Below are positions 1 through 64,000 of a stretch of DNA of 64,000 bases, piece after piece. A model generated the notes under the pieces. It saw only the letters and a list, made by a program, of their open reading frames with translations. It was not told the origin of the DNA and did no database searches. The position numbers were made by a program, and so were the translations under genes. This stretch comes from Roseomonas sp. (GTDB lineage: Bacteria; Pseudomonadota; Alphaproteobacteria; Acetobacterales; Acetobacteraceae). Position 1 is the stretch's first letter. Every line of letters begins with the position of its first letter. The stretch spans positions 1-64,000 of the forward strand of contig JADCFQ010000007.1 in the NCBI GenBank assembly GCA_020249435.1. The letters are read 5' to 3'.

Positions 1-135
1 CCGGGGGGGACAAACTGATGCAGCGAAGCGGGAAGTAGCCAACCCTGGTCCACATCCCACGCTCGGAAGGTCTTGCTCATAAAACAAGTGAATCAGAAAT
101 AATACCAAAAAACTAGCGAATTCTCAGACAGGCTC

Positions 136-717
136 CTAGCCCAGCAGCAACAACGCCCCGAACCCGGCAATCGCCGCGCCACCAAAGCGGAGCGCGCCCG
201 CATACCGCGCGCTGGTGACACCAAGCGCGGCGCCAAAACCATGCAGCAGCGCGGAGCCCGCCAGCATGCCAAAAGCGGTTGGCAAGGCCGCGCCAGCAAT
301 CTCACCGCCATGCGCCAAGCCATGCACCAGCCCCGCCACCAGCACCAAGGGTAGCGCCACCGCAGGGCGGAAGGGCTGCGCCATCGCGAGCATCGCACCC
401 AGCACAATCAGGCTGCCCGCCACCGCCGTTTCAACCAAGCCAAAGCCAAGCCCGATACCGCCCATGAGGCCAAGCGCTATGCCGCCCGCCATGCCGGCCA
501 GGAACCCCAGCGGCGGCAGCCAGCCGCGCTGCCAGCCAAGCGATGCCGCCCAAAGCCCAATCGCCACCATCGCCGCCACATGATCCGCGCCCATCAGCGG
601 GTGCAGGAACCCCGCGACCATCCCATGCTCATGCCCGGCATGGGCCAAGGCAGGGCTGGCGCCAAAGGCAAGGGTGAGGAAGGGCGGGGCGGTCAGGGCA
701 AGGCGGGGCAGGGACAT
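136..717 (-). CDS. HupE/UreJ-family membrane protein
   Basis: A 193-residue, strongly hydrophobic protein. An N-terminal signal-like segment ending near ALAHAGHEHG is followed by several membrane helices. The His-rich motif after the signal, the HPLMGADHVAAMVAIG segment and a later GLVHGLAHGGE motif are hallmarks of the HupE/UreJ family, which is linked to nickel or cobalt uptake for hydrogenase or urease. The ATG at 717 was preferred over one 19 codons upstream because it gives a clean signal sequence. No urease or hydrogenase genes are visible nearby, so the metal substrate is an inference. It is the first gene in the window and reads away from dnaE. Confidence 0.85.
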   Translation of the reverse strand: MSLPRLALTAPPFLTLAFGASPALAHAGHEHGMVAGFLHPLMGADHVAAMVAIGLWAASLGWQRGWLPPLGFLAGMAGGIALGLMGGIGLGFGLVETAVAGSLIVLGAMLAMAQPFRPAVALPLVLVAGLVHGLAHGGEIAGAALPTAFGMLAGSALLHGFGAALGVTSARYAGALRFGGAAIAGFGALLLLG

Positions 718-828
718 GGTGGGCTCCGGTGACGATCCGAATTCCATCCTGGGCGCGCATCGGGCGGCAGGCAAGGGCTTTTGGCTGTGCTAACTTGACG
801 CTTCACGCGATTCCGGAACGCCATCTGC

Positions 829-3800
829 ATGTCCTTTATTCATCTGCACACGCATTCGGCCTATTCACTCTCGGAAGGCGCGATCAAGGCGGATAAGCTG
901 GCGGCACTCGCCGCCGCCGATGCCATGCCGGCGCTGGCGCTGACGGATACGGGCAATCTGTTCGGCGCCCTGGAATTTGCCGAAGCCTGCACCAAGAAGG
1001 GCGTGCAGCCCATCATGGGCTGCCAATTGGGCTTGTCGCGTGCCAGCACGGATGCTGATCGGCCCGATGCGCTCCGCCTGCCGCCGGACCCGCTGGTGGC
1101 GCTCGCCCTCACGCCGCGCGGCTTGGATAATTTGCAGCGCCTGTCCTCGCTTGGCTTCCTCAGGGAAGATGCCTCCGGCAAGCCAGCGGTATTGCTCGAT
1201 CAACTCGCGGAACATGCCGAAGGCTTGTTTCTGCTGACGGGCGGCACGCTTGGCCCGATTTCGCGCCTGTTGTTGGAAGGCCAGAAACCCGCTGCCGCAA
1301 GACTGCTTGCGCGGCTCAAGGAGGCCTTTCCGGATCGGCTCGCGGTGGAACTCAACCGCCATGGCCGGGATGAGGAAGCGCGGCTGGAACCGGCCCTGCT
1401 CGCACTCGCGCATAGCGCGCGGCTGCCGATCATCGCCGCCAATGATGTCTATTTCGCCGCACCTTCCATGTATGAAGCGCATGATGCGCTGCTCTGCATC
1501 GCTGAAGGCCGCACCATGGCGGAACGCGACCGCCGGCGCGTGACACCTGAGCATTGGTTCAAGCCGGCGGAAGCCATGCGGGCATTATTCGCGGACCTTC
1601 CCGATGCCTGCGACAATACTCTCGCCATTGCGCGCATGAGTGCGGTGATGACCGAAGCGCGCAAGCCCGAATTGCCGATCTGCCCCAAGGTGCAGGAAGG
1701 CAAGACAGAGGCCGAAACACTCCGCGCCATGGCCGAAGCCGGGCTGGAACAGCGCCTGGATGCGATGCGCCCCGCGCCGGATGAGGCAACCCGCGCGCAA
1801 TATCGCGAACGCCTGGCCTATGAAATCGGCGTGATCGAGAAAATGGGTTTTCCAGGTTATTTCTTGATTGTTGCCGACTTCATCCAATGGGCCAAGGCGC
1901 AAACCCCGCCCATTCCGGTGGGGCCGGGGCGCGGCTCAGGCGCGGGTTCGGTGGCCGCCTGGGCGTTATTGATCACGGATCTTGACCCCATTCGTTTCGG
2001 GCTGCTGTTTGAACGCTTCCTCAACCCCGAACGCGTTTCCATGCCGGATTTCGATATTGATTTCTGCCAGGATCGCCGGGATGAGGTGATTGCCTATGTC
2101 CGGCGCGAATATGGCGAAGATCGCGTCGCGCAAATCATCACCTTCGGCAAGCTGCAGGCGAAAGCGGCGGTGCGCGATGTGGGCCGCGTGCTTGGCATGC
2201 CTTATGGGCAGGTGGACAAGATCGCCTCACTTATCCCGAACAACCCGGCGAAGCCGGTGACACTCTCGCAGGCCATTGAAGGCGAAGCGCGCTTGCAGGA
2301 AATGCGCGATAGCGACGAACAGGTTGCGCGGCTGATGGACATCGCGCTGCAGGTGGAAGGGCTTTATCGCAATGCCTCCACCCATGCCGCCGGCGTGGTG
2401 ATTGGGCGGAAGCCTCTGATCGAAACCGTGCCGCTTTATCGCGATCCGCGATCCGAATATCTGGTGACGCAATATTCGATGAAATACGCCGAGATGGCGA
2501 GCCTGGTGAAGTTCGACTTTCTCGGCCTGAAAACGCTGACGGTCATTGAACGCGCGCTCGATATCCTGAAAGGGCAGGGGATTGAGGTAGATATCGCCTC
2601 CATCCCGCTGGATGATCCGAAAACCTATGAAATGCTCGGGCGCGGTGATGCCGCCGGCGTGTTCCAGTTTGAAGGGCAGGGGATGCGCGACTGCCTGCGA
2701 CAAATGCGCGCCAACCGCTTTGAGGATTTGGTGGCGGCCGTCGCACTCTATCGCCCTGGCCCCATGGCGAATATCCCGGCCTATTGCTCCCGCAAACATG
2801 GCGAGGCGTGGGAGCCGCCGCATGAGGCAATCCGGCATATCCTGTCGGAAACCTACGGCATCATGGTCTATCAGGAACAGGTCATGCAGATTGCGCAGGA
2901 TCTGGCGGGCTATTCGCTGGGTGCCGCTGACCTGCTGCGCCGCGCCATGGGCAAGAAAATCCGCAGCGAAATGGAAGCCCAGCGCAAGATTTTCTGCGAT
3001 GGCGCCGAAGCGCGTGGCATTGAACCGGCCAAGGCGGCCGAGATTTTTGACCTCATGGAACGCTTTGCCGATTACGGCTTCAACAAATCCCACGCCGCAG
3101 CCTATGCGCTGGTCAGCTATCAAACCGCCTGGTTGAAGGCCAATCACACGGTCGCCTTCCTGGCCGCTTCCATGACGCTTGATCTTTCCAATACGGATAA
3201 GCTTGCCGGCCATATGCAGGAAGCGGCACGGCTTGGCATTGCCGTGCTGCCGCCGGATATCAACCGCAGCGGCGCCGATTTCCGCGTGGAAGCGCGGGAT
3301 GATGGCAAGCAGGCGATTCGTTTCGCGCTCGCTGCCGTGAAGCGCGTTGGTGAAGGTGCCATGCGCGATCTGGTGGCGGCGCGTGATGCGGGCGGGGATT
3401 TCGTGTCACTCGCTGATTTCGCCGCGCGGGTGGACCCCAAGCTGCTCAATAAGATGCAGATCGAAAACCTGGCCCGCGCCGGCGCTTTTGAATGCCTGGA
3501 TGGCAATCGCGCCCGCGTCATGGCCGGGGCTGAGACCATCCTGCGCCGCGCGCAAGCCAGCGCCGAGGAACGTGACAGCGGCCAGATCGGCCTTTTCGGC
3601 GCCGAGCCTGGCCGGCCAGAGGCGCTTCGCCTGCCGGATGTGCCGGATTGGCAGCCACTGGATCGGCTTTCCCAGGAGGCCGAGGCGATTGGCTTTCACC
3701 TTTCGGCCCATCCTTTGGATGCCTATCGCCAGGCGCTGAAGCGCATTGGTGTGGTGCCATCCTCTGGCATTGCCGACCGCGCGAGCCGCGGCGGCGGGCG

Positions 3801-4278
3801 CGTCAAGCTGGCCGGCACGGTGGTGAATGCCAAGGAACGCACGACCAAGACCGGCAGCCGCATGGCCTGGGTCCGGGTTTCCGACACCCATGGCAGTTTT
3901 GAAGTGACTTGCTTTTCCGAGGTGCTGAACCGCAGCCGCGACCTGCTGGCCGAAGGCAGCGCCATTCTGGTGACGGCCGATCTGCGCATGGAAGGCGAAG
4001 CCTTGCGCCTGACCGCGACCGAGCTTGAAAGCCTGGATAAGGTCGCGGCCAATGCCGGTGGCGGGATCAAGCTTTGGCTGGAGGCGACCGCGACGCTTGA
4101 TCCGATCCGCGCCTTGCTGACGCGCGAAGGCCGCGGGCGTGGCCGTGTTATCCTGGTGCCGCAGCTTGGCGCCGAACAGGAAGTGGAAATCGCGCTGCCG
4201 GGCGGTTTTAATGTCGGCCCCAGGCTGATGCAGGCCATGCGGGTGGTGCCGGGTGTGGCGCAGGTTGAGGAATTCTAG
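829..4278 (+). CDS. dnaE: DNA polymerase III subunit alpha
   Basis: A 1149-residue replicative polymerase alpha subunit, normal length for DnaE1. The N-terminus carries a PHP domain opening with FIHLHTHSAYSLSEGA. The C-family catalytic acidic residues are visible in PDFDIDF (406-412, D407 and D409) and in the VKFDFLGLKT segment (D563). A QIGLFG motif at 919-924 fits the beta-clamp binding peptide. An OB-fold region (about 994-1070) starts at VKLAGTVVNAKE, and a short C-terminal tail ends at VEEF. It synthesises the chromosome in the holoenzyme. The gene looks intact; mazG follows 42 bp downstream on the same strand. Confidence 0.97.
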   Translation: MSFIHLHTHSAYSLSEGAIKADKLAALAAADAMPALALTDTGNLFGALEFAEACTKKGVQPIMGCQLGLSRASTDADRPDALRLPPDPLVALALTPRGLDNLQRLSSLGFLREDASGKPAVLLDQLAEHAEGLFLLTGGTLGPISRLLLEGQKPAAARLLARLKEAFPDRLAVELNRHGRDEEARLEPALLALAHSARLPIIAANDVYFAAPSMYEAHDALLCIAEGRTMAERDRRRVTPEHWFKPAEAMRALFADLPDACDNTLAIARMSAVMTEARKPELPICPKVQEGKTEAETLRAMAEAGLEQRLDAMRPAPDEATRAQYRERLAYEIGVIEKMGFPGYFLIVADFIQWAKAQTPPIPVGPGRGSGAGSVAAWALLITDLDPIRFGLLFERFLNPERVSMPDFDIDFCQDRRDEVIAYVRREYGEDRVAQIITFGKLQAKAAVRDVGRVLGMPYGQVDKIASLIPNNPAKPVTLSQAIEGEARLQEMRDSDEQVARLMDIALQVEGLYRNASTHAAGVVIGRKPLIETVPLYRDPRSEYLVTQYSMKYAEMASLVKFDFLGLKTLTVIERALDILKGQGIEVDIASIPLDDPKTYEMLGRGDAAGVFQFEGQGMRDCLRQMRANRFEDLVAAVALYRPGPMANIPAYCSRKHGEAWEPPHEAIRHILSETYGIMVYQEQVMQIAQDLAGYSLGAADLLRRAMGKKIRSEMEAQRKIFCDGAEARGIEPAKAAEIFDLMERFADYGFNKSHAAAYALVSYQTAWLKANHTVAFLAASMTLDLSNTDKLAGHMQEAARLGIAVLPPDINRSGADFRVEARDDGKQAIRFALAAVKRVGEGAMRDLVAARDAGGDFVSLADFAARVDPKLLNKMQIENLARAGAFECLDGNRARVMAGAETILRRAQASAEERDSGQIGLFGAEPGRPEALRLPDVPDWQPLDRLSQEAEAIGFHLSAHPLDAYRQALKRIGVVPSSGIADRASRGGGRVKLAGTVVNAKERTTKTGSRMAWVRVSDTHGSFEVTCFSEVLNRSRDLLAEGSAILVTADLRMEGEALRLTATELESLDKVAANAGGGIKLWLEATATLDPIRALLTREGRGRGRVILVPQLGAEQEVEIALPGGFNVGPRLMQAMRVVPGVAQVEEF

Positions 4279-4320
4279 GGTGATCTTATTTTTCCATAAT
4301 ATACCTTATGCGGGAAATAT

Positions 4321-5130
4321 ATGACTGAATCCTCGAGCCAAAATTCACCTGAAGCCAGGCTCCGCGCCCTGCTCGCCATCATGGCGAAGCTGCGCGATCC
4401 CAATGGCGGCTGCCCTTGGGATTTGGTGCAGGATTTCGCCTCCATCGCGCCTTACACGATCGAGGAAGGCTACGAGGTCGCGGACGCTATCGCCGCCAAT
4501 GACCCGGACAAGCTGCTGGATGAATTGGGCGATCTGCTGTTCCAGGTGGTCTATCACGCGCAAATGGCCGCTGAGCGTGGCTGGTTCGGCTTTGCCGAGG
4601 TGGCTCAATCCATTGCAGACAAGATGATCCGTCGCCATCCTCATGTTTTTGGTGAGGAAGACGCGCGCGACGCCGCCGCCCAAACCCGCGCCTGGGAGGC
4701 TCAAAAGGCCGCCGAACGCGCCGCGCGGGCGGAAAGCGGCGTGTTGGCGGGAATCCCGGATGGCCTCCCTGCCCTGACCCGCGCTGCCAAACTGACGCGC
4801 CGCGCCGCGCGGGTTGGCTTTGACTGGCCCGATGCCGACGCGGTGCTGGATAAGCTGGAAGAAGAAGCCGGCGAACTCCGCGCCGAGCTGCAAGGCGCTG
4901 ATAAGGCAAGACTTCAGGATGAGGTGGGCGATCTGCTCTTCGTGCTGGCGAACCTGGCGCGCAAGCTGGATTTGGACCCGGAAGCAGCGCTCCGTCACGC
5001 CAATCAGAAATTCACACGCCGCTTTGGCCATATTGAAGAACAGGCTGATCTTGCAGGAAAAACCCTGAATGACATGAGCCTTGGGGAGATGGAGGCTTTG
5101 TGGCAGCAGGCGAAGCAAGGTGAAAGGTGA
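4321..5130 (+). CDS. mazG: Nucleoside triphosphate pyrophosphohydrolase MazG
   Basis: A 269-residue, two-domain MazG that hydrolyses (d)NTPs to monophosphate and pyrophosphate, a house-cleaning and stringent-response-modulating role. The first domain has GGCPWDLVQDF followed by the metal-binding EEGYEVADAI...DELGDLLFQVV pattern. The second repeats the acidic motif as EEEAGELRAEL...DEVGDLLFVLANLARKL. Length and architecture match the bacterial family. It lies just downstream of dnaE and converges with greB. A small CCGTA/TACGG hairpin at 5139-5151 followed by A/T-rich sequence separates the two stops and may act as a weak terminator. Confidence 0.95.
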   Translation: MTESSSQNSPEARLRALLAIMAKLRDPNGGCPWDLVQDFASIAPYTIEEGYEVADAIAANDPDKLLDELGDLLFQVVYHAQMAAERGWFGFAEVAQSIADKMIRRHPHVFGEEDARDAAAQTRAWEAQKAAERAARAESGVLAGIPDGLPALTRAAKLTRRAARVGFDWPDADAVLDKLEEEAGELRAELQGADKARLQDEVGDLLFVLANLARKLDLDPEAALRHANQKFTRRFGHIEEQADLAGKTLNDMSLGEMEALWQQAKQGER

Positions 5131-5164
5131 ATTGAAGACCGTAACCTACGGAATTTGAAATATT

Positions 5165-5698
5165 TTATGCCACCGGATAGCTAATCCCCACCACCTCAAT
5201 CTCCTCCACCCCGGCTGGCGTGCGCAACCGCCGCAGATCGCCAACCCGCGCGCCCAAAAGCGCCCGCGCCACCGGCGCCACCCAGGAAATCCGCCCGGCC
5301 TCAGCCTCGGCCTCATCCACGCCGACAATGGTGATGGTGACCTCAACATCATCTGACGCGCGGGCATAGGTCACGGTGGCACCGAAAAACACCTGATCGC
5401 GGCGCCTCTGCTGCGCCGGGTCCACCACCTGCACCTTTTCAAGCCGCTTGGTGAGAAACCGCACGCGCCGGTCAATCTCGCGGAGCCGGCGCTTGCCATA
5501 TTGGTAATCGGCATTCTCCGACCGATCCCCAAGCGCCGCCGCCCAGGAGACGATGTCCACCACCTTCGGGCGTTCATCTTCCCAGAGCCGCTTGACCTCG
5601 GCCCGCAAGCCAGCCGCACCGGCGGGGGTCATGTAAAAGGGCGTGCCTGGGGGCAGGCCGGGCGGGCCAGCCTCCTCATCCTCATCCGGGTCGGTCAT
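5165..5698 (-). CDS. greB: Transcription elongation factor GreB/GreA family
   Basis: A 177-residue Gre factor. It has an N-terminal coiled coil (about 20-90) with the acidic-tip segment GDRSENADYQYGKRR, then the FKBP-like C-terminal domain (ITIVGVDEAEAEAGRISWVAPVARALLGARVGD). Gre factors enter the RNA polymerase secondary channel and stimulate transcript cleavage to rescue backtracked complexes. The RRLREIDRRVRFLTKRLEKVQVVD segment is more GreB-like than GreA-like. The ATG at 5698 overlaps the stop of the phosphatase gene (ATGA), which supports this start over one 11 codons upstream. A short, acidic, proline-rich N-terminus precedes the canonical fold. Confidence 0.9.
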   Translation of the reverse strand: MTDPDEDEEAGPPGLPPGTPFYMTPAGAAGLRAEVKRLWEDERPKVVDIVSWAAALGDRSENADYQYGKRRLREIDRRVRFLTKRLEKVQVVDPAQQRRRDQVFFGATVTYARASDDVEVTITIVGVDEAEAEAGRISWVAPVARALLGARVGDLRRLRTPAGVEEIEVVGISYPVA

Positions 5699-6525
5699 GG
5701 CGTGAAAAGCGCTTCCTGGGCGGCTTCCCAACTCGCGCGATCGGGGGCGCAGATCAGCCCGCCGCTGGTCAGATGCGGGCCGTAAGCGCTGCCATCAAAG
5801 CGCGCCGAATGCCCGCCGGCTTCGCGGTGCAGCAGCCAGCCAGGTGCATGATCCCAGGGCATCAGCTTGTTATAGACCAGCAAATGCGCATGCCCGCCGG
5901 CGGCCAGCCGATATTCATGCGCCGCACAACGATAGGAAACCGTGCCCGCAAGCCGCGGCAAGCGGCTGGTGACGCGGGATTTCAGCGGCTCCGGCATATA
6001 GCCCCAGGATACTGCCGCAACCATATCGCCCGGCGCGGCGGGCGCGGCCACGCGCAAATCCGCGAAACGGCGCCCTTCCGCATCGGCAAGCCAGGCCCCC
6101 TGCCCGCGCAAAGCCATCGCCGTATCATCGCCCAGCGGATCATGGATCCAGGCACCAATGATCTCACCGCGCCGGATCGCCGCCGCCATGCAGCCGAATA
6201 AAGGCACGCCGGCCGCGAAATTGGCCGTGCCATCCACCGGGTCCACCACAAAGGCCAATTCCGCATCCGCCAAGCGCCCGAGCAGAGAAGGATCAGCGGC
6301 GGTCGCTTCCTCCCCCACCACCACGCAGCCGGGGAAAAGCTTGTGCAGCCCGGCGGTAATCACGCGCTCGGCGGCCTCATCCGCATCCGTCACGAGATCG
6401 AGCGGCCCGGTCTTGCTCCGCACCGAATCCGCCCCCAGGCGGCGGAAGCGCGGCAGGATTTCCGCCCGAGACGCTGCGCGCAGCAGCAGGGCTACGTCAG
6501 CGGCCTGCGCGGCTGAAATGCTCAT
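5695..6525 (-). CDS. Inositol monophosphatase family protein
   Basis: A 276-residue member of the Mg-dependent inositol monophosphatase (SuhB/CysQ/HisN) superfamily. The metal-binding motifs are GEEAT, DPVDGTANFA and WDHAPGWLLHREAGG. The substrate cannot be told from sequence: inositol phosphate, PAP or histidinol phosphate are possible, since members are close. It is coupled by ATGA overlap both to hflX upstream and to greB downstream, so it belongs to the same leftward transcription unit. Confidence 0.9.
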   Translation of the reverse strand: MSISAAQAADVALLLRAASRAEILPRFRRLGADSVRSKTGPLDLVTDADEAAERVITAGLHKLFPGCVVVGEEATAADPSLLGRLADAELAFVVDPVDGTANFAAGVPLFGCMAAAIRRGEIIGAWIHDPLGDDTAMALRGQGAWLADAEGRRFADLRVAAPAAPGDMVAAVSWGYMPEPLKSRVTSRLPRLAGTVSYRCAAHEYRLAAGGHAHLLVYNKLMPWDHAPGWLLHREAGGHSARFDGSAYGPHLTSGGLICAPDRASWEAAQEALFTP

Positions 6526-7844
6526 TTCTGCCCCCGGCTTTCAAACCGCGCACGGTCCATGGGCGATAGCCGCACTTTAAGCCGCACCGCGTCATCGGCA
6601 TCCTGACGTTCCAGCACCTCACCATGCGCATGCAGCCAGGCAATGGCGGCACCATCAGACGGCGGCAGCACCGCATCAATTACAACAAGCTGCGCCGAAA
6701 GCCTGGCATCAATCGCGGCACGAAGCGCGGGCAACCCCTCCCCGGTCAGGGCCGAGACCGCCACCGCATCCGGGCTCCGGCGTTCCACCGCATCAATCCC
6801 GCCCAAAAGATCGGCCTTGTTCAGCACTTCCAAAACGCGGTCCGGCCAGGCCTCATCCAAGGTCGCGTCCGCGCCATCGGCCATGGCTTCCAGAACGCCC
6901 AACACATCGGCGCGCTGCGCCGCGCTATCGGGGTGCGCAATGTCGCGCACATGCAAAATCAGATCGGCGGCGGCGACTTCTTCCAAGGTGGCGCGGAAGG
7001 CTTCCACCAGCTGCGTCGGCAGATCGGAAATGAAACCCACGGTATCAGACAGGATCACATTCCGCCCCGATGGCAGTTTTATTGCGCGCATGGTGGGATC
7101 AAGCGTCGCGAAAAGCTGATCCTGCGCATAGACCCCTGCCCCGGTCAGCGCATTGAACAGCGTTGACTTGCCGGCATTGGTGTAACCAACCAGCGCCACC
7201 ACCGGGTAGGGCACGCGTTCCCGCGCGCGCCGATGCAGGCCGCGTGTCCGCCGCACCTGATCCAATTCGCGCTTGAGCCGCACAATCCGGTCCCCGATCA
7301 GCCGCCGGTCAATTTCGATCTGGCTTTCGCCGGGCCCACCCAGAAAGCCGAAGCCGCCGCGCTGGCGTTCAAGGTGCGTCCAGGACCGCACAAGCCGCGT
7401 GCGCTGATATTCCAGATGCGCCAATTCCACCTGCAAGCTGCCTTCGCGCGTGCGGGCCCTTTCGCCGAAAATCTCCAGAATGAGGCCCGTGCGATCAATC
7501 ACCTTGCAGCCCCAGGCGCGTTCCAGATTGCGCTGCTGCACGGGGCTGAGGGCAGCATCCACAATCACCACGCCCACTTGCTGGTCATGCAGCGCGCGCT
7601 TTTCGATCTCCACCTGGCCTTCACCCATCAGGGTGGAAGGCCGCCGCTCCCGCAGCGGATGGATCGCAGAATGAACGATCGTCACACCGATGGAAGCGGC
7701 AAGCCCGATCGCCTCGGCCAGCCTTGCCTCGGCGGCGCGCTTCCCCCCCACATCGCCAATGGCGCTGCGTGCGGGCTTTTCAAAAGGGAGGATGACGGCG
7801 GCGCGGGTCGGTCGCCCGGCGCCCGTTTCAGTTTCCGCCGTCAG
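6522..7844 (-). CDS. hflX: GTPase HflX, probable CTG start
   Basis: Ribosome-associated GTPase. From the GTG at 7751 the protein would have 409 residues, with an HflX N-terminal domain ([19 protein letters not shown]), a glycine-rich linker ([18 protein letters not shown]), G1 [10 protein letters not shown]3 DTVGF and G4 NKAD. The open frame continues upstream with HflX-like sequence ([15 protein letters not shown]). It has no ATG, GTG or TTG before an in-frame TGA at 7848-7850. A CTG at 7842-7844 sits six bases after an AGAGG Shine-Dalgarno-like stretch inside the end of hfq, giving about 440 residues. That start is preferred but unproven. HflX splits stalled or heat-damaged ribosomes and follows hfq as in many proteobacteria. 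Confidence 0.9.
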
Positions 7845-8151
7845 AGATCACCTCTCGCTGCAAGGTCAGGCGCGTTTCAGACGCGGGCGCACCCGGCGCC
7901 GCAGCACCTGCCGCCGCCGGCACGCCATCAAACAACGAAATCGGTGCGCCCGGCATGACAGTGCTGATCGCATGCTTATAGACAAGCTGCGTATGGCCAT
8001 CGCGGCGCAGCAGCACCGAGAAATTGTCAAACCAGGTAATGATGCCCTGCAATTTGACGCCATTCACCAGAAATACAGTGACGGGCGTCTTGGATTTGCG
8101 AACGTGGTTCAGGAAGACATCCTGCACGTTCTGGGACTTTTCAGCGGCCAT
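7828..8151 (-). CDS. hfq: RNA chaperone Hfq
   Basis: A 107-residue Sm-like RNA chaperone. The N-terminus carries [29 protein letters not shown] and the Sm2 motif [10 protein letters not shown]. The core ends near residue 75, and an alanine/proline-rich tail continues to the stop, as in alphaproteobacterial Hfq. It forms hexamers that pair small RNAs with mRNAs. It lies directly upstream of hflX and its 3' end overlaps the hflX reading frame, so hflX translation is probably coupled to it. Confidence 0.97.
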
Positions 8152-8238
8152 GGGACCGGTCCTTCTTTTTGCTGGTCACCGACCAGACACGGTCCGGCGA
8201 AAACCATTTCCGGCCGCCGGCGCGCTTAGTTTGGCATG

Positions 8239-8895
8239 TCAGGCTGGTTTGACAAGTGACGAAAGCGCGACAGTCAATTCATGACAATCTGTAAATATTT
8301 GATCCGCCCCGACGGAGGCAATCCCGCCATCATGCGCCGCATCCCCCATCAGCACGGCGCGCAGCCCCGCCGCGCGCGCTGCCTGCATATCGAGCGCAGT
8401 ATCGCCGATATACCAGATATCCGGCGCGGGGCTGAGGCCAAGCGCGTCCAAGGCCATCAGAATCGGCGCTGGGCTTGGCTTATCAGCCGCCGCATCACCG
8501 GCGCCAATCAGCGGGCCGAAATGCCGATCCCAACCAAGATGCAGCGCTTCGGCGCGCAGCAACGGCCCTTGCTTGTTGGAAACCACCCCCATGGGCAGGC
8601 GCCCTGCCCCGGCTTCCAGCGCCATCGCTGCGCCGGGCATGGGGGTCAGCACCTGCAAATGGCAGGCGCGCACTTCGGCATAGAAAATATCGCGCGCCCT
8701 TTCCCAATCGGCGCCGAATAATTCCGGAAAACTCTCCCGCAAGGCACGACGCACATTGGCCAGCACCTGGCTGCGATTCCAAAGCGGCAGGCCAAATTCC
8801 CGAAACGCGGCATTCAGCCCGGCCTCAATCGCGGCCCAGCCATCCACCAGCGTATTGTCCCAATCGAACAGGATGGCGCGCGGGGCGGTATTCAT
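8239..8895 (-). CDS. HAD-family phosphatase (phosphoglycolate phosphatase-like)
   Basis: A 218-residue haloacid dehalogenase-superfamily hydrolase. Motif I is LFDWDNTLVDGW (nucleophile D), motif II is VVSNKQ, motif III is K in ADKPSPAPILMAL, and motif IV is WYIGDTALDMQAA. A helical cap follows motif I, as in Gph-type enzymes. The exact substrate cannot be inferred. The start overlaps the stop of dat by ATGA, so the two genes are probably co-translated. Confidence 0.88.
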   Translation of the reverse strand: MNTAPRAILFDWDNTLVDGWAAIEAGLNAAFREFGLPLWNRSQVLANVRRALRESFPELFGADWERARDIFYAEVRACHLQVLTPMPGAAMALEAGAGRLPMGVVSNKQGPLLRAEALHLGWDRHFGPLIGAGDAAADKPSPAPILMALDALGLSPAPDIWYIGDTALDMQAARAAGLRAVLMGDAAHDGGIASVGADQIFTDCHELTVALSSLVKPA

Positions 8896-9764
8896 GCCGC
8901 GTTGCGCATCGCCCCCTTCACATGCCGGGCGAATATCTCAAACAGCTTGCGCACCACGGGGCCGACTTCCCCATCCCCCACCGGCGCGCCATCAATCTTG
9001 GTAATCGGCTTCACGAAGGATGTGGCGGAGGTGATGAAAGCCTCTCGTGCACGGCGGAGTTCTTCCATGGAAAATGCGCGTTCTTCAAAGGCAATGCCGG
9101 CATCGCGCAATTCCGCCATCAGCGCCGCACGGGTGCAGCCGGGCAGGATGGCGTCGCTCAAGGGCCGCGTGCGGATGGTGCCGGCCTCATCCACAATCCA
9201 GAAGCTGGTCGCTGCCCCTTCCGTCACCATGCCGGTGGCTTCGTCATAAAGCACCGCTTCAATCGCGCCCTTTTCGCGCGCCGCCTGCCGCGCGAGGCAA
9301 TTCGGCAGCAGGTTCACGGTCTTGATATCGCAGCGCGCCCAGCGGAGGTCCGGCATGGTGATTGCCGACGCGCCCCAGCGATCCACATTGGTCGGATAGG
9401 GCGCGATGCGCTTGACCGTCACCACCAGGGCGGGCGGGATAGGCTTGTTCGGAAAGGCATGGTCACGCCGTGCGACGCCGCGCGTGACTTGCATGTACAG
9501 CAACCCCTCAGTCACGCGATTGCGCCTGGCGACTTCGCGCAGCACCATCCTGAGCGACGCACGCGGCATCGGCATGGGCAGGGCGATTTCGCGCAAGGAG
9601 CGTTCCAGCCGGGCCAGGTGCAAATCCTCATCAATGAAGCGGCCATCAAACAGATGCACCACCTCATAAATGCCATCGCCGAATTGATAGCCGCGATCTT
9701 CGATATTCACCGACGCATCGGGTTGCGGCACATAGCGGCCATTGACATAGGCGATGCGTGACAT
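8892..9764 (-). CDS. dat: D-amino-acid transaminase
   Basis: A 290-residue class IV PLP-dependent aminotransferase. It begins RIAYVNGRYVPQPDASVNIEDRGYQFGDGIYE, typical of D-alanine transaminases. The PLP lysine lies in CDIKTVNLLPNCLARQ and the cofactor glutamate context is EGAATSFWIVD. It interconverts D-alanine and D-glutamate, precursors of peptidoglycan. Branched-chain transaminases of the same fold are an alternative, but the N-terminal motif favours Dat. It follows ntrX by 9 bp, the usual alphaproteobacterial position. Confidence 0.9.
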   Translation of the reverse strand: MSRIAYVNGRYVPQPDASVNIEDRGYQFGDGIYEVVHLFDGRFIDEDLHLARLERSLREIALPMPMPRASLRMVLREVARRNRVTEGLLYMQVTRGVARRDHAFPNKPIPPALVVTVKRIAPYPTNVDRWGASAITMPDLRWARCDIKTVNLLPNCLARQAAREKGAIEAVLYDEATGMVTEGAATSFWIVDEAGTIRTRPLSDAILPGCTRAALMAELRDAGIAFEERAFSMEELRRAREAFITSATSFVKPITKIDGAPVGDGEVGPVVRKLFEIFARHVKGAMRNAA

Positions 9765-9773
9765 GGGGCTACC

Positions 9774-11177
9774 TCAATTGGTGGGGGTTGCAGGCGTGCG
9801 GTCTTCCGCCTGGACGCCCAGGAATTTCAGCTTGCGATGCAAGGCGCTTCTTTCCATGCCGACGAAATTCGCGGTCCGGCTGATATTGCCGCCAAAGCGC
9901 AGCAATTGCGCTTCCAGATATTGGCGTTCAAACACTTCCCGCGCATCGCGCAGCGGCAGCGTCATGATTTCCGAACTGCGATCCAGCGTCAGCACGGCGG
10001 GGGCGGCGGACCCAATCTGGGGTGGCAGCATTTCCGGGCGGATCGCTTCCCGGCTTTCGCCCGGCGCCATGATCAGCAGCCAATCCATCAGATTGCGCAA
10101 TTCGCGCACATTGCCCGGCCAATCATAGGCCTGCATGGCGGCGAGCGTGTCTTCCGAAAGCTCACGCGGCGCCATGCCGGTGGTTTCAATCGCGCGGGCC
10201 ATGAAATAGCGCGCGAAAAGCGGCACATCTTCCCGGCGTTCCTTGAGCGGCGGTACGCGGATTGGCACCACCGCGAGGCGATAGAACAAATCCTCTCGGA
10301 AACGCCCGGCGGCGATTTCCGCGGCAAGATCACGATTGGTGGTCGCAATCACGCGCACATCCACCTTGACACGCGTGCCGCCGCCAACCCGTTCAAACCC
10401 CTGTTCCTGCAACGCGCGCACGATCTTGCCCTGGGTCTCCAGCGGCATATCCGCCACTTCATCCAAAAGCAGCGTCCCGCCATGGGCGCGTTCCAACACG
10501 CCCGCGCGGCGGGTTTGGCCCTGAGCGTCAGGCTCCACGCCAAACAATTCTTCCTCGAACCGCGCCGGGTTCAAGATGGCGCAATTCAGCACCACAAAGG
10601 GGCCATCGGCGCGGCGCGATTGCGCATGGATGCTGCGCGCCGCCACTTCCTTGCCAGCGCCTGCCGGGCCGGTCAGCAATACGCGTGAGCCCGTCGGCGC
10701 CACTTTCTCAATGGCGCTCCGCAATTGCTGAATGCCGGCTGACCGGCCAAGCAATTCCGTCTCCGGCCCCGCACGCAGGCGCAGATCACTGTTTTCGCGC
10801 TTGAGCCGCGCCGCTTCCAAGGCACGCGCCAGAACCAGCAGAAGCCGATCCGATTTGAAGGGCTTTTCGATGAAATCATAGGCGCCCTGTTGGATCGCCT
10901 GCACCGCCGTTTCGATGGTGCCATGGCCCGAGATCATCACGACCGGCACTTGCGGTTCTTCCGCATGCATCGCCGCCAGAATGCCCAGCCCATCAAGGCG
11001 GGAATTCTGCAACCAGATATCCAGGATCACCAGCGAAGGCCGGCGCGTGGCAAAGGCCGCCAGCGCGGAATCGGCATCATGGGCCTGACGTGTTTCGAAT
11101 CCCTCATCGCTCAGGATGCCTTCCAGCAGCGCCCTGATATCGGGTTCGTCATCAACAATCAGAATCTCATGCGCCAT
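9774..11177 (-). CDS. ntrX: Response regulator NtrX
   Basis: A 467-residue response regulator with an N-terminal receiver (LIVDDEPDIRALLEGIL, phosphorylatable D in LVILDIWLQ), a central AAA+ domain (Walker A GPAGAGKE, Walker B GGTLLLDEVADM) and a C-terminal Fis-type helix-turn-helix (GGNISRTANFVGMERSALHRKLKFL). The GAFTGA loop that contacts sigma-54 is missing: the equivalent stretch reads FGVEPDAQGQTRRAG. Alphaproteobacterial NtrX proteins commonly show this, so it probably acts without sigma-54. It is the partner of the adjacent NtrY kinase. Confidence 0.95.
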   Translation of the reverse strand: MAHEILIVDDEPDIRALLEGILSDEGFETRQAHDADSALAAFATRRPSLVILDIWLQNSRLDGLGILAAMHAEEPQVPVVMISGHGTIETAVQAIQQGAYDFIEKPFKSDRLLLVLARALEAARLKRENSDLRLRAGPETELLGRSAGIQQLRSAIEKVAPTGSRVLLTGPAGAGKEVAARSIHAQSRRADGPFVVLNCAILNPARFEEELFGVEPDAQGQTRRAGVLERAHGGTLLLDEVADMPLETQGKIVRALQEQGFERVGGGTRVKVDVRVIATTNRDLAAEIAAGRFREDLFYRLAVVPIRVPPLKERREDVPLFARYFMARAIETTGMAPRELSEDTLAAMQAYDWPGNVRELRNLMDWLLIMAPGESREAIRPEMLPPQIGSAAPAVLTLDRSSEIMTLPLRDAREVFERQYLEAQLLRFGGNISRTANFVGMERSALHRKLKFLGVQAEDRTPATPTN

Positions 11178-11195
11178 GCGCGACCTTGCTGCCCC

Positions 11196-13457
11196 TCAAT
11201 TTGCCGCTTGTGGCGCCTTGGCGCCGGAGCCCTCAGAATGCCAGGGAGACTCGCCAAGCGGCAAGACCAGTCTTGCGATGGTGCCCGAGCCCTCTGGCCG
11301 GGCCGCGAGGCTGATGGAACCACCATGGTCTTCCATGATCTTTTTCACAATGGCAAGGCCAAGCCCGGTGCCCTTCGGCTTATGCGTCACATAGGGTTCG
11401 GTCAGTCTTTCGGGCGGTTCTTCGCTGGGCAGGCCAATGCCATTATCCGTCACCTCAAAGGCCAGCATATCGCCTTCCTGGATGATGCGGGTTTCAATCC
11501 GCCCGGCTTCACCGCCTTCGCGCATGGTGATGGCATCCGCGGCATTCTGCAAAAGATTGGTCAGCGCCTGGCCGATCAGGCGGCGATCACAGGGCAGTTT
11601 CAGCCCCTCAGGCCCCGCATGGTTGTCGTAGGTGATATCGGGATGCGCATTGCGTTGCAGCACCAGCGCTTCCAGCATCAGGCGATTGGCATCTTCCGGT
11701 TTGATCACCGGCTGCGGCATGCGCGCAAAGGCCGAGAATTCATCCACCATGCGCCCGATATCTTCCACCTGCCGCACAATCGTATCCGTGCATTGGCGGA
11801 AAGTATCGGGATCATCGGTGATCTGGCGCAGATAGCGGCGCTTGAGCCTTTCGGCGGAAAGCTGAATGGGTGTGAGCGGGTTTTTGATTTCATGCGCGAT
11901 GCGCCGCGCCACATCCGCCCAGGCTGCCTTGCGCTGCGCCGATTGCAATTCGGTGATGTCGTCAAAGGTCAGCACATAGCCTTCAATGCGCCCGCCCAGG
12001 GTCTCTGTGCCGATCCGCGCGAGCAAGATCCGCTTGGCATTGGCCGGCCCGATCAGGATTTCAGCGACACGTGGGCGTTCCGGATTGGCCGCCGCCGCTG
12101 CCAGCAATTCCGCGAATTCCGGGGCGATGCGCGCGAATGGCAACCCAATCGCGGCATCCAGATCAACGCCGAGCAGCGCGCTTGCTGACCGATTGGGCAG
12201 GGTCACACGGCCTTCACTATCAAGCCCGACGACACCGGCTGAAACACCCGACAGCACGGTTTCGGTAAAGCGCCGGCGCTCATCAATCAGGCTATAGGCA
12301 TTCATCAATTCGGCACGCTGCGCGCCAAGCTGGCTCGTCATGCGGTTGAAGGACCGCGCGAGGCGCGCGATTTCATCATCCGCCTCCCCTTCTTCCACCT
12401 TGGTCGCCAGATCGCCGCCGCGCACGCGTTCTGCCGCCAGGATCAGGCGCGAAATGGGCCGCGCGATACGATTGGCCATGAGCAAACCAATCAGCACGGC
12501 AGCCAGCAGCACAAGCAGGGTGGCAATGGCGAAAATCAGGAAGAAGGTGATTTGCAGGCTTTCCCGATTGCGGTCGAGCTGATTGTATTCATTGAAGGAA
12601 ATCTCGGTCCGCCGCATATGCCCCAAGACCGAAGGATCAAGCGGGCGCGTGATCAGCAGCACCAGACCGGGCGGGATATTAAGCTGCACCATGGCGCGCA
12701 CGCGCCCTTCCTCAGCCTCACTCGGCAGCACCACCACTTCACCTGAGCGCACCGCCTCCAATGCCCAGGCTGGTGGCAAATCCACCAGGTTCGAGATGCC
12801 AAGGCCCGCATTCGCCACCACCTGGCCGAGCACGGGTTCAAAAATGATGGAGCTCGTCAGGCCACGCAACGCGGTATGGGTCGCAAGCAACCGCGCAAAG
12901 GCAACGCCATTATCGGGCAGCAGCACCTGTGCCGCGCGATTGAGGTCATTCGCCATGAACAGGATATCGGCGCGGATCGTATTGCGATGCTCATCCAGAT
13001 AGCCGCGTGAGGCCACCAGCGATGCTTCCAGCGTGTCGCGCACGCGGTCACTGAACCAGGCCTGAATGCCAAGATTGAAGAATAGCGCGGCAAAGCCCGC
13101 CACGAGCAGCGCGGGCACGGCGGCCACCACGCCAAACAGCAGCACAAGCCGCACATGCAGCCGCGATCCCGCCGCGCCGCGTCGGCGTTCCAGCCACATG
13201 CGCGTGAGCCGCGCCGCGAGTGAGGCGACCAGCAGCAACAGAAAGGCGATATTGGCGAGAATGACGCCGGCCAATTGCCCCGCCCCGGTGGGGCCGATGG
13301 GCGTGCCGCCAGAAAGTGCAGCAAAGGTCGCAAGCCCAACAACCAGGGCCAATAAAGCCAGCGCGAGGGTGAAAACCTTACCGGTGACAATATCAGCCAG
13401 CCGGGTGAACAACCCGCGCGGGCGCGGCGGCGCTTCGGCCAGCGCCTCGGCGGGCAT
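11196..13457 (-). CDS. ntrY: Sensor histidine kinase NtrY
   Basis: A 753-residue membrane histidine kinase. The N-terminal third has several hydrophobic helices and an extracytoplasmic loop. A HAMP domain (NRIARPISRLILAAERVRGGDLATKVEEG), a PAS domain, HisKA with phospho-acceptor in RRIAHEIKNPLTPIQLSAE, and HATPase boxes NAADAI, DNGIGLP and GTGLGLAIVKKI follow. It forms the NtrYX pair linked to nitrogen and redox control. An 18-bp gap separates it from ntrX. Confidence 0.95.
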   Translation of the reverse strand: MPAEALAEAPPRPRGLFTRLADIVTGKVFTLALALLALVVGLATFAALSGGTPIGPTGAGQLAGVILANIAFLLLLVASLAARLTRMWLERRRGAAGSRLHVRLVLLFGVVAAVPALLVAGFAALFFNLGIQAWFSDRVRDTLEASLVASRGYLDEHRNTIRADILFMANDLNRAAQVLLPDNGVAFARLLATHTALRGLTSSIIFEPVLGQVVANAGLGISNLVDLPPAWALEAVRSGEVVVLPSEAEEGRVRAMVQLNIPPGLVLLITRPLDPSVLGHMRRTEISFNEYNQLDRNRESLQITFFLIFAIATLLVLLAAVLIGLLMANRIARPISRLILAAERVRGGDLATKVEEGEADDEIARLARSFNRMTSQLGAQRAELMNAYSLIDERRRFTETVLSGVSAGVVGLDSEGRVTLPNRSASALLGVDLDAAIGLPFARIAPEFAELLAAAAANPERPRVAEILIGPANAKRILLARIGTETLGGRIEGYVLTFDDITELQSAQRKAAWADVARRIAHEIKNPLTPIQLSAERLKRRYLRQITDDPDTFRQCTDTIVRQVEDIGRMVDEFSAFARMPQPVIKPEDANRLMLEALVLQRNAHPDITYDNHAGPEGLKLPCDRRLIGQALTNLLQNAADAITMREGGEAGRIETRIIQEGDMLAFEVTDNGIGLPSEEPPERLTEPYVTHKPKGTGLGLAIVKKIMEDHGGSISLAARPEGSGTIARLVLPLGESPWHSEGSGAKAPQAAN

Positions 13458-13485
13458 GGTCAGGTCATGCGGCGATGCCGGATCA

Positions 13486-14922
13486 TCACGCGCCGCGCAC
13501 CACGGGAAGTTCCAATTCCCGCAGCTTCTTCCGCAACGTATTCCGATTGAGCCCGAGCATGGCCGCCGCCTTGATCTGATTGCCTCTTGTCGCGCTCAAT
13601 GCCATGCGGAGCAAGGGGCGTTCAACCTCGGCGAGCACCCGGTCGTATAATTCCTTGACCGGCATGCCATCCTTATGGGCAGCCATGAAGCTGGCCAAAT
13701 GGCGTTCCACCGCCTGTTCCAGGGTCATGGGCGCGGCCTGACCATCGGGGCCGGCGACGGGCGCGGCTTCGGCCAACTCCGCCGCCACGGCATCGGCGCC
13801 GATCACTTCCTGGGGATAAAGGGCAGCCATGCGGCGCATCAGGTTTTCCAATTCGCGCGCATTGCCGGGCCAGCCATGGCCTTTGAGCGCCTCAAGCGCC
13901 TCGGGCGCCAATTGCTTGGAAGGCAGGCCGGCAGCGCGGGCACGATCCAGAAAATGTCGCGCAAGCAAGGGGATATCTTCCAGCCTTTCGCGCAAGGGTG
14001 GCAGGCGGATCGGCACCACATTCAGGCGATAGAACAAATCCTCGCGAAACAGCCCCTGGCGGATCTGGTGGCGCAAATCGCGATGGGTCGCGGCCACAAT
14101 GCGCACATTGGCCTTGATCGGCTGGCGCCCACCCACCGTGGTGAATTCACCTTCCTGCAAAACCCGCAGCAAGCGGGTCTGCGCCTCGGGCGGCATATCG
14201 CCGATCTCATCCAGGAACAGCGTGCCGCCGGCGGCCTGTTCAAAACGACCAATGCCGCGGTTGAGCGCGCCAGTGAATGCGCCGCGTTCATGGCCGAACA
14301 ACTCGGCTTCGATCAATTCGCGCGGAATCGCCGCCATATTGATGGCGACAAACGGCCCGGCGCGGCGCTTGCCGTAATCATGCAAGGCGCGGGCGATCAG
14401 TTCCTTGCCGGTGCCGCTTTCCCCGGTGACCATCACGGTCAGATCGGTGGTGGTGAGCCGCGCGACCGTCCGGTAGATTTCCTGCATTGCGGCGGACCGC
14501 CCGATCAAGGGCAGTTTTTCGCCTTCCGCTTCCTCGGGCGGGGGGGCATCCGGGGGGGCTGCCAAGGCGCGTTCCACCGTGCCCAGAACTTCCTTCAAAT
14601 CGAAGGGCTTGGGCAAATATTCAAAGGCGCCGCGTTGGGTTGCCTTCACGGCGGTGGCGAAGGTGGATTGCGCGCTCATGACAATCACGCGCATCTCGGG
14701 CCGCACGCGACGGATGCGCGGCACCAGATCAAGCCCGTTTTCATCCGGCATCACCACATCGGTGATGACCACATCCCCTTCCCCATCCTCCACCCAGCGC
14801 CAAAGCGTCGCCGCCGAGGATGTCGCGCGCACCTGATACCCGGCGCGGCCAAGCGCCTGGCTTAGTACAGTGCGAATGGCGCGATCATCATCGGCAATCA
14901 GGACGGTGCGGGATTCATTCAT
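13486..14922 (-). CDS. ntrC: Nitrogen regulation response regulator NtrC
   Basis: A 478-residue sigma-54 activator. The receiver has [12 protein letters not shown] and the phospho-D in [11 protein letters not shown]. The AAA+ domain keeps GESGTGKE and an intact GAFTGA in [12 protein letters not shown], and the Fis-like helix-turn-helix is [21 protein letters not shown]. It activates nitrogen-assimilation genes when phosphorylated by NtrB. The ATG at 14922 overlaps the ntrB stop (TGATG), so it was chosen over a start 26 codons further upstream. Unlike NtrX next door, all sigma-54 contact residues are present. Confidence 0.96.
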
Positions 14923-16043
14923 CAGGCGCTCTCCTGCCAACCCGCCGGGGGCGCCGGCATGGAAAGTTTGAATAATGTGCGTCCGGGGCGGGAATCGCAT
15001 TCGATCAAGCCGCCAAGATCGGTCACCAGCTTCGCCACCAGCGCGAGGCCAAGCCCCTGCCCGCCCTTCTTGGTGGAGACAAAGGGCTCAAACAGCGTCG
15101 CCTGGATGTCTTCAGGGATGCCCGGCCCATTGTCGCGCACTGTCACCAGCAGCGGCAGATGCACCCGCTCGGCCGAGGTCGGCACCGCGATGCGTACGCC
15201 ATGCTGATAGGCGGTGGACAGCACGATTTCACCATGGATCGGGTCCACCGCCTCGGCGGCATTTTTCACCAAATTCAGGATGATCTGGACCAGAATGTCG
15301 CGATTGCCCCAAACCGGCGGTAGCGACGGGTCATAATCTTCCGTAACCTTCAAATGCGCGGCAAAGCCCGTCTGCGCAATGCGCCGCACATGATCCAGCA
15401 CCTGATGGATATTGACCGGCCCCAATTCGACCGGGCGTTCGGAGAAGATGTCAAAGCGATCCACCAGGCCGCGAATCCGGTCCACCTCATCCTGGATCAG
15501 CAGGCAAAGCTCCTTATCCGCCTCTGGCGCATTCTGTTCCAACAATTGCGCGGCACCACGAATGCCCGAAAGCGGGTTCTTCACCTCATGCGCCAGCATT
15601 GCGGCCATGGCGGAGGCACCGCGCGCCGCGCCCCGAAAGCTGAGCTGCCGGTCGAGCATTTGCGCAGTTGACCCATCCTGCAAGGTTAGCACCACAGCGC
15701 CTTCAATTTCATGCAAAGGCGCGCCATGGACGGAAACGCCGCGGCGATTGATGCGCGGGCTTTCAAGCAGCAGATCGTAATCCGAAACCGGCGAGTCAAA
15801 GCGCCTGATCTGCGCCAGCACGGCAAAGACACGGTTATCCGGCGGCAGGATGTCACTCAGCTTCAACTGACAGAGCGCGCCAGCGGAAAGCCCAAAGAAT
15901 TGCTCGGCGGCACCATTGGCAAAGGTGAAGCGGTCTTCCGCATTCAGCACCACCGCCGGTACGGGCAGGGCGGCAAGCACCATCGCGCTATCAAGTCGCG
16001 CCGTACTGCGATTGGTGGCGGGCAGGCTGGTCCGCGCATTCAT
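14922..16043 (-). CDS. ntrB: Nitrogen regulation sensor kinase NtrB
   Basis: A 373-residue soluble histidine kinase. An N-terminal PAS domain ([21 protein letters not shown]) is followed by HisKA with the acceptor H in [21 protein letters not shown], and HATPase motifs [17 protein letters not shown] and [13 protein letters not shown]. In the known system PII protein switches NtrB between kinase and phosphatase toward NtrC. Its start overlaps the dusB stop and its stop overlaps ntrC, so the three genes are probably one unit. Confidence 0.96.
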
Positions 16044-17095
16044 GCCGCAATCCGCCCTTCCCCGGCTTCGCGGAAGGAATCCCGGACGGCGGTCACGCCC
16101 TTTTCGATCAGCGGGTCGAAAAAGCCATCAATCAGCGCCTGGACCGCTTCCGCCGTTACCGCGTGATTGACCGCCACGCGAAACTCAGCCGAGCCGGGCA
16201 AGCCCTTGGAATACCAGGCAACGTGCTTGCGCGCGATGCGAATCCCGGGCTCCGTGCCGTGATGTTCCAGCATCAGCGCGTAATGCTCCAACAGGATGCG
16301 CTTTTGCTCGGCGAGGCTCGGTTCCTCGGCGCGGATGCCATGCATCAGATGGGCAGCGACCTGCCCAAGCAGCCAGGGCCGGCCATAGGCGCCGCGACCG
16401 ATCATGACGCCATCGGCGCCGGATTGGCGCAAAGCCTCCTCAGCATCCTCAATAGATAGGATATCACCATTTGCAATTACAGGGATTTGCACGGCTTCCT
16501 TTACGCGACGAATGAAGGCCCAATCGGCTTGGCCGGTGTAGAATTGCTGGCGCGTACGGCCATGGATGGTGACCAGGCGAATGCCACAAGCCTCTGCGAT
16601 GCGGGCCAGATTGGGGGCATTCAGGCTGTTATGATCCCAGCCCATGCGCATCTTGAGCGTGACGGGTACGGACACGGCCTTGACGGTCGCTTCCAGAATG
16701 CGGGCAGCGGCGATTTCATCGCGCATCAGCGCGCTGCCGGCGCTCTGCCCCAGGGCAACTTTTTTGACGGGGCAGCCGAAATTGATATCCACCACGGCGG
16801 CGCCGCGATCTACCACCAGCTTCGCGGCCTCCGCCATGGTGGTTGGGTCACAGCCGGCCAATTGGACCGAGGCCGGGCCGCCAAACCCGTCCAGCTCCGC
16901 CATTTTCAGCGTCTGGCGGTTTTCCCGCACCATGGCCTGAGAGGCGATCATCTCCGACACCACCATTGGCGTGCCAAGTGAGCGCGCGAGGCGCCGGAAG
17001 GGCTGATCCGTGAAACCTGACATGGGGGCCAGGATCACGGGCGCGGAAATGGCCAAGCCGCCAAGGTCAATCGGCTTCAGAAGAGGCAGATTCAT
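16040..17095 (-). CDS. dusB: tRNA-dihydrouridine synthase DusB (NifR3)
   Basis: A 351-residue FMN-dependent tRNA dihydrouridine synthase. The TIM-barrel start is APVILAPMSGFTDQPFRRLAR, the catalytic cysteine is in VDINFGCPVKKVALGQSAG, and later motifs are TLKMRMGWD and IPVIANGDI. It reduces uridines in the tRNA D-loop. The family is called NifR3 when it leads the ntrBC operon, as here. The ATG at 17095 begins MNLPLLKPIDLGG; the 19 codons upstream look unlike the family and were excluded. Confidence 0.95.
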   Translation of the reverse strand: MNLPLLKPIDLGGLAISAPVILAPMSGFTDQPFRRLARSLGTPMVVSEMIASQAMVRENRQTLKMAELDGFGGPASVQLAGCDPTTMAEAAKLVVDRGAAVVDINFGCPVKKVALGQSAGSALMRDEIAAARILEATVKAVSVPVTLKMRMGWDHNSLNAPNLARIAEACGIRLVTIHGRTRQQFYTGQADWAFIRRVKEAVQIPVIANGDILSIEDAEEALRQSGADGVMIGRGAYGRPWLLGQVAAHLMHGIRAEEPSLAEQKRILLEHYALMLEHHGTEPGIRIARKHVAWYSKGLPGSAEFRVAVNHAVTAEAVQALIDGFFDPLIEKGVTAVRDSFREAGEGRIAA

Positions 17096-17174
17096 GCCGT
17101 ATGCACCAATTTTGCATTGAATTTGTGCAAAATACCTGAAATCCTCTGCCAAGACAACCCGTTTATGCCTGCTT

Positions 17175-17271
17175 CGCAGGATTCATGCCGCACGACTGGG
17201 CAAGCTGGCAGGAGGCTTTCGTTGGTTGGATGGTACGGCGCAGGATTGATGCCGCGCGACTGGGCAGGGTG
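17175..17271. repeat. Imperfect 33-bp direct repeat
   Basis: Two copies of a roughly 33-bp sequence at 17175-17207 and 17239-17271 differ at about five positions and are offset by 64 bp. Both begin CGCAGGATT and contain CGACTGGGCA. They fill most of the intergenic gap between the divergent dusB and ispDF genes, so they could hold regulator sites for either promoter, or be a recent local duplication. Confidence 0.7.
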
Positions 17272-17304
17272 ACGGGCTAAGCCATTCCATCTTATGCTCG
17301 CAGC

Positions 17305-18450
17305 ATGAAAACCGTGGCACTGCTTCTCTCGGCCGGGCATGGCAGCCGCTTTGGCGCGGCGCAGCCCAAGCAATTCCTGCCCTTGCTGGGCCGGCCCGTG
17401 CTGCGCCATGCCGCCGAGGCACTTTTGGCGGAAGGTTTGGTGGCCGCCCTGCAACCCGTGGCCGCCGCCGGCGAGGAAGCCTTTGTCGCGAGCCTATTGC
17501 AGGGCCTGCCCTGCCTGCCCGTCGTGGCCGGCGGCGCGACGCGGGAGGACAGCGTGCGCGCCGGGCTGGCGGCCATTGCGGCTGAGGCGCCGGATCATGT
17601 TCTGGTGCATGATGCCGCGCGCCCCGTCATCCCCAGGGGCACCATCCCTGCCCTGCTCGCTGCCCTGGAACAACACCCCGGCGCCATCCCGGCCCAACCG
17701 GTCGCCGATACGCTGAAGCGCGTGGCGGGCGGCGTCATTGAGGCGACCGTGCCGCGGGAGGCCCTGTTTCGTGCCCAAACGCCGCAGGCCTTTCGCTATC
17801 AGGCGCTCTCGGCCGCGCATGCGGCCCGCGCCGGGGCGGTGACGGATGATGCTTCATTGCTGGAAGCGCTCGGCCAGCCGGTTGCCATTGTGCCGGGCAG
17901 TGAGCGTAATGTGAAAATCACCTGGCCCGAGGATCTTGCCCGCGTGGAAGCTGAAATGATGGCCCGCATGATGCCGCGCACCGGCACGGGCTTTGATGTG
18001 CATCGCCTGGTGGCCGGGCGGCCCTTGATCCTTTGTGGCATCACTGTGCCGCATAAGCTTGGTCTTGATGGACATTCCGATGCGGATGTCGGGCTGCATG
18101 CGCTGTGTGACGCGATTTATGGGGCCCTGGCGGAAGGCGATATCGGGCGCTGGTTTCCGCCATCTCAGGCGGATTGGAAGGATGCCGATAGCGCGGCCTT
18201 CCTGCGCCATGCGGCCAGCCGGGTTGCTGCGCGCGGCGGCGTCTTGGTGCATGTTGATGTGACGCTGATTTGCGAAAGGCCGAAAATCGCCCCGCATGCG
18301 GACGCCATGCGCGCGCGCATCGCCGAATTGGCCGGGCTGGATGTGGGGGCGGTTTCCGTCAAAGCCACCACGACGGAACGGCTTGGCTTTACCGGCCGTG
18401 GCGAGGGCATCGCCGCCCAGGCGGCAGCCACCATTCTGCTGCCGGCCTGA
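17305..18450 (+). CDS. ispDF: Bifunctional IspD/IspF (MEP pathway)
   Basis: A 381-residue fusion of two non-consecutive enzymes of the MEP isoprenoid pathway. Residues 1 to about 225 are IspD (CDP-methylerythritol synthase; [27 protein letters not shown]). About 226-381 are IspF (MECDP synthase; [49 protein letters not shown]). The fusion is common in alphaproteobacteria. The ATG at 17305 gives a complete IspD N-terminus. The stop lies only 7 bp from the stop of the convergent GGDEF/EAL gene. Confidence 0.97.
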
Positions 18451-18457
18451 CGCGGCT

Positions 18458-20299
18458 TTACCCCACGCCAAGCCCTTCCGTCGGCGGATTGGCAATCAGC
18501 TCGGCATAGGCAGCGGCTTCTTTAGGCTTGCCAATCAGATAGCCCTGGGCGCTATTGCAGCCTTCCAGGATCAGGAGCCGCATCTGATCCGGGGTTTCCA
18601 CCCCTTCAGCCGTCACTGCGATGCCAAGGCTGCGCCCAAGCCCGACGACTGAACGCAGGATGGCCAGGCTTTGCGCGCTTTCCGGCAAATCTCGGATGAA
18701 GGAACGGTCCACCTTCAGCCGATCAAAGGGGAAGGACCGCAATTGGGTCAGCGATGAATAACCCGTGCCGAAATCATCCATGGCGATATGGCAGCCAAGC
18801 GCGCGGATGGCGGCCAATTGCGTCGGCGCATCGCCGCTTGCCGGCAGCAGCACGGTTTCGGTCACTTCCAATTCCAGCCGATTCGGGGCGAGCCCGCTTT
18901 CCTTCAGTGCCGCGCGTAGGGTTTGCAAGAGCCGCCCATCCTTGAATTGCGCCGGGGCAATATTCACTGAGACGGCGAGGGTGTCTGGCCAGCGCGCGGC
19001 GGTGCGGCAGGCCTCCCGGATCACCCAATCGCCAATCCGCCCCATCAGGCCGAGTTTTTCTGCAAGAGGCAGGAAATCCGCCGGCGGCACCAGCCCGCTT
19101 TCCGGATGGCGCCAGCGGATCAGCGCCTCAAAACCTGTCAGCCGGCCGGCAGGAAGCGCAATAATGGGTTGATAATGCAATTCAAATTCCTGCCTGCATA
19201 AGGCATTGCGCAGCGCGGCTTCTGCATTGCGCTGCGCCTTGGCGCGGGCATCCATATCGGCACTGAAGCGGCACCAGCGCGGCATTGCCTGCCCATCATG
19301 TTCAAGGCTTGAACGGGCGAGTCCGGCACAGCGCAGCAAAAGGGGCGCGTCATTGCCATCTTCCGGCGCCAACACAAAGCCAAGCCGCGGCGTCACGCTC
19401 ACGGTCTCGCCCAGTACCAGATAGGGGTGGCCAAGCAGATGGGTCAGGCGCTTGGCCATGGCTTCCGCCTGCGAAGCGGTTGAAACATCGGCCTGCAGAA
19501 TGGCGAATTCATCGCCCGCCAGGCGCGCCACCAGATCCGTGCTCCGAATCGCGGCCGAAAGCCGCCTTGCGGCGGCGCGCAACAATTCCTCCTGCGCGGC
19601 ATGGCCGAGATTCGTGGTCACATGGCGAAGACCATCAAGATCAAGCACATGCACGGCGATGCGCGCCGGGCGACGGCCGGGCCTGAGCAGCGCCGTGCTG
19701 ACGCGCGCCGAAAACATGGCGAAATCGGCAAGGCCCGTGACCGTGTCCAAGCCGCCGCCGCCTGGCAGGTTGTGCCTGGTTTGAACAGCCAAGGCCCAGG
19801 TGCCGCTGCCGGCATGGCGAATGGTAAAGCCAAGTCCCGGCGCACCTTCAAGGGTGACTTCCCGTTCATCCTCAACCGGATTCCAGGTGGCGGCGGCGCA
19901 GGCCTGCACCAGGGCGGCGGCGGCATTGGGTTCCAAACGGGGGCTGCTATCCAGCAGATCAGAAAGGCTGGTGAAGCGCGTGGCAGAACCACGGCCCAGG
20001 CCAAGCAGGCCAATCGCACCCTGGCCAAGCGCGCCGATCTGCAGGCTGGTGTCAAAGGTCAGGCGATTATCCATGAGGCTCAGCCACCCCAGGGCCTGGC
20101 ATTTGGGGCGTGAATGCCATCGCCTTTGCCCCATGGGCTCGGGCGGCAGGTCAAGCACAGTCTCATGCACTTCACTCCAGAACAGCTCCGCCTCAGGAAA
20201 GGCCAGTAAGGCCAAGGCGGCGTCGTCTGCTATAAGCGACGGAAGTGAAGGAAGGGTGGAGAGTGTTATCGGCTGCACGAATGCACGCATAGGTTGCAT
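18458..20299 (-). CDS. GGDEF/EAL cyclic-di-GMP protein
   Basis: A 613-residue protein with an N-terminal region of unknown fold (about 1-170), a GGDEF domain (about 190-350) and a C-terminal EAL domain (about 360-605). The cyclase signature is RLAGDEFAI, one residue off GGDEF, so cyclase activity is uncertain. The EAL domain looks catalytically complete: FEALIRWRHP, VSVNIAPAQF, LEVTETVLL, MDDFGTGYSS, KVDRSFI, TAEGVE and QGYLIGKP. It is therefore most likely a c-di-GMP phosphodiesterase, perhaps modulated by its GGDEF half. No transmembrane helix is evident. Confidence 0.92.
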   Translation of the reverse strand: MQPMRAFVQPITLSTLPSLPSLIADDAALALLAFPEAELFWSEVHETVLDLPPEPMGQRRWHSRPKCQALGWLSLMDNRLTFDTSLQIGALGQGAIGLLGLGRGSATRFTSLSDLLDSSPRLEPNAAAALVQACAAATWNPVEDEREVTLEGAPGLGFTIRHAGSGTWALAVQTRHNLPGGGGLDTVTGLADFAMFSARVSTALLRPGRRPARIAVHVLDLDGLRHVTTNLGHAAQEELLRAAARRLSAAIRSTDLVARLAGDEFAILQADVSTASQAEAMAKRLTHLLGHPYLVLGETVSVTPRLGFVLAPEDGNDAPLLLRCAGLARSSLEHDGQAMPRWCRFSADMDARAKAQRNAEAALRNALCRQEFELHYQPIIALPAGRLTGFEALIRWRHPESGLVPPADFLPLAEKLGLMGRIGDWVIREACRTAARWPDTLAVSVNIAPAQFKDGRLLQTLRAALKESGLAPNRLELEVTETVLLPASGDAPTQLAAIRALGCHIAMDDFGTGYSSLTQLRSFPFDRLKVDRSFIRDLPESAQSLAILRSVVGLGRSLGIAVTAEGVETPDQMRLLILEGCNSAQGYLIGKPKEAAAYAELIANPPTEGLGVG

Positions 20300-20357
20300 T
20301 TTCTGTTTTGACTACCCTGAAATAAAAATGCGTTGCAAAATGCAATAGGAAATTCCC

Positions 20358-20390
20358 AAAAAAAGAGGGCCACCCCATTGGGATGGCCCT
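20358..20390 (-). terminator. Rho-independent terminator of the thiolase gene
   Basis: Reading leftward, a GC-rich hairpin (arms AGGGCCA and TGGCCC with inner CCC/GGG pairing, 20366-20390) is followed by seven T residues (20358-20364). It lies 121 bp past the stop of the thiolase gene. Confidence 0.8.
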
Positions 20391-20510
20391 TAGGCAAGGT
20401 TGAGGAAGGCTAAGCTGCCAGGAGCGGGCTATCCCGCTACCAGACATGGCTAACCATGCATCAAGCGTGCCACGATTTTCAGCATCAGGATCGCGCCAAA
20501 AATGCTGGCA

Positions 20511-21683
20511 TCAGCCGGCACGCTCCAAAATTGAGACGTAATTCGCCACCGCCGCGCCGCCCATATTGAAGACGCCCGCCAAATCCGCACGCGGAAGTTG
20601 CATCGCCCCCGCCTGCCCGCAAAGCTGCATCGCCGCCAGCACATGCATGGAAACGCCTGTCGCGCCAATCGGATGGCCCTTGGCCTTCAACCCGCCCGAG
20701 CGGTTCACCGGCAGCTTGCCGTCCGCCGCTGTCCAGCCTTCAAGTGCGGCCCGGCCACCCTTGCCTTCGGGGGCCAGCCCCATGGCTTCATATTCAATGA
20801 GCTCGGCGATGGTGAAGCAATCATGGGTCTCCACAAAGGAAAGGTCACCCACACCTACCCCGGCCTGTTCATAGGCGCGCTGCCAGGCGGTGCGGGCGCC
20901 ATCAAAGCGGATGATATCGCGGGCCGCGATGGGCAGGTATTCATTCACCTGCACGGCGGCGCGGAAGCGCACGGATTTGGCCATGGTTTTTGCCGTCTCG
21001 GCATCGGCCAGCACCAGGGCCGCCGCGCCATCGGATACCAGGGAGCAATCGGTGCGCTTCAAGGGGCGCGCCACATAGGGGTTCTTCTCGCTTTCGTTGC
21101 GGCAGAAATCGAAGCCGAAATCCTTGCGCATTTGCGCCCAGGGATTGTCCACGCCATTCTTGTGGTTCTTGGCCGCAATCATGGCGAGTGCATCGGATTG
21201 ATCGCCATGGCGCTGGAAATAGGCTTCCGCGATGCGGCCAAACACGCCGGCAAAGCCGCCTTCAATGTCCGATTCCGTCTTGCGATAGGAAGCAGTCAGC
21301 AGGATCTCGCCAATCTTGGGGCCGGGGGTCGCAGTCATTTTCTCCGCCCCAACCACGAGCGCGAAGCGGCCGCGCCCGGCGGCAATGAAATCCCGCGCGC
21401 CATGGATGGCAGCACTGCCGGTTGCGCAGGCGTTTTCATAGCGCGTGATGGGGCGGAAGCGCATTTCCGGCACGCTTTGCAGCAGGAGCGAGGCCGGGAA
21501 GCCCTGCGGCGTGAAGCCCTCACCAAAAATGCCGACAAAGCCGGCATCAATTTCGGCGGGGGAAATCCCGGCATCCTCAATCGCGGCGCGGGCCACGCGG
21601 GCGATCAGGCTTTCCAGATCGGGTTCGCCTTCCAGCTTGCCAAAAGGGCTATGCGCCCAGCCAATGATTGCAGCTTCGGTCAT
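20511..21683 (-). CDS. Thiolase-family acetyl-CoA acetyltransferase
   Basis: A 390-residue thiolase of the SCP-x/acetyl-CoA acetyltransferase type. The active-site cysteine lies in RYENACATGSAAIHGARDF, the histidine motif is GGLKAKGHPIGATGVSM, and near the C-terminus NMGGAAVANYVSILE replaces the classic CxG motif. The family forms or cleaves 3-ketoacyl-CoA. The missing C-terminal cysteine context is usual in SCP2-like thiolases, whose substrates vary. No obvious partner gene flanks it. Confidence 0.88.
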   Translation of the reverse strand: MTEAAIIGWAHSPFGKLEGEPDLESLIARVARAAIEDAGISPAEIDAGFVGIFGEGFTPQGFPASLLLQSVPEMRFRPITRYENACATGSAAIHGARDFIAAGRGRFALVVGAEKMTATPGPKIGEILLTASYRKTESDIEGGFAGVFGRIAEAYFQRHGDQSDALAMIAAKNHKNGVDNPWAQMRKDFGFDFCRNESEKNPYVARPLKRTDCSLVSDGAAALVLADAETAKTMAKSVRFRAAVQVNEYLPIAARDIIRFDGARTAWQRAYEQAGVGVGDLSFVETHDCFTIAELIEYEAMGLAPEGKGGRAALEGWTAADGKLPVNRSGGLKAKGHPIGATGVSMHVLAAMQLCGQAGAMQLPRADLAGVFNMGGAAVANYVSILERAG

Positions 21684-21747
21684 GATGGGGTCTCCGGTTT
21701 ATGTGGCTTATGCCAGAGTGGGCCGGCCTTGTAACGCAAGGCGCGGC

Positions 21748-22722
21748 TTATTCCGGGTCAATACCAGCCGCGCGCAGAATGCGGGTGTATTTCTCGACGG
21801 CTTCGCGCACGAAGGTCATGACCTGCGCATTGGTTTCAAAACCGGGTCGCGGCGTCACACCGGCTGTCTCATTCAGGCGGGTGGCGGTTTGCTGGACCGC
21901 CTGGCGGAAGGCGGCGCCCAGTGTCGCCACGGCCTCAGGCGGCGTGCCGCGGGGTGCGACCACTGGGAAAAATTCCTCAAACACCACGCCGGGCATGCCG
22001 GCCTCCGGCGCATTTGGCAGATCGGGCAAGGCCGGGCTGCGGTGGTCCGACAAGACCGCCAAGGCGCGCAAATTGCCGCCGCGCACCTGGCCGAGGGATG
22101 AGGCCATGGTCGGCGTGCCAAAATGCGCCTCGCCCGAGACCATCGCCGCGACGCCCGGGCCGCCGCCCCGGTAATGCACGGTCTCCACCTGCACATTCAT
22201 GAGGTTCATGAACAAAAGCCCGCCGATATGCGGGCCGCTGCCAATCCCCGCCGAGGCATAGTTGAAGCGCCCCGGATTGGCGCGCAGCAGGGCGACAAAC
22301 TCCTGCGCCGTACGCGCTTCAACGCGGGGATTGACCACCAAAAGATGCGGCGAAAAGCCAACAATTGCGATGCCTTCGAAATCCGTCACGGTGTTATAGG
22401 GCATGCGCGAGACCATGGCCGGCACGGTGGCGAGCGAGCTATTGATCAGCAGCGTATAGCCATCCGCCGGGGCGCGTGCCGCAGCTTCGGACCCGATCAC
22501 GCTGCCGGCGCCAGCGCGGTTTTCGACAATCATGGGCTGGCCGAGAATCTGGCCCACGGCCTCAGCCAGGATGCGGCCAACAATATCATTGGAACCGCCC
22601 GGCGCAGCGGCGACAATCAGGCGGATCGGGCGCGTAGGGCGCCAGGCGCCCTGCGCACGCAGGACGCTGGGGGCGAGGCCAGCGGAAAGGGCAAGGCCAA
22701 GGGCTGTTCTGCGCTGCATCAT
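21748..22722 (-). CDS. Bug/TctC-family periplasmic solute receptor
   Basis: A 324-residue secreted solute-binding protein. The N-terminal signal is MMQRRTALGLALSAGLAPSVLRAQGAWRPTRP. The body has family marks RLIVAAAPGGSNDIVGRILAEAV, MIVENRAGAGSVIGSEAAARAPADGYTLL and FNYASAGIGSGPHIGG. Such proteins bind carboxylates for tripartite tricarboxylate transporters, but no TctA/TctB genes are adjacent; orphan Bug receptors are common in Acetobacteraceae. The start at 22722 is preceded by GGAGG (22731-22740) and removes 39 spurious upstream codons. Confidence 0.92.
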   Translation of the reverse strand: MMQRRTALGLALSAGLAPSVLRAQGAWRPTRPIRLIVAAAPGGSNDIVGRILAEAVGQILGQPMIVENRAGAGSVIGSEAAARAPADGYTLLINSSLATVPAMVSRMPYNTVTDFEGIAIVGFSPHLLVVNPRVEARTAQEFVALLRANPGRFNYASAGIGSGPHIGGLLFMNLMNVQVETVHYRGGGPGVAAMVSGEAHFGTPTMASSLGQVRGGNLRALAVLSDHRSPALPDLPNAPEAGMPGVVFEEFFPVVAPRGTPPEAVATLGAAFRQAVQQTATRLNETAGVTPRPGFETNAQVMTFVREAVEKYTRILRAAGIDPE

Positions 22723-22920
22723 GGATTGTTTTCCTCCCTCAATGTCTTCTTTTGTTTGGCTCCGGCTGCAAATGAAGCCGAATACGGCGCCGATTGGAAG
22801 AGTGTTCTGGCGCCAGCAGCCTTTCCCATTGATGTTCATTCACGGGATAACGCCCAAGCCTTGGGTGGATCGCCTTCTGCAAGCCGCAAGGCGGTTTAAG
22901 CCGGTCCGGAACGGCCCGCA

Positions 22921-23523
22921 TCATGGCCTTGGCAAGGGCAGCTTCAAGGCTGGCAGCGGAGCGGCGGCGGCACCTGGGGCCAGGAAGGGCAAATTCTGGG
23001 GGGATGCTTCCCCTGTGCCTGCATCGGCTTCAAGCGCGATCTGAGCGGACATCAGGGCGATTTGGGCGGTAATGGCGCTATCCACTGGCACCCGCCGCAA
23101 ATACTCGGAGGATGCAGAAGGCGGCATTCCCATTTCCAGGGTTGCCCCTTGCACCAGAATGCCCGCATAGCCTTCGAGCAGGATATCTATGGCGGTGAAG
23201 TTGGCCGGCGATTCCTCCTGCCGGATGGCGATACCGTCAATCAGGTCCCCGACGCGGTAGGCGCTGCCCTGGAACACCACGCCTTGATCCGGCAGCATCA
23301 GCAGATCCTCGCGCGGCGCCATATTGCCAAGCACACCGGCCAGCACGCGAATGATCGGCCCTCGATAGGGGATTTGACGAATACCAAGCACACGCTGGAA
23401 GGGCGCGATACCAGGCGTTGCCGCCAGCAGCATGATGCCGGGACCAAGGCTTGCCGCGTGGCGATCCCCGCGCGAGGTCATGACCCGCGCATCCGCCGCT
23501 ATTCCCTTCAAGATGAAGCTCAC
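22921..23523 (-). CDS. Unidentified protein, GTG start
   Basis: A 200-residue protein I do not recognise. From a GTG at 23523 with GGGGAG a few bases upstream it reads VSFILKGIAADARVMTS, then a mixed hydrophobic/charged body with DLIDGIAIRQ and DILLEGYAGILVQGATLEMG, and an alanine/proline-rich C-terminus. The frame remains open up to 23631, but the upstream part (Cys/Arg-rich) looks non-coding. No signal peptide or membrane helix is clear. It is the last probable host gene before the prophage. The opposite-strand frame over the same DNA is rich in His/Arg/Gln and looks like a shadow. Confidence 0.6.
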   Translation of the reverse strand: MSFILKGIAADARVMTSRGDRHAASLGPGIMLLAATPGIAPFQRVLGIRQIPYRGPIIRVLAGVLGNMAPREDLLMLPDQGVVFQGSAYRVGDLIDGIAIRQEESPANFTAIDILLEGYAGILVQGATLEMGMPPSASSEYLRRVPVDSAITAQIALMSAQIALEADAGTGEASPQNLPFLAPGAAAAPLPALKLPLPRP

Positions 23524-23710
23524 CTGTCTCCCCACGCGTTCATGAAGCCGTCGCGTCAATACAATATGACACCGGGTTGGGAGAAGGATAGCCCAGCGCG
23601 GCACGCGGCATGCTGAGCAAATTCGGAGCACTCCTGCCTTTCACGGACGCCGCACCCCATGCCGCTTGATCTTTCGGCCCTGCCAGTGTTCCTTGACACA
23701 TCATTCTAGA

Positions 23711-23750
23711 CATCCGGGATCGACCGGGATGATCGGGGATGGAATGGGAT
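23711..23750. repeat. Four 10-bp blocks ending GGGAT
   Basis: Four consecutive 10-mers end CCGGGAT, CCGGGAT, CGGGGAT and ATGGGAT, so the core recurs once per helical turn. The block lies immediately outside the probable prophage left end, so it is probably host sequence, but it might belong to the phage terminus. Confidence 0.6.
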
Positions 23751-23756
23751 AAGGTG

Positions 23757-23838
23757 CGAGAAAAATTGGGTTTTCTCCGGATGATCGACAAAAATTGGGT
23801 TTTGCCAAGGTTCTGGACAAAAATGGGTTTTTCGCCGG
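23757..23838. repeat. Three 29-bp-spaced motifs, probable transposase end sites
   Basis: The cores AAAAATTGGGTTTT at 23761-23774, the same at 23790-23803, and AAAAATGGGTTTTT at 23819-23832 are spaced exactly 29 bp apart, in the same orientation, with partly conserved flanks (CGA/GA before, CCGG or similar after). Mu-type transposases bind several such sites at each end, and these lie on the outer side of the repressor as in Mu. Binding is an inference. Confidence 0.7.
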
Positions 23839-23895
23839 AAGTGACGTTCGGTCATGGATAAAGAGCATCATCCTTCTTAGCCTCTCAAGCGGTTC

Positions 23896-24552
23896 TTAAG
23901 AGCGTACCGGGCCGCCCTGCCAGATGACCTGGCCCAGCACTTCGAGGGTCGGGGTTTCGACTGCGGGCACTTCCTCAGCGTCATATTTCGGGTTGTCGGA
24001 TTTCAGGACCACGGACCCGTCCCGGCGCAGGTCAATGCGCTTGACCAGCAGGCCCCCGCCGATCGCCAGCACGTAGATGAAGCTGCCTTCGATGCGGCGC
24101 GCCGAGGTATCCACCAGCAGCAAATCTCCGTCCCGGATGGTGGGGTCCATGCTGTCGCCGGAGGCGGTCAGCAGGGCCAGGTTTTGGGGCGCTCGGCGCA
24201 GGGTCTGCTTCAAAAAACTCTCGGAAAATGCGATGAAGTCTACAAGGTGGTCGCTGCGGAGACCGCCATTGTTTCCCGCTGCCGCGCGGGCTTCCACCAG
24301 GGGCAAAAGCACGTAGCCGGGCGGGGTGGCGGGCGCCTCAGCGGGCGTTGAATCGCCCTGCATCGGGCCTTCCCCGGTGGCGAGCCATTCCAGCCGGACG
24401 CCCGTGGCGCGGGCCAGCGAAACCAGCGCTGAGGACGGCAATTCTCGGCCCCCGCGATAGCGGTTGAGCGTGCCGAGATACATCTCCGCCCGGCGCGCCA
24501 CGGCGCTTGGCCCGCCCGACTGCGCGATGGCTTGATCCAGCCGGAGCGACAT
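23896..24552 (-). CDS. Prophage repressor, HTH plus S24 peptidase domain
   Basis: A LexA/CI-like repressor. From the ATG at 24552 it has 218 residues: an N-terminal helix-turn-helix (RLDQAIAQSGGPSAVARRAEMYLGTLNRY) and a C-terminal S24 domain with catalytic serine in SGDSMDPTIRDGD and lysine in GGLLVKRIDL. This predicts RecA-stimulated self-cleavage and SOS induction, unlike the Clp-controlled repressor of phage Mu. A GTG at 24669 would add 39 residues, but that stretch is low-complexity and made of the operator-like repeats, so the shorter form is preferred. The SD before 24552 (GGAG) is unusually close. Confidence 0.85.
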   Translation of the reverse strand: MSLRLDQAIAQSGGPSAVARRAEMYLGTLNRYRGGRELPSSALVSLARATGVRLEWLATGEGPMQGDSTPAEAPATPPGYVLLPLVEARAAAGNNGGLRSDHLVDFIAFSESFLKQTLRRAPQNLALLTASGDSMDPTIRDGDLLLVDTSARRIEGSFIYVLAIGGGLLVKRIDLRRDGSVVLKSDNPKYDAEEVPAVETPTLEVLGQVIWQGGPVRS

Positions 24553-24581
24553 TTCTCCGGAGGGAGCATCCTCATTTTCGC

Positions 24582-24713
24582 TTCCACCTTCCGACCCGGA
24601 AGGTGGAACTGGGCTTCCACCTTCTTTCTTCGGTTCCACCTTCGGTTTTTCCTTAACTAAAACAGACACTTAAAGAGATTCCAGGCGAAATTCTCCAAAC
24701 GGAGAAGGTGGAA
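24582..24713. promoter_or_regulatory. Operator-like array of TTCCACCTT 9-mers
   Basis: Five exact copies of TTCCACCTT or its complement: 24582-24590, 24600-24608 (inverted), 24615-24623, 24634-24642 and 24705-24713 (inverted). The array lies between the repressor and the divergent Ner-like gene, and the last copy is 12 bp upstream of a TTGACG -35-like hexamer. This is where Mu-type operators O1-O3 lie, so these are the probable repressor or Ner binding sites. Confidence 0.7.
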
Positions 24714-24724
24714 CAAAAAAACGC

Positions 24725-24753
24725 TTGACGGCTAACTCCATTTGGATCAATCT
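24725..24753 (+). promoter_or_regulatory. Possible early promoter
   Basis: TTGACG at 24725-24730 is a good -35 hexamer. A weak -10 (CAATCT) follows after 17 bp. It faces the early operon and lies next to an operator-like 9-mer, as expected for a repressor-controlled early promoter. Confidence 0.4.
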
Positions 24754-24766
24754 GATTTTCAGGAAG

Positions 24767-25138
24767 ATGAAAACCGACCACCCAAAGGCACCCCTGTTGC
24801 GCGCTAAACCCATCACCCGAACTCCTCAAGATTGGCACGTGGAGGACATCAAAGCCGCCATCCGGAAAACCGGCATGACGCTTTCTGACCTCAGCCTTGC
24901 GGCCGGGTTTTCCGAGGGTGCAGCCACGCGCGCCCTGCTGACACCTTGGCCCCGGATGGAGGCCGCGATTGCTGCGCGCCTTGGCCGCGAGCCCCACGAA
25001 ATATGGCCCAGCCGATACTCGCCTGACGGGCGACCCATGGCTGGGCTGCATATCAGGCGCCGCAAAGACCTAGCGCCTGCCACCCCGCCCCGCAACGTCA
25101 GAAAAGAGAGAGCCAGTGAACAACGCGCCTATGCTTGA
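24767..25138 (+). CDS. Ner/Nlp-like DNA-binding regulator
   Basis: A 123-residue protein with an Nlp/Ner-type helix-turn-helix: DWHVEDIKAAIRKTGMTLSDLSLAAGF, then SEGAATRALLTPWPRMEAAIAARLGREPHEIWPSRY. In Mu, Ner turns down early and repressor transcription. The ATG at 24767 follows AGGAAG directly; an apparent earlier TTG start is really the -35 hexamer. The C-terminal 30 residues are basic. Its 3' end overlaps the ParB-like gene by 23 bp. Confidence 0.85.
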   Translation: MKTDHPKAPLLRAKPITRTPQDWHVEDIKAAIRKTGMTLSDLSLAAGFSEGAATRALLTPWPRMEAAIAARLGREPHEIWPSRYSPDGRPMAGLHIRRRKDLAPATPPRNVRKERASEQRAYA

Positions 25139-25937
25139 CCCCATTGAAATGATCCCGGTGGATCAAATTCATGTCGAGGACCGCCTGCGGACGGTCAACC
25201 CGGACCATGCCGCGCTGATCGCGGAGAGCTTCCGCACCAATGGCCAGATGACGCCGATTGAGGTGCGCCGGAATGACGCCGGCAAGTTTGTGCTGGTGGC
25301 GGGCGCGCATCGCCTTGCCGCTGCCCGGCTGGCTGAAATGGACCAGATCGCGGCCAGCATCATTGAAGCCGATGAAGACCAGGCGCGGCTGCGCGAGATT
25401 GACGAAAACCTATGCCGCCGCGACCTGACCGAGCTTGACCGCGCCACCTTCCTGGCCGAGCGCAAGGCGGTCTGGATCAGGCTCAATCCAGAAACCGCTG
25501 TATCTGGAAGGAAGAAATTAAAGACAAATTTGTCTTTAATTCCAACCTTCGCCGAAGATGCCGCCGAAAGGCTGGGGCTTTCCCCCCGATCAGTGGACCG
25601 CGCGATCCGCCGGAACAATGCGCTGGCCGATGATGTGAAGGGCATGCTGGCCCATTCCAAATGGGCCGATAATGGCAGCGTTCTGGATGGCCTGACCAAG
25701 CTGGACCATGCCAAGCAACGCAAAGCGGCTGAGGCCCTGACCCGCGAAGAAGGGCCAGCCCGCAACCTTGCCGCCGCCATTGCGGAATTCACCCCCCGCC
25801 CCAAGGGCGCCGCCGCCGCAGAAGCCTCGCAGGAATATGAACGGCTGATCAATTCCTGGCGGAAGGCCCGGCAGGCAGCCCGCAAGCGCTTTATCGATTT
25901 CCTGGTCGCCGAAGGCGAAATCGGGGGTGAGCGGTGA
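25116..25937 (+). CDS. ParB-like nuclease-domain protein
   Basis: A 273-residue protein. Residues about 8-95 form a ParB/Srx-type domain: IPVDQIHVEDRLRTVNPDHAALIAESF, then TPIEVRRND and VLVAGAHRLAAARL, which matches the GxHRxxA box. A KorB-like helical domain follows (DAAERLGLSPRSVDRAIRRNNAL), then a basic C-terminal helix. The family binds DNA and some members hydrolyse CTP or cut DNA. Similar genes occur in the early operon of Mu-like alphaproteobacterial phages; the role there is unknown to me. GTG start at 25116; ATG at 25131 is possible. Confidence 0.8.
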   Translation: MNNAPMLDPIEMIPVDQIHVEDRLRTVNPDHAALIAESFRTNGQMTPIEVRRNDAGKFVLVAGAHRLAAARLAEMDQIAASIIEADEDQARLREIDENLCRRDLTELDRATFLAERKAVWIRLNPETAVSGRKKLKTNLSLIPTFAEDAAERLGLSPRSVDRAIRRNNALADDVKGMLAHSKWADNGSVLDGLTKLDHAKQRKAAEALTREEGPARNLAAAIAEFTPRPKGAAAAEASQEYERLINSWRKARQAARKRFIDFLVAEGEIGGER

Positions 25938-26053
25938 TGGACGCGCGCCGCCTGCTGCGCGCCGCGCTGGGCGGCGCGGCCTTTGCCGGGTGCATCCTTG
26001 GCTTCTTCTGGTTCGGCACGCTGGCCTTCGTGGCCGCTGGCATCAAACCCTGA
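25937..26053 (+). CDS. Small membrane protein
   Basis: A 38-residue ORF, starting by TGATG overlap with the stop of the ParB-like gene. After a basic start (MDARRLLRAALG) it has one hydrophobic helix (FAGCILGFFWFGTLAFVAAG). It may insert in the inner membrane. The function is unknown; the overlap and clear hydrophobic segment support coding. Confidence 0.55.
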   Translation: MDARRLLRAALGGAAFAGCILGFFWFGTLAFVAAGIKP

Positions 26054-26062
26054 GGCTCGGCC

Positions 26063-26515
26063 ATGGTTCGCCACCCCGGACAGCCTGACCTTTTGGATTG
26101 GCAACCGCCTGAGGCGGTGAAGCGCTTCCCGGAAGAACAGGTGCGCGCCGCCAGCTTTGCCGCCCGCGTTTCCCGCGCGGTGGCCGTGGCGCTGGCCGAT
26201 GCGGATGTGGACCGCGAAACCATCGCCGCGCGCATGTCCACGTTCTTGGGTGAACGCGTTTCGCCCGCGATGCTGGATGCCTATGCCAGCCAGGCGCGCG
26301 AAGATCACCGGATCAGCGTGCCGCGGCTGATGGGCCTGCTGCATGCCACGCGCGACCGTCGGCTTTTGGAATTGCTCGCGGAGCCCATGGGCTGGGCGGT
26401 GATCGAACGCCGCCACCTGCCGCTGATCGAGGTCGCGGCCATCCGTGAACATGAAGATGAATTGCGCCGGCGGCGGGAATTCCTGATGCGGTCGGCCAGG
26501 AGCGGCGCATGTTGA
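26063..26515 (+). CDS. Unidentified early phage protein
   Basis: A 150-residue protein placed directly ahead of the transposase and overlapping it by 7 bp. It has a helical central part (RVSRAVAVALADADVDRETIAARMSTFLGERVSPAMLDAYASQ) that could be a helix-turn-helix-like fold, and ends with a charged helix. In Mu-like phages of this group a regulatory-like gene is often found between ner and A, but I cannot name the family. Confidence 0.65.
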   Translation: MVRHPGQPDLLDWQPPEAVKRFPEEQVRAASFAARVSRAVAVALADADVDRETIAARMSTFLGERVSPAMLDAYASQAREDHRISVPRLMGLLHATRDRRLLELLAEPMGWAVIERRHLPLIEVAAIREHEDELRRRREFLMRSARSGAC

Positions 26516-28503
26516 ACCCGGCGCAAACAGATCGCTGGTTCACGCTGGCTGAATTGGCCGCGCTTGACCTGCCGGGCATTCCGAACACGCGGCGCGGGCT
26601 GGCCATGCAGGCAGACCGCGAAGAATGGAACCATGAAGCCGCCGAAGGCCGGTTGTGGCGCCGCAGGCAGGGCCGTGGCGGCGGCATTGAATACTGGATT
26701 GGCGTGCTGCCCAGCTTCACGCAGGCGAAGCTGCTGGCCAAGGAAGCGGCGCAGAACCCCGCCCCCGCGCGCGATACCGCGCTGCGCCAATTGAGCGATG
26801 AGGCCGCGTGGCAGGGCTATGACCGCGCCGCTGATAAGCACAAGCAAAGTGCGGCGAAGCGCGTGGCCGCGCTGGATGCGATTGAGACGCTGGTGGCGCA
26901 GGGCAGAGCGCGCAGCGTTGCCATTATGGAAGTGGCCGCGACGCATGATGTTTCCCGCACCGCGATTTATGCCTGGGCGGCGCTGGTTGATGGCGTGCCG
27001 CGCGCGCATTGGCTGGCGCGGCTGGTGCCGCAATATGTGGGCGCGAAAGGCCCGCGCGCTGCCTGCGCGGATGATGCCTGGGAATGGTTGCGCGCGCGCT
27101 ATCTGCTGCCGAACCGCCCGACCTTCGAAGCCTGCTTCCGGGATTTGGAGCAGGTGGCCGTGCAAAAGGGCTGGCAATTGCCATCCGCCCGCACGCTGCG
27201 CCGGCGCATTGATGCGCTGCCGGCCACGGTGGTGGCGTGGCATCGCGAAGGCCCGGACGCGACAGACCGCATGTTCCCCGCGCAGCGGCGCGACAGATCA
27301 CACCTGCATGCGCTGCAATGGGTGAATGCTGACGGGCATAAATTCGATGTGTTTGTGAAGTGGCCAGATGGCACGGTGGCGCGGCCCATGGCGGTGTTCT
27401 TCCAGGATTTGTATTCCGGGAAGCTGCTGACCTGGCGCGTGGCGCAGGCCGAGACGGGCGACACCTTCCGCCTTGCCTTCAGTGATGTGGTGGAGCGCTA
27501 CGGCATCCCCGGCGCGGTGACGATTGATAACACGCTGGCCGCCGCGAATAAGACCATGAGCGGCGGGTTGAAGCGGCGCTTTCGCTTCAAAATTCGCGAA
27601 GAAGAACCGCTTGGCATTTTCGCCAGCCTTGGCGTGGCGGTGCATTGGGCGAAGCCGTTCAGTGGCCAGTCAAAACCGATTGAGCGCGCCTTCGGCGACC
27701 TTGCGCGCGACATCGCGCGGCACCCGGCCTTTGTCGGTGCCTGGACCGGCAATAAACCAACCGACAAGCCGCATGATTACGGCAAGAAATCCGTGCCGCT
27801 GGCGGAATTTCTGGCGGTGCTGGAACCGGCCATTGCCGAACATAACGCCCGGCCTGGTCGCAGCGCGTTGAATTGCCGTGGCCGGTCCTTCGATGACACT
27901 TTTGCCGAAAGCTACGCCACCGCGCCGATCACGCGCGCGACCGAAGCGCAGCGGCGCATCTTCTTGCTGGCGGCGGAAGAAGTGCGCGTGCGCCGTGATG
28001 GCACGATCCATCTGCTGGGTAATCGCTATCATGATGCGCGGCTGGTGGAGCTGCGGGGGCGGAATGTCGCGCTGCGGTTCGACCCAGACAAGCTGCATGC
28101 GCCGGTCCACGTTTATTTGGCGAATGGCGATTATTTCTGCACCGCTGAATGCTGGGCTGATCAGGGCTTTGGCGATACGGACGCCGCGCGCCGCACCGCG
28201 ACCGCCGTGCGCCAGCGCCGCCGTGGCCTGAAGCTGCTGGCCGATGCCGAAGCGCGCATCAGCGCCGAACAGCTTGCGCGCGATATCGCCGCCGCCCAGC
28301 GCGACATTCCAGACCCACCCGCCCCGCAAGTGGTGCGCCCGCTTTTCCGTGGCGCGGTGGCGCTGAAACCCAAACCAGAGACGGAGGAAGAAACTTCGGA
28401 AGCGCGGTCCGAAAGGCTGTTTGTGGCAGCGCGCGCCAGCATGCGGCAGGGCCAGGCGCCCGCGCATCTGCGCCTGCTGAACACTGACGATCCCGAGGCG
28501 TGA
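26509..28503 (+). CDS. MuA-type DDE transposase
   Basis: A 664-residue transposase, essentially the length of Mu A (663). The N-terminal Mu DNA-binding winged helix is seen in WFTLAELAALDLPGIPNTRRGLAMQADREEW. The core has D275 in WVNADGHKFD, D340 in VTIDNTLAA and E392 in SKPIERAFG, close to Mu D269/D336/E392. The C-terminal region (about 490-664) should carry MuB and ClpX contacts. It catalyses strand transfer for integration and replicative transposition. All three catalytic residues are present, so it is probably active. Confidence 0.95.
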   Translation: MLNPAQTDRWFTLAELAALDLPGIPNTRRGLAMQADREEWNHEAAEGRLWRRRQGRGGGIEYWIGVLPSFTQAKLLAKEAAQNPAPARDTALRQLSDEAAWQGYDRAADKHKQSAAKRVAALDAIETLVAQGRARSVAIMEVAATHDVSRTAIYAWAALVDGVPRAHWLARLVPQYVGAKGPRAACADDAWEWLRARYLLPNRPTFEACFRDLEQVAVQKGWQLPSARTLRRRIDALPATVVAWHREGPDATDRMFPAQRRDRSHLHALQWVNADGHKFDVFVKWPDGTVARPMAVFFQDLYSGKLLTWRVAQAETGDTFRLAFSDVVERYGIPGAVTIDNTLAAANKTMSGGLKRRFRFKIREEEPLGIFASLGVAVHWAKPFSGQSKPIERAFGDLARDIARHPAFVGAWTGNKPTDKPHDYGKKSVPLAEFLAVLEPAIAEHNARPGRSALNCRGRSFDDTFAESYATAPITRATEAQRRIFLLAAEEVRVRRDGTIHLLGNRYHDARLVELRGRNVALRFDPDKLHAPVHVYLANGDYFCTAECWADQGFGDTDAARRTATAVRQRRRGLKLLADAEARISAEQLARDIAAAQRDIPDPPAPQVVRPLFRGAVALKPKPETEEETSEARSERLFVAARASMRQGQAPAHLRLLNTDDPEA

Positions 28504-28534
28504 TCCTCGGTTCTCCCCAAACCAAGGAATGATT

Positions 28535-29509
28535 ATGAGCGACCAAATTATTGACGTTGACGACATGGATGCGCTGCGCCAGCGCATTCGCAGCGCCATG
28601 GCCGAACGCGGCCTGGCGATGACTGACCTGGCGCGCCAGGTGGGCATTCCCTACGGCACCTTCAGCAGCTGGATGGGCAATACCTATCGCGGGCGCCAGA
28701 CGCCGATTGGTGAGAAGGCAAGCCAATGGCTGGATGGCCAGCAAGCCGCCGATCGCACCCGCGCGCTGGCGCCGAAAGCGCCGGGCTTCCTGCCGACGCC
28801 GACCGCAGAGGCCATTCTGGCCACGCTGGAGCACGCGCAATTCATGCCGGAATTCGTGGTGATTACGGGCAGCCCCGGTGTGGGCAAAACCAGCGCTGGC
28901 CGCGCTTATGCCCAGCGCAACACCAATGTCTGGCTGATCACGGCTGAGCCCACCATGTCCACCCCGCGCGCGGTGCTGGAATATTTGGCGGAGGCGATTG
29001 GTGTGCCTTCGCGCGGCATGTCCACCCAGCAGCTTTCGCGCAGCCTTACCCGGCGCATGACAGGCAGCCAGGGGCTGATCCTGATTGACGAGGCACAACA
29101 CTTAACCAGCCAGACGCTGGATCAACTGCGCATGTTCTACGATTTGGCCGATGTTGGCATGGCGCTGATGGGCAACGAAGCCGTGCATGCGCGGCTTGAA
29201 GGTGGCGCACGTGCGGCGCAATTCGCGCAGCTATTTTCACGCGTTGGCATGCGGCTTGCCCGCCCGCGCGCGATGAAGGGCGATATCGAGCAATTGATGG
29301 ATGCCTGGGATATCGCCGGCAAGGAAGAACGCGCGATGCTGGTGCAGATTGCCAAGCGCCCCGGCGCGCTGCGCAACCTGACCAAGGTGCTGCGCATGGC
29401 CCACATGTTGGCCAGTGCCGATGGCGCGGAAGCGGTGGCGGAGACGCATATCAGGATGGCGTGGGAACGGCTTTCTGCCGGCGCGCCGCTGATGGCTGAG
29501 GCGGCGTGA
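28535..29509 (+). CDS. MuB-type AAA+ transposition ATPase
   Basis: A 324-residue ATPase. An N-terminal helix-turn-helix (LAMTDLARQVGIPYGTFSSWMGNTY) precedes the AAA+ core with Walker A GSPGVGKTS (about 112-120) and Walker B LILIDEAQHL. MuB binds target DNA as an ATP-dependent filament, activates MuA and gives target immunity. The second ATG (28535) is six bases past AAGGA and was chosen over 28529. It follows the transposase by 31 bp. Confidence 0.93.
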   Translation: MSDQIIDVDDMDALRQRIRSAMAERGLAMTDLARQVGIPYGTFSSWMGNTYRGRQTPIGEKASQWLDGQQAADRTRALAPKAPGFLPTPTAEAILATLEHAQFMPEFVVITGSPGVGKTSAGRAYAQRNTNVWLITAEPTMSTPRAVLEYLAEAIGVPSRGMSTQQLSRSLTRRMTGSQGLILIDEAQHLTSQTLDQLRMFYDLADVGMALMGNEAVHARLEGGARAAQFAQLFSRVGMRLARPRAMKGDIEQLMDAWDIAGKEERAMLVQIAKRPGALRNLTKVLRMAHMLASADGAEAVAETHIRMAWERLSAGAPLMAEAA

Positions 29510-29895
29510 TGCAGCCCGGCGCCTTGGCTGATCTGCGCACCCAGGTGGACCTGCTGAGCCGCCGGGTGCGCGCGCTTGAGAATAACACGCGCGAATTGGC
29601 AGCGCCGGTGCCTGCCGGTTCCATTCATGATGTGCTGCATGCCGTGAGCAATGCCTTCGGCGTGCCGGTGCTGACCATCACTTCCGGCCGGCGCGACCGC
29701 GATGTTGTGCTGGCGCGGCAAGTGGCGATGGCGCTGTGCATCCAGTGCCTGAACATGTCCGTGCAGCGCGTGGCCCGCGCCTTCGGCAAAGACCATGCGA
29801 CGGTGCGCCACGCCTTCAATTCGGTGTGGGCGCGCGAAGCTTGGGATGCGCCGCTGCGTGAGCGGATCAGAAAAGTGCGGGCGGTGTTCGCATGA
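29509..29895 (+). CDS. DnaA domain IV-like DNA-binding protein
   Basis: A 128-residue protein. After a short coiled coil (RTQVDLLSRRVRALENN), residues about 40-128 align by eye with the DNA-binding domain IV of DnaA: VSNAFGVPVLTITSGRRDRDVVLARQVAMAL, then RVARAFGKDHATVRHAF, which keeps the DnaA signature (GxDHxTV) with alanine for the first threonine. No AAA+ domain is present. It may bind DnaA-box-like sites and compete with, or recruit, the host initiator. It overlaps muB by TGATG. Confidence 0.8.
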   Translation: MQPGALADLRTQVDLLSRRVRALENNTRELAAPVPAGSIHDVLHAVSNAFGVPVLTITSGRRDRDVVLARQVAMALCIQCLNMSVQRVARAFGKDHATVRHAFNSVWAREAWDAPLRERIRKVRAVFA

Positions 29896-29940
29896 GCGCC
29901 GCGAATTCCATCCCTAAATCCCCTTTGAAGGAATCACCCC

Positions 29941-30459
29941 ATGCCCAAAAATAAGCGCGCGGCGGAAACCGCGACGCCACCCAAGGATCGCGATGAGGCG
30001 GAAAGGTATCTGGCGCGCATCGGCGAAATCCAGCGCGATGCCGCGTTGAACAAGGCCGTGCTCGCGGAAGCCATCGCGCGCGTGACGGCTGAGATGGAAG
30101 AAGCCAGCGCCAAGCTGACGGAAGAAAATGACCGGCTATTTCGCGGGTTGCAATTGTGGGCGGAAGCAAACCGCCACGCCCTGACGGATGGCGGCAAAAC
30201 CAAGACCGTGCGGCTGGGCAATGGCACCATCGCGTGGCGCCTGGCGCCGCCTTCCGTGCAGATCAAGGGGCAGGAAGCGGTGCTGGCCTACCTGATGCAA
30301 AAAAATGGCGAGGAATTCCTGCGCACCAAAGTGGAAATCAACCGCGAGGCGATGCTGGCGAACGCCGAAGAGGCATCGAAAATTCCCGGCGTGACGATCA
30401 AAAGCGCGGGCGAAAGTTTTGTCATTGAACCCGTGGGCCAGAAGGAAATGGCGGCATGA
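29941..30459 (+). CDS. gam: Gam-like host-nuclease inhibitor
   Basis: A 172-residue Mu Gam-family protein. The N-terminal half is a long helical region (RDEAERYLARIGEIQRDAALNKAVLAEAIARVTAEMEEASAKL) and the C-terminal half has GKTKTVRLGNGTIAWRLAPPSV and EFLRTKVEINREAMLAN. Mu Gam binds double-stranded DNA ends and shields them from exonucleases; it is a relative of bacterial Ku. AAGGAATCACCCC provides the ribosome site. Position after the transposition genes matches Mu. Confidence 0.92.
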   Translation: MPKNKRAAETATPPKDRDEAERYLARIGEIQRDAALNKAVLAEAIARVTAEMEEASAKLTEENDRLFRGLQLWAEANRHALTDGGKTKTVRLGNGTIAWRLAPPSVQIKGQEAVLAYLMQKNGEEFLRTKVEINREAMLANAEEASKIPGVTIKSAGESFVIEPVGQKEMAA

Positions 30460-30668
30460 GCAACAACACCCAACCGCTTGACCAGGTGGTGAAGCGCATT
30501 GTCGCCGCCGCTTTTGATGCTGGTGTGGCCGCCGCCACGCGCCCGCGCGCGGAACGTGAAGCGCAGCGCCTGGATCAGGCGGGCTACGCCGCCATCATGA
30601 TCTGCGCCCAGGCGGAAGCGGCGCGGGTGAACACAGGCAACGCAGGAGCAGAAAATGAAAAAGTATGA
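30456..30668 (+). CDS. Small hypothetical phage protein
   Basis: A 70-residue helical, alanine-rich protein beginning by ATGA overlap with the gam stop. No motif is recognised. It ends 14 bp inside the next gene. Tight packing in the early operon is the main evidence that it is translated. Confidence 0.55.
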   Translation: MSNNTQPLDQVVKRIVAAAFDAGVAAATRPRAEREAQRLDQAGYAAIMICAQAEAARVNTGNAGAENEKV

Positions 30669-31047
30669 AATCCAGGACGCTGCTACGGTGTTGGCAATCT
30701 GCTGTTACGATGCAGCAAAGCAGGCAGGGTGGCACCATGATCAGCGGACCGGCCTACTGCGGACCTGCCAGCAAAACCACGAACTGTTCCCGGTCCGCTT
30801 GATGCTGATCGTGTCGGAATTGGCCGAGGCCATGGAAGGGCACCGCAAGTCCCTGAAGGACGATCATCTGCCACACCGCGATATGGCAGAGGTTGAACTT
30901 GCCGATGCGGTGATCCGTATCTTCGATCTGGCCGGCGCGATGCATTACGACATCGGCGGCGCCATTGCCGAAAAGCTGGCGTACAACGCGCAGCGCGCGG
31001 ACCATAAGCCAGAAGCCCGCGCCGCTGCTGGCGGGAAGGCTTACTGA
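30655..31047 (+). CDS. MazG-like nucleotide pyrophosphohydrolase
   Basis: A 130-residue all-alpha NTP-pyrophosphatase-like protein. The acidic metal motifs are LIVSELAEAMEGHRK and EVELADAVIRIFDLAG, the EExxE...ExxD pattern of the MazG/dUTPase superfamily. Phage members are thought to change nucleotide or ppGpp pools. An AGGAG lies 8 bp before the ATG, inside the previous gene. Codon choice in its first half is less GC-extreme than in neighbours, a hint of separate origin. It is distinct from the host mazG at 4321. Confidence 0.82.
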   Translation: MKKYEIQDAATVLAICCYDAAKQAGWHHDQRTGLLRTCQQNHELFPVRLMLIVSELAEAMEGHRKSLKDDHLPHRDMAEVELADAVIRIFDLAGAMHYDIGGAIAEKLAYNAQRADHKPEARAAAGGKAY

Positions 31048-31050
31048 GCC

Positions 31051-31422
31051 ATGATCCGCCACCTGAAAATCGCCGCCGCGCTGGTCCTGGCGCTGGCGGC
31101 ACCCGCCGCCGCTGAGGCGGTGCGGGTGATTGATGGCGACACCATCGTGCATCGCGGCCAGACCATCCGGATCATGGGGCTGGATGCGCCGGAAAAGCAT
31201 CACCGCTGCTTGGAAGAAAAGGTACTGGCCGAACGCGCACGCGCGCGGCTGGAGGAGCTGCTGGCCGATGGCTTTCGTGTTGAAGCGCATGGGCGAGACC
31301 GCTATGGCCGCGTGCTGGCCGTGGTGTTTGATGCGCGCGGCATGAATGTCGCGAATGTGCTGATCGTGGAAGGGCTCGCGCGCCGCTACCATGGCCGTGG
31401 CCCGCGCGAGCTTTGGTGCTGA
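31051..31422 (+). CDS. Secreted staphylococcal-nuclease-like protein
   Basis: A 123-residue SNase-fold nuclease with an N-terminal signal peptide (MIRHLKIAAALVLALAAPAAAEA). Catalytic-type residues are visible: D in VIDGDTIV, R in RIMGLDAPE with its D and E, and the final arginine in HGRDRYGRVLA. It should cut DNA or RNA in the periplasm. In a phage early operon this suggests a moron or a defence against incoming DNA. Confidence 0.88.
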   Translation: MIRHLKIAAALVLALAAPAAAEAVRVIDGDTIVHRGQTIRIMGLDAPEKHHRCLEEKVLAERARARLEELLADGFRVEAHGRDRYGRVLAVVFDARGMNVANVLIVEGLARRYHGRGPRELWC

Positions 31423-31425
31423 ACC

Positions 31426-31992
31426 ATGCAGCGCGCCCTTTTCCCCAAGGATGGCCTGCCGCGGCATCTGCGTGCTCACTTCGATGATTTCTGGGCGGCG
31501 TATCCGCCGCGCAAACCAAACCCGCGCGCGCTGGCTGAAGTGGCCTATGCGCGTGCTGTGAAGGAAGGCGCATCGCCTTTTGATCTGGCACACGCCGCTG
31601 CGCGCTTTGCCGATGAAGTCCGCGCGCAGAAGATTGACGCGGCCTTCGTGGTGCATGCCGCGACCTTCCTGCGCCAGCGGCGGTATCTGGATTACCTAAC
31701 GGTGCCGGCGCCAGAAGCCGCGCCGCAGGAGATAAATGAAGACCATTTCCTGCGCGCCCCGCTGCGTGGGCGGATCGGTGACACCGAATTTCGGCGCTGG
31801 ATCATGCCGCTTCTGTTGGGTCTACATGATCCGGGCGAGAAAGCCATTATTGCGGCACCTTCGGCCTTTCATCGTGATTGGGTGCGCGGCCAATTCGGCG
31901 CCGAAATCCGTGAGGCACTGCGGGTGCGGGTGCTGGAAATCATTATCGCTCCGCCTGTACGCAGAAGACACACCGAAGGCGCCGCACCATGA
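31426..31992 (+). CDS. Replication-type protein with DnaA domain I-like C-terminus
   Basis: A 188-residue protein in two parts. Residues about 15-90 resemble the C-terminal module of phage replication proteins (FDDFWAAYPPRKPNPRALAEVAYARAV, then FVVHAATFLRQRRYLDY). Residues about 105-175 match DnaA domain I by eye: GDTEFRRWIMPL and APSAFHRDWVRGQFGAEIREAL. Domain I of DnaA binds DnaB helicase and regulators such as DiaA. The protein may recruit replication factors to the transposition complex. Compare the domain IV-like protein at 29509. Confidence 0.75.
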   Translation: MQRALFPKDGLPRHLRAHFDDFWAAYPPRKPNPRALAEVAYARAVKEGASPFDLAHAAARFADEVRAQKIDAAFVVHAATFLRQRRYLDYLTVPAPEAAPQEINEDHFLRAPLRGRIGDTEFRRWIMPLLLGLHDPGEKAIIAAPSAFHRDWVRGQFGAEIREALRVRVLEIIIAPPVRRRHTEGAAP

Positions 31993-32213
31993 TGCCCCGC
32001 ACCGTTGACCGCCAATGGCAGGAATTGGTGGCCCAGGCCGATGCGCAAGACATTCGCGAATTGGCGATGCTGGCGCTTGAAATGCGCACCGCGCAGCAGC
32101 GCTACTTTGCAGACCGTCAGCATTTGCACCTGGTGCAGGCCAAAAGCGCAGAGGCGGACTTTGACCGTCACGTGAAGCGCCTGCGCGCGCCTCAGCGGGG
32201 GCTTGGCCTATGA
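31989..32213 (+). CDS. Small hypothetical phage protein
   Basis: A 74-residue, largely helical and charged protein (IRELAMLALEMRTAQQRYFADRQHLHLV). It starts by ATGA overlap with the previous gene and ends 4 bp inside gemA. No family is recognised. Confidence 0.6.
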   Translation: MMPRTVDRQWQELVAQADAQDIRELAMLALEMRTAQQRYFADRQHLHLVQAKSAEADFDRHVKRLRAPQRGLGL

Positions 32214-32641
32214 ACCAGGAACGCGCGCGCATGATCGCCAAAATCCATCTGGCCAAGAAGCAGCTGGCGCTGGCGGAAGAAAGCTACCGCGCCATTCTGG
32301 AACGCATCACGGGCCTGGACAGTGCGGGCAAGATGCGGGTGGACCAATTGGATGCGGTGCTGCGTGAATTCGCCCGGCTGGGCTGGCGCCCGAAGCCTGC
32401 CGCCAAGCGCAGCGCGCAACCGCAAATCCGCATGATCCACGCCGTGTGGGCCGATATCTGCCGCCTGCAAGGCCGGGGCGATGAAGCGGCGCTGCGCGCC
32501 TTTGTGCGCCGCCAGACGAAGACGGAAGAACATCCGGATGGGGTGGACAGCGCCGAGTTCTTGAACGCCGCCATGGCGAACCGCGTGCTGGAAGGGCTGA
32601 AGGCCTGGCGCGCGCGGTTGCAGCGGGACGCCGCCGCATGA
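32210..32641 (+). CDS. GemA/gp16-family (DUF1018) phage protein
   Basis: A 143-residue protein of the GemA/gp16 family. The diagnostic N-terminus is ARMIAKIHLAKKQLALAEESYRAILERITG and the middle has IRMIHAVWADICRLQG. In Mu, GemA affects host gyrase activity and gene expression. It is one of the most constant early genes of Mu-like phages. It starts by ATGA overlap. Confidence 0.9.
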   Translation: MNQERARMIAKIHLAKKQLALAEESYRAILERITGLDSAGKMRVDQLDAVLREFARLGWRPKPAAKRSAQPQIRMIHAVWADICRLQGRGDEAALRAFVRRQTKTEEHPDGVDSAEFLNAAMANRVLEGLKAWRARLQRDAAA

Positions 32642-33048
32642 ACGCGCCGCGCCCCAACACGCGCCTGGATAACCTGCTGCAGGAATTCAAGCGGCTTGCA
32701 GGACAGGGGCTGCCCATGCCGCGCGTAACGGATATCGCGCGCGTGGTCGGCGTTCCCTACAACGATATCTATCGGCTGCTCGATCTGGGCCAGGACCGCT
32801 GCATCTGGACACTGGAACGTGATGGCACAAGCATCATCGCGATCCGCGGTACCCAGGGCGATTGGAAGCTTGACTGTTCCATGCGGCGGAATGCGGTTTC
32901 CGCCCATTCCATGCGCCGCTACCGCGATAAAACGACAGAGGCGCTTTCACGCAAATGCCTGCGCTGCCGCGAAGTGTTCCTTTCCGCCCATATCGGCAAC
33001 CGCCTATGCGTTGGGTGTAACGCTTACGCTGCGCAGGCCGCGCCATGA
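32638..33048 (+). CDS. HTH protein with C-terminal C4 zinc-finger-like motif
   Basis: A 136-residue protein I cannot assign. Residues about 28-50 (MPRVTDIARVVGVPYNDIYRLLDLG) look like a helix-turn-helix. The C-terminus has CLRCREVFLSAHIGNRLCVGC, a CxxC-x13-CxxC pattern expected to bind zinc. It probably binds nucleic acid. The position just upstream of the Mor-like gene is compatible with a middle-gene regulator. Confidence 0.65.
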   Translation: MNAPRPNTRLDNLLQEFKRLAGQGLPMPRVTDIARVVGVPYNDIYRLLDLGQDRCIWTLERDGTSIIAIRGTQGDWKLDCSMRRNAVSAHSMRRYRDKTTEALSRKCLRCREVFLSAHIGNRLCVGCNAYAAQAAP

Positions 33049-33161
33049 GCTACCGCGCGTGGCGCCACCGGCAAAGGCTGCGGCAATGGCGCCGGGTGCT
33101 GGCCCGGCTGCCAGCGGCTGAGCGGCTGCTGGCAGCGCTCAGCCTGAAGGTGTGGCAGTGA
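33045..33161 (+). CDS. Tiny Arg/Trp-rich peptide ORF
   Basis: A 38-residue ORF that starts by ATGA overlap with the previous stop. It is very basic, with WRHRQRLRQWRRVLARL at its core followed by an amphipathic helix. It may be a real small protein or only a chance frame in GC-rich DNA; its stop touches the end of the antisense secreted-protein gene. Confidence 0.4.
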   Translation: MSYRAWRHRQRLRQWRRVLARLPAAERLLAALSLKVWQ

Positions 33162-33163
33162 TG

Positions 33164-33667
33164 TCAGGGCTGCGGGACGAATTGGAACTGCACTTCGCCG
33201 CCGCGAAAGCCATCGCGTATCCGCATCCGTGTCTGGCCGACCTGCGGGGTGGCGTTTTTGGGCGCATTGCCAATGCCGAACATGCCAAGCACTGCATTGC
33301 GGCGATCTTGCTCATTGATGTTCGGTTCAAGGGCTTCCAAGACCATGTGCGTCATGCCGATGACCTGCACCATTGGGGTGTTGCCGGTGTAGGGAATGGC
33401 CACTTCGCGCAGGGCTTCCGGGTTATTGGAAGCGCGCAGCTTCAAGGGCAGGAAGCCAGTCTGCGCATCGCATTCGATGGTGTTGCCCATGGCGCAGATG
33501 ACCGAGGGGATATTGTAGCGCAGCCGCTGCTTCTTCGCGGCATCGTTAAAGGAATCCGTGAAGGTGTCGGTGGTGCGCCCCCACACGGGTGGCGCGGGCT
33601 GCGCGGTGGCAAAGACCGGCAGCAACAGCGTAAGGATCAGCAGGCACGAAAGGAAAGCGCGGCGCAT
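33164..33667 (-). CDS. Secreted protein on opposite strand (probable moron)
   Basis: A 167-residue exported protein, the only leftward gene in the prophage besides the repressor. It has a strong signal peptide (RRAFLSCLLILTLLLPVFATAQ) and GGAGG seven bases before the ATG at 33667. The mature part has two cysteines (VICAMGNTIEC) that could form a disulphide and no recognised domain. An independent, reverse-oriented, secreted gene inside a prophage is typical of morons expressed in lysogens. The start 23 codons upstream lacks this SD and is rejected. Confidence 0.78.
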   Translation of the reverse strand: MRRAFLSCLLILTLLLPVFATAQPAPPVWGRTTDTFTDSFNDAAKKQRLRYNIPSVICAMGNTIECDAQTGFLPLKLRASNNPEALREVAIPYTGNTPMVQVIGMTHMVLEALEPNINEQDRRNAVLGMFGIGNAPKNATPQVGQTRMRIRDGFRGGEVQFQFVPQP

Positions 33668-33713
33668 CGTTGTTCCTCCGTTGAAACGCCACCCTTTATC
33701 ACCCAACCGGCAC

Positions 33714-33725
33714 CTTGCGCGCAAG
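33714..33725. promoter_or_regulatory. 12-bp perfect palindrome between divergent genes
   Basis: CTTGCGCGCAAG is a perfect palindrome in the 68-bp gap between the leftward secreted protein and the Mor-like gene. It could be an operator for either promoter. Confidence 0.45.
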
Positions 33726-33735
33726 CATTTCCGCA

Positions 33736-34101
33736 ATGATCAAATGCTCGCTCCCCGCGCCGGCTGAAATCCATTGGCTGACCAACATCATCGGCGCCGA
33801 TGCAGCGCTCAGCATGATTGAAGCGCATGGCGGGACGCGGGTTTATGTGCCCAAAGATATCAATCAGAATTCCGCCGCGCGGCTGGCCTTGCCGCTGCCG
33901 GAAGCGCGCCGCCTGGGGGAAGCCTTCGGCGGCGAACACATTCCGGTGCCGATCGCGCGCGCCTGGCGCGTGCGCATGTATCGCGCGGCGGGCATGACGT
34001 ATCCGGCCATCGCGCGCAAGCTTGGCATCACGGAACGCGCGGTTGGGCGCATCCTGACTGATGCTGGCCTGACCACATCGCAAGGCGACTTCTTCCGGTA
34101 A
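33736..34101 (+). CDS. Mor-family transcription activator
   Basis: A 121-residue protein of the Mu Mor/C family. The dimerisation half contains LTNIIGADAALSMIEAHGGTRVYVPKD and LGEAFGGEHIPVP. The helix-turn-helix half is RVRMYRAAGMTYPAIARKLGITERAVGRIL. In Mu, Mor turns on the middle promoter and C the late promoters. Only one such gene is visible here, so it may do both. The ATG at 33736 has no clear SD. A palindrome-bearing 57-bp gap separates it from the lysis genes. Confidence 0.88.
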   Translation: MIKCSLPAPAEIHWLTNIIGADAALSMIEAHGGTRVYVPKDINQNSAARLALPLPEARRLGEAFGGEHIPVPIARAWRVRMYRAAGMTYPAIARKLGITERAVGRILTDAGLTTSQGDFFR

Positions 34102-34105
34102 GCCG

Positions 34106-34150
34106 TGCGGACATGCGTCCGCATGACCTGATCGCCGCGCGCGCGCGATG
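34106..34150. promoter_or_regulatory. Composite palindrome + CG-run element, copy 1
   Basis: TGCGGAC-N4-GTCCGCA at 34106-34123, 12 bp of spacer, then CGCGCGCGCGCGATG at 34136-34150. It lies directly upstream of the endolysin/late operon. The same composite occurs inverted at 42834-42879 ahead of the protease/capsid genes. It is a candidate late-promoter control site. Confidence 0.65.
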
Positions 34151-34158
34151 GTGCGGCC

Positions 34159-34575
34159 ATGACAAACGACGCCATTCCCGACCTGCTTCTGCCACGCGAC
34201 CATGAACGCCTGATCGGCGTGCATCCTGATCTGGTGCAGGTGGTTCAGGTGGCGCGGCAATTCACGCCCTTCATTGTGCTGGAAGGTCTGCGCACGCCGG
34301 CGCGGCAGGCAAAGCTTGTCGCCGAAGGTGCATCCCGCACGCTGAATAGCCGCCATTTGACTGGCCATGCGGTGGACCTTGGCTATTGGCTGGATGATGG
34401 CGATGGCATCCCGGAAAATGGCGAAGTGCGCTGGGATTGGCCACTTTATCACAAGCAGGCGCGCTGGCTGAAAGATGTCGCCGCCGATCTTCATGTGCCG
34501 ATCATCTGGGGTGGTGATTGGAAGGGCTTCCCCGATGGCCCGCACTTCGAATTGGACCGGCGGCATTACCCATGA
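34159..34575 (+). CDS. Endolysin, M15-type peptidase
   Basis: A 138-residue D-Ala-D-Ala carboxypeptidase/L-alanyl-D-glutamate peptidase-like enzyme. Zinc-site motifs are SRHLTGHAVDLGYW (H and D) and DGPHFEL (H), and the substrate-side arginine lies in EGLRTPARQ. There is no signal peptide, so it needs a holin. It is the first gene of the late operon, the place of lys in Mu. It degrades peptidoglycan peptide bonds at lysis. Confidence 0.9.
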   Translation: MTNDAIPDLLLPRDHERLIGVHPDLVQVVQVARQFTPFIVLEGLRTPARQAKLVAEGASRTLNSRHLTGHAVDLGYWLDDGDGIPENGEVRWDWPLYHKQARWLKDVAADLHVPIIWGGDWKGFPDGPHFELDRRHYP

Positions 34576-34820
34576 CGGAAGCCGCCATCCCACCGAAATC
34601 ATCGCGCAGCTTCAGCCGTGCCCTCGTGGTCGGTAATTGCCTTGCCGCCTGGTGCGCAGTATTCCTGTGCATCTACGCCAGCGAAATCAGCGCGGGCATT
34701 GTGGTGCCGGCAGCGCTGACGCTGATCGCCTGGCTGGTCGGCGGCTACATGGGCATTGGCGCGCTGGATTTCCGCACCGCCACAGCCACCGTGCAACGCG
34801 CGGGCGGTGCTGAAAAATGA
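34572..34820 (+). CDS. Holin-like small membrane protein
   Basis: An 82-residue protein with two hydrophobic segments (VVGNCLAAWCAVFLCIYA and GIVVPAALTLIAWLVGGYMG) and a charged N-terminus. The ATG overlaps the endolysin stop (ATGA), and Rz follows. Location and topology fit a class II holin or an antiholin; sequence alone does not prove it. Confidence 0.75.
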   Translation: MTEAAIPPKSSRSFSRALVVGNCLAAWCAVFLCIYASEISAGIVVPAALTLIAWLVGGYMGIGALDFRTATATVQRAGGAEK

Positions 34821-35221
34821 TCGGCACCATCCTTGGCCGGCTGCTGACGCCGGCCTTGCCGTATTTGGCTGGCGCCTTGCTGGTTGTGGTGCTTGGCCTG
34901 GCCACCGCCTGGCGCGTGGAAGCCTGGGGCCGCGCGGGCGCGGAAGAAACCCTGGCCGAAACCCGTGCGGAATTGACCGCGGCGCAGCAAGCACTCGCGG
35001 ATCGCGCGCAGGTGATCAGCGCGCTGGAACGCCAAGCCGCCGCCACCGCCGCGACGCAAGAACGCATCGAACCCATCCGAAGGACCATCCATGCCGCGAA
35101 CCGCACTTCGGCCTGTGTGGCCAGCCCTGCTGTTGCTGCTGGCCTTGATCGGCTGCGCGCCAGCCAGCAGCCCAGCCCCCGGCCTGACGCTGGCGCCAAG
35201 CCTGCTGGCCTGCCGCGATGA
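34817..35221 (+). CDS. Rz-like inner-membrane spanin
   Basis: A 134-residue protein with one N-terminal transmembrane helix (ALPYLAGALLVVVLGLATAW) and a long periplasmic coiled coil (GAEETLAETRAELTAAQQALADRAQVISALERQAA). The architecture, overlap with the holin-like gene and the nested Rz1 lipoprotein identify it as the i-spanin, which fuses inner and outer membranes at lysis. Confidence 0.88.
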   Translation: MIGTILGRLLTPALPYLAGALLVVVLGLATAWRVEAWGRAGAEETLAETRAELTAAQQALADRAQVISALERQAAATAATQERIEPIRRTIHAANRTSACVASPAVAAGLDRLRASQQPSPRPDAGAKPAGLPR

Positions 35222-35351
35222 ACCGCCGGTGCCCGCCATGACATCCGATGCTGATCTGATGGCGTTTTTGTTGGACGTGATCGAAGCCGGTGAGGATTGC
35301 CGCACGCGCCTGGCCCGCGTGCGTGAGATTTTCGAAGCGAGGAATAAGTGA
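35091..35351 (+). CDS. Rz1-like outer-membrane spanin lipoprotein
   Basis: An 86-residue lipoprotein in another frame, starting inside the Rz gene and running 130 bp past it. The signal has lipobox LIGC with the lipidated cysteine at position 22, followed by a Pro/Ser-rich stretch. The C-terminal half (ADLMAFLLDVIEAGEDCRTRLARVREIFE) is longer than usual for Rz1. It is the outer-membrane partner of Rz. Confidence 0.85.
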   Translation: MPRTALRPVWPALLLLLALIGCAPASSPAPGLTLAPSLLACRDEPPVPAMTSDADLMAFLLDVIEAGEDCRTRLARVREIFEARNK

Positions 35352-35488
35352 TGCCTGATGCCGTGGATTACGCCCAGGAATTGGAAGAACGCCACCGCGC
35401 CCAGGCACTGGCGCGTATCCGCGCGCGGCTACCCGCGCAGGCACCAAAGCCACCGCAACCCGTGAAGGAAGCGGAGGATGAGGCGTGA
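35351..35488 (+). CDS. Short TraR/DksA-like N-terminal protein
   Basis: A 45-residue ORF (MPDAVDYAQELEERHRAQ, then ALARIRARLP). Mu-like phages often carry a TraR/DksA zinc-finger protein here that starts with a very similar AQExEExHRAxAL helix, but the C4 finger is absent; the tail is Pro/Glu-rich. It may be a shortened descendant. The start is next to the Rz1 stop and the end overlaps the next gene by TGATG. Confidence 0.5.
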   Translation: MPDAVDYAQELEERHRAQALARIRARLPAQAPKPPQPVKEAEDEA

Positions 35489-35847
35489 TGGTAAGTTTGG
35501 AATGGCGCGACATGGCCGCCATTGTCACCACCGCCGCGATTGTCGGCGGTATTGTTTTGGCGTTTTTGCGCTTCAAGCTGGCGGGGGATTTCGCCGCGCG
35601 TGGCGATCTGGCGAAGGTGGTGCAGCGGGTTGATGAGGTGGAAGAACGCCTCGCGAAAATGCCGTCTCATAATGATCTGCGCGCGCTACAGGACCGGGTG
35701 AATGATCTGGATCGCGCGGTCGCCGTGGTGGCGGAACGGGTTGGCGGGGTGCATGAAATCCTGAAGCGCGTTGAATACCAGGTGCAGCTTTTGGTCCGCC
35801 ATCAATTGGCCGATGGCGCGCCGGATAGCACGAGAGGAAAGCGCTGA
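35488..35847 (+). CDS. DUF2730-like membrane/coiled-coil protein (Mu gp25-like)
   Basis: A 119-residue protein with one N-terminal membrane helix (DMAAIVTTAAIVGGIVLAFLRF) and a coiled coil (LAKVVQRVDEVEERLAKMP, ALQDRVNDLDRAVAVVAERVGGV). This is the layout of the DUF2730 proteins between the lysis genes and gp26/gp27 in Mu-like phages. The role is unknown. Confidence 0.8.
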   Translation: MVSLEWRDMAAIVTTAAIVGGIVLAFLRFKLAGDFAARGDLAKVVQRVDEVEERLAKMPSHNDLRALQDRVNDLDRAVAVVAERVGGVHEILKRVEYQVQLLVRHQLADGAPDSTRGKR

Positions 35848-36149
35848 TGCCTGATTTCGCCGCGCTGCTGGCCGAAGACCGGCGCCTGATCATCCTGCGC
35901 GCCTTGGCGGAAGATCATGACTACGCGCTGAATGACACGGTGCTGAAACGCGCACTGGCGTCGCTTGGTCATGAAGTGTCGCGCGATGTGCTGCGCGGTG
36001 ATCTGACCTGGCTGGCGGATCAGCGGCTGATCACGGTCCGCAAATTGGATGATGGCGTGCTCTGGGTGGCGCGCGCCACCGAAGATGGCGTGGATGTCGC
36101 GCGTGGCAGGCCGCACCCGGGTGTCGCGCGCCCGCTTCCGGGGCATTGA
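35847..36149 (+). CDS. gp26-like winged-helix protein
   Basis: A 100-residue protein resembling the VpaChn25_0724/gp26 family of Mu-like phages. RRLIILRALAEDHDYALNDTVLKRALASLG and DLTWLADQRLITVRKLDDGVLWVARATEDGVDVA give a winged-helix pattern like small ArsR-type regulators. It precedes the small terminase. Its function is not known. Confidence 0.82.
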   Translation: MPDFAALLAEDRRLIILRALAEDHDYALNDTVLKRALASLGHEVSRDVLRGDLTWLADQRLITVRKLDDGVLWVARATEDGVDVARGRPHPGVARPLPGH

Positions 36150-36152
36150 GAT

Positions 36153-36722
36153 ATGGCGCGGCCTTCCACCATCGCGCGCCTGCCGGGCGAAATCCGCGAA
36201 GCCATCGGGCGGCTGCGCGACCAGGGCCGCACGCTGGATGAAATTCTGACGCATCTGCAAGGCATGGAAGTGACCGTCAGCCGCAGCGCCCTGGGCCGCC
36301 ATGTGCAGCAGATGGACAAAGTTGGCGAAAGGCTGCGCCGGTCCCGCGCGATATCTGAAGCGCTGGTGCGCCAGCTTGGCGATGCGCCGGAAAGCCAAAC
36401 CGCGCGGCTGAATATCGAAATGATGCATTCCTTCCTGTTCGACTTCCTGGCATCCGCCGAAGAAGGCGCGGAGGAAGGCAGCGAAGCCGCGCTGGCCCAT
36501 GTGCGAGACCCGAAATCCGTGGCGCTGATGGCCGAAGCCGTGCAGCGCCTGACCACGGCCAGCCGGCAGAATGCGGAATTCGTGGCGCGCGTGGAAGATC
36601 GCGCGGCCGCGAAGGCCAAGGCCGGCGCTGCGCGCGCCGCCGAAGCCGTCGCGCGCGAGAAGGGGCTGAGCGCCGATACGGTGCGCGCGATCAAGGCCAG
36701 CATCCTGGGGGTGGCGGAATGA
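36153..36722 (+). CDS. Small terminase subunit (Mu gp27-like, DUF3486)
   Basis: A 189-residue protein of the DUF3486 family. It begins RPSTIARLPGEIREAIGRLRDQGRTLDEILTHLQ, a helix-turn-helix-like part, then a long helical C-terminal region. In Mu-like phages gp27 acts with the gp28 terminase in DNA packaging. The gene order 27-28-29 is preserved here. Confidence 0.88.
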   Translation: MARPSTIARLPGEIREAIGRLRDQGRTLDEILTHLQGMEVTVSRSALGRHVQQMDKVGERLRRSRAISEALVRQLGDAPESQTARLNIEMMHSFLFDFLASAEEGAEEGSEAALAHVRDPKSVALMAEAVQRLTTASRQNAEFVARVEDRAAAKAKAGAARAAEAVAREKGLSADTVRAIKASILGVAE

Positions 36723-36910
36723 ACCAGGACATGGGCATTCAGATTTCATCCGGCGGCGGCTTCGTGCGCGTGGTGGTGGTGGCGGGCGAACCGCCAGAGA
36801 ATTGCGCGACAGTTTTCCTGACGGCCATTCAGGCGCGCGAATTGGCGCGGCTGATCCGCAATGCCGCTGACTTCACCGCCGCCGCAGGCCCCGCACAAGG
36901 CAGCGCGTGA
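36719..36910 (+). CDS. Small hypothetical protein between terminase genes
   Basis: A 63-residue ORF that overlaps both neighbours by ATGA/TGATG. It has a beta-rich start (IQISSGGGFVRVVVVAGEPPE) and an amphipathic helix (AIQARELARLIRNAADF). No family is recognised; the double overlap is the chief evidence for translation. Confidence 0.55.
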   Translation: MNQDMGIQISSGGGFVRVVVVAGEPPENCATVFLTAIQARELARLIRNAADFTAAAGPAQGSA

Positions 36911-38493
36911 TGCCGCCGAAGTCGAAGCCTGCCGCGACACCCGACATCGAAGGCGTGCTGCTGCCATATCAGCGCGACCTGGTGCGCGCGGTGTCGCAGC
37001 ATTCCGTCACGGTCTATGAAAAATCCCGACGCATCGGTGCGACCTGGGGTGTGGGCGCGCAAGCGGTGCTCACCGCCGGCGCCAAGCGCGAAGATCACGG
37101 CATGGATGTGCTTTACATCGGCTATAATTTGGACATGGCGCGCGAATTCGTGGATGTCTGCGCCATGTGGGCGCGCAGCCTTGGCATGGCCGCCGGTGAG
37201 ATTGGCGAATTTCTGTTCCAGGACCAGGAAGAAAAAGGGGTGGAACGGCACATCGCTGCCTTCCGGATCAAGTTTGCGTCGGGGTTTGAAATCCTGGCCC
37301 TGGCATCGCGGCCCCGGTCTTTGCGTGGCCGGCAGGGGTTCGTGATCATTGACGAAGCCGCCTTCCATGATGATCTGCAGGAGCTGTTAAAGGCTGCTTT
37401 GGCGCTGCTTATCTGGGGCGGGCGCATCCTGGTTGTGTCCACTCATGATGGTGCGGAAAACCCCTTCGCTGAATTGGTGAATGATATCCGCGCCGGGCGA
37501 AAGCCCTACCACCTGCTGCGCACCAGCTTCGATGAAGCCTGCGACCAGGGCCTGTATCGCCGCGTCGCGTTGAAGCTGGGCATTCCATGGACCGCCGCAG
37601 GCGAAGCCGCGTGGAAGGCGGAAATCCGCGCCTTCTATGGCGACAGCGCGACCGAGGAGTTGGATGTGGTGCCGCGCGCCGGTTCCGGCCGATATCTGCC
37701 GCTGCATTTGATTGAAGCGCGCACCAGCCGCGATATCCCCGTGCTGCGCTACACCTGCGCCGACGCCTTCGTGCATCAGCCTGATCACATCCGCACCAAG
37801 GAAACGCTGGCCTGGTGCGAAGACAATATCCGCCCGCTGCTGGATGGTTTGAACCCGCTGCTGCGCAGCCTGGTCGGCATGGATTTTGGCCGCATCGCCG
37901 ACCTTTCCGTGATGTGGCCCATCCAGATCATGCCTGATCTGATGCGCAAGACGCCCTTCACCATCGAATTGCGGAACGTGCCCTTCGAACAGCAGCGCGA
38001 AATCCTGTTCTACCTTGGGGATCGGCTGCCGCGGCTTTCCGGCATGGCGCTGGACCGCACCGGCAATGGCGCCTGGTTAGCCGAGGTCACCATGCAGCGC
38101 TACGGCGCGCATCGCGTGGAAGGCGTGCATCTGACCGAAGCCTGGTACCGCGACCACATGCCGAAATTGAAGGCCGCCTTCGAGGATGCCAGCTTTGACA
38201 TTCCAGCCAATGCGCAGGTGGTCGAAGACTTCCGCGCCATTGAATTGCTGAATGGCGTGGCGCGCGTGATGGTGCGCCGGAACACCGCGAAAGGCGAAGA
38301 CCGCGATCCGAATGCTGGCCAGCGCCATGGTGACGCGGCGATTGCCGCCGCCCTGGTGATCTACGCCGCCAGCCGCGACTGGGGCAGCCTGACCAATTTC
38401 CCGATCCCGCGCCGCGACATCATGGCCCTGCCTGACGATAACAGCATTCTGGGCATGTCGCCGCATGGCGCTGTCGCAACCTATTTTGGCTGA
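36910..38493 (+). CDS. Large terminase subunit (Mu gp28-like)
   Basis: A 527-residue packaging motor. The ATPase has a divergent Walker A in YEKSRRIGATWG and Walker B FVIIDEAAF. The C-terminal RNase H-like nuclease is marked by GMDFGRIADLSVMW, ALDRTGNGAWLAE and D in the DRDPNAGQRHGDAAIAAAL region. It cuts host-flanked phage DNA and pumps it into the head. ATG at 36910 overlaps the previous stop. Confidence 0.93.
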   Translation: MPPKSKPAATPDIEGVLLPYQRDLVRAVSQHSVTVYEKSRRIGATWGVGAQAVLTAGAKREDHGMDVLYIGYNLDMAREFVDVCAMWARSLGMAAGEIGEFLFQDQEEKGVERHIAAFRIKFASGFEILALASRPRSLRGRQGFVIIDEAAFHDDLQELLKAALALLIWGGRILVVSTHDGAENPFAELVNDIRAGRKPYHLLRTSFDEACDQGLYRRVALKLGIPWTAAGEAAWKAEIRAFYGDSATEELDVVPRAGSGRYLPLHLIEARTSRDIPVLRYTCADAFVHQPDHIRTKETLAWCEDNIRPLLDGLNPLLRSLVGMDFGRIADLSVMWPIQIMPDLMRKTPFTIELRNVPFEQQREILFYLGDRLPRLSGMALDRTGNGAWLAEVTMQRYGAHRVEGVHLTEAWYRDHMPKLKAAFEDASFDIPANAQVVEDFRAIELLNGVARVMVRRNTAKGEDRDPNAGQRHGDAAIAAALVIYAASRDWGSLTNFPIPRRDIMALPDDNSILGMSPHGAVATYFG

Positions 38494-38502
38494 GGAAATC
38501 AC

Positions 38503-40002
38503 ATGAGCGGCACCCGCCTGCCCCAGGAATTGAGGGACGAGGTCGCGACCTTCGAACGCGACATCACCGCGCATTACTACGCCTTCACCATGGCGACGCG
38601 GGACGAGATTATCCTGACGCGTGGCGGCGCCAAGGGCCTTGGCATCTATCAAGACCTGGCGCGGGATGGACATGCGGGCGCGGTTTTGCGCAAGCGCCGC
38701 AATGCGGTGGTGGCCCGCGAATACACGGTGGAACCAGGTGGCGAAGCGCCGGCTGATCTGCTGGCGGCGGAACTCGTCAAAGCCGCGCTGAAGCGCATCC
38801 GCTTCGACCGTGCCTGCCGTGGCCTGCTGAGTGCGGTGCTGACCGGGATCTCGGTGGCGGAGATCATGTGGGAAGCGGCAGAGATTGAGGTGGATGGCAC
38901 GCGCCGCACCTGGATTGTGCCTGCCGATATCCGCGTGCGGAACCCGCGCCGCTTCGCCTTTCACCGTGATGGCAGCTTGCGGCTGCTGACGCGGGAAAAC
39001 CGCACCCAGGGCATGCCGGTGCCGGATCGCAAATTCATCGTGGTGCGGTATTGGGCCGAAGAAAACGAAGACGCCTATGGGCGGGGCCTGGGCTATGATT
39101 TGTTCTGGCCGGTGTTTTTCAAGCGGAACGGCGTGGCGCTTTGGAATGCGCTGATCGAAAAGCACGGCCAGCCCTTCGTTTATGCCGAATACCCAAACGG
39201 CACATCGGATGGCGATGTGGACCGCCTGGTCACCACCATCCAGGGCATTGCGCGCGGCGCCGGCGTTGCCGTGCCATCCGGCACGCTGATCAAGATGCTG
39301 GAGATTTCCAAAACCGGCACGGCAGACATGCACAAGGAATTGGTGCAGGCCATGAATGCTGAGATTTCCAAGATTGTGCTGGGCGAAACCCTGACGACCG
39401 AGATGGGCCAGAATGGCGCGCGCGCTGCATCCGAAACCCATAATGATGTCCGCACTGAATTGGCCGATGCGGATGCGGATATGCTCTCCGAAGAACTGAA
39501 TGAGAGCCTGCTCAGGTGGATTGTCGAACTCAATCTGCCCGGCGCGGCGCAGCCGATGGTGTGGCGCAAGGCGCCGGAAGAACCTGACCTGCTGGCTGAT
39601 GCCACGCTGGATGAAAAGCTGTTTAAGTTGGGCTTTGCGCCGACTGAAGCGTTCATCCTGGAACGGTATGGTCCTGGCTATGAGCGGATCGCGGGCCGCA
39701 AGCCAAGCGAGCCGCCGGAGCCGCCGCCTGAATTTGCCGAAGGCGAAGACCCCGCCACCATTCCGGAAGCGCTGGCCGAACAGCTTGCGCGCCGCGGCGC
39801 GCCTGCCCAGGCCGCGATGCTGGCCGCGATCCGGACCGAGGTTTCGGCGGCGGTGGATTTCGCCGATCTTGAGCGGCGCCTGCTGCGCCTTTCCGCCGCC
39901 ATGCCGGTGGGCCGCCTGGTGGATGAACTCACCCCCGCCTTGATCGTGGGCCACCTGGCGGGGCGCAGCGATGCGCAGGATGAAGCCACGCCACCGACAT
40001 GA
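38503..40002 (+). CDS. Portal protein (Mu gp29-like, DUF935)
   Basis: A 499-residue portal protein. Typical DUF935 segments are ARDGHAGAVLRKRRNAVVAREYTVEPGG, VLTGISVAEIMWE, NRTQGMPVPDRKFIVVRYW and GRGLGYDLFWPVFFKRNGVALWN. It forms the dodecameric ring for DNA entry and tail attachment. The C-terminal 80 residues are helical and acidic, as in related phages. Confidence 0.93.
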   Translation: MSGTRLPQELRDEVATFERDITAHYYAFTMATRDEIILTRGGAKGLGIYQDLARDGHAGAVLRKRRNAVVAREYTVEPGGEAPADLLAAELVKAALKRIRFDRACRGLLSAVLTGISVAEIMWEAAEIEVDGTRRTWIVPADIRVRNPRRFAFHRDGSLRLLTRENRTQGMPVPDRKFIVVRYWAEENEDAYGRGLGYDLFWPVFFKRNGVALWNALIEKHGQPFVYAEYPNGTSDGDVDRLVTTIQGIARGAGVAVPSGTLIKMLEISKTGTADMHKELVQAMNAEISKIVLGETLTTEMGQNGARAASETHNDVRTELADADADMLSEELNESLLRWIVELNLPGAAQPMVWRKAPEEPDLLADATLDEKLFKLGFAPTEAFILERYGPGYERIAGRKPSEPPEPPPEFAEGEDPATIPEALAEQLARRGAPAQAAMLAAIRTEVSAAVDFADLERRLLRLSAAMPVGRLVDELTPALIVGHLAGRSDAQDEATPPT

Positions 40003-41255
40003 GCGGCAGCATTGATGCGCTGAACCTGCCGCCGGAAGAAGCGATCCGCTTTTTCCGCGCCAAGGTGAATACGCCAACCCGCGCCTGGGATGATCTGCGG
40101 CACGGCGCGCATGCCCGCGCCTGGTCCGTCGCCGGCGTGCAGGCGGATGACATGCTGGCCGATATCCGCCGCGCGATGGATAAGGCGATTGCGCAGGGTA
40201 CCACGCTGGACGAATTCCGCCGCGATATCGCGCCGCTGCTGGGCGAGCTCGGCTGGGCAGATCGCGGGCCTGGCTATGTCGGCTGGCGGACCCGCGTGAT
40301 CTATGAGACCAACATGCGCACCGCCTATGCCGCTGGGCGGTATGCGCAGATGACGGACCCGGATGTGCTGGCCGCGCGGCCCTACTGGCGCTACCGCCAT
40401 TCCGGCAAGCGTGATGCGCGCAAGCAGCACAAGGCCTGGGATGGCCTGGTGCTGCGCGCGGATGATCCGTTCTGGCAAAGCCACTACCCTCCGAACGGTT
40501 GGGGCTGTGGCTGTTTCATCCAATCGCTCGGCCCGCGAGACCTGGCGCGCGCAGGCAAAACCGGCCCGGATGAAGCACCGCCTGCGGGGACCAGGCCTTA
40601 CCGAGACCCAACCACCGGGGAGATTTCCGCTTTGCCTGCAGGCATTGATCCGGGGTGGGAATACAATGTGGGGCAAAGCTGGCTGCAGGGCGTGGTGCCG
40701 CAGGAAATGGAACGCCCCTTCAACCGTGTGGCGCCTGATATGCCGGCAGCGAATTTGCCACCTTTCCCCGCGCCCCGCACGACGCCGATGCAGTTGCTGC
40801 CATCGGGCTTGTCTGATGAGGAATACGTGCGCGCCTTCCTTGAGCCTTTCGGGGCGGATTTGGATAGGCCAGCCGTGTTCCGCGACAAGGCGGGCACGCG
40901 CGTGGTTGTCTCCAAGGAGTTCTTCACCGACGCCAAAGGTGGATTGAAGAAGGTGGTCAAGCGTGGTCGCCAGCGCTTTGTCGCATTGCTGGCGCAAGCC
41001 ATCATAGACCCGGATGAAATCTGGCTGAGCTGGCATGTGAATGAGGCTGGCGATCGCGTGGCACTGCGCAGCTATCTGCGGGCCATGATGCTGCCCGATG
41101 GCAGAGAGGTTTTTGCCATGATGGAATTCACCGCGCATGGCTGGATGGGCGTCACGGCCTTCCCAATCTCGCGTCGGTCCTACCTGGACCGCCAGCGTAT
41201 TGGCTATCTGCTGTATCGGCGGATGACGGAAAAGCAGGATGAAGGCAATGAGTGA
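39999..41255 (+). CDS. Mu F-like head protein with C-terminal PBECR-type nuclease-like domain
   Basis: A 418-residue protein. Residues 1 to about 260 are the Mu gpF/SPP1 gp7-like minor head module: RTRVIYETNMRTAYAAGRYAQM, RYRHSGKRDARKQHKAWDGLVLR and HYPPNGWGCGCFIQSLG. From about 285 to the end there is an added domain: AVFRDKAGTRVVVSKEFF, LLAQAIIDPDEIWLSWHV, and SYLDRQRIGYLLYRR. This matches the pattern of PBECR2, a barnase/EndoU/colicin-like nuclease-fold domain found in phage polyvalent proteins. It may be an effector injected with the DNA. Activity is not proven. Confidence 0.88.
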   Translation: MSGSIDALNLPPEEAIRFFRAKVNTPTRAWDDLRHGAHARAWSVAGVQADDMLADIRRAMDKAIAQGTTLDEFRRDIAPLLGELGWADRGPGYVGWRTRVIYETNMRTAYAAGRYAQMTDPDVLAARPYWRYRHSGKRDARKQHKAWDGLVLRADDPFWQSHYPPNGWGCGCFIQSLGPRDLARAGKTGPDEAPPAGTRPYRDPTTGEISALPAGIDPGWEYNVGQSWLQGVVPQEMERPFNRVAPDMPAANLPPFPAPRTTPMQLLPSGLSDEEYVRAFLEPFGADLDRPAVFRDKAGTRVVVSKEFFTDAKGGLKKVVKRGRQRFVALLAQAIIDPDEIWLSWHVNEAGDRVALRSYLRAMMLPDGREVFAMMEFTAHGWMGVTAFPISRRSYLDRQRIGYLLYRRMTEKQDEGNE

Positions 41256-41295
41256 CCCCATCCGCGCAGTGATGCGCGCAAGGAGAGTGATATGA
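41248..41295 (+). CDS. 15-codon leader-like ORF, repeat copy 1
   Basis: A 15-codon frame starting MSDPIRAVMRA. Its first 20 bp (41248-41267) recur with two mismatches at 41618-41637. It is too short for a confident gene and probably marks the edge of a recombined segment. Confidence 0.25.
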   Translation: MSDPIRAVMRARRVI

Positions 41296-41621
41296 GCAAT
41301 TCTAGAACCACGGACCAAGTGGCCGTAGCCCTTGAGCGAATGAAAGACGACGACGCCTATTTCACCTATGGCGCCCTTGTGTGGGACGCGCTCGGTCCGG
41401 GGCAGCGCGAGCAGTTGAAGCAGCTTCTCTACCAAGGGCCGGTATGGGACGGAAACATTATCTCCAAAGCTTGTCGCGACCAGTTGATTGAGTGGGGGCT
41501 GGCCACCCGCTGCTGTTTCTTAGGCGAGCAGGGATACACCGCCGCGACCTGCGCTGCCTTTTCGGTAGCAAAGCAGGGCCGCGCCGCGCCGCTGCCGCGT
41601 AGACCGGGAACACCAGCATGA
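41292..41621 (+). CDS. Cargo protein of unknown function downstream of the F-like toxin
   Basis: A 109-residue protein with GGAG before the ATG. It reads like a small helical, winged-helix-like protein (ALVWDALGPGQREQLKQLLYQ, then WDGNIISKACRDQLIEWGLATRC). Codon use (GAG, TTG, GTA, AGA) is less GC-driven than in neighbours. It is not part of the normal Mu order. Because it directly follows the nuclease-fused head protein it could be its immunity partner, but many single-gene cargo inserts occur at such sites, so this is only a guess. Confidence 0.6.
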   Translation: MSNSRTTDQVAVALERMKDDDAYFTYGALVWDALGPGQREQLKQLLYQGPVWDGNIISKACRDQLIEWGLATRCCFLGEQGYTAATCAAFSVAKQGRAAPLPRRPGTPA

Positions 41622-41792
41622 CTGAACCCATCCGCGCTTAAATTACTGAGGAGGAAAGGTGAGCCGAAGAACGCCTGCCGTCCCTCGGCCGCCGCACACG
41701 CCTACTAGCAGGGCAGGCCCGACAGCAATGTGAAGCATCACCTTACACGCCCCTTATAGCGCCCCGCCTAAAGCACCGCAAGGAAATCCGCC
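41622..41792. other. Intergenic segment after cargo gene
   Basis: The segment holds the second repeat copy, then a strong GAGGAGG followed by a GTG-started 24-codon frame (41659-41733) that I cannot support as a gene. The remainder has no feature I can identify. Confidence 0.4.
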
Positions 41793-42041
41793 ATGAAACT
41801 ACTCCGCACCCTACTCCGCCGCTTCGGCTACGCGCTGATCCCGATCAACGCCGTGGATTACGTGGATATCCGCATCGCTGTCTGGGCGGCGCAATACAGC
41901 TACGCCGCCGATCGGATGGGCCTGAAGAATCCGGAAGCCATCGCGAATGAGGCTGCCATTCGCGCGCTGGACCCCGTGCAGGCGGAAAGCGACAAACGCG
42001 CCTTCGCGGCATTGCTTGCGGCGGTTGAGGAGCATCTCTGA
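41793..42041 (+). CDS. Small hypothetical protein
   Basis: An 82-residue protein (basic N-terminus KLLRTLLRRFGYALIPINAVDYVDIR, then helical). GCAAGGAAA lies before the ATG. No family is recognised. It belongs to the accessory island between the F-like and gpG genes. Confidence 0.6.
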   Translation: MKLLRTLLRRFGYALIPINAVDYVDIRIAVWAAQYSYAADRMGLKNPEAIANEAAIRALDPVQAESDKRAFAALLAAVEEHL

Positions 42042-42043
42042 CC

Positions 42044-42196
42044 ATGGGGCCAATCATGCAAGCCTTATTTGAGACTTTTGTGATTCTGGTCCTGACGATT
42101 TTGGCGATCATTGGGCTTGGCGGCTTTCTCTTCCTGTTTTTACCGCAAGAAACAAAACGCTGGTTGACAGAAGAATACCCGCCAGAGGACCGCTAA
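42044..42196 (+). CDS. Small single-span membrane protein
   Basis: A 50-residue ORF with one strong membrane helix (FVILVLTILAIIGLGGFLFLFL) and an acidic C-terminus (WLTEEYPPEDR). The DNA is clearly more A/T-rich than its neighbours. It fits exactly between two genes, which supports coding. It might be an extra holin-like or superinfection-exclusion protein; nothing proves either. Confidence 0.6.
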   Translation: MGPIMQALFETFVILVLTILAIIGLGGFLFLFLPQETKRWLTEEYPPEDR

Positions 42197-42198
42197 CC

Positions 42199-42699
42199 AT
42201 GACCGGCGTGCGCATCACCATCAACACCGCTGAATTCCGCGATGCCATCCAGGGCCTATCCGCGCTGATGCGCCGCCCTCAGGCTGCGATGGCCGAGATT
42301 GGCGAAGCCATGATCCTATCCACCCAGGAACGCGCGGCGGCGGAACAATCGCCGGATGGCGTGGCCTGGCCAAAGCTGAACCCTGGCTATGCGGCGGCAA
42401 AGCGCGGCGGTTCCATGCTGCGTGAAACCGGGCGCCTGCTGGGCAGCCTTTCGCGCCGCGCCGATGGCAACCGCGTGGTGGTTGGCACGAATGTGATTTA
42501 CGCCGCCATCCATCAATTCGGCGGCACCATCCGCCCGAAATCTGGCGGGCGGCTGGCCTTCCGGCTTGGCCGCACGCGGGTCTTCGCGCGCAGCGTCAGC
42601 ATCCCCGCGCGGCCATGGCTTGGCGTTTCGGATGCGGACCGCGCCGAGATCATGGCCATCTTTCAGGATCACGCGCGGCGCGCGATGCGCGGCGCATGA
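42199..42699 (+). CDS. Virion morphogenesis protein gpG-like
   Basis: A 166-residue protein of the Mu gpG/phage virion morphogenesis family. Signs are LMRRPQAAMAEIGEAMILSTQERAAAEQSPDGVAWPKLNPGYA, MLRETGRLLGSL, VIYAAIHQFGGTI and IPARPWLGVSDADRAEI. The family takes part in head/tail joining. Order F-G-I is as in Mu apart from the small cargo genes before it. Confidence 0.9.
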   Translation: MTGVRITINTAEFRDAIQGLSALMRRPQAAMAEIGEAMILSTQERAAAEQSPDGVAWPKLNPGYAAAKRGGSMLRETGRLLGSLSRRADGNRVVVGTNVIYAAIHQFGGTIRPKSGGRLAFRLGRTRVFARSVSIPARPWLGVSDADRAEIMAIFQDHARRAMRGA

Positions 42700-42812
42700 A
42701 GAACCGCCTACGGGCGCGCTACAGGCGGGAAGGCCGCCAAGGCGCCCCATGCGGGCGTCACGCGGTTTTAAAGGCGCCTGACCCGGCTCTTAGGGCTCTT
42801 ATTCGCTCTTAA
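42696..42812 (+). CDS. Short basic ORF after gpG
   Basis: A 38-residue ORF that overlaps the gpG stop by ATGA. It is Arg-rich (NRLRARYRREGRQG) and ends DPALRALIRS. Its last third is made of three GCTCTTA repeats (42786-42792, 42795-42801, 42805-42811), so it may instead be a non-coding regulatory segment. Low confidence as a gene. Confidence 0.35.
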   Translation: MKNRLRARYRREGRQGAPCGRHAVLKAPDPALRALIRS

Positions 42813-42833
42813 TCCGCACGGGTCGCGGATGCG

Positions 42834-42879
42834 CATCGCGCGCGCGCGAGGATTGGTGCCGTGCGGACGCCTGTCCGCA
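42834..42879. promoter_or_regulatory. Composite palindrome + CG-run element, copy 2 (inverted)
   Basis: CATCGCGCGCGCGCG at 42834-42848, a 13-bp spacer, then TGCGGAC-N4-GTCCGCA at 42862-42879. It is the inverted counterpart of the element at 34106-34150. A CATAAT -10-like hexamer (42878-42883) begins at its right edge, about 33 bp before the protease gene. Confidence 0.65.
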
Positions 42880-42915
42880 TAATTTTACAGGATCAGAACC
42901 GCCAGTAAGGCGGTG

Positions 42916-44076
42916 ATGAAGCAGCTCCATATCTTCCGCTCCGGCGTCCACCAGCCCATGCAGGGCGGTGCGCTGGAATTTCGAGAGGCCGATCTGGCCG
43001 CGACCGCCGCTGCCTATGATCCGGCGCTTGGTGAAGCGCCGCTTGTGGTGGGCCATCCGAAAACCGATGCCCCGGCCTATGGCTGGGTGCGCGCTTTGCG
43101 TGCCGAAGGCGGCGACCTGGTGGCGGAACCGCATCAGGTGGAACCCGCCTTCGCGGAGATGGTGCAGGCGGGCCGCTTCAAGAAAATCAGCGCGTCCTTC
43201 TACACGCCGAACCACCCATCCAATCCGAAGCCCGGCGCATTCTATCTGAAGCACGTCGGCTTCCTGGGCGCTGCCGCGCCAGCGGTGAAGGGGCTGCGCG
43301 ATGTCGCCTTCGCCGCGGATGATGCGGATGTGGTGACGCTGGAATTCGCCGCCGATGGCGCGGTGAGCGGTTGGCGCCTTTCCTGGCTGCTGGCCGATGT
43401 TGGCGGGCTGTTCCGTGGCATCCGCGATTGGATGGTTGCGAAGGAAGGTGTGGAGGCGGCAGAGAAGCTGCTGCCCGCGCAAACCGTGCAACGCATGACG
43501 GATGAAGCCGCACGAATGCAGGGCGAAGCCGATGCCGCCCGCGCCGCCGCCATTCCGCCCCCCGCTTTTGCCGAAGACAAGCAACAGGAGACTGTGACAG
43601 TGCCGACTGAAAAACCGGATGATGCGGATCGCATCGCCGCGCTTGATGCGCGCGAACGCGATTTGCAGGTGCGCGAAGCCGCCTTTGCTGAGGCAGATGC
43701 CGCGCGCCGCGCTGCTGAAATGGCAGCCTTCACCGAAAAGCTGGTTGCCGAAGCGCGCATCCCGCAAGGGGTGGTGCCGCGCATCCTGGCCTTTGCCGCC
43801 AGCCTGCCGATTGAGGGTGAGGTTTCCTTCACTGAAGGCAATGCCACCGTAAAGGAAGCGCCGCTGGATGCCTTCCGTGCCGTTCTGTCCGCGCTGCCCG
43901 CGCGTGTGGAATTCCGCGAAGTGGCGCCTGCCGGCCAGGTTGAATTCGCCGCTGATGATCCCATCGCCATCAGAGACGCCGCCCAAGCCTATCAGGCCGA
44001 ACGCGCGGCGGCGGGCGAAAGCGTTTCAATGGCAATCGCCGTGGAACATGTCATGAAAAAAAGGAGTGCTGCGTGA
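42916..44076 (+). CDS. Mu gpI-like head protease/scaffold
   Basis: A 386-residue protein. The N-terminal protease half has HIFRSGVHQPMQGGALEFREADLAATAAAYD, PLVVGHPKTDAPAYGWV and RFKKISASFYTPN. The C-terminal part is a charged helical scaffold (ALDARERDLQVREAAFAEADAARRAAEMAAF), probably also made separately as in Mu gpZ. It directs and then matures procapsids. A GTG lies one codon before the chosen ATG. The gene follows the palindromic element by about 37 bp. Confidence 0.9.
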   Translation: MKQLHIFRSGVHQPMQGGALEFREADLAATAAAYDPALGEAPLVVGHPKTDAPAYGWVRALRAEGGDLVAEPHQVEPAFAEMVQAGRFKKISASFYTPNHPSNPKPGAFYLKHVGFLGAAAPAVKGLRDVAFAADDADVVTLEFAADGAVSGWRLSWLLADVGGLFRGIRDWMVAKEGVEAAEKLLPAQTVQRMTDEAARMQGEADAARAAAIPPPAFAEDKQQETVTVPTEKPDDADRIAALDARERDLQVREAAFAEADAARRAAEMAAFTEKLVAEARIPQGVVPRILAFAASLPIEGEVSFTEGNATVKEAPLDAFRAVLSALPARVEFREVAPAGQVEFAADDPIAIRDAAQAYQAERAAAGESVSMAIAVEHVMKKRSAA

Positions 44077-44447
44077 GCAACCTAATTCTGGCCAAGGCGT
44101 TCAACGCTTCCGGCGCCATCAGCCCATACCGCATCGTGCGCATCACGTCGGCGGATAACGTCGAACAGGCCGCTGCCGTTTCGCATACGCTTATCGGTGT
44201 GAATAGTGATCTCACCATCGCCTCCGGCGAACGCGTGGAGATCATGACCCATGGCATTGCCTGGGTGGAAGCCGGTGCGGCCATCGCGGTTGGCTCGCCG
44301 GTCACTTCGGATGCGTCGGGACGTGGCGTTGCCGCTGCGCCTGCTGCCGGCACCAATAACCGCATCATCGGGTTCGCGCTGGAAGCGGCTGTGGCCGCTG
44401 GCGATCAAATCCGCGTGTTGCTCAGCCCCGGCCAGATCCAGGGCTAA
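44073..44447 (+). CDS. Head decoration-like protein (DUF2190 type)
   Basis: A 124-residue beta-rich protein with the capsid-cement pattern ISPYRIVRITSADNVEQAAA, GERVEIMTHGIAWVEAGAAIAVGSPVTSDASGRGV and NNRIIGFALEAAVAAGDQIRVLL. It starts at a GTG overlapping the protease stop, with AAGGAG upstream. Such proteins stabilise the capsid surface. Confidence 0.85.
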   Translation: MSNLILAKAFNASGAISPYRIVRITSADNVEQAAAVSHTLIGVNSDLTIASGERVEIMTHGIAWVEAGAAIAVGSPVTSDASGRGVAAAPAAGTNNRIIGFALEAAVAAGDQIRVLLSPGQIQG

Positions 44448-44462
44448 GAAGGAGAACCGACC

Positions 44463-45422
44463 ATGGCGACCACCGCCTTTCCCGTAAATCCGACCCTGAC
44501 CGCCATCGCGATTGGCTACAAGAACCGCGATATTGATCTGATTGCTGACCGCGTGCTGCCACGCATCGGCAGGACCGGAAAGAAATTCAAATACACCGTC
44601 TACCCAATGGCCGATGCCTTCACGGTGCCGAATACGCGGGTGGCGCGGCGCGCGGCGCCGACGCAGGTTGATTTCGGTGGCACCGAGGTCAATGACGAAT
44701 GCGTTGACTACGCCCTTGATGACATGCTGCCGAATGATGAGATTATTGCCTGGGATGAGATGCCAAAGCCGCTTTCTGGTGGCCTGGTGTCGCCCCTGGC
44801 CAAAAGCACGTCTCTGCTGTCTGGCCTTCTGATGTTGGATCGCGAAATCCGCGTGGCGAACCTTGTGTTCAATGCCACCACCTATCCGGCGGCGAACCGC
44901 ACCACGCTTTCGGGCACCAGCCAATGGTCTGATTTCACCAATTCCAATCCGGTGGATGTTATCCTGAATGCTTTGGATTTGCCGATTACCAAGCCGAATG
45001 TGCTGGTCTTTGGCCAGGCCACTTGGACCAAGCTGCGTCAGCATCCCCGTATGGTCACCGCCATCCTGGGCAACCAGGTGAATGCCGGTGCCGTCACGCG
45101 CGAACAGGTCGCGGCCTTCTTTGAAGTGCGCGAAGTGGTGGTGGGCGCGGGTTTTGTGAATTCGGCGCGAAAAGGGCAGGCAGTCACCATGTCCCGCGTG
45201 TGGGGTAAGCATGCGGCGGCGCTGTACATTTCGCCCGATGCTGCTGATGCGGATCTGCCGACCTTCGGTTTCACCGCTGGGTTCGGTGATCGCATCGCGG
45301 GCACAATGGATGAACCGAAGGTGGGCTTTCGCGGCTCCACGATTGTGCGGGTGGGCGAAAGCGTCAAGGAAGTGATTTCCGCTGCCGCTTCCGGCTACTA
45401 CTTCGAAAATGCGGTGGCCTGA
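44463..45422 (+). CDS. Major capsid protein
   Basis: A 319-residue protein directly after the decoration gene, with AAGGAG before its ATG. It begins FPVNPTLTAIAIGYKNRDIDLIADRVLPRI and contains PNVLVFGQATWTKLRQHPRMVTAIL and a C-terminal KEVISAAASGYYFENAV. The pattern is that of HK97-fold capsid proteins of Mu-like phages such as the BcepMu group; it is not close to Mu gpT. It should build the icosahedral shell. Confidence 0.9.
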   Translation: MATTAFPVNPTLTAIAIGYKNRDIDLIADRVLPRIGRTGKKFKYTVYPMADAFTVPNTRVARRAAPTQVDFGGTEVNDECVDYALDDMLPNDEIIAWDEMPKPLSGGLVSPLAKSTSLLSGLLMLDREIRVANLVFNATTYPAANRTTLSGTSQWSDFTNSNPVDVILNALDLPITKPNVLVFGQATWTKLRQHPRMVTAILGNQVNAGAVTREQVAAFFEVREVVVGAGFVNSARKGQAVTMSRVWGKHAAALYISPDAADADLPTFGFTAGFGDRIAGTMDEPKVGFRGSTIVRVGESVKEVISAAASGYYFENAVA

Positions 45423-45424
45423 TC

Positions 45425-45655
45425 ATGGCGAAGGACACCCAGAAAATCCGCGCGCTGCGCAACCTTGATGTTGACGGCGTGCGTATTCAGGAAGGCGCGG
45501 TGGCTGAAATCCGCCGCGACCTGGTCCCCGAACTCATCGCCCTGGGCGCGGTGGATGATGAGGTCGAGGAAGCGCCGGTGGCTGATGGGGATGAGGCCGC
45601 CGGCGCATCTTCCACCGGCAAGCAGCCGAAGCAGCCCAAGCAGCCCAAGGAATAA
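45425..45655 (+). CDS. Small head-completion-region protein
   Basis: A 76-residue protein. RALRNLDVDGVRIQEGAVAEIRRDLVPELIALGAVD looks like a compact beta/alpha fold seen after capsid genes in related phages. The tail is acidic and ends with KQP repeats. The function is unknown. Confidence 0.7.
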   Translation: MAKDTQKIRALRNLDVDGVRIQEGAVAEIRRDLVPELIALGAVDDEVEEAPVADGDEAAGASSTGKQPKQPKQPKE

Positions 45656-45658
45656 TCT

Positions 45659-46108
45659 GTGACCGCTTACTGCACCCCGCAGGATCTGATTGACCGCTTC
45701 GGGCAGGCCGAAATCGCGCAGCTTGCGCCGGCCTTGCTTGGCCAGGTGGATACTGCGCGGGTGCAGCGGGCGTGCAATGACGCGGGCGACTTGGTGGATG
45801 GCTATTTGCGCCCGCGCTATGCTTTGCCGCTTTCTGCAGTGCCGACCATTTTGGTGAAGCTTTCCGCTGCCATCGCGCGGTTTGAATTGCACCAGGGCGA
45901 AAACCGCACGCCGACCGATCAGGTGCGCCAGGACCGCGATTACTCCATTGCCTTCCTGAAGGATGTCGCCGCTGGCAAGGCGGATTTGGGCATCACGAAT
46001 ACGGGCGCGGAGCCTGTGGAAGATGCCACCGCTGTGCGCTTTAAGCCGGGCACGACCGGTATCGCGAATGAAGATTTGGGCGCCTATCGCTGGGGTGGCC
46101 CGCTGTGA
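45659..46108 (+). CDS. gp36-like (DUF1320) head-tail connector protein
   Basis: A 149-residue DUF1320 protein: YCTPQDLIDRFGQAEIAQLA, VDGYLRPRYALPLSAVPTIL and DRDYSIAFLKDVAAGKADLG. The Mu equivalent is gp36. It is probably a head completion/connector component. It uses a GTG start at 45659 and overlaps the next gene by GTGA. Confidence 0.9.
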   Translation: MTAYCTPQDLIDRFGQAEIAQLAPALLGQVDTARVQRACNDAGDLVDGYLRPRYALPLSAVPTILVKLSAAIARFELHQGENRTPTDQVRQDRDYSIAFLKDVAAGKADLGITNTGAEPVEDATAVRFKPGTTGIANEDLGAYRWGGPL

Positions 46109-46755
46109 TCGGCGCCCTGGAAGATGCCATCATCTGCCGCCTGCGCGAAGCCTTTCAGAGCCGCGTGCGCGAAGTGGACCATAAGCCCGCGAAATTTGAT
46201 GCGGAGGAGCTGCTGCGCATTCTGTCGCAAGCGCCCGCCATTTACGTGGCCTTCCTTGGCTTTCAACGCGCCGAACGCCCACCTGGTTCTGTGCGCGCCA
46301 CCTATGGCGCGTATATGGTCGCGGCGAATGCCAGCGGCGAACGCGCGCGCCGGCGCGGCGATGAAGCCACCATCGGCGCCTATGAAATGGCCGTGCTGGC
46401 CGCAGCGACCCTGGAACGCTGGGTGCCTGAAGGCGCTGCGGGCCCGATTGAAGTGCAAAGCTGCGAAAACCTTTACGCATCCGCCTTCGAAAAAGCAGGC
46501 CGCACGGTCTATGGCCTGGTCTGCGATGTGCCGGTGCAAATCCAGGATGGCTGGGGCGTGCCGGTGCTGGATAATGCCGCGCCTGGTGCGGGCACAGACG
46601 CTGATGCGCCGCCATCCTTCCTGGACAATTTCATCACCTTCCATGCCGACCAAGACATTCCGCCCTTTGGCAATGTCGCCACGCCCCCGCCCGCACCAAC
46701 ATCCGGCGTCAATCGCGCCGATGCTGTGGTGCGCGTCACCCTTCCAACACCCTGA
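46105..46755 (+). CDS. gp37-like (DUF1834) protein
   Basis: A 216-residue protein of the gp37/gp68 family: IGALEDAIICRLREAFQSRVREVDHKPAKFDAEELLRIL and PAIYVAFLGFQRAERPPG. It starts with GTG overlapping the gp36-like stop. It is a tail-terminator/completion candidate in Mu-like phages. Confidence 0.87.
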   Translation: MIGALEDAIICRLREAFQSRVREVDHKPAKFDAEELLRILSQAPAIYVAFLGFQRAERPPGSVRATYGAYMVAANASGERARRRGDEATIGAYEMAVLAAATLERWVPEGAAGPIEVQSCENLYASAFEKAGRTVYGLVCDVPVQIQDGWGVPVLDNAAPGAGTDADAPPSFLDNFITFHADQDIPPFGNVATPPPAPTSGVNRADAVVRVTLPTP

Positions 46756-46764
46756 GGCGCCCCG

Positions 46765-46950
46765 ATGTTCGTGAAGCCTGCCCATCCTGACCTGCTGGTC
46801 GCCAACCCGGAAGCCCGCCCGCCCATGCCGCGCCATCTGCCGGCAGAAGGCGCCGAAGTGCCCGATAGCCAATACTGGCGCCGACGCATCGCGGATGGCG
46901 ATGTGGTCCTGGCCCAGCCATCCAAGCGCCGCAGTGGCGAGAAGGAGTAA
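46765..46950 (+). CDS. gp38-like (DUF2635) protein
   Basis: A 61-residue DUF2635 protein: FVKPAHPDLLVANPEARPPMPRHLPAEGAEV and YWRRRIADGDVV. It is the short gene always found just before the tail sheath in Mu-like phages. The role is unknown. Confidence 0.87.
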   Translation: MFVKPAHPDLLVANPEARPPMPRHLPAEGAEVPDSQYWRRRIADGDVVLAQPSKRRSGEKE

Positions 46951-46953
46951 CCG

Positions 46954-48426
46954 ATGTCCGGTTCCATCAGTTTCAATAATATCCCGAACAGCATCCGCGT
47001 ACCCGGCAGCTATGTGGAATTCGACAATTCGCGTGCGCTGCGCGGGTTGAATGATTGGCCGGCGCGCGTGCTGATCATGGGCCAGCGCCTGGCCGCTGGC
47101 ACCATCGCGCAGGGCGTGCCCATCCGCGTGATTGATGCGGCGCAGGCGCGCACGTATTTTGGCCGCGGCAGCAACCTTGCCCATATGTTTGAAGCCTGGT
47201 TTGCCAACCTTTCGCTGGTGGAAGTCTGGGGCATCGCCATGGATGATGTGGGCGGCGGCACCTTTGCCACCGGCACCATCACGGTCACCGGGCCTTCCAC
47301 CGCCGCTGGCGTGATTGCGCTGATGATTGGCGGGCGCCGGTTGGAAGTTTCGGTCGCGTCCGGCACGGCGGCCACCGCCATCGCCACCGCGATCAGCGCG
47401 GCCATCAATGCCGCGCTTGACCTGCCCGTGACCAGCTCGGTCGCGGCAGCGGTGGTGACGCTGACGGCGCGGCATCGCGGTGAGATTGGCAACGCGATTG
47501 ACGTGCGCCATTCCTTCCTGGCGACGGATGTGCTGCCGGCTGGCACGGGCCTGACCATTGTGGCCATGGCATCCGGCGCGCAAAACCCGGTGGTGACCAC
47601 CGCGCTGGATGCGGTGGCGGAAACCTGGTTCACGGATTTCGTGACGCCCTGGACGGATGCGACCAATATGGCCGCGCTTGAAGCGCGCATGGCGACGAAT
47701 TGGGGCCCGCTGGTGCAGCGCGATGGCCATGGCTGGGCCGGGCTATCCGGCGCGCATGGCACGCTGACGACCTATGGCGCAGGCCGCAATTCGCCGAATG
47801 TCAGCATCATCGGCATGCGTGGTTCGCCCACGCCGCCTTGGGAATGGGCCGCGCAGCTTGCCAGCATCTGCATCCCGGCGCTGGCGATTGACCCCGCGCG
47901 CCCGGTGCAGACGCTGCAATTGCCGACCATGGTCGCGCCCCTGATCAGCCAGCGCTTCACCTTCCAGGAACGCGATTTGCTGCTGCGCGATGGCATCAGC
48001 ACCTTCCGGGTGAATGACGCGGGCCAGGTCTTCGTGGAACGCGTGATCAGCACCTATCAGACATCGCCTTCCGGTGCTGAAGACATCAGCTATTTGGATA
48101 TCGAGACGGTGAAGACCCTGTCTTACATCCGCTACGATTTGCGCACCATGATCGCGCTGCGCTTCCCGCGCCACAAACTGGCGAATGACGGCACGGCCTT
48201 TGCCCGCGGGCAGAATGTGGTGACGCCGGGGACGCTCCGCGCCGAGATCGTCGCGCGCTTCAAGCAATGGGAAGCGGCGGGCCTGGTGGAAGGCGTGGAT
48301 CAATTCAAGCAGGACATCATCGTGAGGCGGAGCGAGAGCGATCCGAACCGCGTGGATGCGCTGCTGCCGCCTGACCTGGTGAACCAATTCCGCGTGCTTG
48401 CCGCGCAAATCGAATTCCTGCTGTAA
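46954..48426 (+). CDS. Contractile tail sheath protein (gpL-like)
   Basis: A 490-residue sheath protein. It begins SISFNNIPNSIRVPGSYVEFDNSRA, has a variable loop domain in its first half, and conserved segments RFTFQERDLLLRDGISTFRVND and DIETVKTLSYIRYDLRTMI. AAGGAGTAACCG precedes the ATG. It contracts to drive the tube into the cell and shows that the phage is a myovirus. Confidence 0.94.
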   Translation: MSGSISFNNIPNSIRVPGSYVEFDNSRALRGLNDWPARVLIMGQRLAAGTIAQGVPIRVIDAAQARTYFGRGSNLAHMFEAWFANLSLVEVWGIAMDDVGGGTFATGTITVTGPSTAAGVIALMIGGRRLEVSVASGTAATAIATAISAAINAALDLPVTSSVAAAVVTLTARHRGEIGNAIDVRHSFLATDVLPAGTGLTIVAMASGAQNPVVTTALDAVAETWFTDFVTPWTDATNMAALEARMATNWGPLVQRDGHGWAGLSGAHGTLTTYGAGRNSPNVSIIGMRGSPTPPWEWAAQLASICIPALAIDPARPVQTLQLPTMVAPLISQRFTFQERDLLLRDGISTFRVNDAGQVFVERVISTYQTSPSGAEDISYLDIETVKTLSYIRYDLRTMIALRFPRHKLANDGTAFARGQNVVTPGTLRAEIVARFKQWEAAGLVEGVDQFKQDIIVRRSESDPNRVDALLPPDLVNQFRVLAAQIEFLL

Positions 48427-48443
48427 TTTGAGGAGAACGGGAC

Positions 48444-48803
48444 ATGCCGCAATTCCTGGGCCGCGCGACCATTCGCGTCAATGGGCAGGTGATCGAAAGC
48501 GCCAAGGGCGCCAGCCTGGATGTGGGTGGCACCAAGCGCAACCCCGTCACCGTGGGCCGCGTGGTTGGCTGGTCAGAAGAAACCATGCCCGCCATGTGCG
48601 AATGCGAAACCAGCCTGCGCGCCGGGCAATCCATCGAAACCTTCCGCAGGATGGCGGGGGTGACGGTGATTTTCGAGTGCGACACGGGCCAGCGCTACGT
48701 GATCAACGACGCGTTTCTGACCGATACGCCGACGATGAAGGATGGCGAAGGCGGGAACATCACCCTGAAATTCTCAGGCCCTGCGGCTGAGGAAGTGCTG
48801 TGA
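48444..48803 (+). CDS. Tail tube protein (gpM-like)
   Basis: A 119-residue tube protein: FLGRATIRVNGQVIESAKGASLDVGGTKRNPV and a C-terminal NITLKFSGPAAEEVL. It directly follows the sheath and precedes the tail chaperone. A GAGGAG site lies upstream. Confidence 0.92.
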   Translation: MPQFLGRATIRVNGQVIESAKGASLDVGGTKRNPVTVGRVVGWSEETMPAMCECETSLRAGQSIETFRRMAGVTVIFECDTGQRYVINDAFLTDTPTMKDGEGGNITLKFSGPAAEEVL

Positions 48804-49177
48804 TGCGCGCCACCATTCAGATCACGCTGAAGGAACCGATTGTGCTGCGCAATGCGGAAACCGGGGCAGAGGTGCATCGCATCGCGACCCTGGAATTCCG
48901 CGAACCGCGCGCGGGCGATATGGCCGCCGCCATGGATGCGGGCGGTGCGGGTGGCACTGGCTCCATGATCCTGGCGCTGGCCGCGCGGTGTTCCGGCCTG
49001 ACGCGCGCGCAGGTGGATGATCTATCCATTGATGATTTCTTCGCGATTTCTGAGGTCGCGACCGGTTTTTTGCAGCGTGGCCAGGAGACTGGCCCGAATG
49101 CTGCGAAATTGTCTTCGGCACCTTCGGCCTTGCTGCCGGGTGGCAGCGCTGGACTGCCGCAGAACTCCGGTTCCTGA
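48803..49177 (+). CDS. Tail assembly chaperone, unshifted form (gp41-like)
   Basis: A 124-residue protein: RATIQITLKEPIVLRNAETG, VHRIATLEFREPRAGDMAAAMDAGG and DDLSIDDFFAISEVATGFLQRG. This is the G-type tail chaperone of Mu-like phages. The ATG at 48803 overlaps the tube stop. The last 35 residues are low-complexity, whereas the -1 frame over the same DNA encodes a conserved-looking end. Confidence 0.87.
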   Translation: MRATIQITLKEPIVLRNAETGAEVHRIATLEFREPRAGDMAAAMDAGGAGGTGSMILALAARCSGLTRAQVDDLSIDDFFAISEVATGFLQRGQETGPNAAKLSSAPSALLPGGSAGLPQNSGS

Positions 49178-49221
49178 CCAACCGCGCGGTGGAATGGAAC
49201 CGCCGCATGGCAGCGAGGTAG
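48803..49221 (+). CDS. Tail assembly chaperone, -1 frameshift product (gp41/gp42-like fusion)
   Basis: The frame shifts -1 at T-TTT-TTG (49066-49072), giving a predicted 139-residue G-T fusion. After the slip the protein continues FFAAWPGDWPECCEIVFG, then WQRWTAAELRFLTNRAVEWNRRM, ending at TAG 49219-49221. The Trp-rich W..AEL..L..RA.EW pattern is that of the T part of phage tail chaperones. Producing both forms in a fixed ratio is conserved in tailed phages. Actual shifting has not been shown here. Confidence 0.78.
49066..49072 (+). promoter_or_regulatory. -1 ribosomal frameshift slippery site TTTTTTG
   Basis: The heptamer T TTT TTG is in the X XXY YYZ register relative to the chaperone frame (GGT TTT TTG). 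It is just upstream of the point where the -1 frame becomes protein-like. Confidence 0.75.
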
Positions 49222-49229
49222 TCAATTAG

Positions 49230-50987
49230 ATGTCGGGTTCCCTCCGGCTATCCATCCTGATCGAAGCGATTGACCGCGCATCGCAGCCGCTCGCGGCGTT
49301 GCAGGCGCGGCTTGGTGGCATTGCGGCAGGCATGCTGGCCGTGGGGCAGGCGGCGCAGCGGCTTTCGAATGTGAGTGGCGCCAGTGTGCTGGCCGGTGCG
49401 CTGGGCAATGTTGCCGGGCGCGCGCGCGATGCGGCGGGGGCTGTGGCGGGGCTGAGTGCCAAGCTGGCGATTGCCGGCGCCGGTGGCGCGTATCTGTTCA
49501 ATCAGCAATTCGTGCGCGGTGCGGCGGATTTTGAACGTTACCGCATCACGCTGGAAACCGTGATGGGCAGCGCGGAAGCGGCGCAGACCCGGCTGAATGA
49601 ATTGACGGAATTTGCCAGCCGCACCCCCTTCAACGTGGCAGAGGTTGTGCGCGCGGGTGTGTCACTGCAAACCCTGGGCATCCGGGGTGGCGCCGCCGAT
49701 GAAGCGTTGCGTGCGGCAGGTGACGCCGCTTCCATTTTCGGCACCAGCCTTAGTGATGCAATGACCGCGATGGCCGCAGCCAGCCGTGGCGAAATGGACC
49801 CGATTGAACGCTTCGGCCTGCAAGCGCGCACCGAAGGCAATAAGATTGTCATGACCTGGGAAGAAGCCGGGAAGCAGATGCGCGCGACGATTGACAAGAA
49901 CAATCGCGCCGCCATCGTGGCTGCCACCGCGCGCGCCTGGCGTGGCATTGCCGGTGGCGGCATGGAACGCCTGGCCGATAGCTGGGATGGCATGCTTTCC
50001 AACCTGGGCGATGCCTGGTCCAACTTCGCGCGCTTGGTTGCCGAAAGCGGGCCTTTTGAATTCCTGAAGCAGCAATTGAGAGACATCCTGGCCTGGATTG
50101 AACAGGTGAAGGAAGATGGCCGGCTTGACCAATGGGCGCAGCAGATCGGCGCGGCCATTACCAATGCCTTCCAGGCCATCCGCCAATTCGTGGTCGGCAC
50201 GGAAGAAACGCCCGGTGCGCTGGCGCGGATTGAAGCTATGTTCCAGCGCGTGTCTGCCGTGCTGTCCCCGGTGATTGAACGCTTCGGCGGGCTGGAAACG
50301 CTGCTGGTCGCGATGGGTGTGCTGCTGGGTGGCCCGCTGATTGCGGCGCTGGTTTCGCTGACGGGCGCCATGACCACCCTTGGCGTGGTGCTGGCGCTGA
50401 CGCCGGCAGGCTGGTTTGCCATGGCCGCCGCAGGCATGGCCGCACTCGGCATTGCGATATATTCGAATTGGGATGGCATTGTCGCGCTGTTCGGGCGGCT
50501 GGGTGACGCCTGGCGCGGCTTCATGAATTCGGAACAGATGCAGGAAGCAGGCCGCATCTTTGGTGTTTTCGCCGATTATCTGGCCGAACGCTTCAATGCC
50601 CTGGCCGAGGTGTTCACCGCTGTTGGTGGCGTGCTGCAAGCCGTCTTGTCCCGCGTGCTTGGCTACTTCCAGCCGGTTATCAATGCAGCAGCTTGGGTGA
50701 TGGATCGCGTGCCCGGTTTCGGCGGTGGCAGCAGCGCCCCCGCCGCACCCTCACCGCGCGATGCGGGCCGGGGCAATGGCCTGCGCCGCCAATCCATCTA
50801 TGGCGACAATGCCCTGCCGGATGGCGCGGGCGGCGGCGTGCTGCCGCCTGCCAATGATGTCCGGCTGCAAGCGGGGCTTGATGTGCAAATCCGCGCGCCG
50901 GAAGGCTTCGGGGTATCCGTCACGCAACGTGGCGCTGATGACGGCATGGCGCTGAATGTGCGGCGCGGGATGCTGGCAACACCATGA
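49230..50987 (+). CDS. Tail tape measure protein
   Basis: A 585-residue tape measure protein placed after the tail chaperone. It begins LRLSILIEAIDRASQPLAALQARLGGIAAG and has the conserved RYRITLETVMGSAEAAQTRLNELTEFASRTPFNVAEVV region, GMERLADSWDGMLSNLGDAWSNF, and hydrophobic segments near 360-410. It sets tail length. At 585 residues the tail should be short to medium. Confidence 0.92.
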   Translation: MSGSLRLSILIEAIDRASQPLAALQARLGGIAAGMLAVGQAAQRLSNVSGASVLAGALGNVAGRARDAAGAVAGLSAKLAIAGAGGAYLFNQQFVRGAADFERYRITLETVMGSAEAAQTRLNELTEFASRTPFNVAEVVRAGVSLQTLGIRGGAADEALRAAGDAASIFGTSLSDAMTAMAAASRGEMDPIERFGLQARTEGNKIVMTWEEAGKQMRATIDKNNRAAIVAATARAWRGIAGGGMERLADSWDGMLSNLGDAWSNFARLVAESGPFEFLKQQLRDILAWIEQVKEDGRLDQWAQQIGAAITNAFQAIRQFVVGTEETPGALARIEAMFQRVSAVLSPVIERFGGLETLLVAMGVLLGGPLIAALVSLTGAMTTLGVVLALTPAGWFAMAAAGMAALGIAIYSNWDGIVALFGRLGDAWRGFMNSEQMQEAGRIFGVFADYLAERFNALAEVFTAVGGVLQAVLSRVLGYFQPVINAAAWVMDRVPGFGGGSSAPAAPSPRDAGRGNGLRRQSIYGDNALPDGAGGGVLPPANDVRLQAGLDVQIRAPEGFGVSVTQRGADDGMALNVRRGMLATP

Positions 50988-52267
50988 GCGAGGCGCTGAC
51001 CAGCATCGCGGGCCTTGCCTCTGCCCTGCCTTGGGTGGGCGCCAATCTGCGGCCTGGCGCTTTACGCGGCCTGCTGTTCTATGTGCAGACTTCGGAAGAC
51101 ACTTCCGCGCGCCGCTGGGTGACGCATGAATTCCCAGGCCGCGATGAAGCCTGGCATGAAGACCTTGGCCAGAAGACCCGCAGCTTTTCCATCGAAGGCC
51201 TGTTGGTCGGCCCCGATGTGGTGCTGCAATCCCGCGCCTTTGCCCGCGCCGCGGCAGACCCTGAACCCGCGACGCTGCTGCACCCCTGGCTGGGGGCGAT
51301 GCGCGTTGTGGTGCTGGATTGCCGCATCAGCCATGATGTGAACCAGGCGCGCGTGGCGCGGGTTTCGCTGCGCGTCGAAAAGGCCGGCACCAAGCCTGCG
51401 CCGGTGCTGGGTATTGATAGCCTGGGCGAAGTGCTGGATGAGGCTGACCGGCTGCTGACCGCCGCGCAATCCATCTATGCCGAATATCGCTTCATGCGCG
51501 CGGCGGCGGATTTCATTGTGCAAAGCTTCAAGGCCAGCGTGCTTGGCATTGCCGGCGCGATTGAAGGCGCGCTTTCCAATGCGGGCCTGGTGGGCGGCGC
51601 GGCGGGCAGTGTTTCCGCACTTTCGACCATGAATGATGCGGCGATTGTGTCTGACACCGCCGTGCCGCTGGCGGTGGCCAGCGCGGCGCGGGATGTGTCC
51701 GCGCTGGCGGGTGGCCGCGCGGCACTGACGCGGGGCGCGGATGCGGCGCCGCAGGGCGCCTTCGCGGCGCTGGATGCGCTGAACGCCCAGGAATTGGTCA
51801 AGGCGCCGATCGGCGCCGCCACCACGCCCGCGCGGGCGCAATTGGTGGCGGCGAATGAAGGCCTGGCCGTGCTGGCGGCGGCGATATTTGCCGGCGAATT
51901 CGCCCGCGCCGCAGCGGCGGTGCCCTGGGCATCGCGCGATGAAGCCATGGCCGCGCGGGACAAGGTTTCTGATGCGCTGGCGGCGGCTGCGGACCGCGTG
52001 GCGGCGGCGGGGTGGGATGCGGTGTGGCAGCGCCTGGTGGCACTGCGCGCCGCCAGTGCCGCTGACCTGGCTGAGCGTGCGGCGCCGCTGCCGCGCATCA
52101 AGCGGCTGGAATTACCGGGCGTGATGCCCGCGACGCTGATCGCGTATCGGCTGGATGGCGATAGTCTTTCCGATGTCTTTGGCCGAGGCGCAGCGCTTTC
52201 CGCGCGCAACCGGTTGCGCCACCCCGGATTCGTGCCTGCGGCTCAGCCGATTGAGGTGCTGGTATGA
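50984..52267 (+). CDS. gpN-like baseplate/DNA circularisation protein
   Basis: A 427-residue protein. The N-terminal DNA_circ_N-type domain is RPGALRGLLFYVQTSEDTSARRWVTHEFPGRDEAWHEDLGQKTRSFSIEGLLVG. The middle is alanine-rich helical and the C-terminus ends LRHPGFVPAAQPIEVLV. In Mu, gpN is a baseplate part. Both ends overlap neighbours by ATGA. Confidence 0.88.
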   Translation: MSEALTSIAGLASALPWVGANLRPGALRGLLFYVQTSEDTSARRWVTHEFPGRDEAWHEDLGQKTRSFSIEGLLVGPDVVLQSRAFARAAADPEPATLLHPWLGAMRVVVLDCRISHDVNQARVARVSLRVEKAGTKPAPVLGIDSLGEVLDEADRLLTAAQSIYAEYRFMRAAADFIVQSFKASVLGIAGAIEGALSNAGLVGGAAGSVSALSTMNDAAIVSDTAVPLAVASAARDVSALAGGRAALTRGADAAPQGAFAALDALNAQELVKAPIGAATTPARAQLVAANEGLAVLAAAIFAGEFARAAAAVPWASRDEAMAARDKVSDALAAAADRVAAAGWDAVWQRLVALRAASAADLAERAAPLPRIKRLELPGVMPATLIAYRLDGDSLSDVFGRGAALSARNRLRHPGFVPAAQPIEVLV

Positions 52268-53397
52268 GCGCCGCTATCGCCGCCACCGTGGAATTGACCG
52301 TGGATGGCCTGACCTATCGCGGTTGGCGTTCCATGAAATGCAGCCTTGGCCTGGATGCTGCGGCGGCGGAAATCTCCATTGAAATGGCGGAACGCTGGGC
52401 CGGTGCGGAAGATGCCGCGCAGATCGCGCGCAGCATCCGGCCAGGTGCGGCATTCCTGCTGACGCTGGAAGGCGAAGCCGTGGTGGAAGGCTTCCTGGAT
52501 GCGCTGGAAGTCGCCTATGACGCCACAAACCACACGCTGACCGTGCGTGGCCGCGAACGGACGGCGGATTTGGTGGATTGCGCGGCGACCGTGGATGGCC
52601 CTTATGAATGGGCGAATATCGGATTGGAAGAAGCCGCGCGGCGCATCGCCGAACCCTATGGCATCGAAGTGCGCGCGGAAGCTGACCTTGGCAAAGCCTT
52701 CCCGCGCTTTTCGATCCAGCCCGGCGAAGCGGCGTGGGAAGCGATTGCGCGGGCCGCACGCGAACGCGCGGTGATCGCGACCGGGGATGGCCTGGGCACG
52801 CTGATCCTGACCCGTGCTGGCGAAGGTGGTGAAGCCGCCGGTGCGCTGCGCTTGGGCGGTAAGGATGGCAATATCCTGCGCGCCAATGGCAGTTTTGATG
52901 TCGCGGAACGGCACAATTTGGTTGTGGTGCGTGGCCAGGCGCAGGGCGAAACCTCGGCCAGCCAGGGCGAAGCGCGCGCCACTGATGAAGACATTATCCG
53001 CCACCGGCCAAAGGTGATTTTGGCCGAAGCGCAGGGCGAAGGTGTGACCTTTCAGGACCGCGCGGCGCATGAAGTGCGGGTGGCGGCGGGCAAGTCTCGG
53101 CGCGTGCGCTACACCGTGCCGGGCTGGCGTGGTTCTTCGGGCAATCTGTGGCTGCCCAACACGAAGGTCTGGGTGGAAGACGCCTTCATGGAATTGAAGC
53201 GCGAATTGCTGATCTCAAACGTCACTTTCAGCCTGACGGAACAGGGCACCGTGACCGAATTGCAGGTGGCGCCGGTGGATGCCTATGCCCTGCTGCCTGA
53301 ACCCGGCAAGGGCGGCGGCGGCGAAAGCGGGCCTTTCGAGACGAAGATCGAAACCCGCGAGAATGATCGTGACGCCTGGAAGCGGGTGGCCGAATGA
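52264..53397 (+). CDS. gpP-like baseplate hub protein (gp44)
   Basis: A 377-residue hub protein (LysM/GPD-like). ATVELTVDGLTYRGWRSMKCSLGLDAAAAEISIEMAERW is the opening, then LTVRGRERTADLVDCAA and SYTVPGWRGSSGNLW-like motif RYTVPGWRGSSGNLWLPN. It forms the trimeric hub bearing the spike. It overlaps gpN and the spike gene. Confidence 0.9.
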   Translation: MSAAIAATVELTVDGLTYRGWRSMKCSLGLDAAAAEISIEMAERWAGAEDAAQIARSIRPGAAFLLTLEGEAVVEGFLDALEVAYDATNHTLTVRGRERTADLVDCAATVDGPYEWANIGLEEAARRIAEPYGIEVRAEADLGKAFPRFSIQPGEAAWEAIARAARERAVIATGDGLGTLILTRAGEGGEAAGALRLGGKDGNILRANGSFDVAERHNLVVVRGQAQGETSASQGEARATDEDIIRHRPKVILAEAQGEGVTFQDRAAHEVRVAAGKSRRVRYTVPGWRGSSGNLWLPNTKVWVEDAFMELKRELLISNVTFSLTEQGTVTELQVAPVDAYALLPEPGKGGGGESGPFETKIETRENDRDAWKRVAE

Positions 53398-53963
53398 CGC
53401 TGGATGAAATGAAGCGCTTCATCGCACCTTTGCAACGCCGCGTGATGCTGGCGATTGGGCGTGGCACGCTTGGGCCGGTGGATGATGCGGATGGCTTGCA
53501 GCGCAGCCAGGTGACGCTGCTGGCCGGTGAAACGCGGGACAATGTGGAACGCCTTCAGCAATACGGCATTTCCGCCGTGCCGCTGCCCGGCGCGGATGTG
53601 GTGGTGGTGTGTGTCGGCGGTAATCGCGACCACCCGGTGATCATCGGAGTGGATGACAGGCGCCACCGCCCGACCGGCCTGCAACCCGGCGATGTGTGCA
53701 TCTATTCGTATCAGACGGGCCATCGCATTTTGCTGAAGGCAGACCGCAAGATTGAAATTGAGGGTGATGAAATCACCATCAAGGCAGACACTAAGATCAC
53801 TTTGGAAGCGCCTGTGGTGGAAGTGACCGGCGCTTTGGATGTGATGGGCGATATCCGCGACCGCGCGGCTTCCGGTGGCATGTCCATGAATGGCATGCGG
53901 GCCGATTACAATGTCCATGTCCATGGCGGGAGCCCGGGGCCCACCCCGGCGATGGCGCCATGA
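53394..53963 (+). CDS. Baseplate spike protein gpV-like (gp45)
   Basis: A 189-residue spike protein. An OB-fold N-terminal part (VTLLAGETRDNVERLQQYG, DVVVVCVGGNRDHPVIIGVDD) is followed by a beta-helix (DRKIEIEGDEITIKADTKITLEAPVVEVTGALDVMGDI). The C-terminal HVHGG resembles the metal-binding H-x-H tip of Mu-type spikes. It pierces the outer membrane. Confidence 0.92.
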   Translation: MTLDEMKRFIAPLQRRVMLAIGRGTLGPVDDADGLQRSQVTLLAGETRDNVERLQQYGISAVPLPGADVVVVCVGGNRDHPVIIGVDDRRHRPTGLQPGDVCIYSYQTGHRILLKADRKIEIEGDEITIKADTKITLEAPVVEVTGALDVMGDIRDRAASGGMSMNGMRADYNVHVHGGSPGPTPAMAP

Positions 53964-54382
53964 TCGCCCTGGAATGGAATGGCGCCGTGGGTGCGGCGGA
54001 TTTGGCGCTGGCCGAAACCGGCGCGCTGGCGAAGGATGACGCGCTGCAAACCGCCGTGGTGCTTTCGCTTTTCACCGATGCCCGCGCGCGGCCTGATGAT
54101 GGCGCTGAGGGTGATCGGCGCGGCTGGCTGGGCGATGCCTTCACACCTGAAGATCGCTACGGGTCGCGGCTATGGCTGCTGAAGCGCGAAAAGCACACGG
54201 AAGAAACCCGCCGCCGCGCCGAAGACTACGCCAATGAAGCGCTGGCCTGGTTGGTGGATGCGGCGCTGGCCACCGATGTTTCGGTGACCGCTTCCTGGGT
54301 CGCGCGCGGCGTGCTTGGCCTTGCGGTGCGGATTGCGGTGCCGGGTGGCGTTGAGACCAGCCAATTCACAATGAGGCTCTGA
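53960..54382 (+). CDS. gp46-like baseplate protein
   Basis: A 140-residue gp46-family protein: LQTAVVLSLFTDARARPDDGAEGDRRGWLGDAF and GSRLWLLKREKHTEETRRRAEDYANEALAWLVD. It is a baseplate wedge component (T4 gp25-like position). It overlaps the spike gene by ATGA. Confidence 0.9.
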   Translation: MIALEWNGAVGAADLALAETGALAKDDALQTAVVLSLFTDARARPDDGAEGDRRGWLGDAFTPEDRYGSRLWLLKREKHTEETRRRAEDYANEALAWLVDAALATDVSVTASWVARGVLGLAVRIAVPGGVETSQFTMRL

Positions 54383-54384
54383 CC

Positions 54385-55434
54385 ATGCCCTTTGCCCGCC
54401 CTTCGCCCGCTGAAATTCGTGATCGCATGGGCGCCGAGATTGCGGTGGCGCTGCCCGGTGCGGATGCGCGGCTGCGGCGCAGCATGGAAGGAGTGCTGGT
54501 GCGCGCCTTCGCCATCGCATCCCACGAATTGCACAGCCACATTGAATGGGCGGCGCTGCAAATCCTGCCTGATACCGCCGAAGATGAAGTGCTGGCGCGG
54601 CATGCGGCGATTTGGGGCATCACGCGCATCGTGGCCACCGCCGCGATCGGCGCGGTGAGCTTCACCGGCACGCCGGGTGCCATTGTGCCGGCGAATACGG
54701 AACTGCGGCGCGGCGATGATGCGCGCTTTCTGCTGGCGGCGGATGTGACGATTGGCGGTGGCGGTACCGGTACGGGCAATGTGGTGGCGCGGGTGGCGGG
54801 CGCGGCTGGCAATAGCCAGGCCGGGATCAGCCTGGCGCTGGTGGCGCCGGTGGCGGGCATTGCGCCCAGCGCCAGCGTGGCGGCGGGTGGCCTTGCCGCT
54901 GGCGCTGATGCGGAAAGCGATGCAGGGCTGCGCGCGCGGCTGCTTCAGCGCATTCAATCGCCGCCTGCCGGCGGTGCGAGCAATGACTATGTGACCTGGG
55001 CGCTGGCCGTGGCGGGTGTGGAGCGCGTTTGGGTGTATCCTTCCTGGCTGGGCGCCGGCACGGTTGGCGTGGCCTTCGTCACCACCGGTGGCGCCATTCC
55101 TGCCGCGCCTTTGGTGGCGGCGGTGCAGGCCGCGTTGAACCTACGCCGGCCTGTGACCGCTGCGGTGACGGCCTTTGCGCCAGCCACCCAGGCTGTGGCG
55201 CTGACGATTGACCTGGCGGTGGATACGGCAGCAATCCGCGCGGCGGTGCTGGCGGAGCTTGCTGACTTTTTTGTGCGGGAAGCGGAACCAGGCGGCACCA
55301 TCCGCGTATCGCGCATCTCGGCCGCCATCAGTGCGGCGCTGGGCGAAGTGGCGCATCTGTTGGTGGCACCCGCCGCCGATATCACCCTGCCTGCGGGCAC
55401 CATCGCCACGCTCGGCACCGTGACCTGGGCCTGA
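54385..55434 (+). CDS. Baseplate J-like protein (gp47)
   Basis: A 349-residue baseplate J-family protein. It begins RPSPAEIRDRMGAEIAVALPGADARLRRS and has ILPDTAEDEVLARHAAIWGI, GGLAAGADAESDAGLRARLLQRIQSPPAGGASNDYVTWAL and WVYPSWLGAGTVGV. It is the main wedge protein of contractile tails. Confidence 0.94.
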   Translation: MPFARPSPAEIRDRMGAEIAVALPGADARLRRSMEGVLVRAFAIASHELHSHIEWAALQILPDTAEDEVLARHAAIWGITRIVATAAIGAVSFTGTPGAIVPANTELRRGDDARFLLAADVTIGGGGTGTGNVVARVAGAAGNSQAGISLALVAPVAGIAPSASVAAGGLAAGADAESDAGLRARLLQRIQSPPAGGASNDYVTWALAVAGVERVWVYPSWLGAGTVGVAFVTTGGAIPAAPLVAAVQAALNLRRPVTAAVTAFAPATQAVALTIDLAVDTAAIRAAVLAELADFFVREAEPGGTIRVSRISAAISAALGEVAHLLVAPAADITLPAGTIATLGTVTWA

Positions 55435-55437
55435 TCC

Positions 55438-56676
55438 ATGGATAGCAGCGCCTATCTTTCGCAATTGCTGGCCCTGCTGCCGCCGGGCGATGCGCTGGCG
55501 CGGGAGCCTGGTTCGAAGCTGGAACGGCTGCTGACGGTGCCTGCGGCGGAATTGGCGCGGGTGGATGGCCGGGTGGAAGCGCTGCTGCTGGAAAGCGACC
55601 CGGCGCGGACGGCGGAAATGCTGGCCGATTGGGAACGTGCGCTGGGCCTGCCCGATGAGTGTTATCCGAATGAGAGCTTCAGCCGAGCATCGCCTGCCTG
55701 GTACTTTGACGGCGCGGGCGTGCTGCGCCAAGCGGCGGTGGATGAACCGCGTTATTTGTTTGATGCGAATGGGCAGCGCACGGAAGCGGTGTTGGTGGAA
55801 GGGGCGGCCACGAATTATGTGCAACAGCCCTATTATCAGGTTGGTGTTAGTGGTCAGTGGTTTCTCCTTGGTTCCGGTTTTTCTGCGACTGCCAATTACG
55901 CGGTGGCGCCAGATGGAAGTTTGACCGCTGCCCGTGTTCAGATCGCCGCCGCGCCCGCAAGCGCTTGGTCGGTTTGGCTCGCAACTGCCCCTCTGCCGCT
56001 CAACACGTCATTCACGGCCAGTTTTTATGTTTATGCGCGCAGTCTCGGCAACCTAGGCTTTGCGCTCCTGGACCTGAATGACACTTCGGGAATTAACATT
56101 GTGGGCCAAATCGCCGTAGGCGAGTGGCGCAGAGTGATTGTTTCGGGATTGTCGAGTGGGACCAACCCGGCGTTCAATTGGTTGTACCTGCAATTTCCAG
56201 AACTCACCACTGGTGCCGTCGATATCGACATCTGGGGTGTGCAGCTTGAAATCGGCAATGCCGCGACAAGCCTTGTTATGCCGACTGCGCCGGCGACCAC
56301 CGGCCCCACCACCCGCGCCGCCGATATCCGCTTCATCGCCACCACGCAGGAACGCCGCGCGCGGGTGCTGGCGCGGCTGATTGAACGGTTTGAACCGACG
56401 CCTGCGGCCATCATCGGCTTGGCGGCGCGCCTTGGCGATACCGTCACGCTGACGGAATTCACCCCGCATGACTGCGAAGACGCCTGCGAAGCGCCGCTGT
56501 TGGATGAGCCTTGGGCGCATGCCTTCCAGGTGGCGGGTGGCGCGCAGTTGGTGGTGGAATTCACCTGCGAAGATGGCTGCGAAACGCCGCTCAGCCAATG
56601 GCGCACCGGTGCTTATGAATGCGCGATCCGCCGCTTTGCCCCGGCGCATACCGTGCCGATCTTCACCTATGCGTAA
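55438..56676 (+). CDS. gp48-like (DUF2313) baseplate protein with inserted domain
   Basis: A 412-residue protein, about twice the usual gp48/YmfQ length. Residues 1-77 (LLALLPPGDALAREPGSKLERLL, WERALGLPDEC) and from about 302 (QERRARVLARLIERFEPTPAAIIGLAARLGDTVTLTEFTPHDCEDACE) are the DUF2313 halves. Between them lie about 225 residues: FSRASPAWYFDGAGVLRQAAVDEPRYLFDANG, VLVEGAATNYV, then a beta-rich jelly-roll-like part. Such modules occur in phage fibre/spike proteins and may bind carbohydrate. Part of the insert is less GC-rich than its surroundings. Confidence 0.87.
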   Translation: MDSSAYLSQLLALLPPGDALAREPGSKLERLLTVPAAELARVDGRVEALLLESDPARTAEMLADWERALGLPDECYPNESFSRASPAWYFDGAGVLRQAAVDEPRYLFDANGQRTEAVLVEGAATNYVQQPYYQVGVSGQWFLLGSGFSATANYAVAPDGSLTAARVQIAAAPASAWSVWLATAPLPLNTSFTASFYVYARSLGNLGFALLDLNDTSGINIVGQIAVGEWRRVIVSGLSSGTNPAFNWLYLQFPELTTGAVDIDIWGVQLEIGNAATSLVMPTAPATTGPTTRAADIRFIATTQERRARVLARLIERFEPTPAAIIGLAARLGDTVTLTEFTPHDCEDACEAPLLDEPWAHAFQVAGGAQLVVEFTCEDGCETPLSQWRTGAYECAIRRFAPAHTVPIFTYA

Positions 56677-56688
56677 AGGAAACACACG

Positions 56689-57801
56689 ATGCAGCGCGTA
56701 ACTCGATCCTCAGCGGTCGCCACCATGCCGGCGCCGCCGGTTTCACCCAGCGCCCCTGGGTTTTTCACCGGGGGTAATCCGGGCGGCGGGACGCCCGCGA
56801 CCACGCCAGGTTTTGAGTGGTTCAATGGCGTCCAAGAAGAATTGATTGGCCTGATCCTGCGCGGTGGCATCACCGCTTCCAATGCTGACCTGGCGCAGGT
56901 GCGGAAATCGCTTGATCGGCTGTTTGGCGGTGGCCTCGGCAGTTTTTCGGCCAACACCACGCTGAGCGTGGATGATGCTGGCCTGGTGCTGGTGAATGCC
57001 AGCGGCGGCGCGCGGACCATCACGCTGCCTGCGGCAAATGCGCTGGGCGGCCGGCCGATCCGCTATCAGATTGAGAAAACGGACAGCACCGCGAATGCCG
57101 TCACGGTGCAGCGCGCCGGTTCGGATACGATTGAAGGTGCCACATCCGTGGTGCTGTCCGGCCAATGGGCCAGCGTGACGCTGGTGTCCGACGGTGTCGG
57201 TGCATGGGTGGCGCTGTCCAGCGGTGATCAGTTGCCGGTCGGGTCTATCCTGCACTTCCCAGGTACAACAGCGCCGACGGGTTGGCTAAAGGCGAATGGC
57301 GCGCTGATCAGCCGCGCGACCTTTTTCAATTTATGGGCTGTGGCGCAAGCGTCCGGCAATTTAGTGCCGGAAGCGGCTTGGTTGGCGGCCAATGGGCCGA
57401 TCGGCGCATTTAGCCAAGGGGATGGAAGCACAACATTCAGGATACCGGACTTACGCGGTGAGTTTATTCGCGGATTTGACGATGGGCGCGGTGCTGATGC
57501 TGGTCGCGGGATTGGCACGGTCCAGAATGGTCAGCTGCTAAGCCACGGACACGCAGTATCCGATGTAGGCCACCAACATTGGAGTGGCGTGAACAATGGC
57601 GGCGGCGGTGATTATTACGGTGCTAGTGCACCGGCCAATCCGACGAACAGTGCAACGGCCAGGTATTCGCTGATTGGTGGGCTGACGAGCAATACCTCGC
57701 ACCTGACTAGCACTCAGCAGACCGGCATCACCATCGCGAACACTGGCGGTGCTGAGAACCGGCCGCGGAACATCGCGCTTCTTGCCTGCATCAAATTTTG
57801 A
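56689..57801 (+). CDS. Tail fibre protein with collar domain
   Basis: A 370-residue tail fibre. The N-terminal part contains FFTGGNPGGGTPATTPGFEWFNGVQEELIGLI, a widely shared baseplate-attachment motif. The middle is beta-rich. The C-terminal part is a phage tail collar domain: PVGSILHFPGTTAPTGWLKANGALISRATFFNLWAV, FRIPDLRGEFIRGFDDGRG, ending ENRPRNIALLACIKF. It recognises the host surface. Confidence 0.92.
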   Translation: MQRVTRSSAVATMPAPPVSPSAPGFFTGGNPGGGTPATTPGFEWFNGVQEELIGLILRGGITASNADLAQVRKSLDRLFGGGLGSFSANTTLSVDDAGLVLVNASGGARTITLPAANALGGRPIRYQIEKTDSTANAVTVQRAGSDTIEGATSVVLSGQWASVTLVSDGVGAWVALSSGDQLPVGSILHFPGTTAPTGWLKANGALISRATFFNLWAVAQASGNLVPEAAWLAANGPIGAFSQGDGSTTFRIPDLRGEFIRGFDDGRGADAGRGIGTVQNGQLLSHGHAVSDVGHQHWSGVNNGGGGDYYGASAPANPTNSATARYSLIGGLTSNTSHLTSTQQTGITIANTGGAENRPRNIALLACIKF

Positions 57802-57816
57802 GAAGGGGAAAACAGC

Positions 57817-58350
57817 ATGGATATCTACAGCTATCATCCTGTGACGGGCGATTTTCTTGGCGCCACAAAGGCTGATCCGAACCCCATTGTGCCGGGTGAC
57901 TGGTTGATCCCCGCATTTGCCACAGCGACCGTACCGCCAGTGGTTGCCGAAGGTGAAGTGATTATCTGGAATGGCGAGGCCTGGTCCGTGCAATTGCAGC
58001 CCCCGCCGCTCGCGGTTGAGCCGGAAACGCCTCCGCCCGTGCTCCCGCCAGTTGAGCCGCCGCCGCCCACCGATGTGAGTTTTTGGCAATTCATGCTGGC
58101 GGCGTGGAAGCTGAATTTCATCACGCATGCGGAGGCGCTGGCCGCCGTGCGCCAGCGCATCATGCCGCCAGCCTTTGCGCAGGCCATCGCGGGCCTGCCC
58201 GCCGAGGCCAAGTTGGCAGCGGAACTGAAATTCGCCGGCATCACGCGCATGCTGCGGTCTGATCCGCTGTTTGGCCTGGTGGTGGAGGCGAATATCGCCA
58301 CCGATGAACAAATTGATGGTGTGTTCGCCGTAGCCGCCACCATCGCCTGA
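57817..58350 (+). CDS. Tail fibre-associated/assembly-like protein
   Basis: A 177-residue protein after the fibre gene. It starts MDIYSYHPVTGDFLGATKADPNP, as fibre-assembly proteins do, has a Pro-rich linker (PPPVLPPVEPPPP) and a helical C-terminus with FWQFMLAAWKLNFITHAEALAAV. It may help fold the fibre. GAGAAGGGG precedes the ATG. Confidence 0.7.
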   Translation: MDIYSYHPVTGDFLGATKADPNPIVPGDWLIPAFATATVPPVVAEGEVIIWNGEAWSVQLQPPPLAVEPETPPPVLPPVEPPPPTDVSFWQFMLAAWKLNFITHAEALAAVRQRIMPPAFAQAIAGLPAEAKLAAELKFAGITRMLRSDPLFGLVVEANIATDEQIDGVFAVAATIA

Positions 58351-58365
58351 GGAAAGGGATCAGCC

Positions 58366-58788
58366 ATGCCTGCCTTCAATAAATTCCACAGCTTCGTCGC
58401 CGCGCGGAATAACGGGGTGCATAATCTGGGCAGCCACACGCTCAAGGTGATGTTCACCAATGTCGCGCCGGTGGTGTCCAACACCGTGCGCGCGAATTTG
58501 ACCGAAATCGCCGCGGGTGGCGGCTACCCAGCCGGTGGCCTGCCCGTGGTGGTGACGGCTTCCGGGCAAATCGGTGGCGTCTATAAGTTGGAAGTGGATG
58601 ATATTGTGCTGACGCCCACGGGGCCGATCGGCCCGTTCCGCTACGTGGTGCTGTATAACGACACGCCGACATCGCCGGCTGATCCGCTGATTGGGTGGTG
58701 GGATTACGGGTCTTCCATCACGCCTGGCGTGGGTGAGCCCTTCACGATTGATTTCAGCGCGGTGAATGGCGCGCTGCAGGATAGTTGA
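58366..58788 (+). CDS. Phage structural protein, unknown role
   Basis: A 140-residue beta-rich protein (FNKFHSFVAARNNGVHNLGSHTLKVMFTNVAPVVSNTV, VLTPTGPIGPFRYVVLYND). Related proteins are common in tail modules of alphaproteobacterial phages. It is probably a virion accessory protein; no enzyme motif is visible. Confidence 0.7.
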   Translation: MPAFNKFHSFVAARNNGVHNLGSHTLKVMFTNVAPVVSNTVRANLTEIAAGGGYPAGGLPVVVTASGQIGGVYKLEVDDIVLTPTGPIGPFRYVVLYNDTPTSPADPLIGWWDYGSSITPGVGEPFTIDFSAVNGALQDS

Positions 58789-58789
58789 G

Positions 58790-59194
58790 ATGGACGCCCT
58801 TATCGCCAAGCTGCGCCTGGTGCTGGCGGAATTGGGCCGGCCCGGCGCACAGCGAGACAATTGGTTCGCCTGGGCCGCAGGGCAGACCGCGCATGCCATG
58901 ATTGGGGCCGTGCTTGCTGGGGGGATGCTGTTTTTCCTGCCGGCCATCTGGGCCTTCCTGGCCGCCGCGCTGGGCTATGCGGCTACGAAGGAAGTGCCGG
59001 ATTACCTGCGCGCGCGCGGCTGGGCCGGGGCGCGGGATGCCACGCAGGACAGTCTTTTCGTCGCGGCAGGCGCTGCTTTGGCGGTGGCGATTGGTGGCGA
59101 ACATGAAAGGCTGTTCATCGTCGCGGTGTTCGCGGCGGTCATTGGGTTGGGGCTCGGGGTTTGGGCGCGGATCGCGCCGGGGGTGGGGAAATGA
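58790..59194 (+). CDS. Membrane protein in tail accessory module
   Basis: A 134-residue protein with several hydrophobic helices (TAHAMIGAVLAGGMLFFLPAIWAFLAAALGY, ERLFIVAVFAAVIGLGLGVW). It starts at an ATG just after the previous stop, and overlaps the next gene by ATGA. It could be a second holin or another membrane protein; the function is not known. Confidence 0.7.
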   Translation: MDALIAKLRLVLAELGRPGAQRDNWFAWAAGQTAHAMIGAVLAGGMLFFLPAIWAFLAAALGYAATKEVPDYLRARGWAGARDATQDSLFVAAGAALAVAIGGEHERLFIVAVFAAVIGLGLGVWARIAPGVGK

Positions 59195-59658
59195 CGCAGC
59201 GGAATCGGATCGCGGTGAAAGACGTGCAGGAAATCCTGATGTCCACCGGCGAATGGGCCAGGATTGTGATGGTGGCGGATAACGTGGCGGCACCGGACGA
59301 TCTGCGTGGTCTTTGCATCAACGTCCGCGATACGGTGCGGCAGGCCACGCTGATCCGCATGGATGATCCGCAGATCGCCGCGCGCATGGAAGCCGCGCTG
59401 GCGATGCTGGTGGGGGCTCAGCTGATATCGTCGGACACGCGCGCTGCGGTGCTGGCCTTGGCCGATGCGCCCGCGGGTGGCGGCGATGCGCCGACCGTGC
59501 GGCTGGTGAAAGGCCATGTGATACCGCGCACAGGCCTGGTGGTGCTGAATACCGGCGATTATCGGCTGGATGCGCTGGTGGAATGCGCGCAGGCGGATGC
59601 GCCCAATGTGAGTTATGGCGCGTTCCTGGCGTCTGTGATTGTGGAGGCCAGCGCATGA
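59191..59658 (+). CDS. Hypothetical phage protein
   Basis: A 155-residue protein (RNRIAVKDVQEILMSTGEWARIVMVADNVAA, ATLIRMDDPQIAARMEAALAMLVGAQLIS). No family is recognised. It is coupled by ATGA overlap to the genes on both sides, suggesting a role in the same tail accessory complex. Confidence 0.65.
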   Translation: MTQRNRIAVKDVQEILMSTGEWARIVMVADNVAAPDDLRGLCINVRDTVRQATLIRMDDPQIAARMEAALAMLVGAQLISSDTRAAVLALADAPAGGGDAPTVRLVKGHVIPRTGLVVLNTGDYRLDALVECAQADAPNVSYGAFLASVIVEASA

Positions 59659-61793
59659 AAGCGGCAGTTGAGCAAAATTTCAACGGTAGCTTGACGCAGC
59701 AGCCGATTGGTGCAGCGTATGATGCCTCGAAGATCAATCGCGGCAAGCATACCGGCCAATTCAATCTTGGTCCGGGGCAGGTGGATAAATTCGTGGGCCC
59801 GGCGCCGCTGGGCGTGGCCAATTTCGGCGAAAGTAGTCTGGCCATTGTTTCGTCTTTCGTGCATCCGGTGAAGATTACCGATGATCTTTTTTGGGTCTTC
59901 GGCGCGGATGGTTCAAACCCCGCTGCCACGCGGCGCGTCCAGCTTTGGACCTGGGTGCCTTCGACGAATACGTACGTATTCGTCGGCGCAATCAATCTGA
60001 CCTTTCCAACCGCGACAAACCACACCGTCAGAGGTTTCCGCGCGATTTTGGAAAACTACACTGTCGGCACGGTGGGGGTTTCTGGTACTGCCGTCACCGG
60101 CACGGGCACGGGATGGAATACCGGCCTTTCGGTGGGGTCGCGCATTGGTTTCGGTTCGACTGATCCGACCGCAATCACAACATGGTATCAGATTAGCGCC
60201 ATCGGTTCTGACACGTCCATCACGCTGGCGGCCAGCGCTGGCACGATAGCTGCCGGTACGCCTTACGTTATTCAAGACCTGATGCTGGTTCATGCGACGA
60301 CTAACGCCACCGTGACAAATGGCGGGTTGTTCATCACCAAGGGCCTTCAATACGCGGATTTCCAGAACCCTGCCTTCCCTGTTCCTGTCGCCACCACGGT
60401 TGATAAAATCAAGGCAACCTATTGGCTCCGCGATGCCGCCACGATCACCAATGACGTGATCGGCGGATGTGCCCTTGGCGACCGCGACAGTTGGACCCAG
60501 CAATACGTTTATTGCACGGAAGGCGCGGCGTCATCGCTTCAGCTATACCGATACAATATCCGCGCGCCCTTAACACCAACGGCAGGCGCCTTCACCCTGA
60601 CCGGCACTGATATTGTGATTACCGGCGCGCAGACGGTCACCGGCACAATTTCCCAATTGAACAATGGGCGCGTGGGGACGTTGCAGCACGGCCCCGGCGC
60701 GGGTGTGCCGTGCATTTATCTGTTCACGTCCACCCGCATCCTGCGGGTGCCGTTGGCCAATGTGTTGGCAGGCAGTACGACCTTCGTCGCGGATAGCATG
60801 GCGGAAGTGGTGCCGGGGGGTGCGAATACGCAAATTGCAGGCGGCACTTTTGTCGGGCTGGATATCGCGGGGTCGCTTGATAAGCTGGTTATTGTTGGCC
60901 CTGCCAGTAGCGGCATCATCTATGTAACGGAATATTATACGGGTGGTCAGCAGATGGACCGGCGCGCTGGTGCGCTAACAATGCACTTGCCATCCGCGCT
61001 GCGCGATACGGATTTGCCGATTTATGTTCATAGCGTCGGCACCAATGTGCCCTTCGTGTGGGTCGAGGACGGATGGCTTTTCTACATTTACAGCGTGGGC
61101 ACCACAACAAATGTGAACGCGCTGACGGTCTATCCCCTGGCCGCCGATGCTGATTTTCAGGCCGATGTGTCCAACCGCGTCATCCTGCCGCAGATCAGCC
61201 TGGGTGCGGCGGCGGCGCGGTTTTATCGCGTGTTGGTCAATGCTGCGCAGAATATTGGCGATTGGGCGATGGGCGTGGCACCCGATGCGTATCGCGTCCA
61301 GGTGCGGACCAGCGGCATCGCGGATAATTCCGGCGCTTGGGTGGATGTGCCTGCCGATGGTGATCTTTCAGGTGTGTCCAGCGCGGCCAGCATTCAATTC
61401 GGCTTGTTGTTCCGGACGGCGGGGGTGATCATGCTGCCCGCGCGCATCCTGTCGCTGGCGGTGCTTTACGAAACCGCCGATGCGCTGCCCAGCCAATATG
61501 ATTGGAATTTCGGCGACAGCAGCGACACGAACGGCACCTATGGCTGGGTGCAGCGCAGCCTGTTTGGCGGGGCGCCGGGGGTTCACACCATCAATATCTA
61601 CCGCGCCGACACCAATGCGCTGGTGCTGACGCAGGCGAGCACGGGCACCAGCAATGGCAATTTCCAGGTGTGGAATGGATCGGCCTGGGTGGCGGGCCTT
61701 GGCAGTGATGTCATTGGCACCAAGCGGCGCTTTGTGCCGACCGGCAGCCTGCCTTCGGGTGTGGACCTGATCGCCGAAATCACGGTGGCCTAA
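59655..61793 (+). CDS. Large beta-rich virion protein
   Basis: A 712-residue protein with many short beta-strand repeats rich in G, T and V. Examples are VGTVGVSGTAVTGTGTGWNTGLSVGSRIGF and VTGTISQLNNGRVGTLQHGPGAGVPCIYLFTSTRILRV, which suggest beta-propeller and Ig-like folds. Near the C-terminus is YDWNFGDSSDTNGTYGWVQR. It is a likely tail-surface or adhesion protein. The ATG at 59655 overlaps the previous stop. Parts are less GC-rich than the phage average. Confidence 0.75.
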   Translation: MKAAVEQNFNGSLTQQPIGAAYDASKINRGKHTGQFNLGPGQVDKFVGPAPLGVANFGESSLAIVSSFVHPVKITDDLFWVFGADGSNPAATRRVQLWTWVPSTNTYVFVGAINLTFPTATNHTVRGFRAILENYTVGTVGVSGTAVTGTGTGWNTGLSVGSRIGFGSTDPTAITTWYQISAIGSDTSITLAASAGTIAAGTPYVIQDLMLVHATTNATVTNGGLFITKGLQYADFQNPAFPVPVATTVDKIKATYWLRDAATITNDVIGGCALGDRDSWTQQYVYCTEGAASSLQLYRYNIRAPLTPTAGAFTLTGTDIVITGAQTVTGTISQLNNGRVGTLQHGPGAGVPCIYLFTSTRILRVPLANVLAGSTTFVADSMAEVVPGGANTQIAGGTFVGLDIAGSLDKLVIVGPASSGIIYVTEYYTGGQQMDRRAGALTMHLPSALRDTDLPIYVHSVGTNVPFVWVEDGWLFYIYSVGTTTNVNALTVYPLAADADFQADVSNRVILPQISLGAAAARFYRVLVNAAQNIGDWAMGVAPDAYRVQVRTSGIADNSGAWVDVPADGDLSGVSSAASIQFGLLFRTAGVIMLPARILSLAVLYETADALPSQYDWNFGDSSDTNGTYGWVQRSLFGGAPGVHTINIYRADTNALVLTQASTGTSNGNFQVWNGSAWVAGLGSDVIGTKRRFVPTGSLPSGVDLIAEITVA

Positions 61794-61794
61794 A

Positions 61795-62337
61795 ATGGCG
61801 TTGCGCGCAGGCGGCGGCTATCTGCGCCTGCGCCGCGCGCTGGGCGTGCCTGCCCCAGTGCAGGGCCTGCGCGCGCGCGGCGCGCGGTTATCCGGCGCGC
61901 GGCTGGCCGCGCCGATCAGCGGCACGGTGCTGCAATTCGCGCGGGATGGGGCGCTGCGCCTGCAAATCGGCGCCAGCGCCGGCTTCGTGCTGGTGGCCGA
62001 AGCTGGGGTTTTCACGCTTGCGGGGCAGGATGTGGATTTACGGCTCGGCAGTGCGGGCTTCGTGCTGGTGGCGGAAGCCGGGGTTTTCAGCCTTGCCGGG
62101 CAGGATGTGGCACTGCTGCTGGCGCGGCGGCTGCTGGCGGAAGCGGGTGTGTTCTCGTTGGCCGGGCAGGATGTGACCTTCGTGCTGCAGACATCGGATG
62201 TCGCGGCCTTTGCGCGCGCGCTGCATCGGCACGCGGCCGTGGCGCGGCAGGCTACAGATAAGGCCGTGGCGGCCGCGCAGCTTCAGGCACCCGCGCTGCT
62301 GGCGCGGCTTTCGACAAAAGGGGTGGGTAGGCCATGA
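61795..62337 (+). CDS. Repeat-containing tail accessory protein
   Basis: A 180-residue protein. After a basic start it has three near-identical motifs LVAEAGVFTLAGQDV, LVAEAGVFSLAGQDV and LLAEAGVFSLAGQDV (61981-62183), and then a basic helical C-terminus. Similar short repeats are seen in other alphaproteobacterial phages. The fold is probably a beta-solenoid-like stack; the function is unknown. Confidence 0.65.
   Translation: MALRAGGGYLRLRRALGVPAPVQGLRARGARLSGARLAAPISGTVLQFARDGALRLQIGASAGFVLVAEAGVFTLAGQDVDLRLGSAGFVLVAEAGVFSLAGQDVALLLARRLLAEAGVFSLAGQDVTFVLQTSDVAAFARALHRHAAVARQATDKAVAAAQLQAPALLARLSTKGVGRP
61981..62183 (+). repeat. Three in-frame copies of an AEAGVFxLAGQDV unit
   Basis: The DNA repeat unit encodes the 15-residue motif three times, with 26 and about 24 residues between starts. 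Copies 1 and 2 also share GFV before the motif, so the array has probably grown by duplication. Confidence 0.75.
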
Positions 62338-62621
62338 CCGGCATGCAGTATTGGCAAGGGCAGTCCGTGGAATTGAGGGTGATTTTCCTGGGCGTTGATG
62401 GGGCGCCGCTGGCCGCCGGCGGCGTGGCCTTCCGGGTGCAAAAGCCGGATAAGAGCCTGCTGAGCGTGACGGCGCAGGCGGACCCTGCGGTGGCCGATCA
62501 ATGGGTTGGCTATGTGGTGGCGGACCAGGCCGGCGTTTGGACCGTGAAGGCAAGCTGCACCACGCCGCGCGCCGCCGTGGATCAAAGCAGCTTTACAGTG
62601 ATGGCATCCCTGCCCGGCTAG
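62334..62621 (+). CDS. Ig-like accessory protein
   Basis: A 95-residue all-beta protein (QYWQGQSVELRVIFLGVDGAPLAAGGVAFRVQKPD, VADQAGVWTVKASCTTP). It looks like a single Ig-like or BACON-type beta-sandwich and is probably a virion decoration protein. Overlaps the previous gene by ATGA. Confidence 0.65.
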   Translation: MTGMQYWQGQSVELRVIFLGVDGAPLAAGGVAFRVQKPDKSLLSVTAQADPAVADQWVGYVVADQAGVWTVKASCTTPRAAVDQSSFTVMASLPG

Positions 62622-62739
62622 GCGGGGGTCCTGGCCGCTGTCACGGCCTGGAACCGAGAGAAAGCACCTCTCACGGGAAAACCCGCCCCGCCCGCGCCGG
62701 GCCGGCAAAGGGGGGCATACAATATAAGGTGTTACCTGA
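62622..62739 (+). promoter_or_regulatory. Promoter region of the adenine methylase
   Basis: A 118-bp gap. TACAAT at 62718-62723 is a good -10 with no -35 at the right distance, as expected for an activator-dependent promoter such as Mu Pmom. AAGGTG at 62726-62731 is the probable ribosome site. Imperfect inverted repeats (GGCCG/CGGCC at 62633-62648; GAGAG/CTCTC nearby) lie upstream. Confidence 0.5.
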
Positions 62740-63558
62740 ATGTTATCGGCTGAACTGACGCCTGCGCGTCCTGCGGTCCCCGTGGCCGCATGGATGGGGG
62801 GGAAGAAACTACTCGCGAAGCGGATCATCGAACGAATCGCGGTGATCCCGCACACCACATACGTCGAGCCTTTTATCGGGATGGGTGGCGTTTTCCTGCG
62901 CCGGCCTTTCCGGGCGAAGGCTGAGGCCATCAATGACCTGAGTGGCGATGTGGCGAACCTGTTCCGGGTGCTGCAGCGGCACTTTGAGCCCTTCCTGGAT
63001 ATGCTCCGCTGGCGCCTGACGAGCCGGGAGGAATTCCACCGGCTGCTGGCCTTGGAACCGACCAGCCTGACGGATTTGGAACGGGCTGCGCGGTTCATTT
63101 ACCTGCAAAGGATTTCCTGGGGCGGCAAGGTGACGGGGCGGACCTTCCAGGTCAGCCTGACCAATCCCGGCAAATTCAACCTGCCGAGGCTGGTGACGGT
63201 TCTGGAAGAAGTGCATGAACGCCTGGCCGGGGTGGTGATTGAAAACCTGCCTTATGACCAGCTGATCCCGCGTTATGACCGGCCTGAGACGCTGTTCTAC
63301 CTGGACCCGCCTTATTGGGGCTGCGAAGGGGTTTATGGCGCGGAGCTTTTCAGCCGCGATGAATTCACCCGGCTGGCCGATTTGCTGAGGGGTATCAAGG
63401 GGCGGTTTATCCTGTCACTCAATGACCATCCGGGCGTGCGGGCCTGCTTCAAGGGCTTCGAGATGGAGGTGGTGGAGACCACCTACGCCATGGGCTACCG
63501 CACCGGGAAAGAGACGCAGCGCGTGCGAGAGCTGCTGATATCCAACACGGGTAGGTAG
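62740..63558 (+). CDS. D12-class DNA adenine methyltransferase
   Basis: A 272-residue Dam-type enzyme. The AdoMet motifs are AWMGGKKLLAKRIIERI and YVEPFIGMGGVFLRRP, and the catalytic motif is DPPYWG in FYLDPPYWGCEGVYG. It adds N6-methyl to adenine, perhaps in GATC-like sites, though specificity cannot be read. It sits at the mom position near the right end of Mu-like phages and probably protects phage DNA from restriction. Confidence 0.92.
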   Translation: MLSAELTPARPAVPVAAWMGGKKLLAKRIIERIAVIPHTTYVEPFIGMGGVFLRRPFRAKAEAINDLSGDVANLFRVLQRHFEPFLDMLRWRLTSREEFHRLLALEPTSLTDLERAARFIYLQRISWGGKVTGRTFQVSLTNPGKFNLPRLVTVLEEVHERLAGVVIENLPYDQLIPRYDRPETLFYLDPPYWGCEGVYGAELFSRDEFTRLADLLRGIKGRFILSLNDHPGVRACFKGFEMEVVETTYAMGYRTGKETQRVRELLISNTGR

Positions 63559-63565
63559 GCGATAG

Positions 63566-63606
63566 GTGGCGCCGTTCCGATTTTTTGGCGCGGCGCCACT
63601 TTTTTT
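63566..63606 (+). terminator. Rho-independent terminator after methylase
   Basis: A perfect 8-bp inverted repeat GTGGCGCC (63566-63573) and GGCGCCAC (63592-63599), with an 18-nt loop, is followed by seven T residues (63600-63606). It lies 8 bp after the methylase stop and ends the late transcript. Confidence 0.85.
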
Positions 63607-63607
63607 G

Positions 63608-63637
63608 TTGACGCACGATACACCGCGCGTGTATAGA
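63608..63637 (+). promoter_or_regulatory. Strong promoter with palindromic operator
   Basis: TTGACG (63608-63613) and TATAGA (63632-63637) are 18 bp apart. Between them, ATACAC-N5-GTGTAT (63618-63634) forms a perfect 6-bp-arm palindrome overlapping the -10. This is a typical repressor site. It starts the last operon in the window. Confidence 0.7.
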
Positions 63638-63684
63638 ATGCGCATCGCAGCGGAATAGTCCGCCGCATGAGGGGGATAGCCCAG

Positions 63685-63951
63685 ATGACCACCGAATTCC
63701 TTATCTGTGACACCGTGAAGAACGAGAAGGTGTGGGTCGCCGCGCCAACCGTGCGTGAAGCGCTTATTAAGCGCGAGAATGAGCTTCGGGCCGAGGCGAC
63801 GCCCAAAACCGACTGGCGCCGCGCCGGTAAGCCGGCCCTCCCCGCCCAGGCCAAGGCCAGCCATCATTCTCAAGGTGACATGCTTGACGTGTCAGTCGCC
63901 GATGTCACCTGCATCGGGTGGAAGCAGTCGGTTGTGAGGGGGGTTCAATGA
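63685..63951 (+). CDS. Small hypothetical protein under own promoter
   Basis: An 88-residue protein (TTEFLICDTVKNEKVWVAAPTVREALIKRENELRAEA, then a basic segment and VSVADVTCIGWKQSVV). The ATG at 63685 lies about nine bases after GAGGGGG; one at 63667 is possible but lies on the SD. No family is recognised. Its promoter is independent of the late genes, so it may be expressed in the lysogen. Confidence 0.65.
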   Translation: MTTEFLICDTVKNEKVWVAAPTVREALIKRENELRAEATPKTDWRRAGKPALPAQAKASHHSQGDMLDVSVADVTCIGWKQSVVRGVQ

Positions 63952-64000
63952 CTGAGATGACCATCCCCGCCACCGAAAACCAAGACTGGGGCTTCTGGGG
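63948..64000 (+). CDS. Partial ORF at window edge
   Basis: Starts by ATGA overlap with the previous stop and reads TEMTIPATENQDWGFWG up to the last base. The product cannot be identified from 17 codons. It shows that the prophage, or its accessory region, continues beyond the window. Confidence 0.5.
   Translation, partial: MTEMTIPATENQDWGFW

Follow-up and report, generated by a model that had tools for sequence, protein, structure and literature searches.

Phage Mu has TG...CA ends and is flanked by a 5-bp target duplication. Its replication requires PriA and DnaT, and DnaB and DnaC join in replisome assembly (PMC3325207). In the initiator DnaA of E. coli, Glu21 and Phe46 of domain I bind DnaB (PMC5448010, PMC5742627). 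Here, we describe a Mu-like prophage of a Roseomonas-type bacterium that carries two modules of DnaA on separate early genes, the products of which we name DnaAC (29509 protein) and RepN (31426 protein). These modules may help the phage commandeer the DNA-copying machinery of its host. The window referred to below is the whole stretch of DNA that was analysed (64,000 nucleotides).

A Mu-like prophage with two DnaA modules

The prophage (Table 1) is preceded by the target sequence GCCAG, and its right end (...CTACA), located 849 bp past the window at 64849 of the extended contig, is followed by GCCAG again, a 5-bp duplication flanking 41,163 bp. Together with TG...CA ends and the presence of MuA, MuB, Gam and GemA, this identifies a Mu-like transposable phage, as had been proposed in the original prediction along with the early position of both genes. 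One small ORF separates RepN from GemA. Debris of a host dnaA or misassembly can be discarded as the origin of the two genes, since an intact, full-length host dnaA is present elsewhere and other contigs carry both genes as well, with purifying selection acting on them. The N-terminus of MuB gave an HTH-like match (HTH_26) slightly below its cut-off.

Table 1. Features of the prophage, with positions in the window.
Feature	Position	Strand	Details
Mu-like prophage	23687..64000 in window	+	total 41,163 bp; left end TGTTCC at 23687
MuA transposase	26509..28503	+	DDE_2, PF02914 E=1.9e-57
MuB target-selection ATPase	28529..29509	+	PF09077 E=8.3e-21; AAA_22 E=5e-19
DnaAC (DnaA domain IV protein)	29509..29895	+	128 aa; heptad-repeat stretch, then DnaA_C helix-turn-helix
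Mu Gam-like DNA end-binding protein	29941..30459	+	PF07352 E=8.5e-34
RepN	31426..31992	+	188 aa; FWxxYP module ~1-92, DnaA domain I ~109-175
GemA (Mu gp16)	32210..32641	+	PF06252 E=6.8e-27
Mor-like transcription activator	33715..34101	+	phrog_836 E=5.1e-21; closes early block

DnaAC was originally predicted to be a DnaA DNA-binding domain, and this holds: it matches PF08299 (Bac_DnaA_C) over profile positions 2-69 of 69 (E=3e-19; score 69.3 bits, cut-off 31.5), and domain IV of E. coli DnaA (1j1v) at E=1.6e-7 by phmmer and at E=4.1e-25 with a profile (A6). Profile-profile comparison with ten host DnaAs (hhalign) gave a probability of 99.4, to domain IV only. It is not a full DnaA initiator (TIGR00362, 66.7 bits against a cut-off of 343.9), and neither DnaAC nor RepN matched an AAA+ family at E<=1 in a Pfam profile search, again as predicted. 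The start ATG of DnaAC and the MuB stop overlap by one base, as they do in nine of the ten relatives listed, the exception being L069, where MuB ends 539 bp earlier. DnaAC has a heptad-repeat stretch at residues ~9-30 and may be a coiled-coil dimer. Against this, the pattern reaches significance in the window protein and in that of L082, and does not in those of L072 and L073. The gene is under purifying selection (median dN/dS 0.46; 55/55 pairs).

Residues D433, H434 and T436, which we take to read the DnaA box, are kept in this DnaAC, as is R399. Conservation is high over 29 domain IV sequences: R407 is found in all 29, R399 in 23, D433 and T436 in 26 each and H434 in 24. This phage and its clade have Ala in place of T435 and lack one loop residue. 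The box-reading role of R399 and T435 is taken from PMC5742627, according to which the E. coli substitution T435M impairs box binding; DnaAC may therefore read another site.

RepN was predicted to end in a DnaA domain I-like segment. That segment stands (residues 112-166 match PF11638, DnaA_N, with E=3.7e-9 and 36.6 bits, the cut-off being 24.6; hhalign probability 96.5), with a match to 2e0g of only E=0.022 in a single-sequence PDB search and of E=5.8e-6 by profile, while a second module at the N-terminus had been overlooked. The first ~100 residues correspond to the module of the phrog_270 replication initiation proteins (E=1e-14), the match starting at RepN residue 19 and covering profile positions 179-273 of 383, so that the phrog_270 part ahead of the FWxxYP module is absent. 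At E<=1, the Pfam listing for RepN contains DnaA_N alone, with no match to DnaT or PriC, and the TIGR00362 score (15 bits, cut-off 343.9) sets it apart from full DnaA initiators.

Aligned to E. coli DnaA domain I, RepN has equivalents of Glu21 and Phe46 at E121 and F148, the presence of which makes helicase recruitment by RepN plausible. In all 11 rows of an alignment (A4) the Phe is invariant and the Glu21 position is E or D. Two further loci, L082 and L083, have Ile in place of the Phe and a DnaA_N match under the Pfam cut-off, which counts against an adaptor role. The self-association residue Trp6 of E. coli is without equivalent, the only Trp residues of RepN being at 23, 125 and 152. RepN is under purifying selection (median dN/dS 0.33; 54/55 pairs), and its most constrained part is the FWxxYP module (median 0.215 vs. 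0.384 for DnaA_N).

Distribution of the two genes and of DnaA boxes

Of 80 Mu-like loci, 24 have a domain IV gene no more than about 1.6 kb downstream of MuB, among them 22 of the 55 alphaproteobacterial loci and none of the 19 beta-, gamma- and other loci. RepN is rarer (7/80), and domain IV occurs without it in 17 of the 24 loci, two of which end before RepN's place (L073, L074) and two before any GemA is seen (L092, L108). All seven RepN loci have domain IV, the co-occurrence expected from the original prediction, yet on a MuB tree they amount to two to three independent pairs, so that the association cannot reach significance; the Fisher p of 0.0015 ignores relatedness. On the same tree, domain IV presence requires nine gains or losses. 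Both genes are present, for example, in L072, from the environmental strain Neoroseomonas eburnea LMG 31228. Conversely, the RcapMu-like phage G266 has RepN beside GemA and no domain IV. An obligate two-gene system is thereby excluded, and the joint action of both proteins that had been proposed is not established. RepN directly adjoins GemA in G169:C15 and G266, and is adjacent to it or one ORF away in two transposase groups. In the G380 prophages, the domain IV gene is placed after GemA instead of MuB.

Neither a domain I nor an FWxxYP match was found in stretches of 13-19 kb each from RcapMu, StopSmel, Aussie, POA1180, Mwe-Yong1, YPCBV-1 and Mu, which were rejected as carriers; the same stretches have no domain IV, bar a weak Aussie ORF (E=0.005) upstream of ParB. 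Alignment coverage in tblastn had pointed to proteins of Gordonia phage Asapag and of a Moorella phage as domain I carriers; they were dropped, because the FWxxYP module alone matched the local models. An enriched domain I model was trained on L072, L082, L083 and L088, and matches in those loci, being circular, were left out of the counts.

The early regions of the 24 domain IV-positive loci contain no consensus DnaA box (2.9 expected), and those of the other 56 loci contain 12 (9.1 expected), a weak shortage (one-sided binomial p 0.03-0.04, relatedness ignored). The 41-kb prophage itself has a single site with at most one mismatch to TTATCCACA, against a mean of 3.35 over 20 shuffles, which excludes for this phage an origin built from DnaA boxes. 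Two perfect TTATCCACA sites are present in L172, the stretches fetched from a G407 contig that holds a relative of this prophage. On the host side, the draft assembly (62 contigs, 99.23% complete) gave no match to DnaT or PriC, for both of which the E. coli controls were positive, and it encodes DciA.

Possible roles in replicative transposition

We infer both functions, and every binding partner named here, from the domains, positions, recurrence and selection of the two genes. In the reading that we prefer, at a probability of about 0.42 for its two parts jointly, the two dismantled DnaA modules would serve the replicative transposition of the prophage. RepN would most likely be a replisome adaptor: its FWxxYP module would engage either the fork that transposition produces or a partner located there, and its DnaA domain I would recruit the host helicase to the transposition intermediate through contact with the DnaB N-terminal domain. 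RepN would in this way supply the recruiting step done in E. coli Mu by PriA, DnaT and DnaC, a step which it would fill in a host with DciA and no match to DnaT or PriC. DnaAC would be a sequence-specific DNA binder, most likely acting in trans on non-phage DNA, where it may either sit on host DnaA boxes, dampening host initiation as a DnaA lacking the ATPase, or guide MuB. Counting against this reading, no RepN is seen in the 17 domain IV loci mentioned above or in the RcapMu stretch, and PriA acting with DciA might be enough without it; the missing Trp6 equivalent and, for DnaAC, T435A with the loop deletion also weigh against it. The observation behind the original prediction is thus confirmed and its interpretation partly supported: a bypass of host DnaA was the wrong frame, since Mu depends on PriA and DnaT, and its replisome assembly involves DnaB and DnaC (PMC3325207), so that the restart primosome would be what is bypassed.

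It is unlikely that DnaAC is an ordinary transcription regulator with a DnaA HTH fold and its own operator, RepN an unrelated replication protein and their co-occurrence mosaicism of the early operon. RcapMu has annotated or weakly matched HTH regulator genes at the same place, and the nine gains or losses, the frequent absence of RepN and the altered target hinted at by T435A and the loop deletion all fit; for TnpA-REP, the authors likewise suggest that the Bac_DnaA_C domain may not read DnaA boxes or may have evolved a new target (PMC6006769). However, the place after MuB is maintained across distant lineages and most domain IV copies retain the DnaA-box residues. That same position, with the MuB stop-start overlap in the clade, could also be expected of a MuB partner; DnaAC would then be a sequence-specific transposition component that steers target choice toward regions to which DnaA binds, oriC for example, or away from them. 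We consider this very unlikely: the one insertion site mapped lies away from any DnaA box, with ~3.4 kb between the right end and the closest box-like site of the examined flanks, and the G380 prophages have the gene after GemA.

Interference with the host is also unlikely. Domain I of RepN would then be a decoy occupying either DnaB or a partner of the DiaA type, with DnaAC as a dominant-negative on oriC boxes; both would stop initiation in the host, and the phage itself would replicate through PriA-dependent restart. The lack of AAA+ in both proteins is as in a dominant-negative, consensus boxes are absent from the early regions of loci with domain IV, and binding of the prophage protein YfdR to DnaA domain I depends on Phe46 and inhibits that of DnaB and DiaA (PMC5448010). 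Yet a decoy has no need of the FWxxYP replication-protein module, RepN's most constrained part, and T435A may weaken box binding. A wider version of our preferred reading is quite doubtful: in alphaproteobacterial transposable phages generally, RepN would replace the PriA-DnaT-DnaC route, a dimeric DnaAC made with MuB would occupy host boxes, suppressing initiation or steering targets, and boxes would have been lost from the phage early region. DnaA-derived helicase recruitment would then be used in replicative transposition and not at an origin.

RepN, with an initiator module and the DnaB-contact domain of DnaA, is a direct, testable candidate for the step from strand transfer to replication. 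In the open-access literature, where absence is not proof, we found no description of this step for Mu-like phages in hosts without DnaT or PriC, nor of a domain IV gene after MuB; recurrent as it is, this gene marks a component of alphaproteobacterial transposable phages.

Comparison with known systems

The early region has the same kinds of genes as that of Mu (MuA, MuB, Gam, GemA, Mor), whereas Mu gave a match to neither DnaA module over its first 13,257 bp. Each phage module significantly matches its domain in E. coli and alphaproteobacterial DnaA, including the equivalents of Glu21/Phe46 and of R399/R407/D433/T436. Unlike in DnaA, they are two polypeptides, which lack an AAA+ domain III and a Trp6 equivalent and have Ala for T435 in the clade. 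RepN has the FWxxYP module in common with the phrog_270 family and similar initiators (lactococcal BK5-T, Gordonia Yvonnetastic; tblastn), but lacks the part preceding it, which in lambda O-type initiators is the DNA-binding domain, and has DnaA domain I instead. DnaAC resembles the short, stand-alone DnaA_C proteins of NCBIfam PRK06030 (NF004688, E=1.3e-8), a family annotated as hypothetical only, although at 35.0 bits it falls far under the cut-off of 136. E. coli YfdR is a prophage gene product that acts at the contact surface of DnaA domain I and DnaB, as RepN would; it binds domain I and is not itself described as a copy of it (PMC5448010). Finally, TnpA-REP proteins (HUH) of subclass 2.1 have a C-terminal Bac_DnaA_C domain, i.e., like DnaAC, a DnaA domain IV-type HTH in a transposase-related protein, for which the authors suggest replication fork targeting; there the domain is fused to the HUH nuclease, whereas DnaAC is encoded by a separate gene after MuB (PMC6006769).

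The prophage and its early genes

The Mu-like prophage is 41,163 bp long; its ends are TG...CA and it is flanked by a GCCAG duplication. Its early block encodes, among others and in this order, an HTH protein, a ParB-like and a CII-like protein, MuA, MuB, DnaAC (a DnaA domain IV protein) and Gam. After Gam come two small ORFs, then the genes for a staphylococcal-nuclease-like protein and for RepN (an FWxxYP module joined to DnaA domain I), another small ORF, the GemA gene, an ORF whose product carries a zinc-finger-like motif, and finally the Mor gene. The host resembles Roseomonas/Neoroseomonas: in the MuB search described below (best 80 of 347 relatives), the closest named loci were from Roseomonas MAGs, Neoroseomonas eburnea and Neoroseomonas alba. 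A full-length dnaA is present separately in this host.

Several neighboring features were recorded along the way. The nuclease-like protein, also found in relatives, has an N-terminus that looks by eye like a signal peptide, and a secreted-looking nuclease inside an early operon is odd. Relatives of the MazG-like ORF occur in contigs L003 and L009, and none was detected in L001, L002, L004, L005 or L008. By eye, a CxxC...CxxC motif similar to that ending the ORF after GemA lies near the C-terminus of two other domain IV proteins (L086, L110). The repeated motifs inside the left phage end are possible operators or transposase sites.

Coordinates of the features discussed (window, or locus where indicated)
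Sequence	Positions	Strand	Feature
Window	23687 to 849 bp past the right edge		Mu-like prophage
Window	23761-23832		AAAAAT(T)GGGTTTT motif, three times, with GGGAT motifs just ahead
Window	29509-29895	+	DnaAC
Window	30655-31047		MazG-like ORF (PF12643, E=0.042, under cut-off)
Window	31051-31422	+	Staphylococcal-nuclease-like protein (PF00565, E=8.8e-12)
Window	31426-31992	+	RepN
Window	32638-33048		ORF after GemA ending in CxxC...CxxC zinc-finger-like motif
L086	1239-2036		Domain IV protein
L110	10068-11288		Domain IV protein
L121, Rhodospirillaceae Mu-like phage	11512-12807		432-aa protein with domain IV and a MarR-like stretch (PF12802, E=1e-5, slightly below cut-off)
L050, human-faecal phage contig	7041-8351		DnaA-sized ORF, 437 aa, matching domains I and IV
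L049, human-faecal phage contig	10137-11378		414-aa ORF, domain IV match, AAA+-like by eye

Domain content of DnaAC and RepN

The second half of DnaAC matched DnaA domain IV in every test applied. Its N-terminal ~30 residues carry a leucine/valine heptad equalled by 1 of 2000 shuffles, as does the domain IV protein of the RepN-bearing relative L082; the heptad was not significant in L072 (220/2000) or L073 (185/2000). In E. coli numbering, DnaAC retains R399, R407, Q408, D433, H434 and T436, with Ala at T435 and a loop preceding the recognition helix that is one residue short; the L071 copy additionally has Arg at H434. The E. coli T435M variant is described in PMC5742627 as defective in box binding. 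We compared 29 domain IV sequences, several of them near-copies, drawn from 24 Mu-like loci, the window, two loci of the class sample and two non-Mu Bradyrhizobium phages: at position T435, 18 have Thr, six have Ser and five have Ala.

RepN residues 1-92 correspond to the FWxxYP module found in replication-initiation proteins of phages (match to phrog_270, E=1e-14) and residues 109-175 to DnaA domain I, where E121 and F148 align with E. coli Glu21 and Phe46. The FWxxYP module is under stronger constraint than domain I (median dN/dS 0.215 over 45 pairs against 0.384 over 39 pairs).

Occurrence in related phages

Nine IMG/VR contigs were retrieved through similarity to the DnaAC or RepN gene, only eight of them distinct because L006 repeats L001 (2600 bases compared). 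Each gene is present wherever a contig spans its place; L003 and L007 stop ahead of RepN and L006 starts within DnaAC. For named genomes we used MuB as a handle independent of both genes, which gave 564 pattern matches, 347 relatives and a best 80 that were retained, with taxon labels taken from record titles. Calls were made with local models at E<1e-3 (two for domain IV, one including rows from the window's clade), leaving a gammaproteobacterial MAG (L089, E=2e-3) out of the count. Domain IV was found in 24 of these best 80 loci: 22 of 55 from Alphaproteobacteria, two of six unassigned MAGs and 0 of 19 beta/gamma/other. Dropping seven loci with <3 kb after MuB gives 22/51 and 0/18 for Alphaproteobacteria and beta/gamma/other. 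All seven of the 24 that were rechecked (L072, L073, L082, L086, L088, L102, L121) exceeded the Pfam cut-off. RepN occurs in seven of the best 80, and each of these also has domain IV; four belong to the window's lineage, two are Roseococcus-type and one is Roseospira. For four of the seven the DnaA_N half was run through Pfam: L072 and L088 were above the cut-off and L082 (E=0.017) and L083 (E=0.00056) under it. A MuB tree with 74 rows calls for nine changes in domain IV, five of them forced by supported branches, and for three in RepN. Contigs L073 and L074 (Neoroseomonas alba HJA6) end ~3 kb after MuB inside similar Mu-like prophages, possibly an assembly break within near-identical copies.

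In the class sample, nine of 385 genomes had a MuB match (12 loci). Five of the 12 carry domain IV, and two of the seven without it lie on contigs that stop ~0.8 and 2.2 kb after MuB; in the pair from genome G380, domain IV is placed after GemA rather than MuB. Among the matches listed for this sample, just two genomes besides its own had both RepN halves: G169, with two copies, and G266. GemA is nearby in each. Upstream of RepN, G266 encodes a Mu-type transposase, a TniB/AAA ATPase and DUF3164, an RcapMu-like arrangement in which no domain IV match was present. The G169 contigs have a DUF3164 relative, and no transposase was found up to the contig end. A domain IV protein also stands alone in two Bradyrhizobium phage records (L043, L044), where the stretches shown name no transposase; L043 has a DUF1376 gene ~1.1 kb downstream.

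Possible roles in replication

Consensus DnaA boxes (TTWTNCACA) are absent from the early regions of the 24 domain IV-positive loci (0 observed, 2.9 expected), against 12 observed and 9.1 expected in the other 56, truncated loci included. Sites within one mismatch of TTATCCACA number nine (12.2 expected) and 46 (31.0 expected), respectively. This shortage (one-sided binomial p 0.036 for the consensus and 0.031 for ≤1 mismatch, relatedness ignored) argues against a phage origin there, and hints that DnaAC may act on DNA other than the phage early region.

The original prediction had the domain I and domain IV proteins acting together. Joint action is possible, with no more support than separate action; the association between the two genes comes from few independent events. 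We found no description of stand-alone DnaA domains in Mu-like phages among the open-access papers searched.

The host, searched for DnaT, PriC and DciA, gave no match to DnaT or PriC, with E. coli positive in both controls; DciA is present. The joining in RepN of a replication module to the domain by which DnaA contacts DnaB, in a host without a DnaT or PriC match, is most simply read as a putative DnaB recruiter: RepN would bring DnaB to the transposition product. For Mu itself, as described in PMC3325207, PriA and DnaT are essential for replication, and replisome assembly takes in DnaT, DnaB and DnaC.
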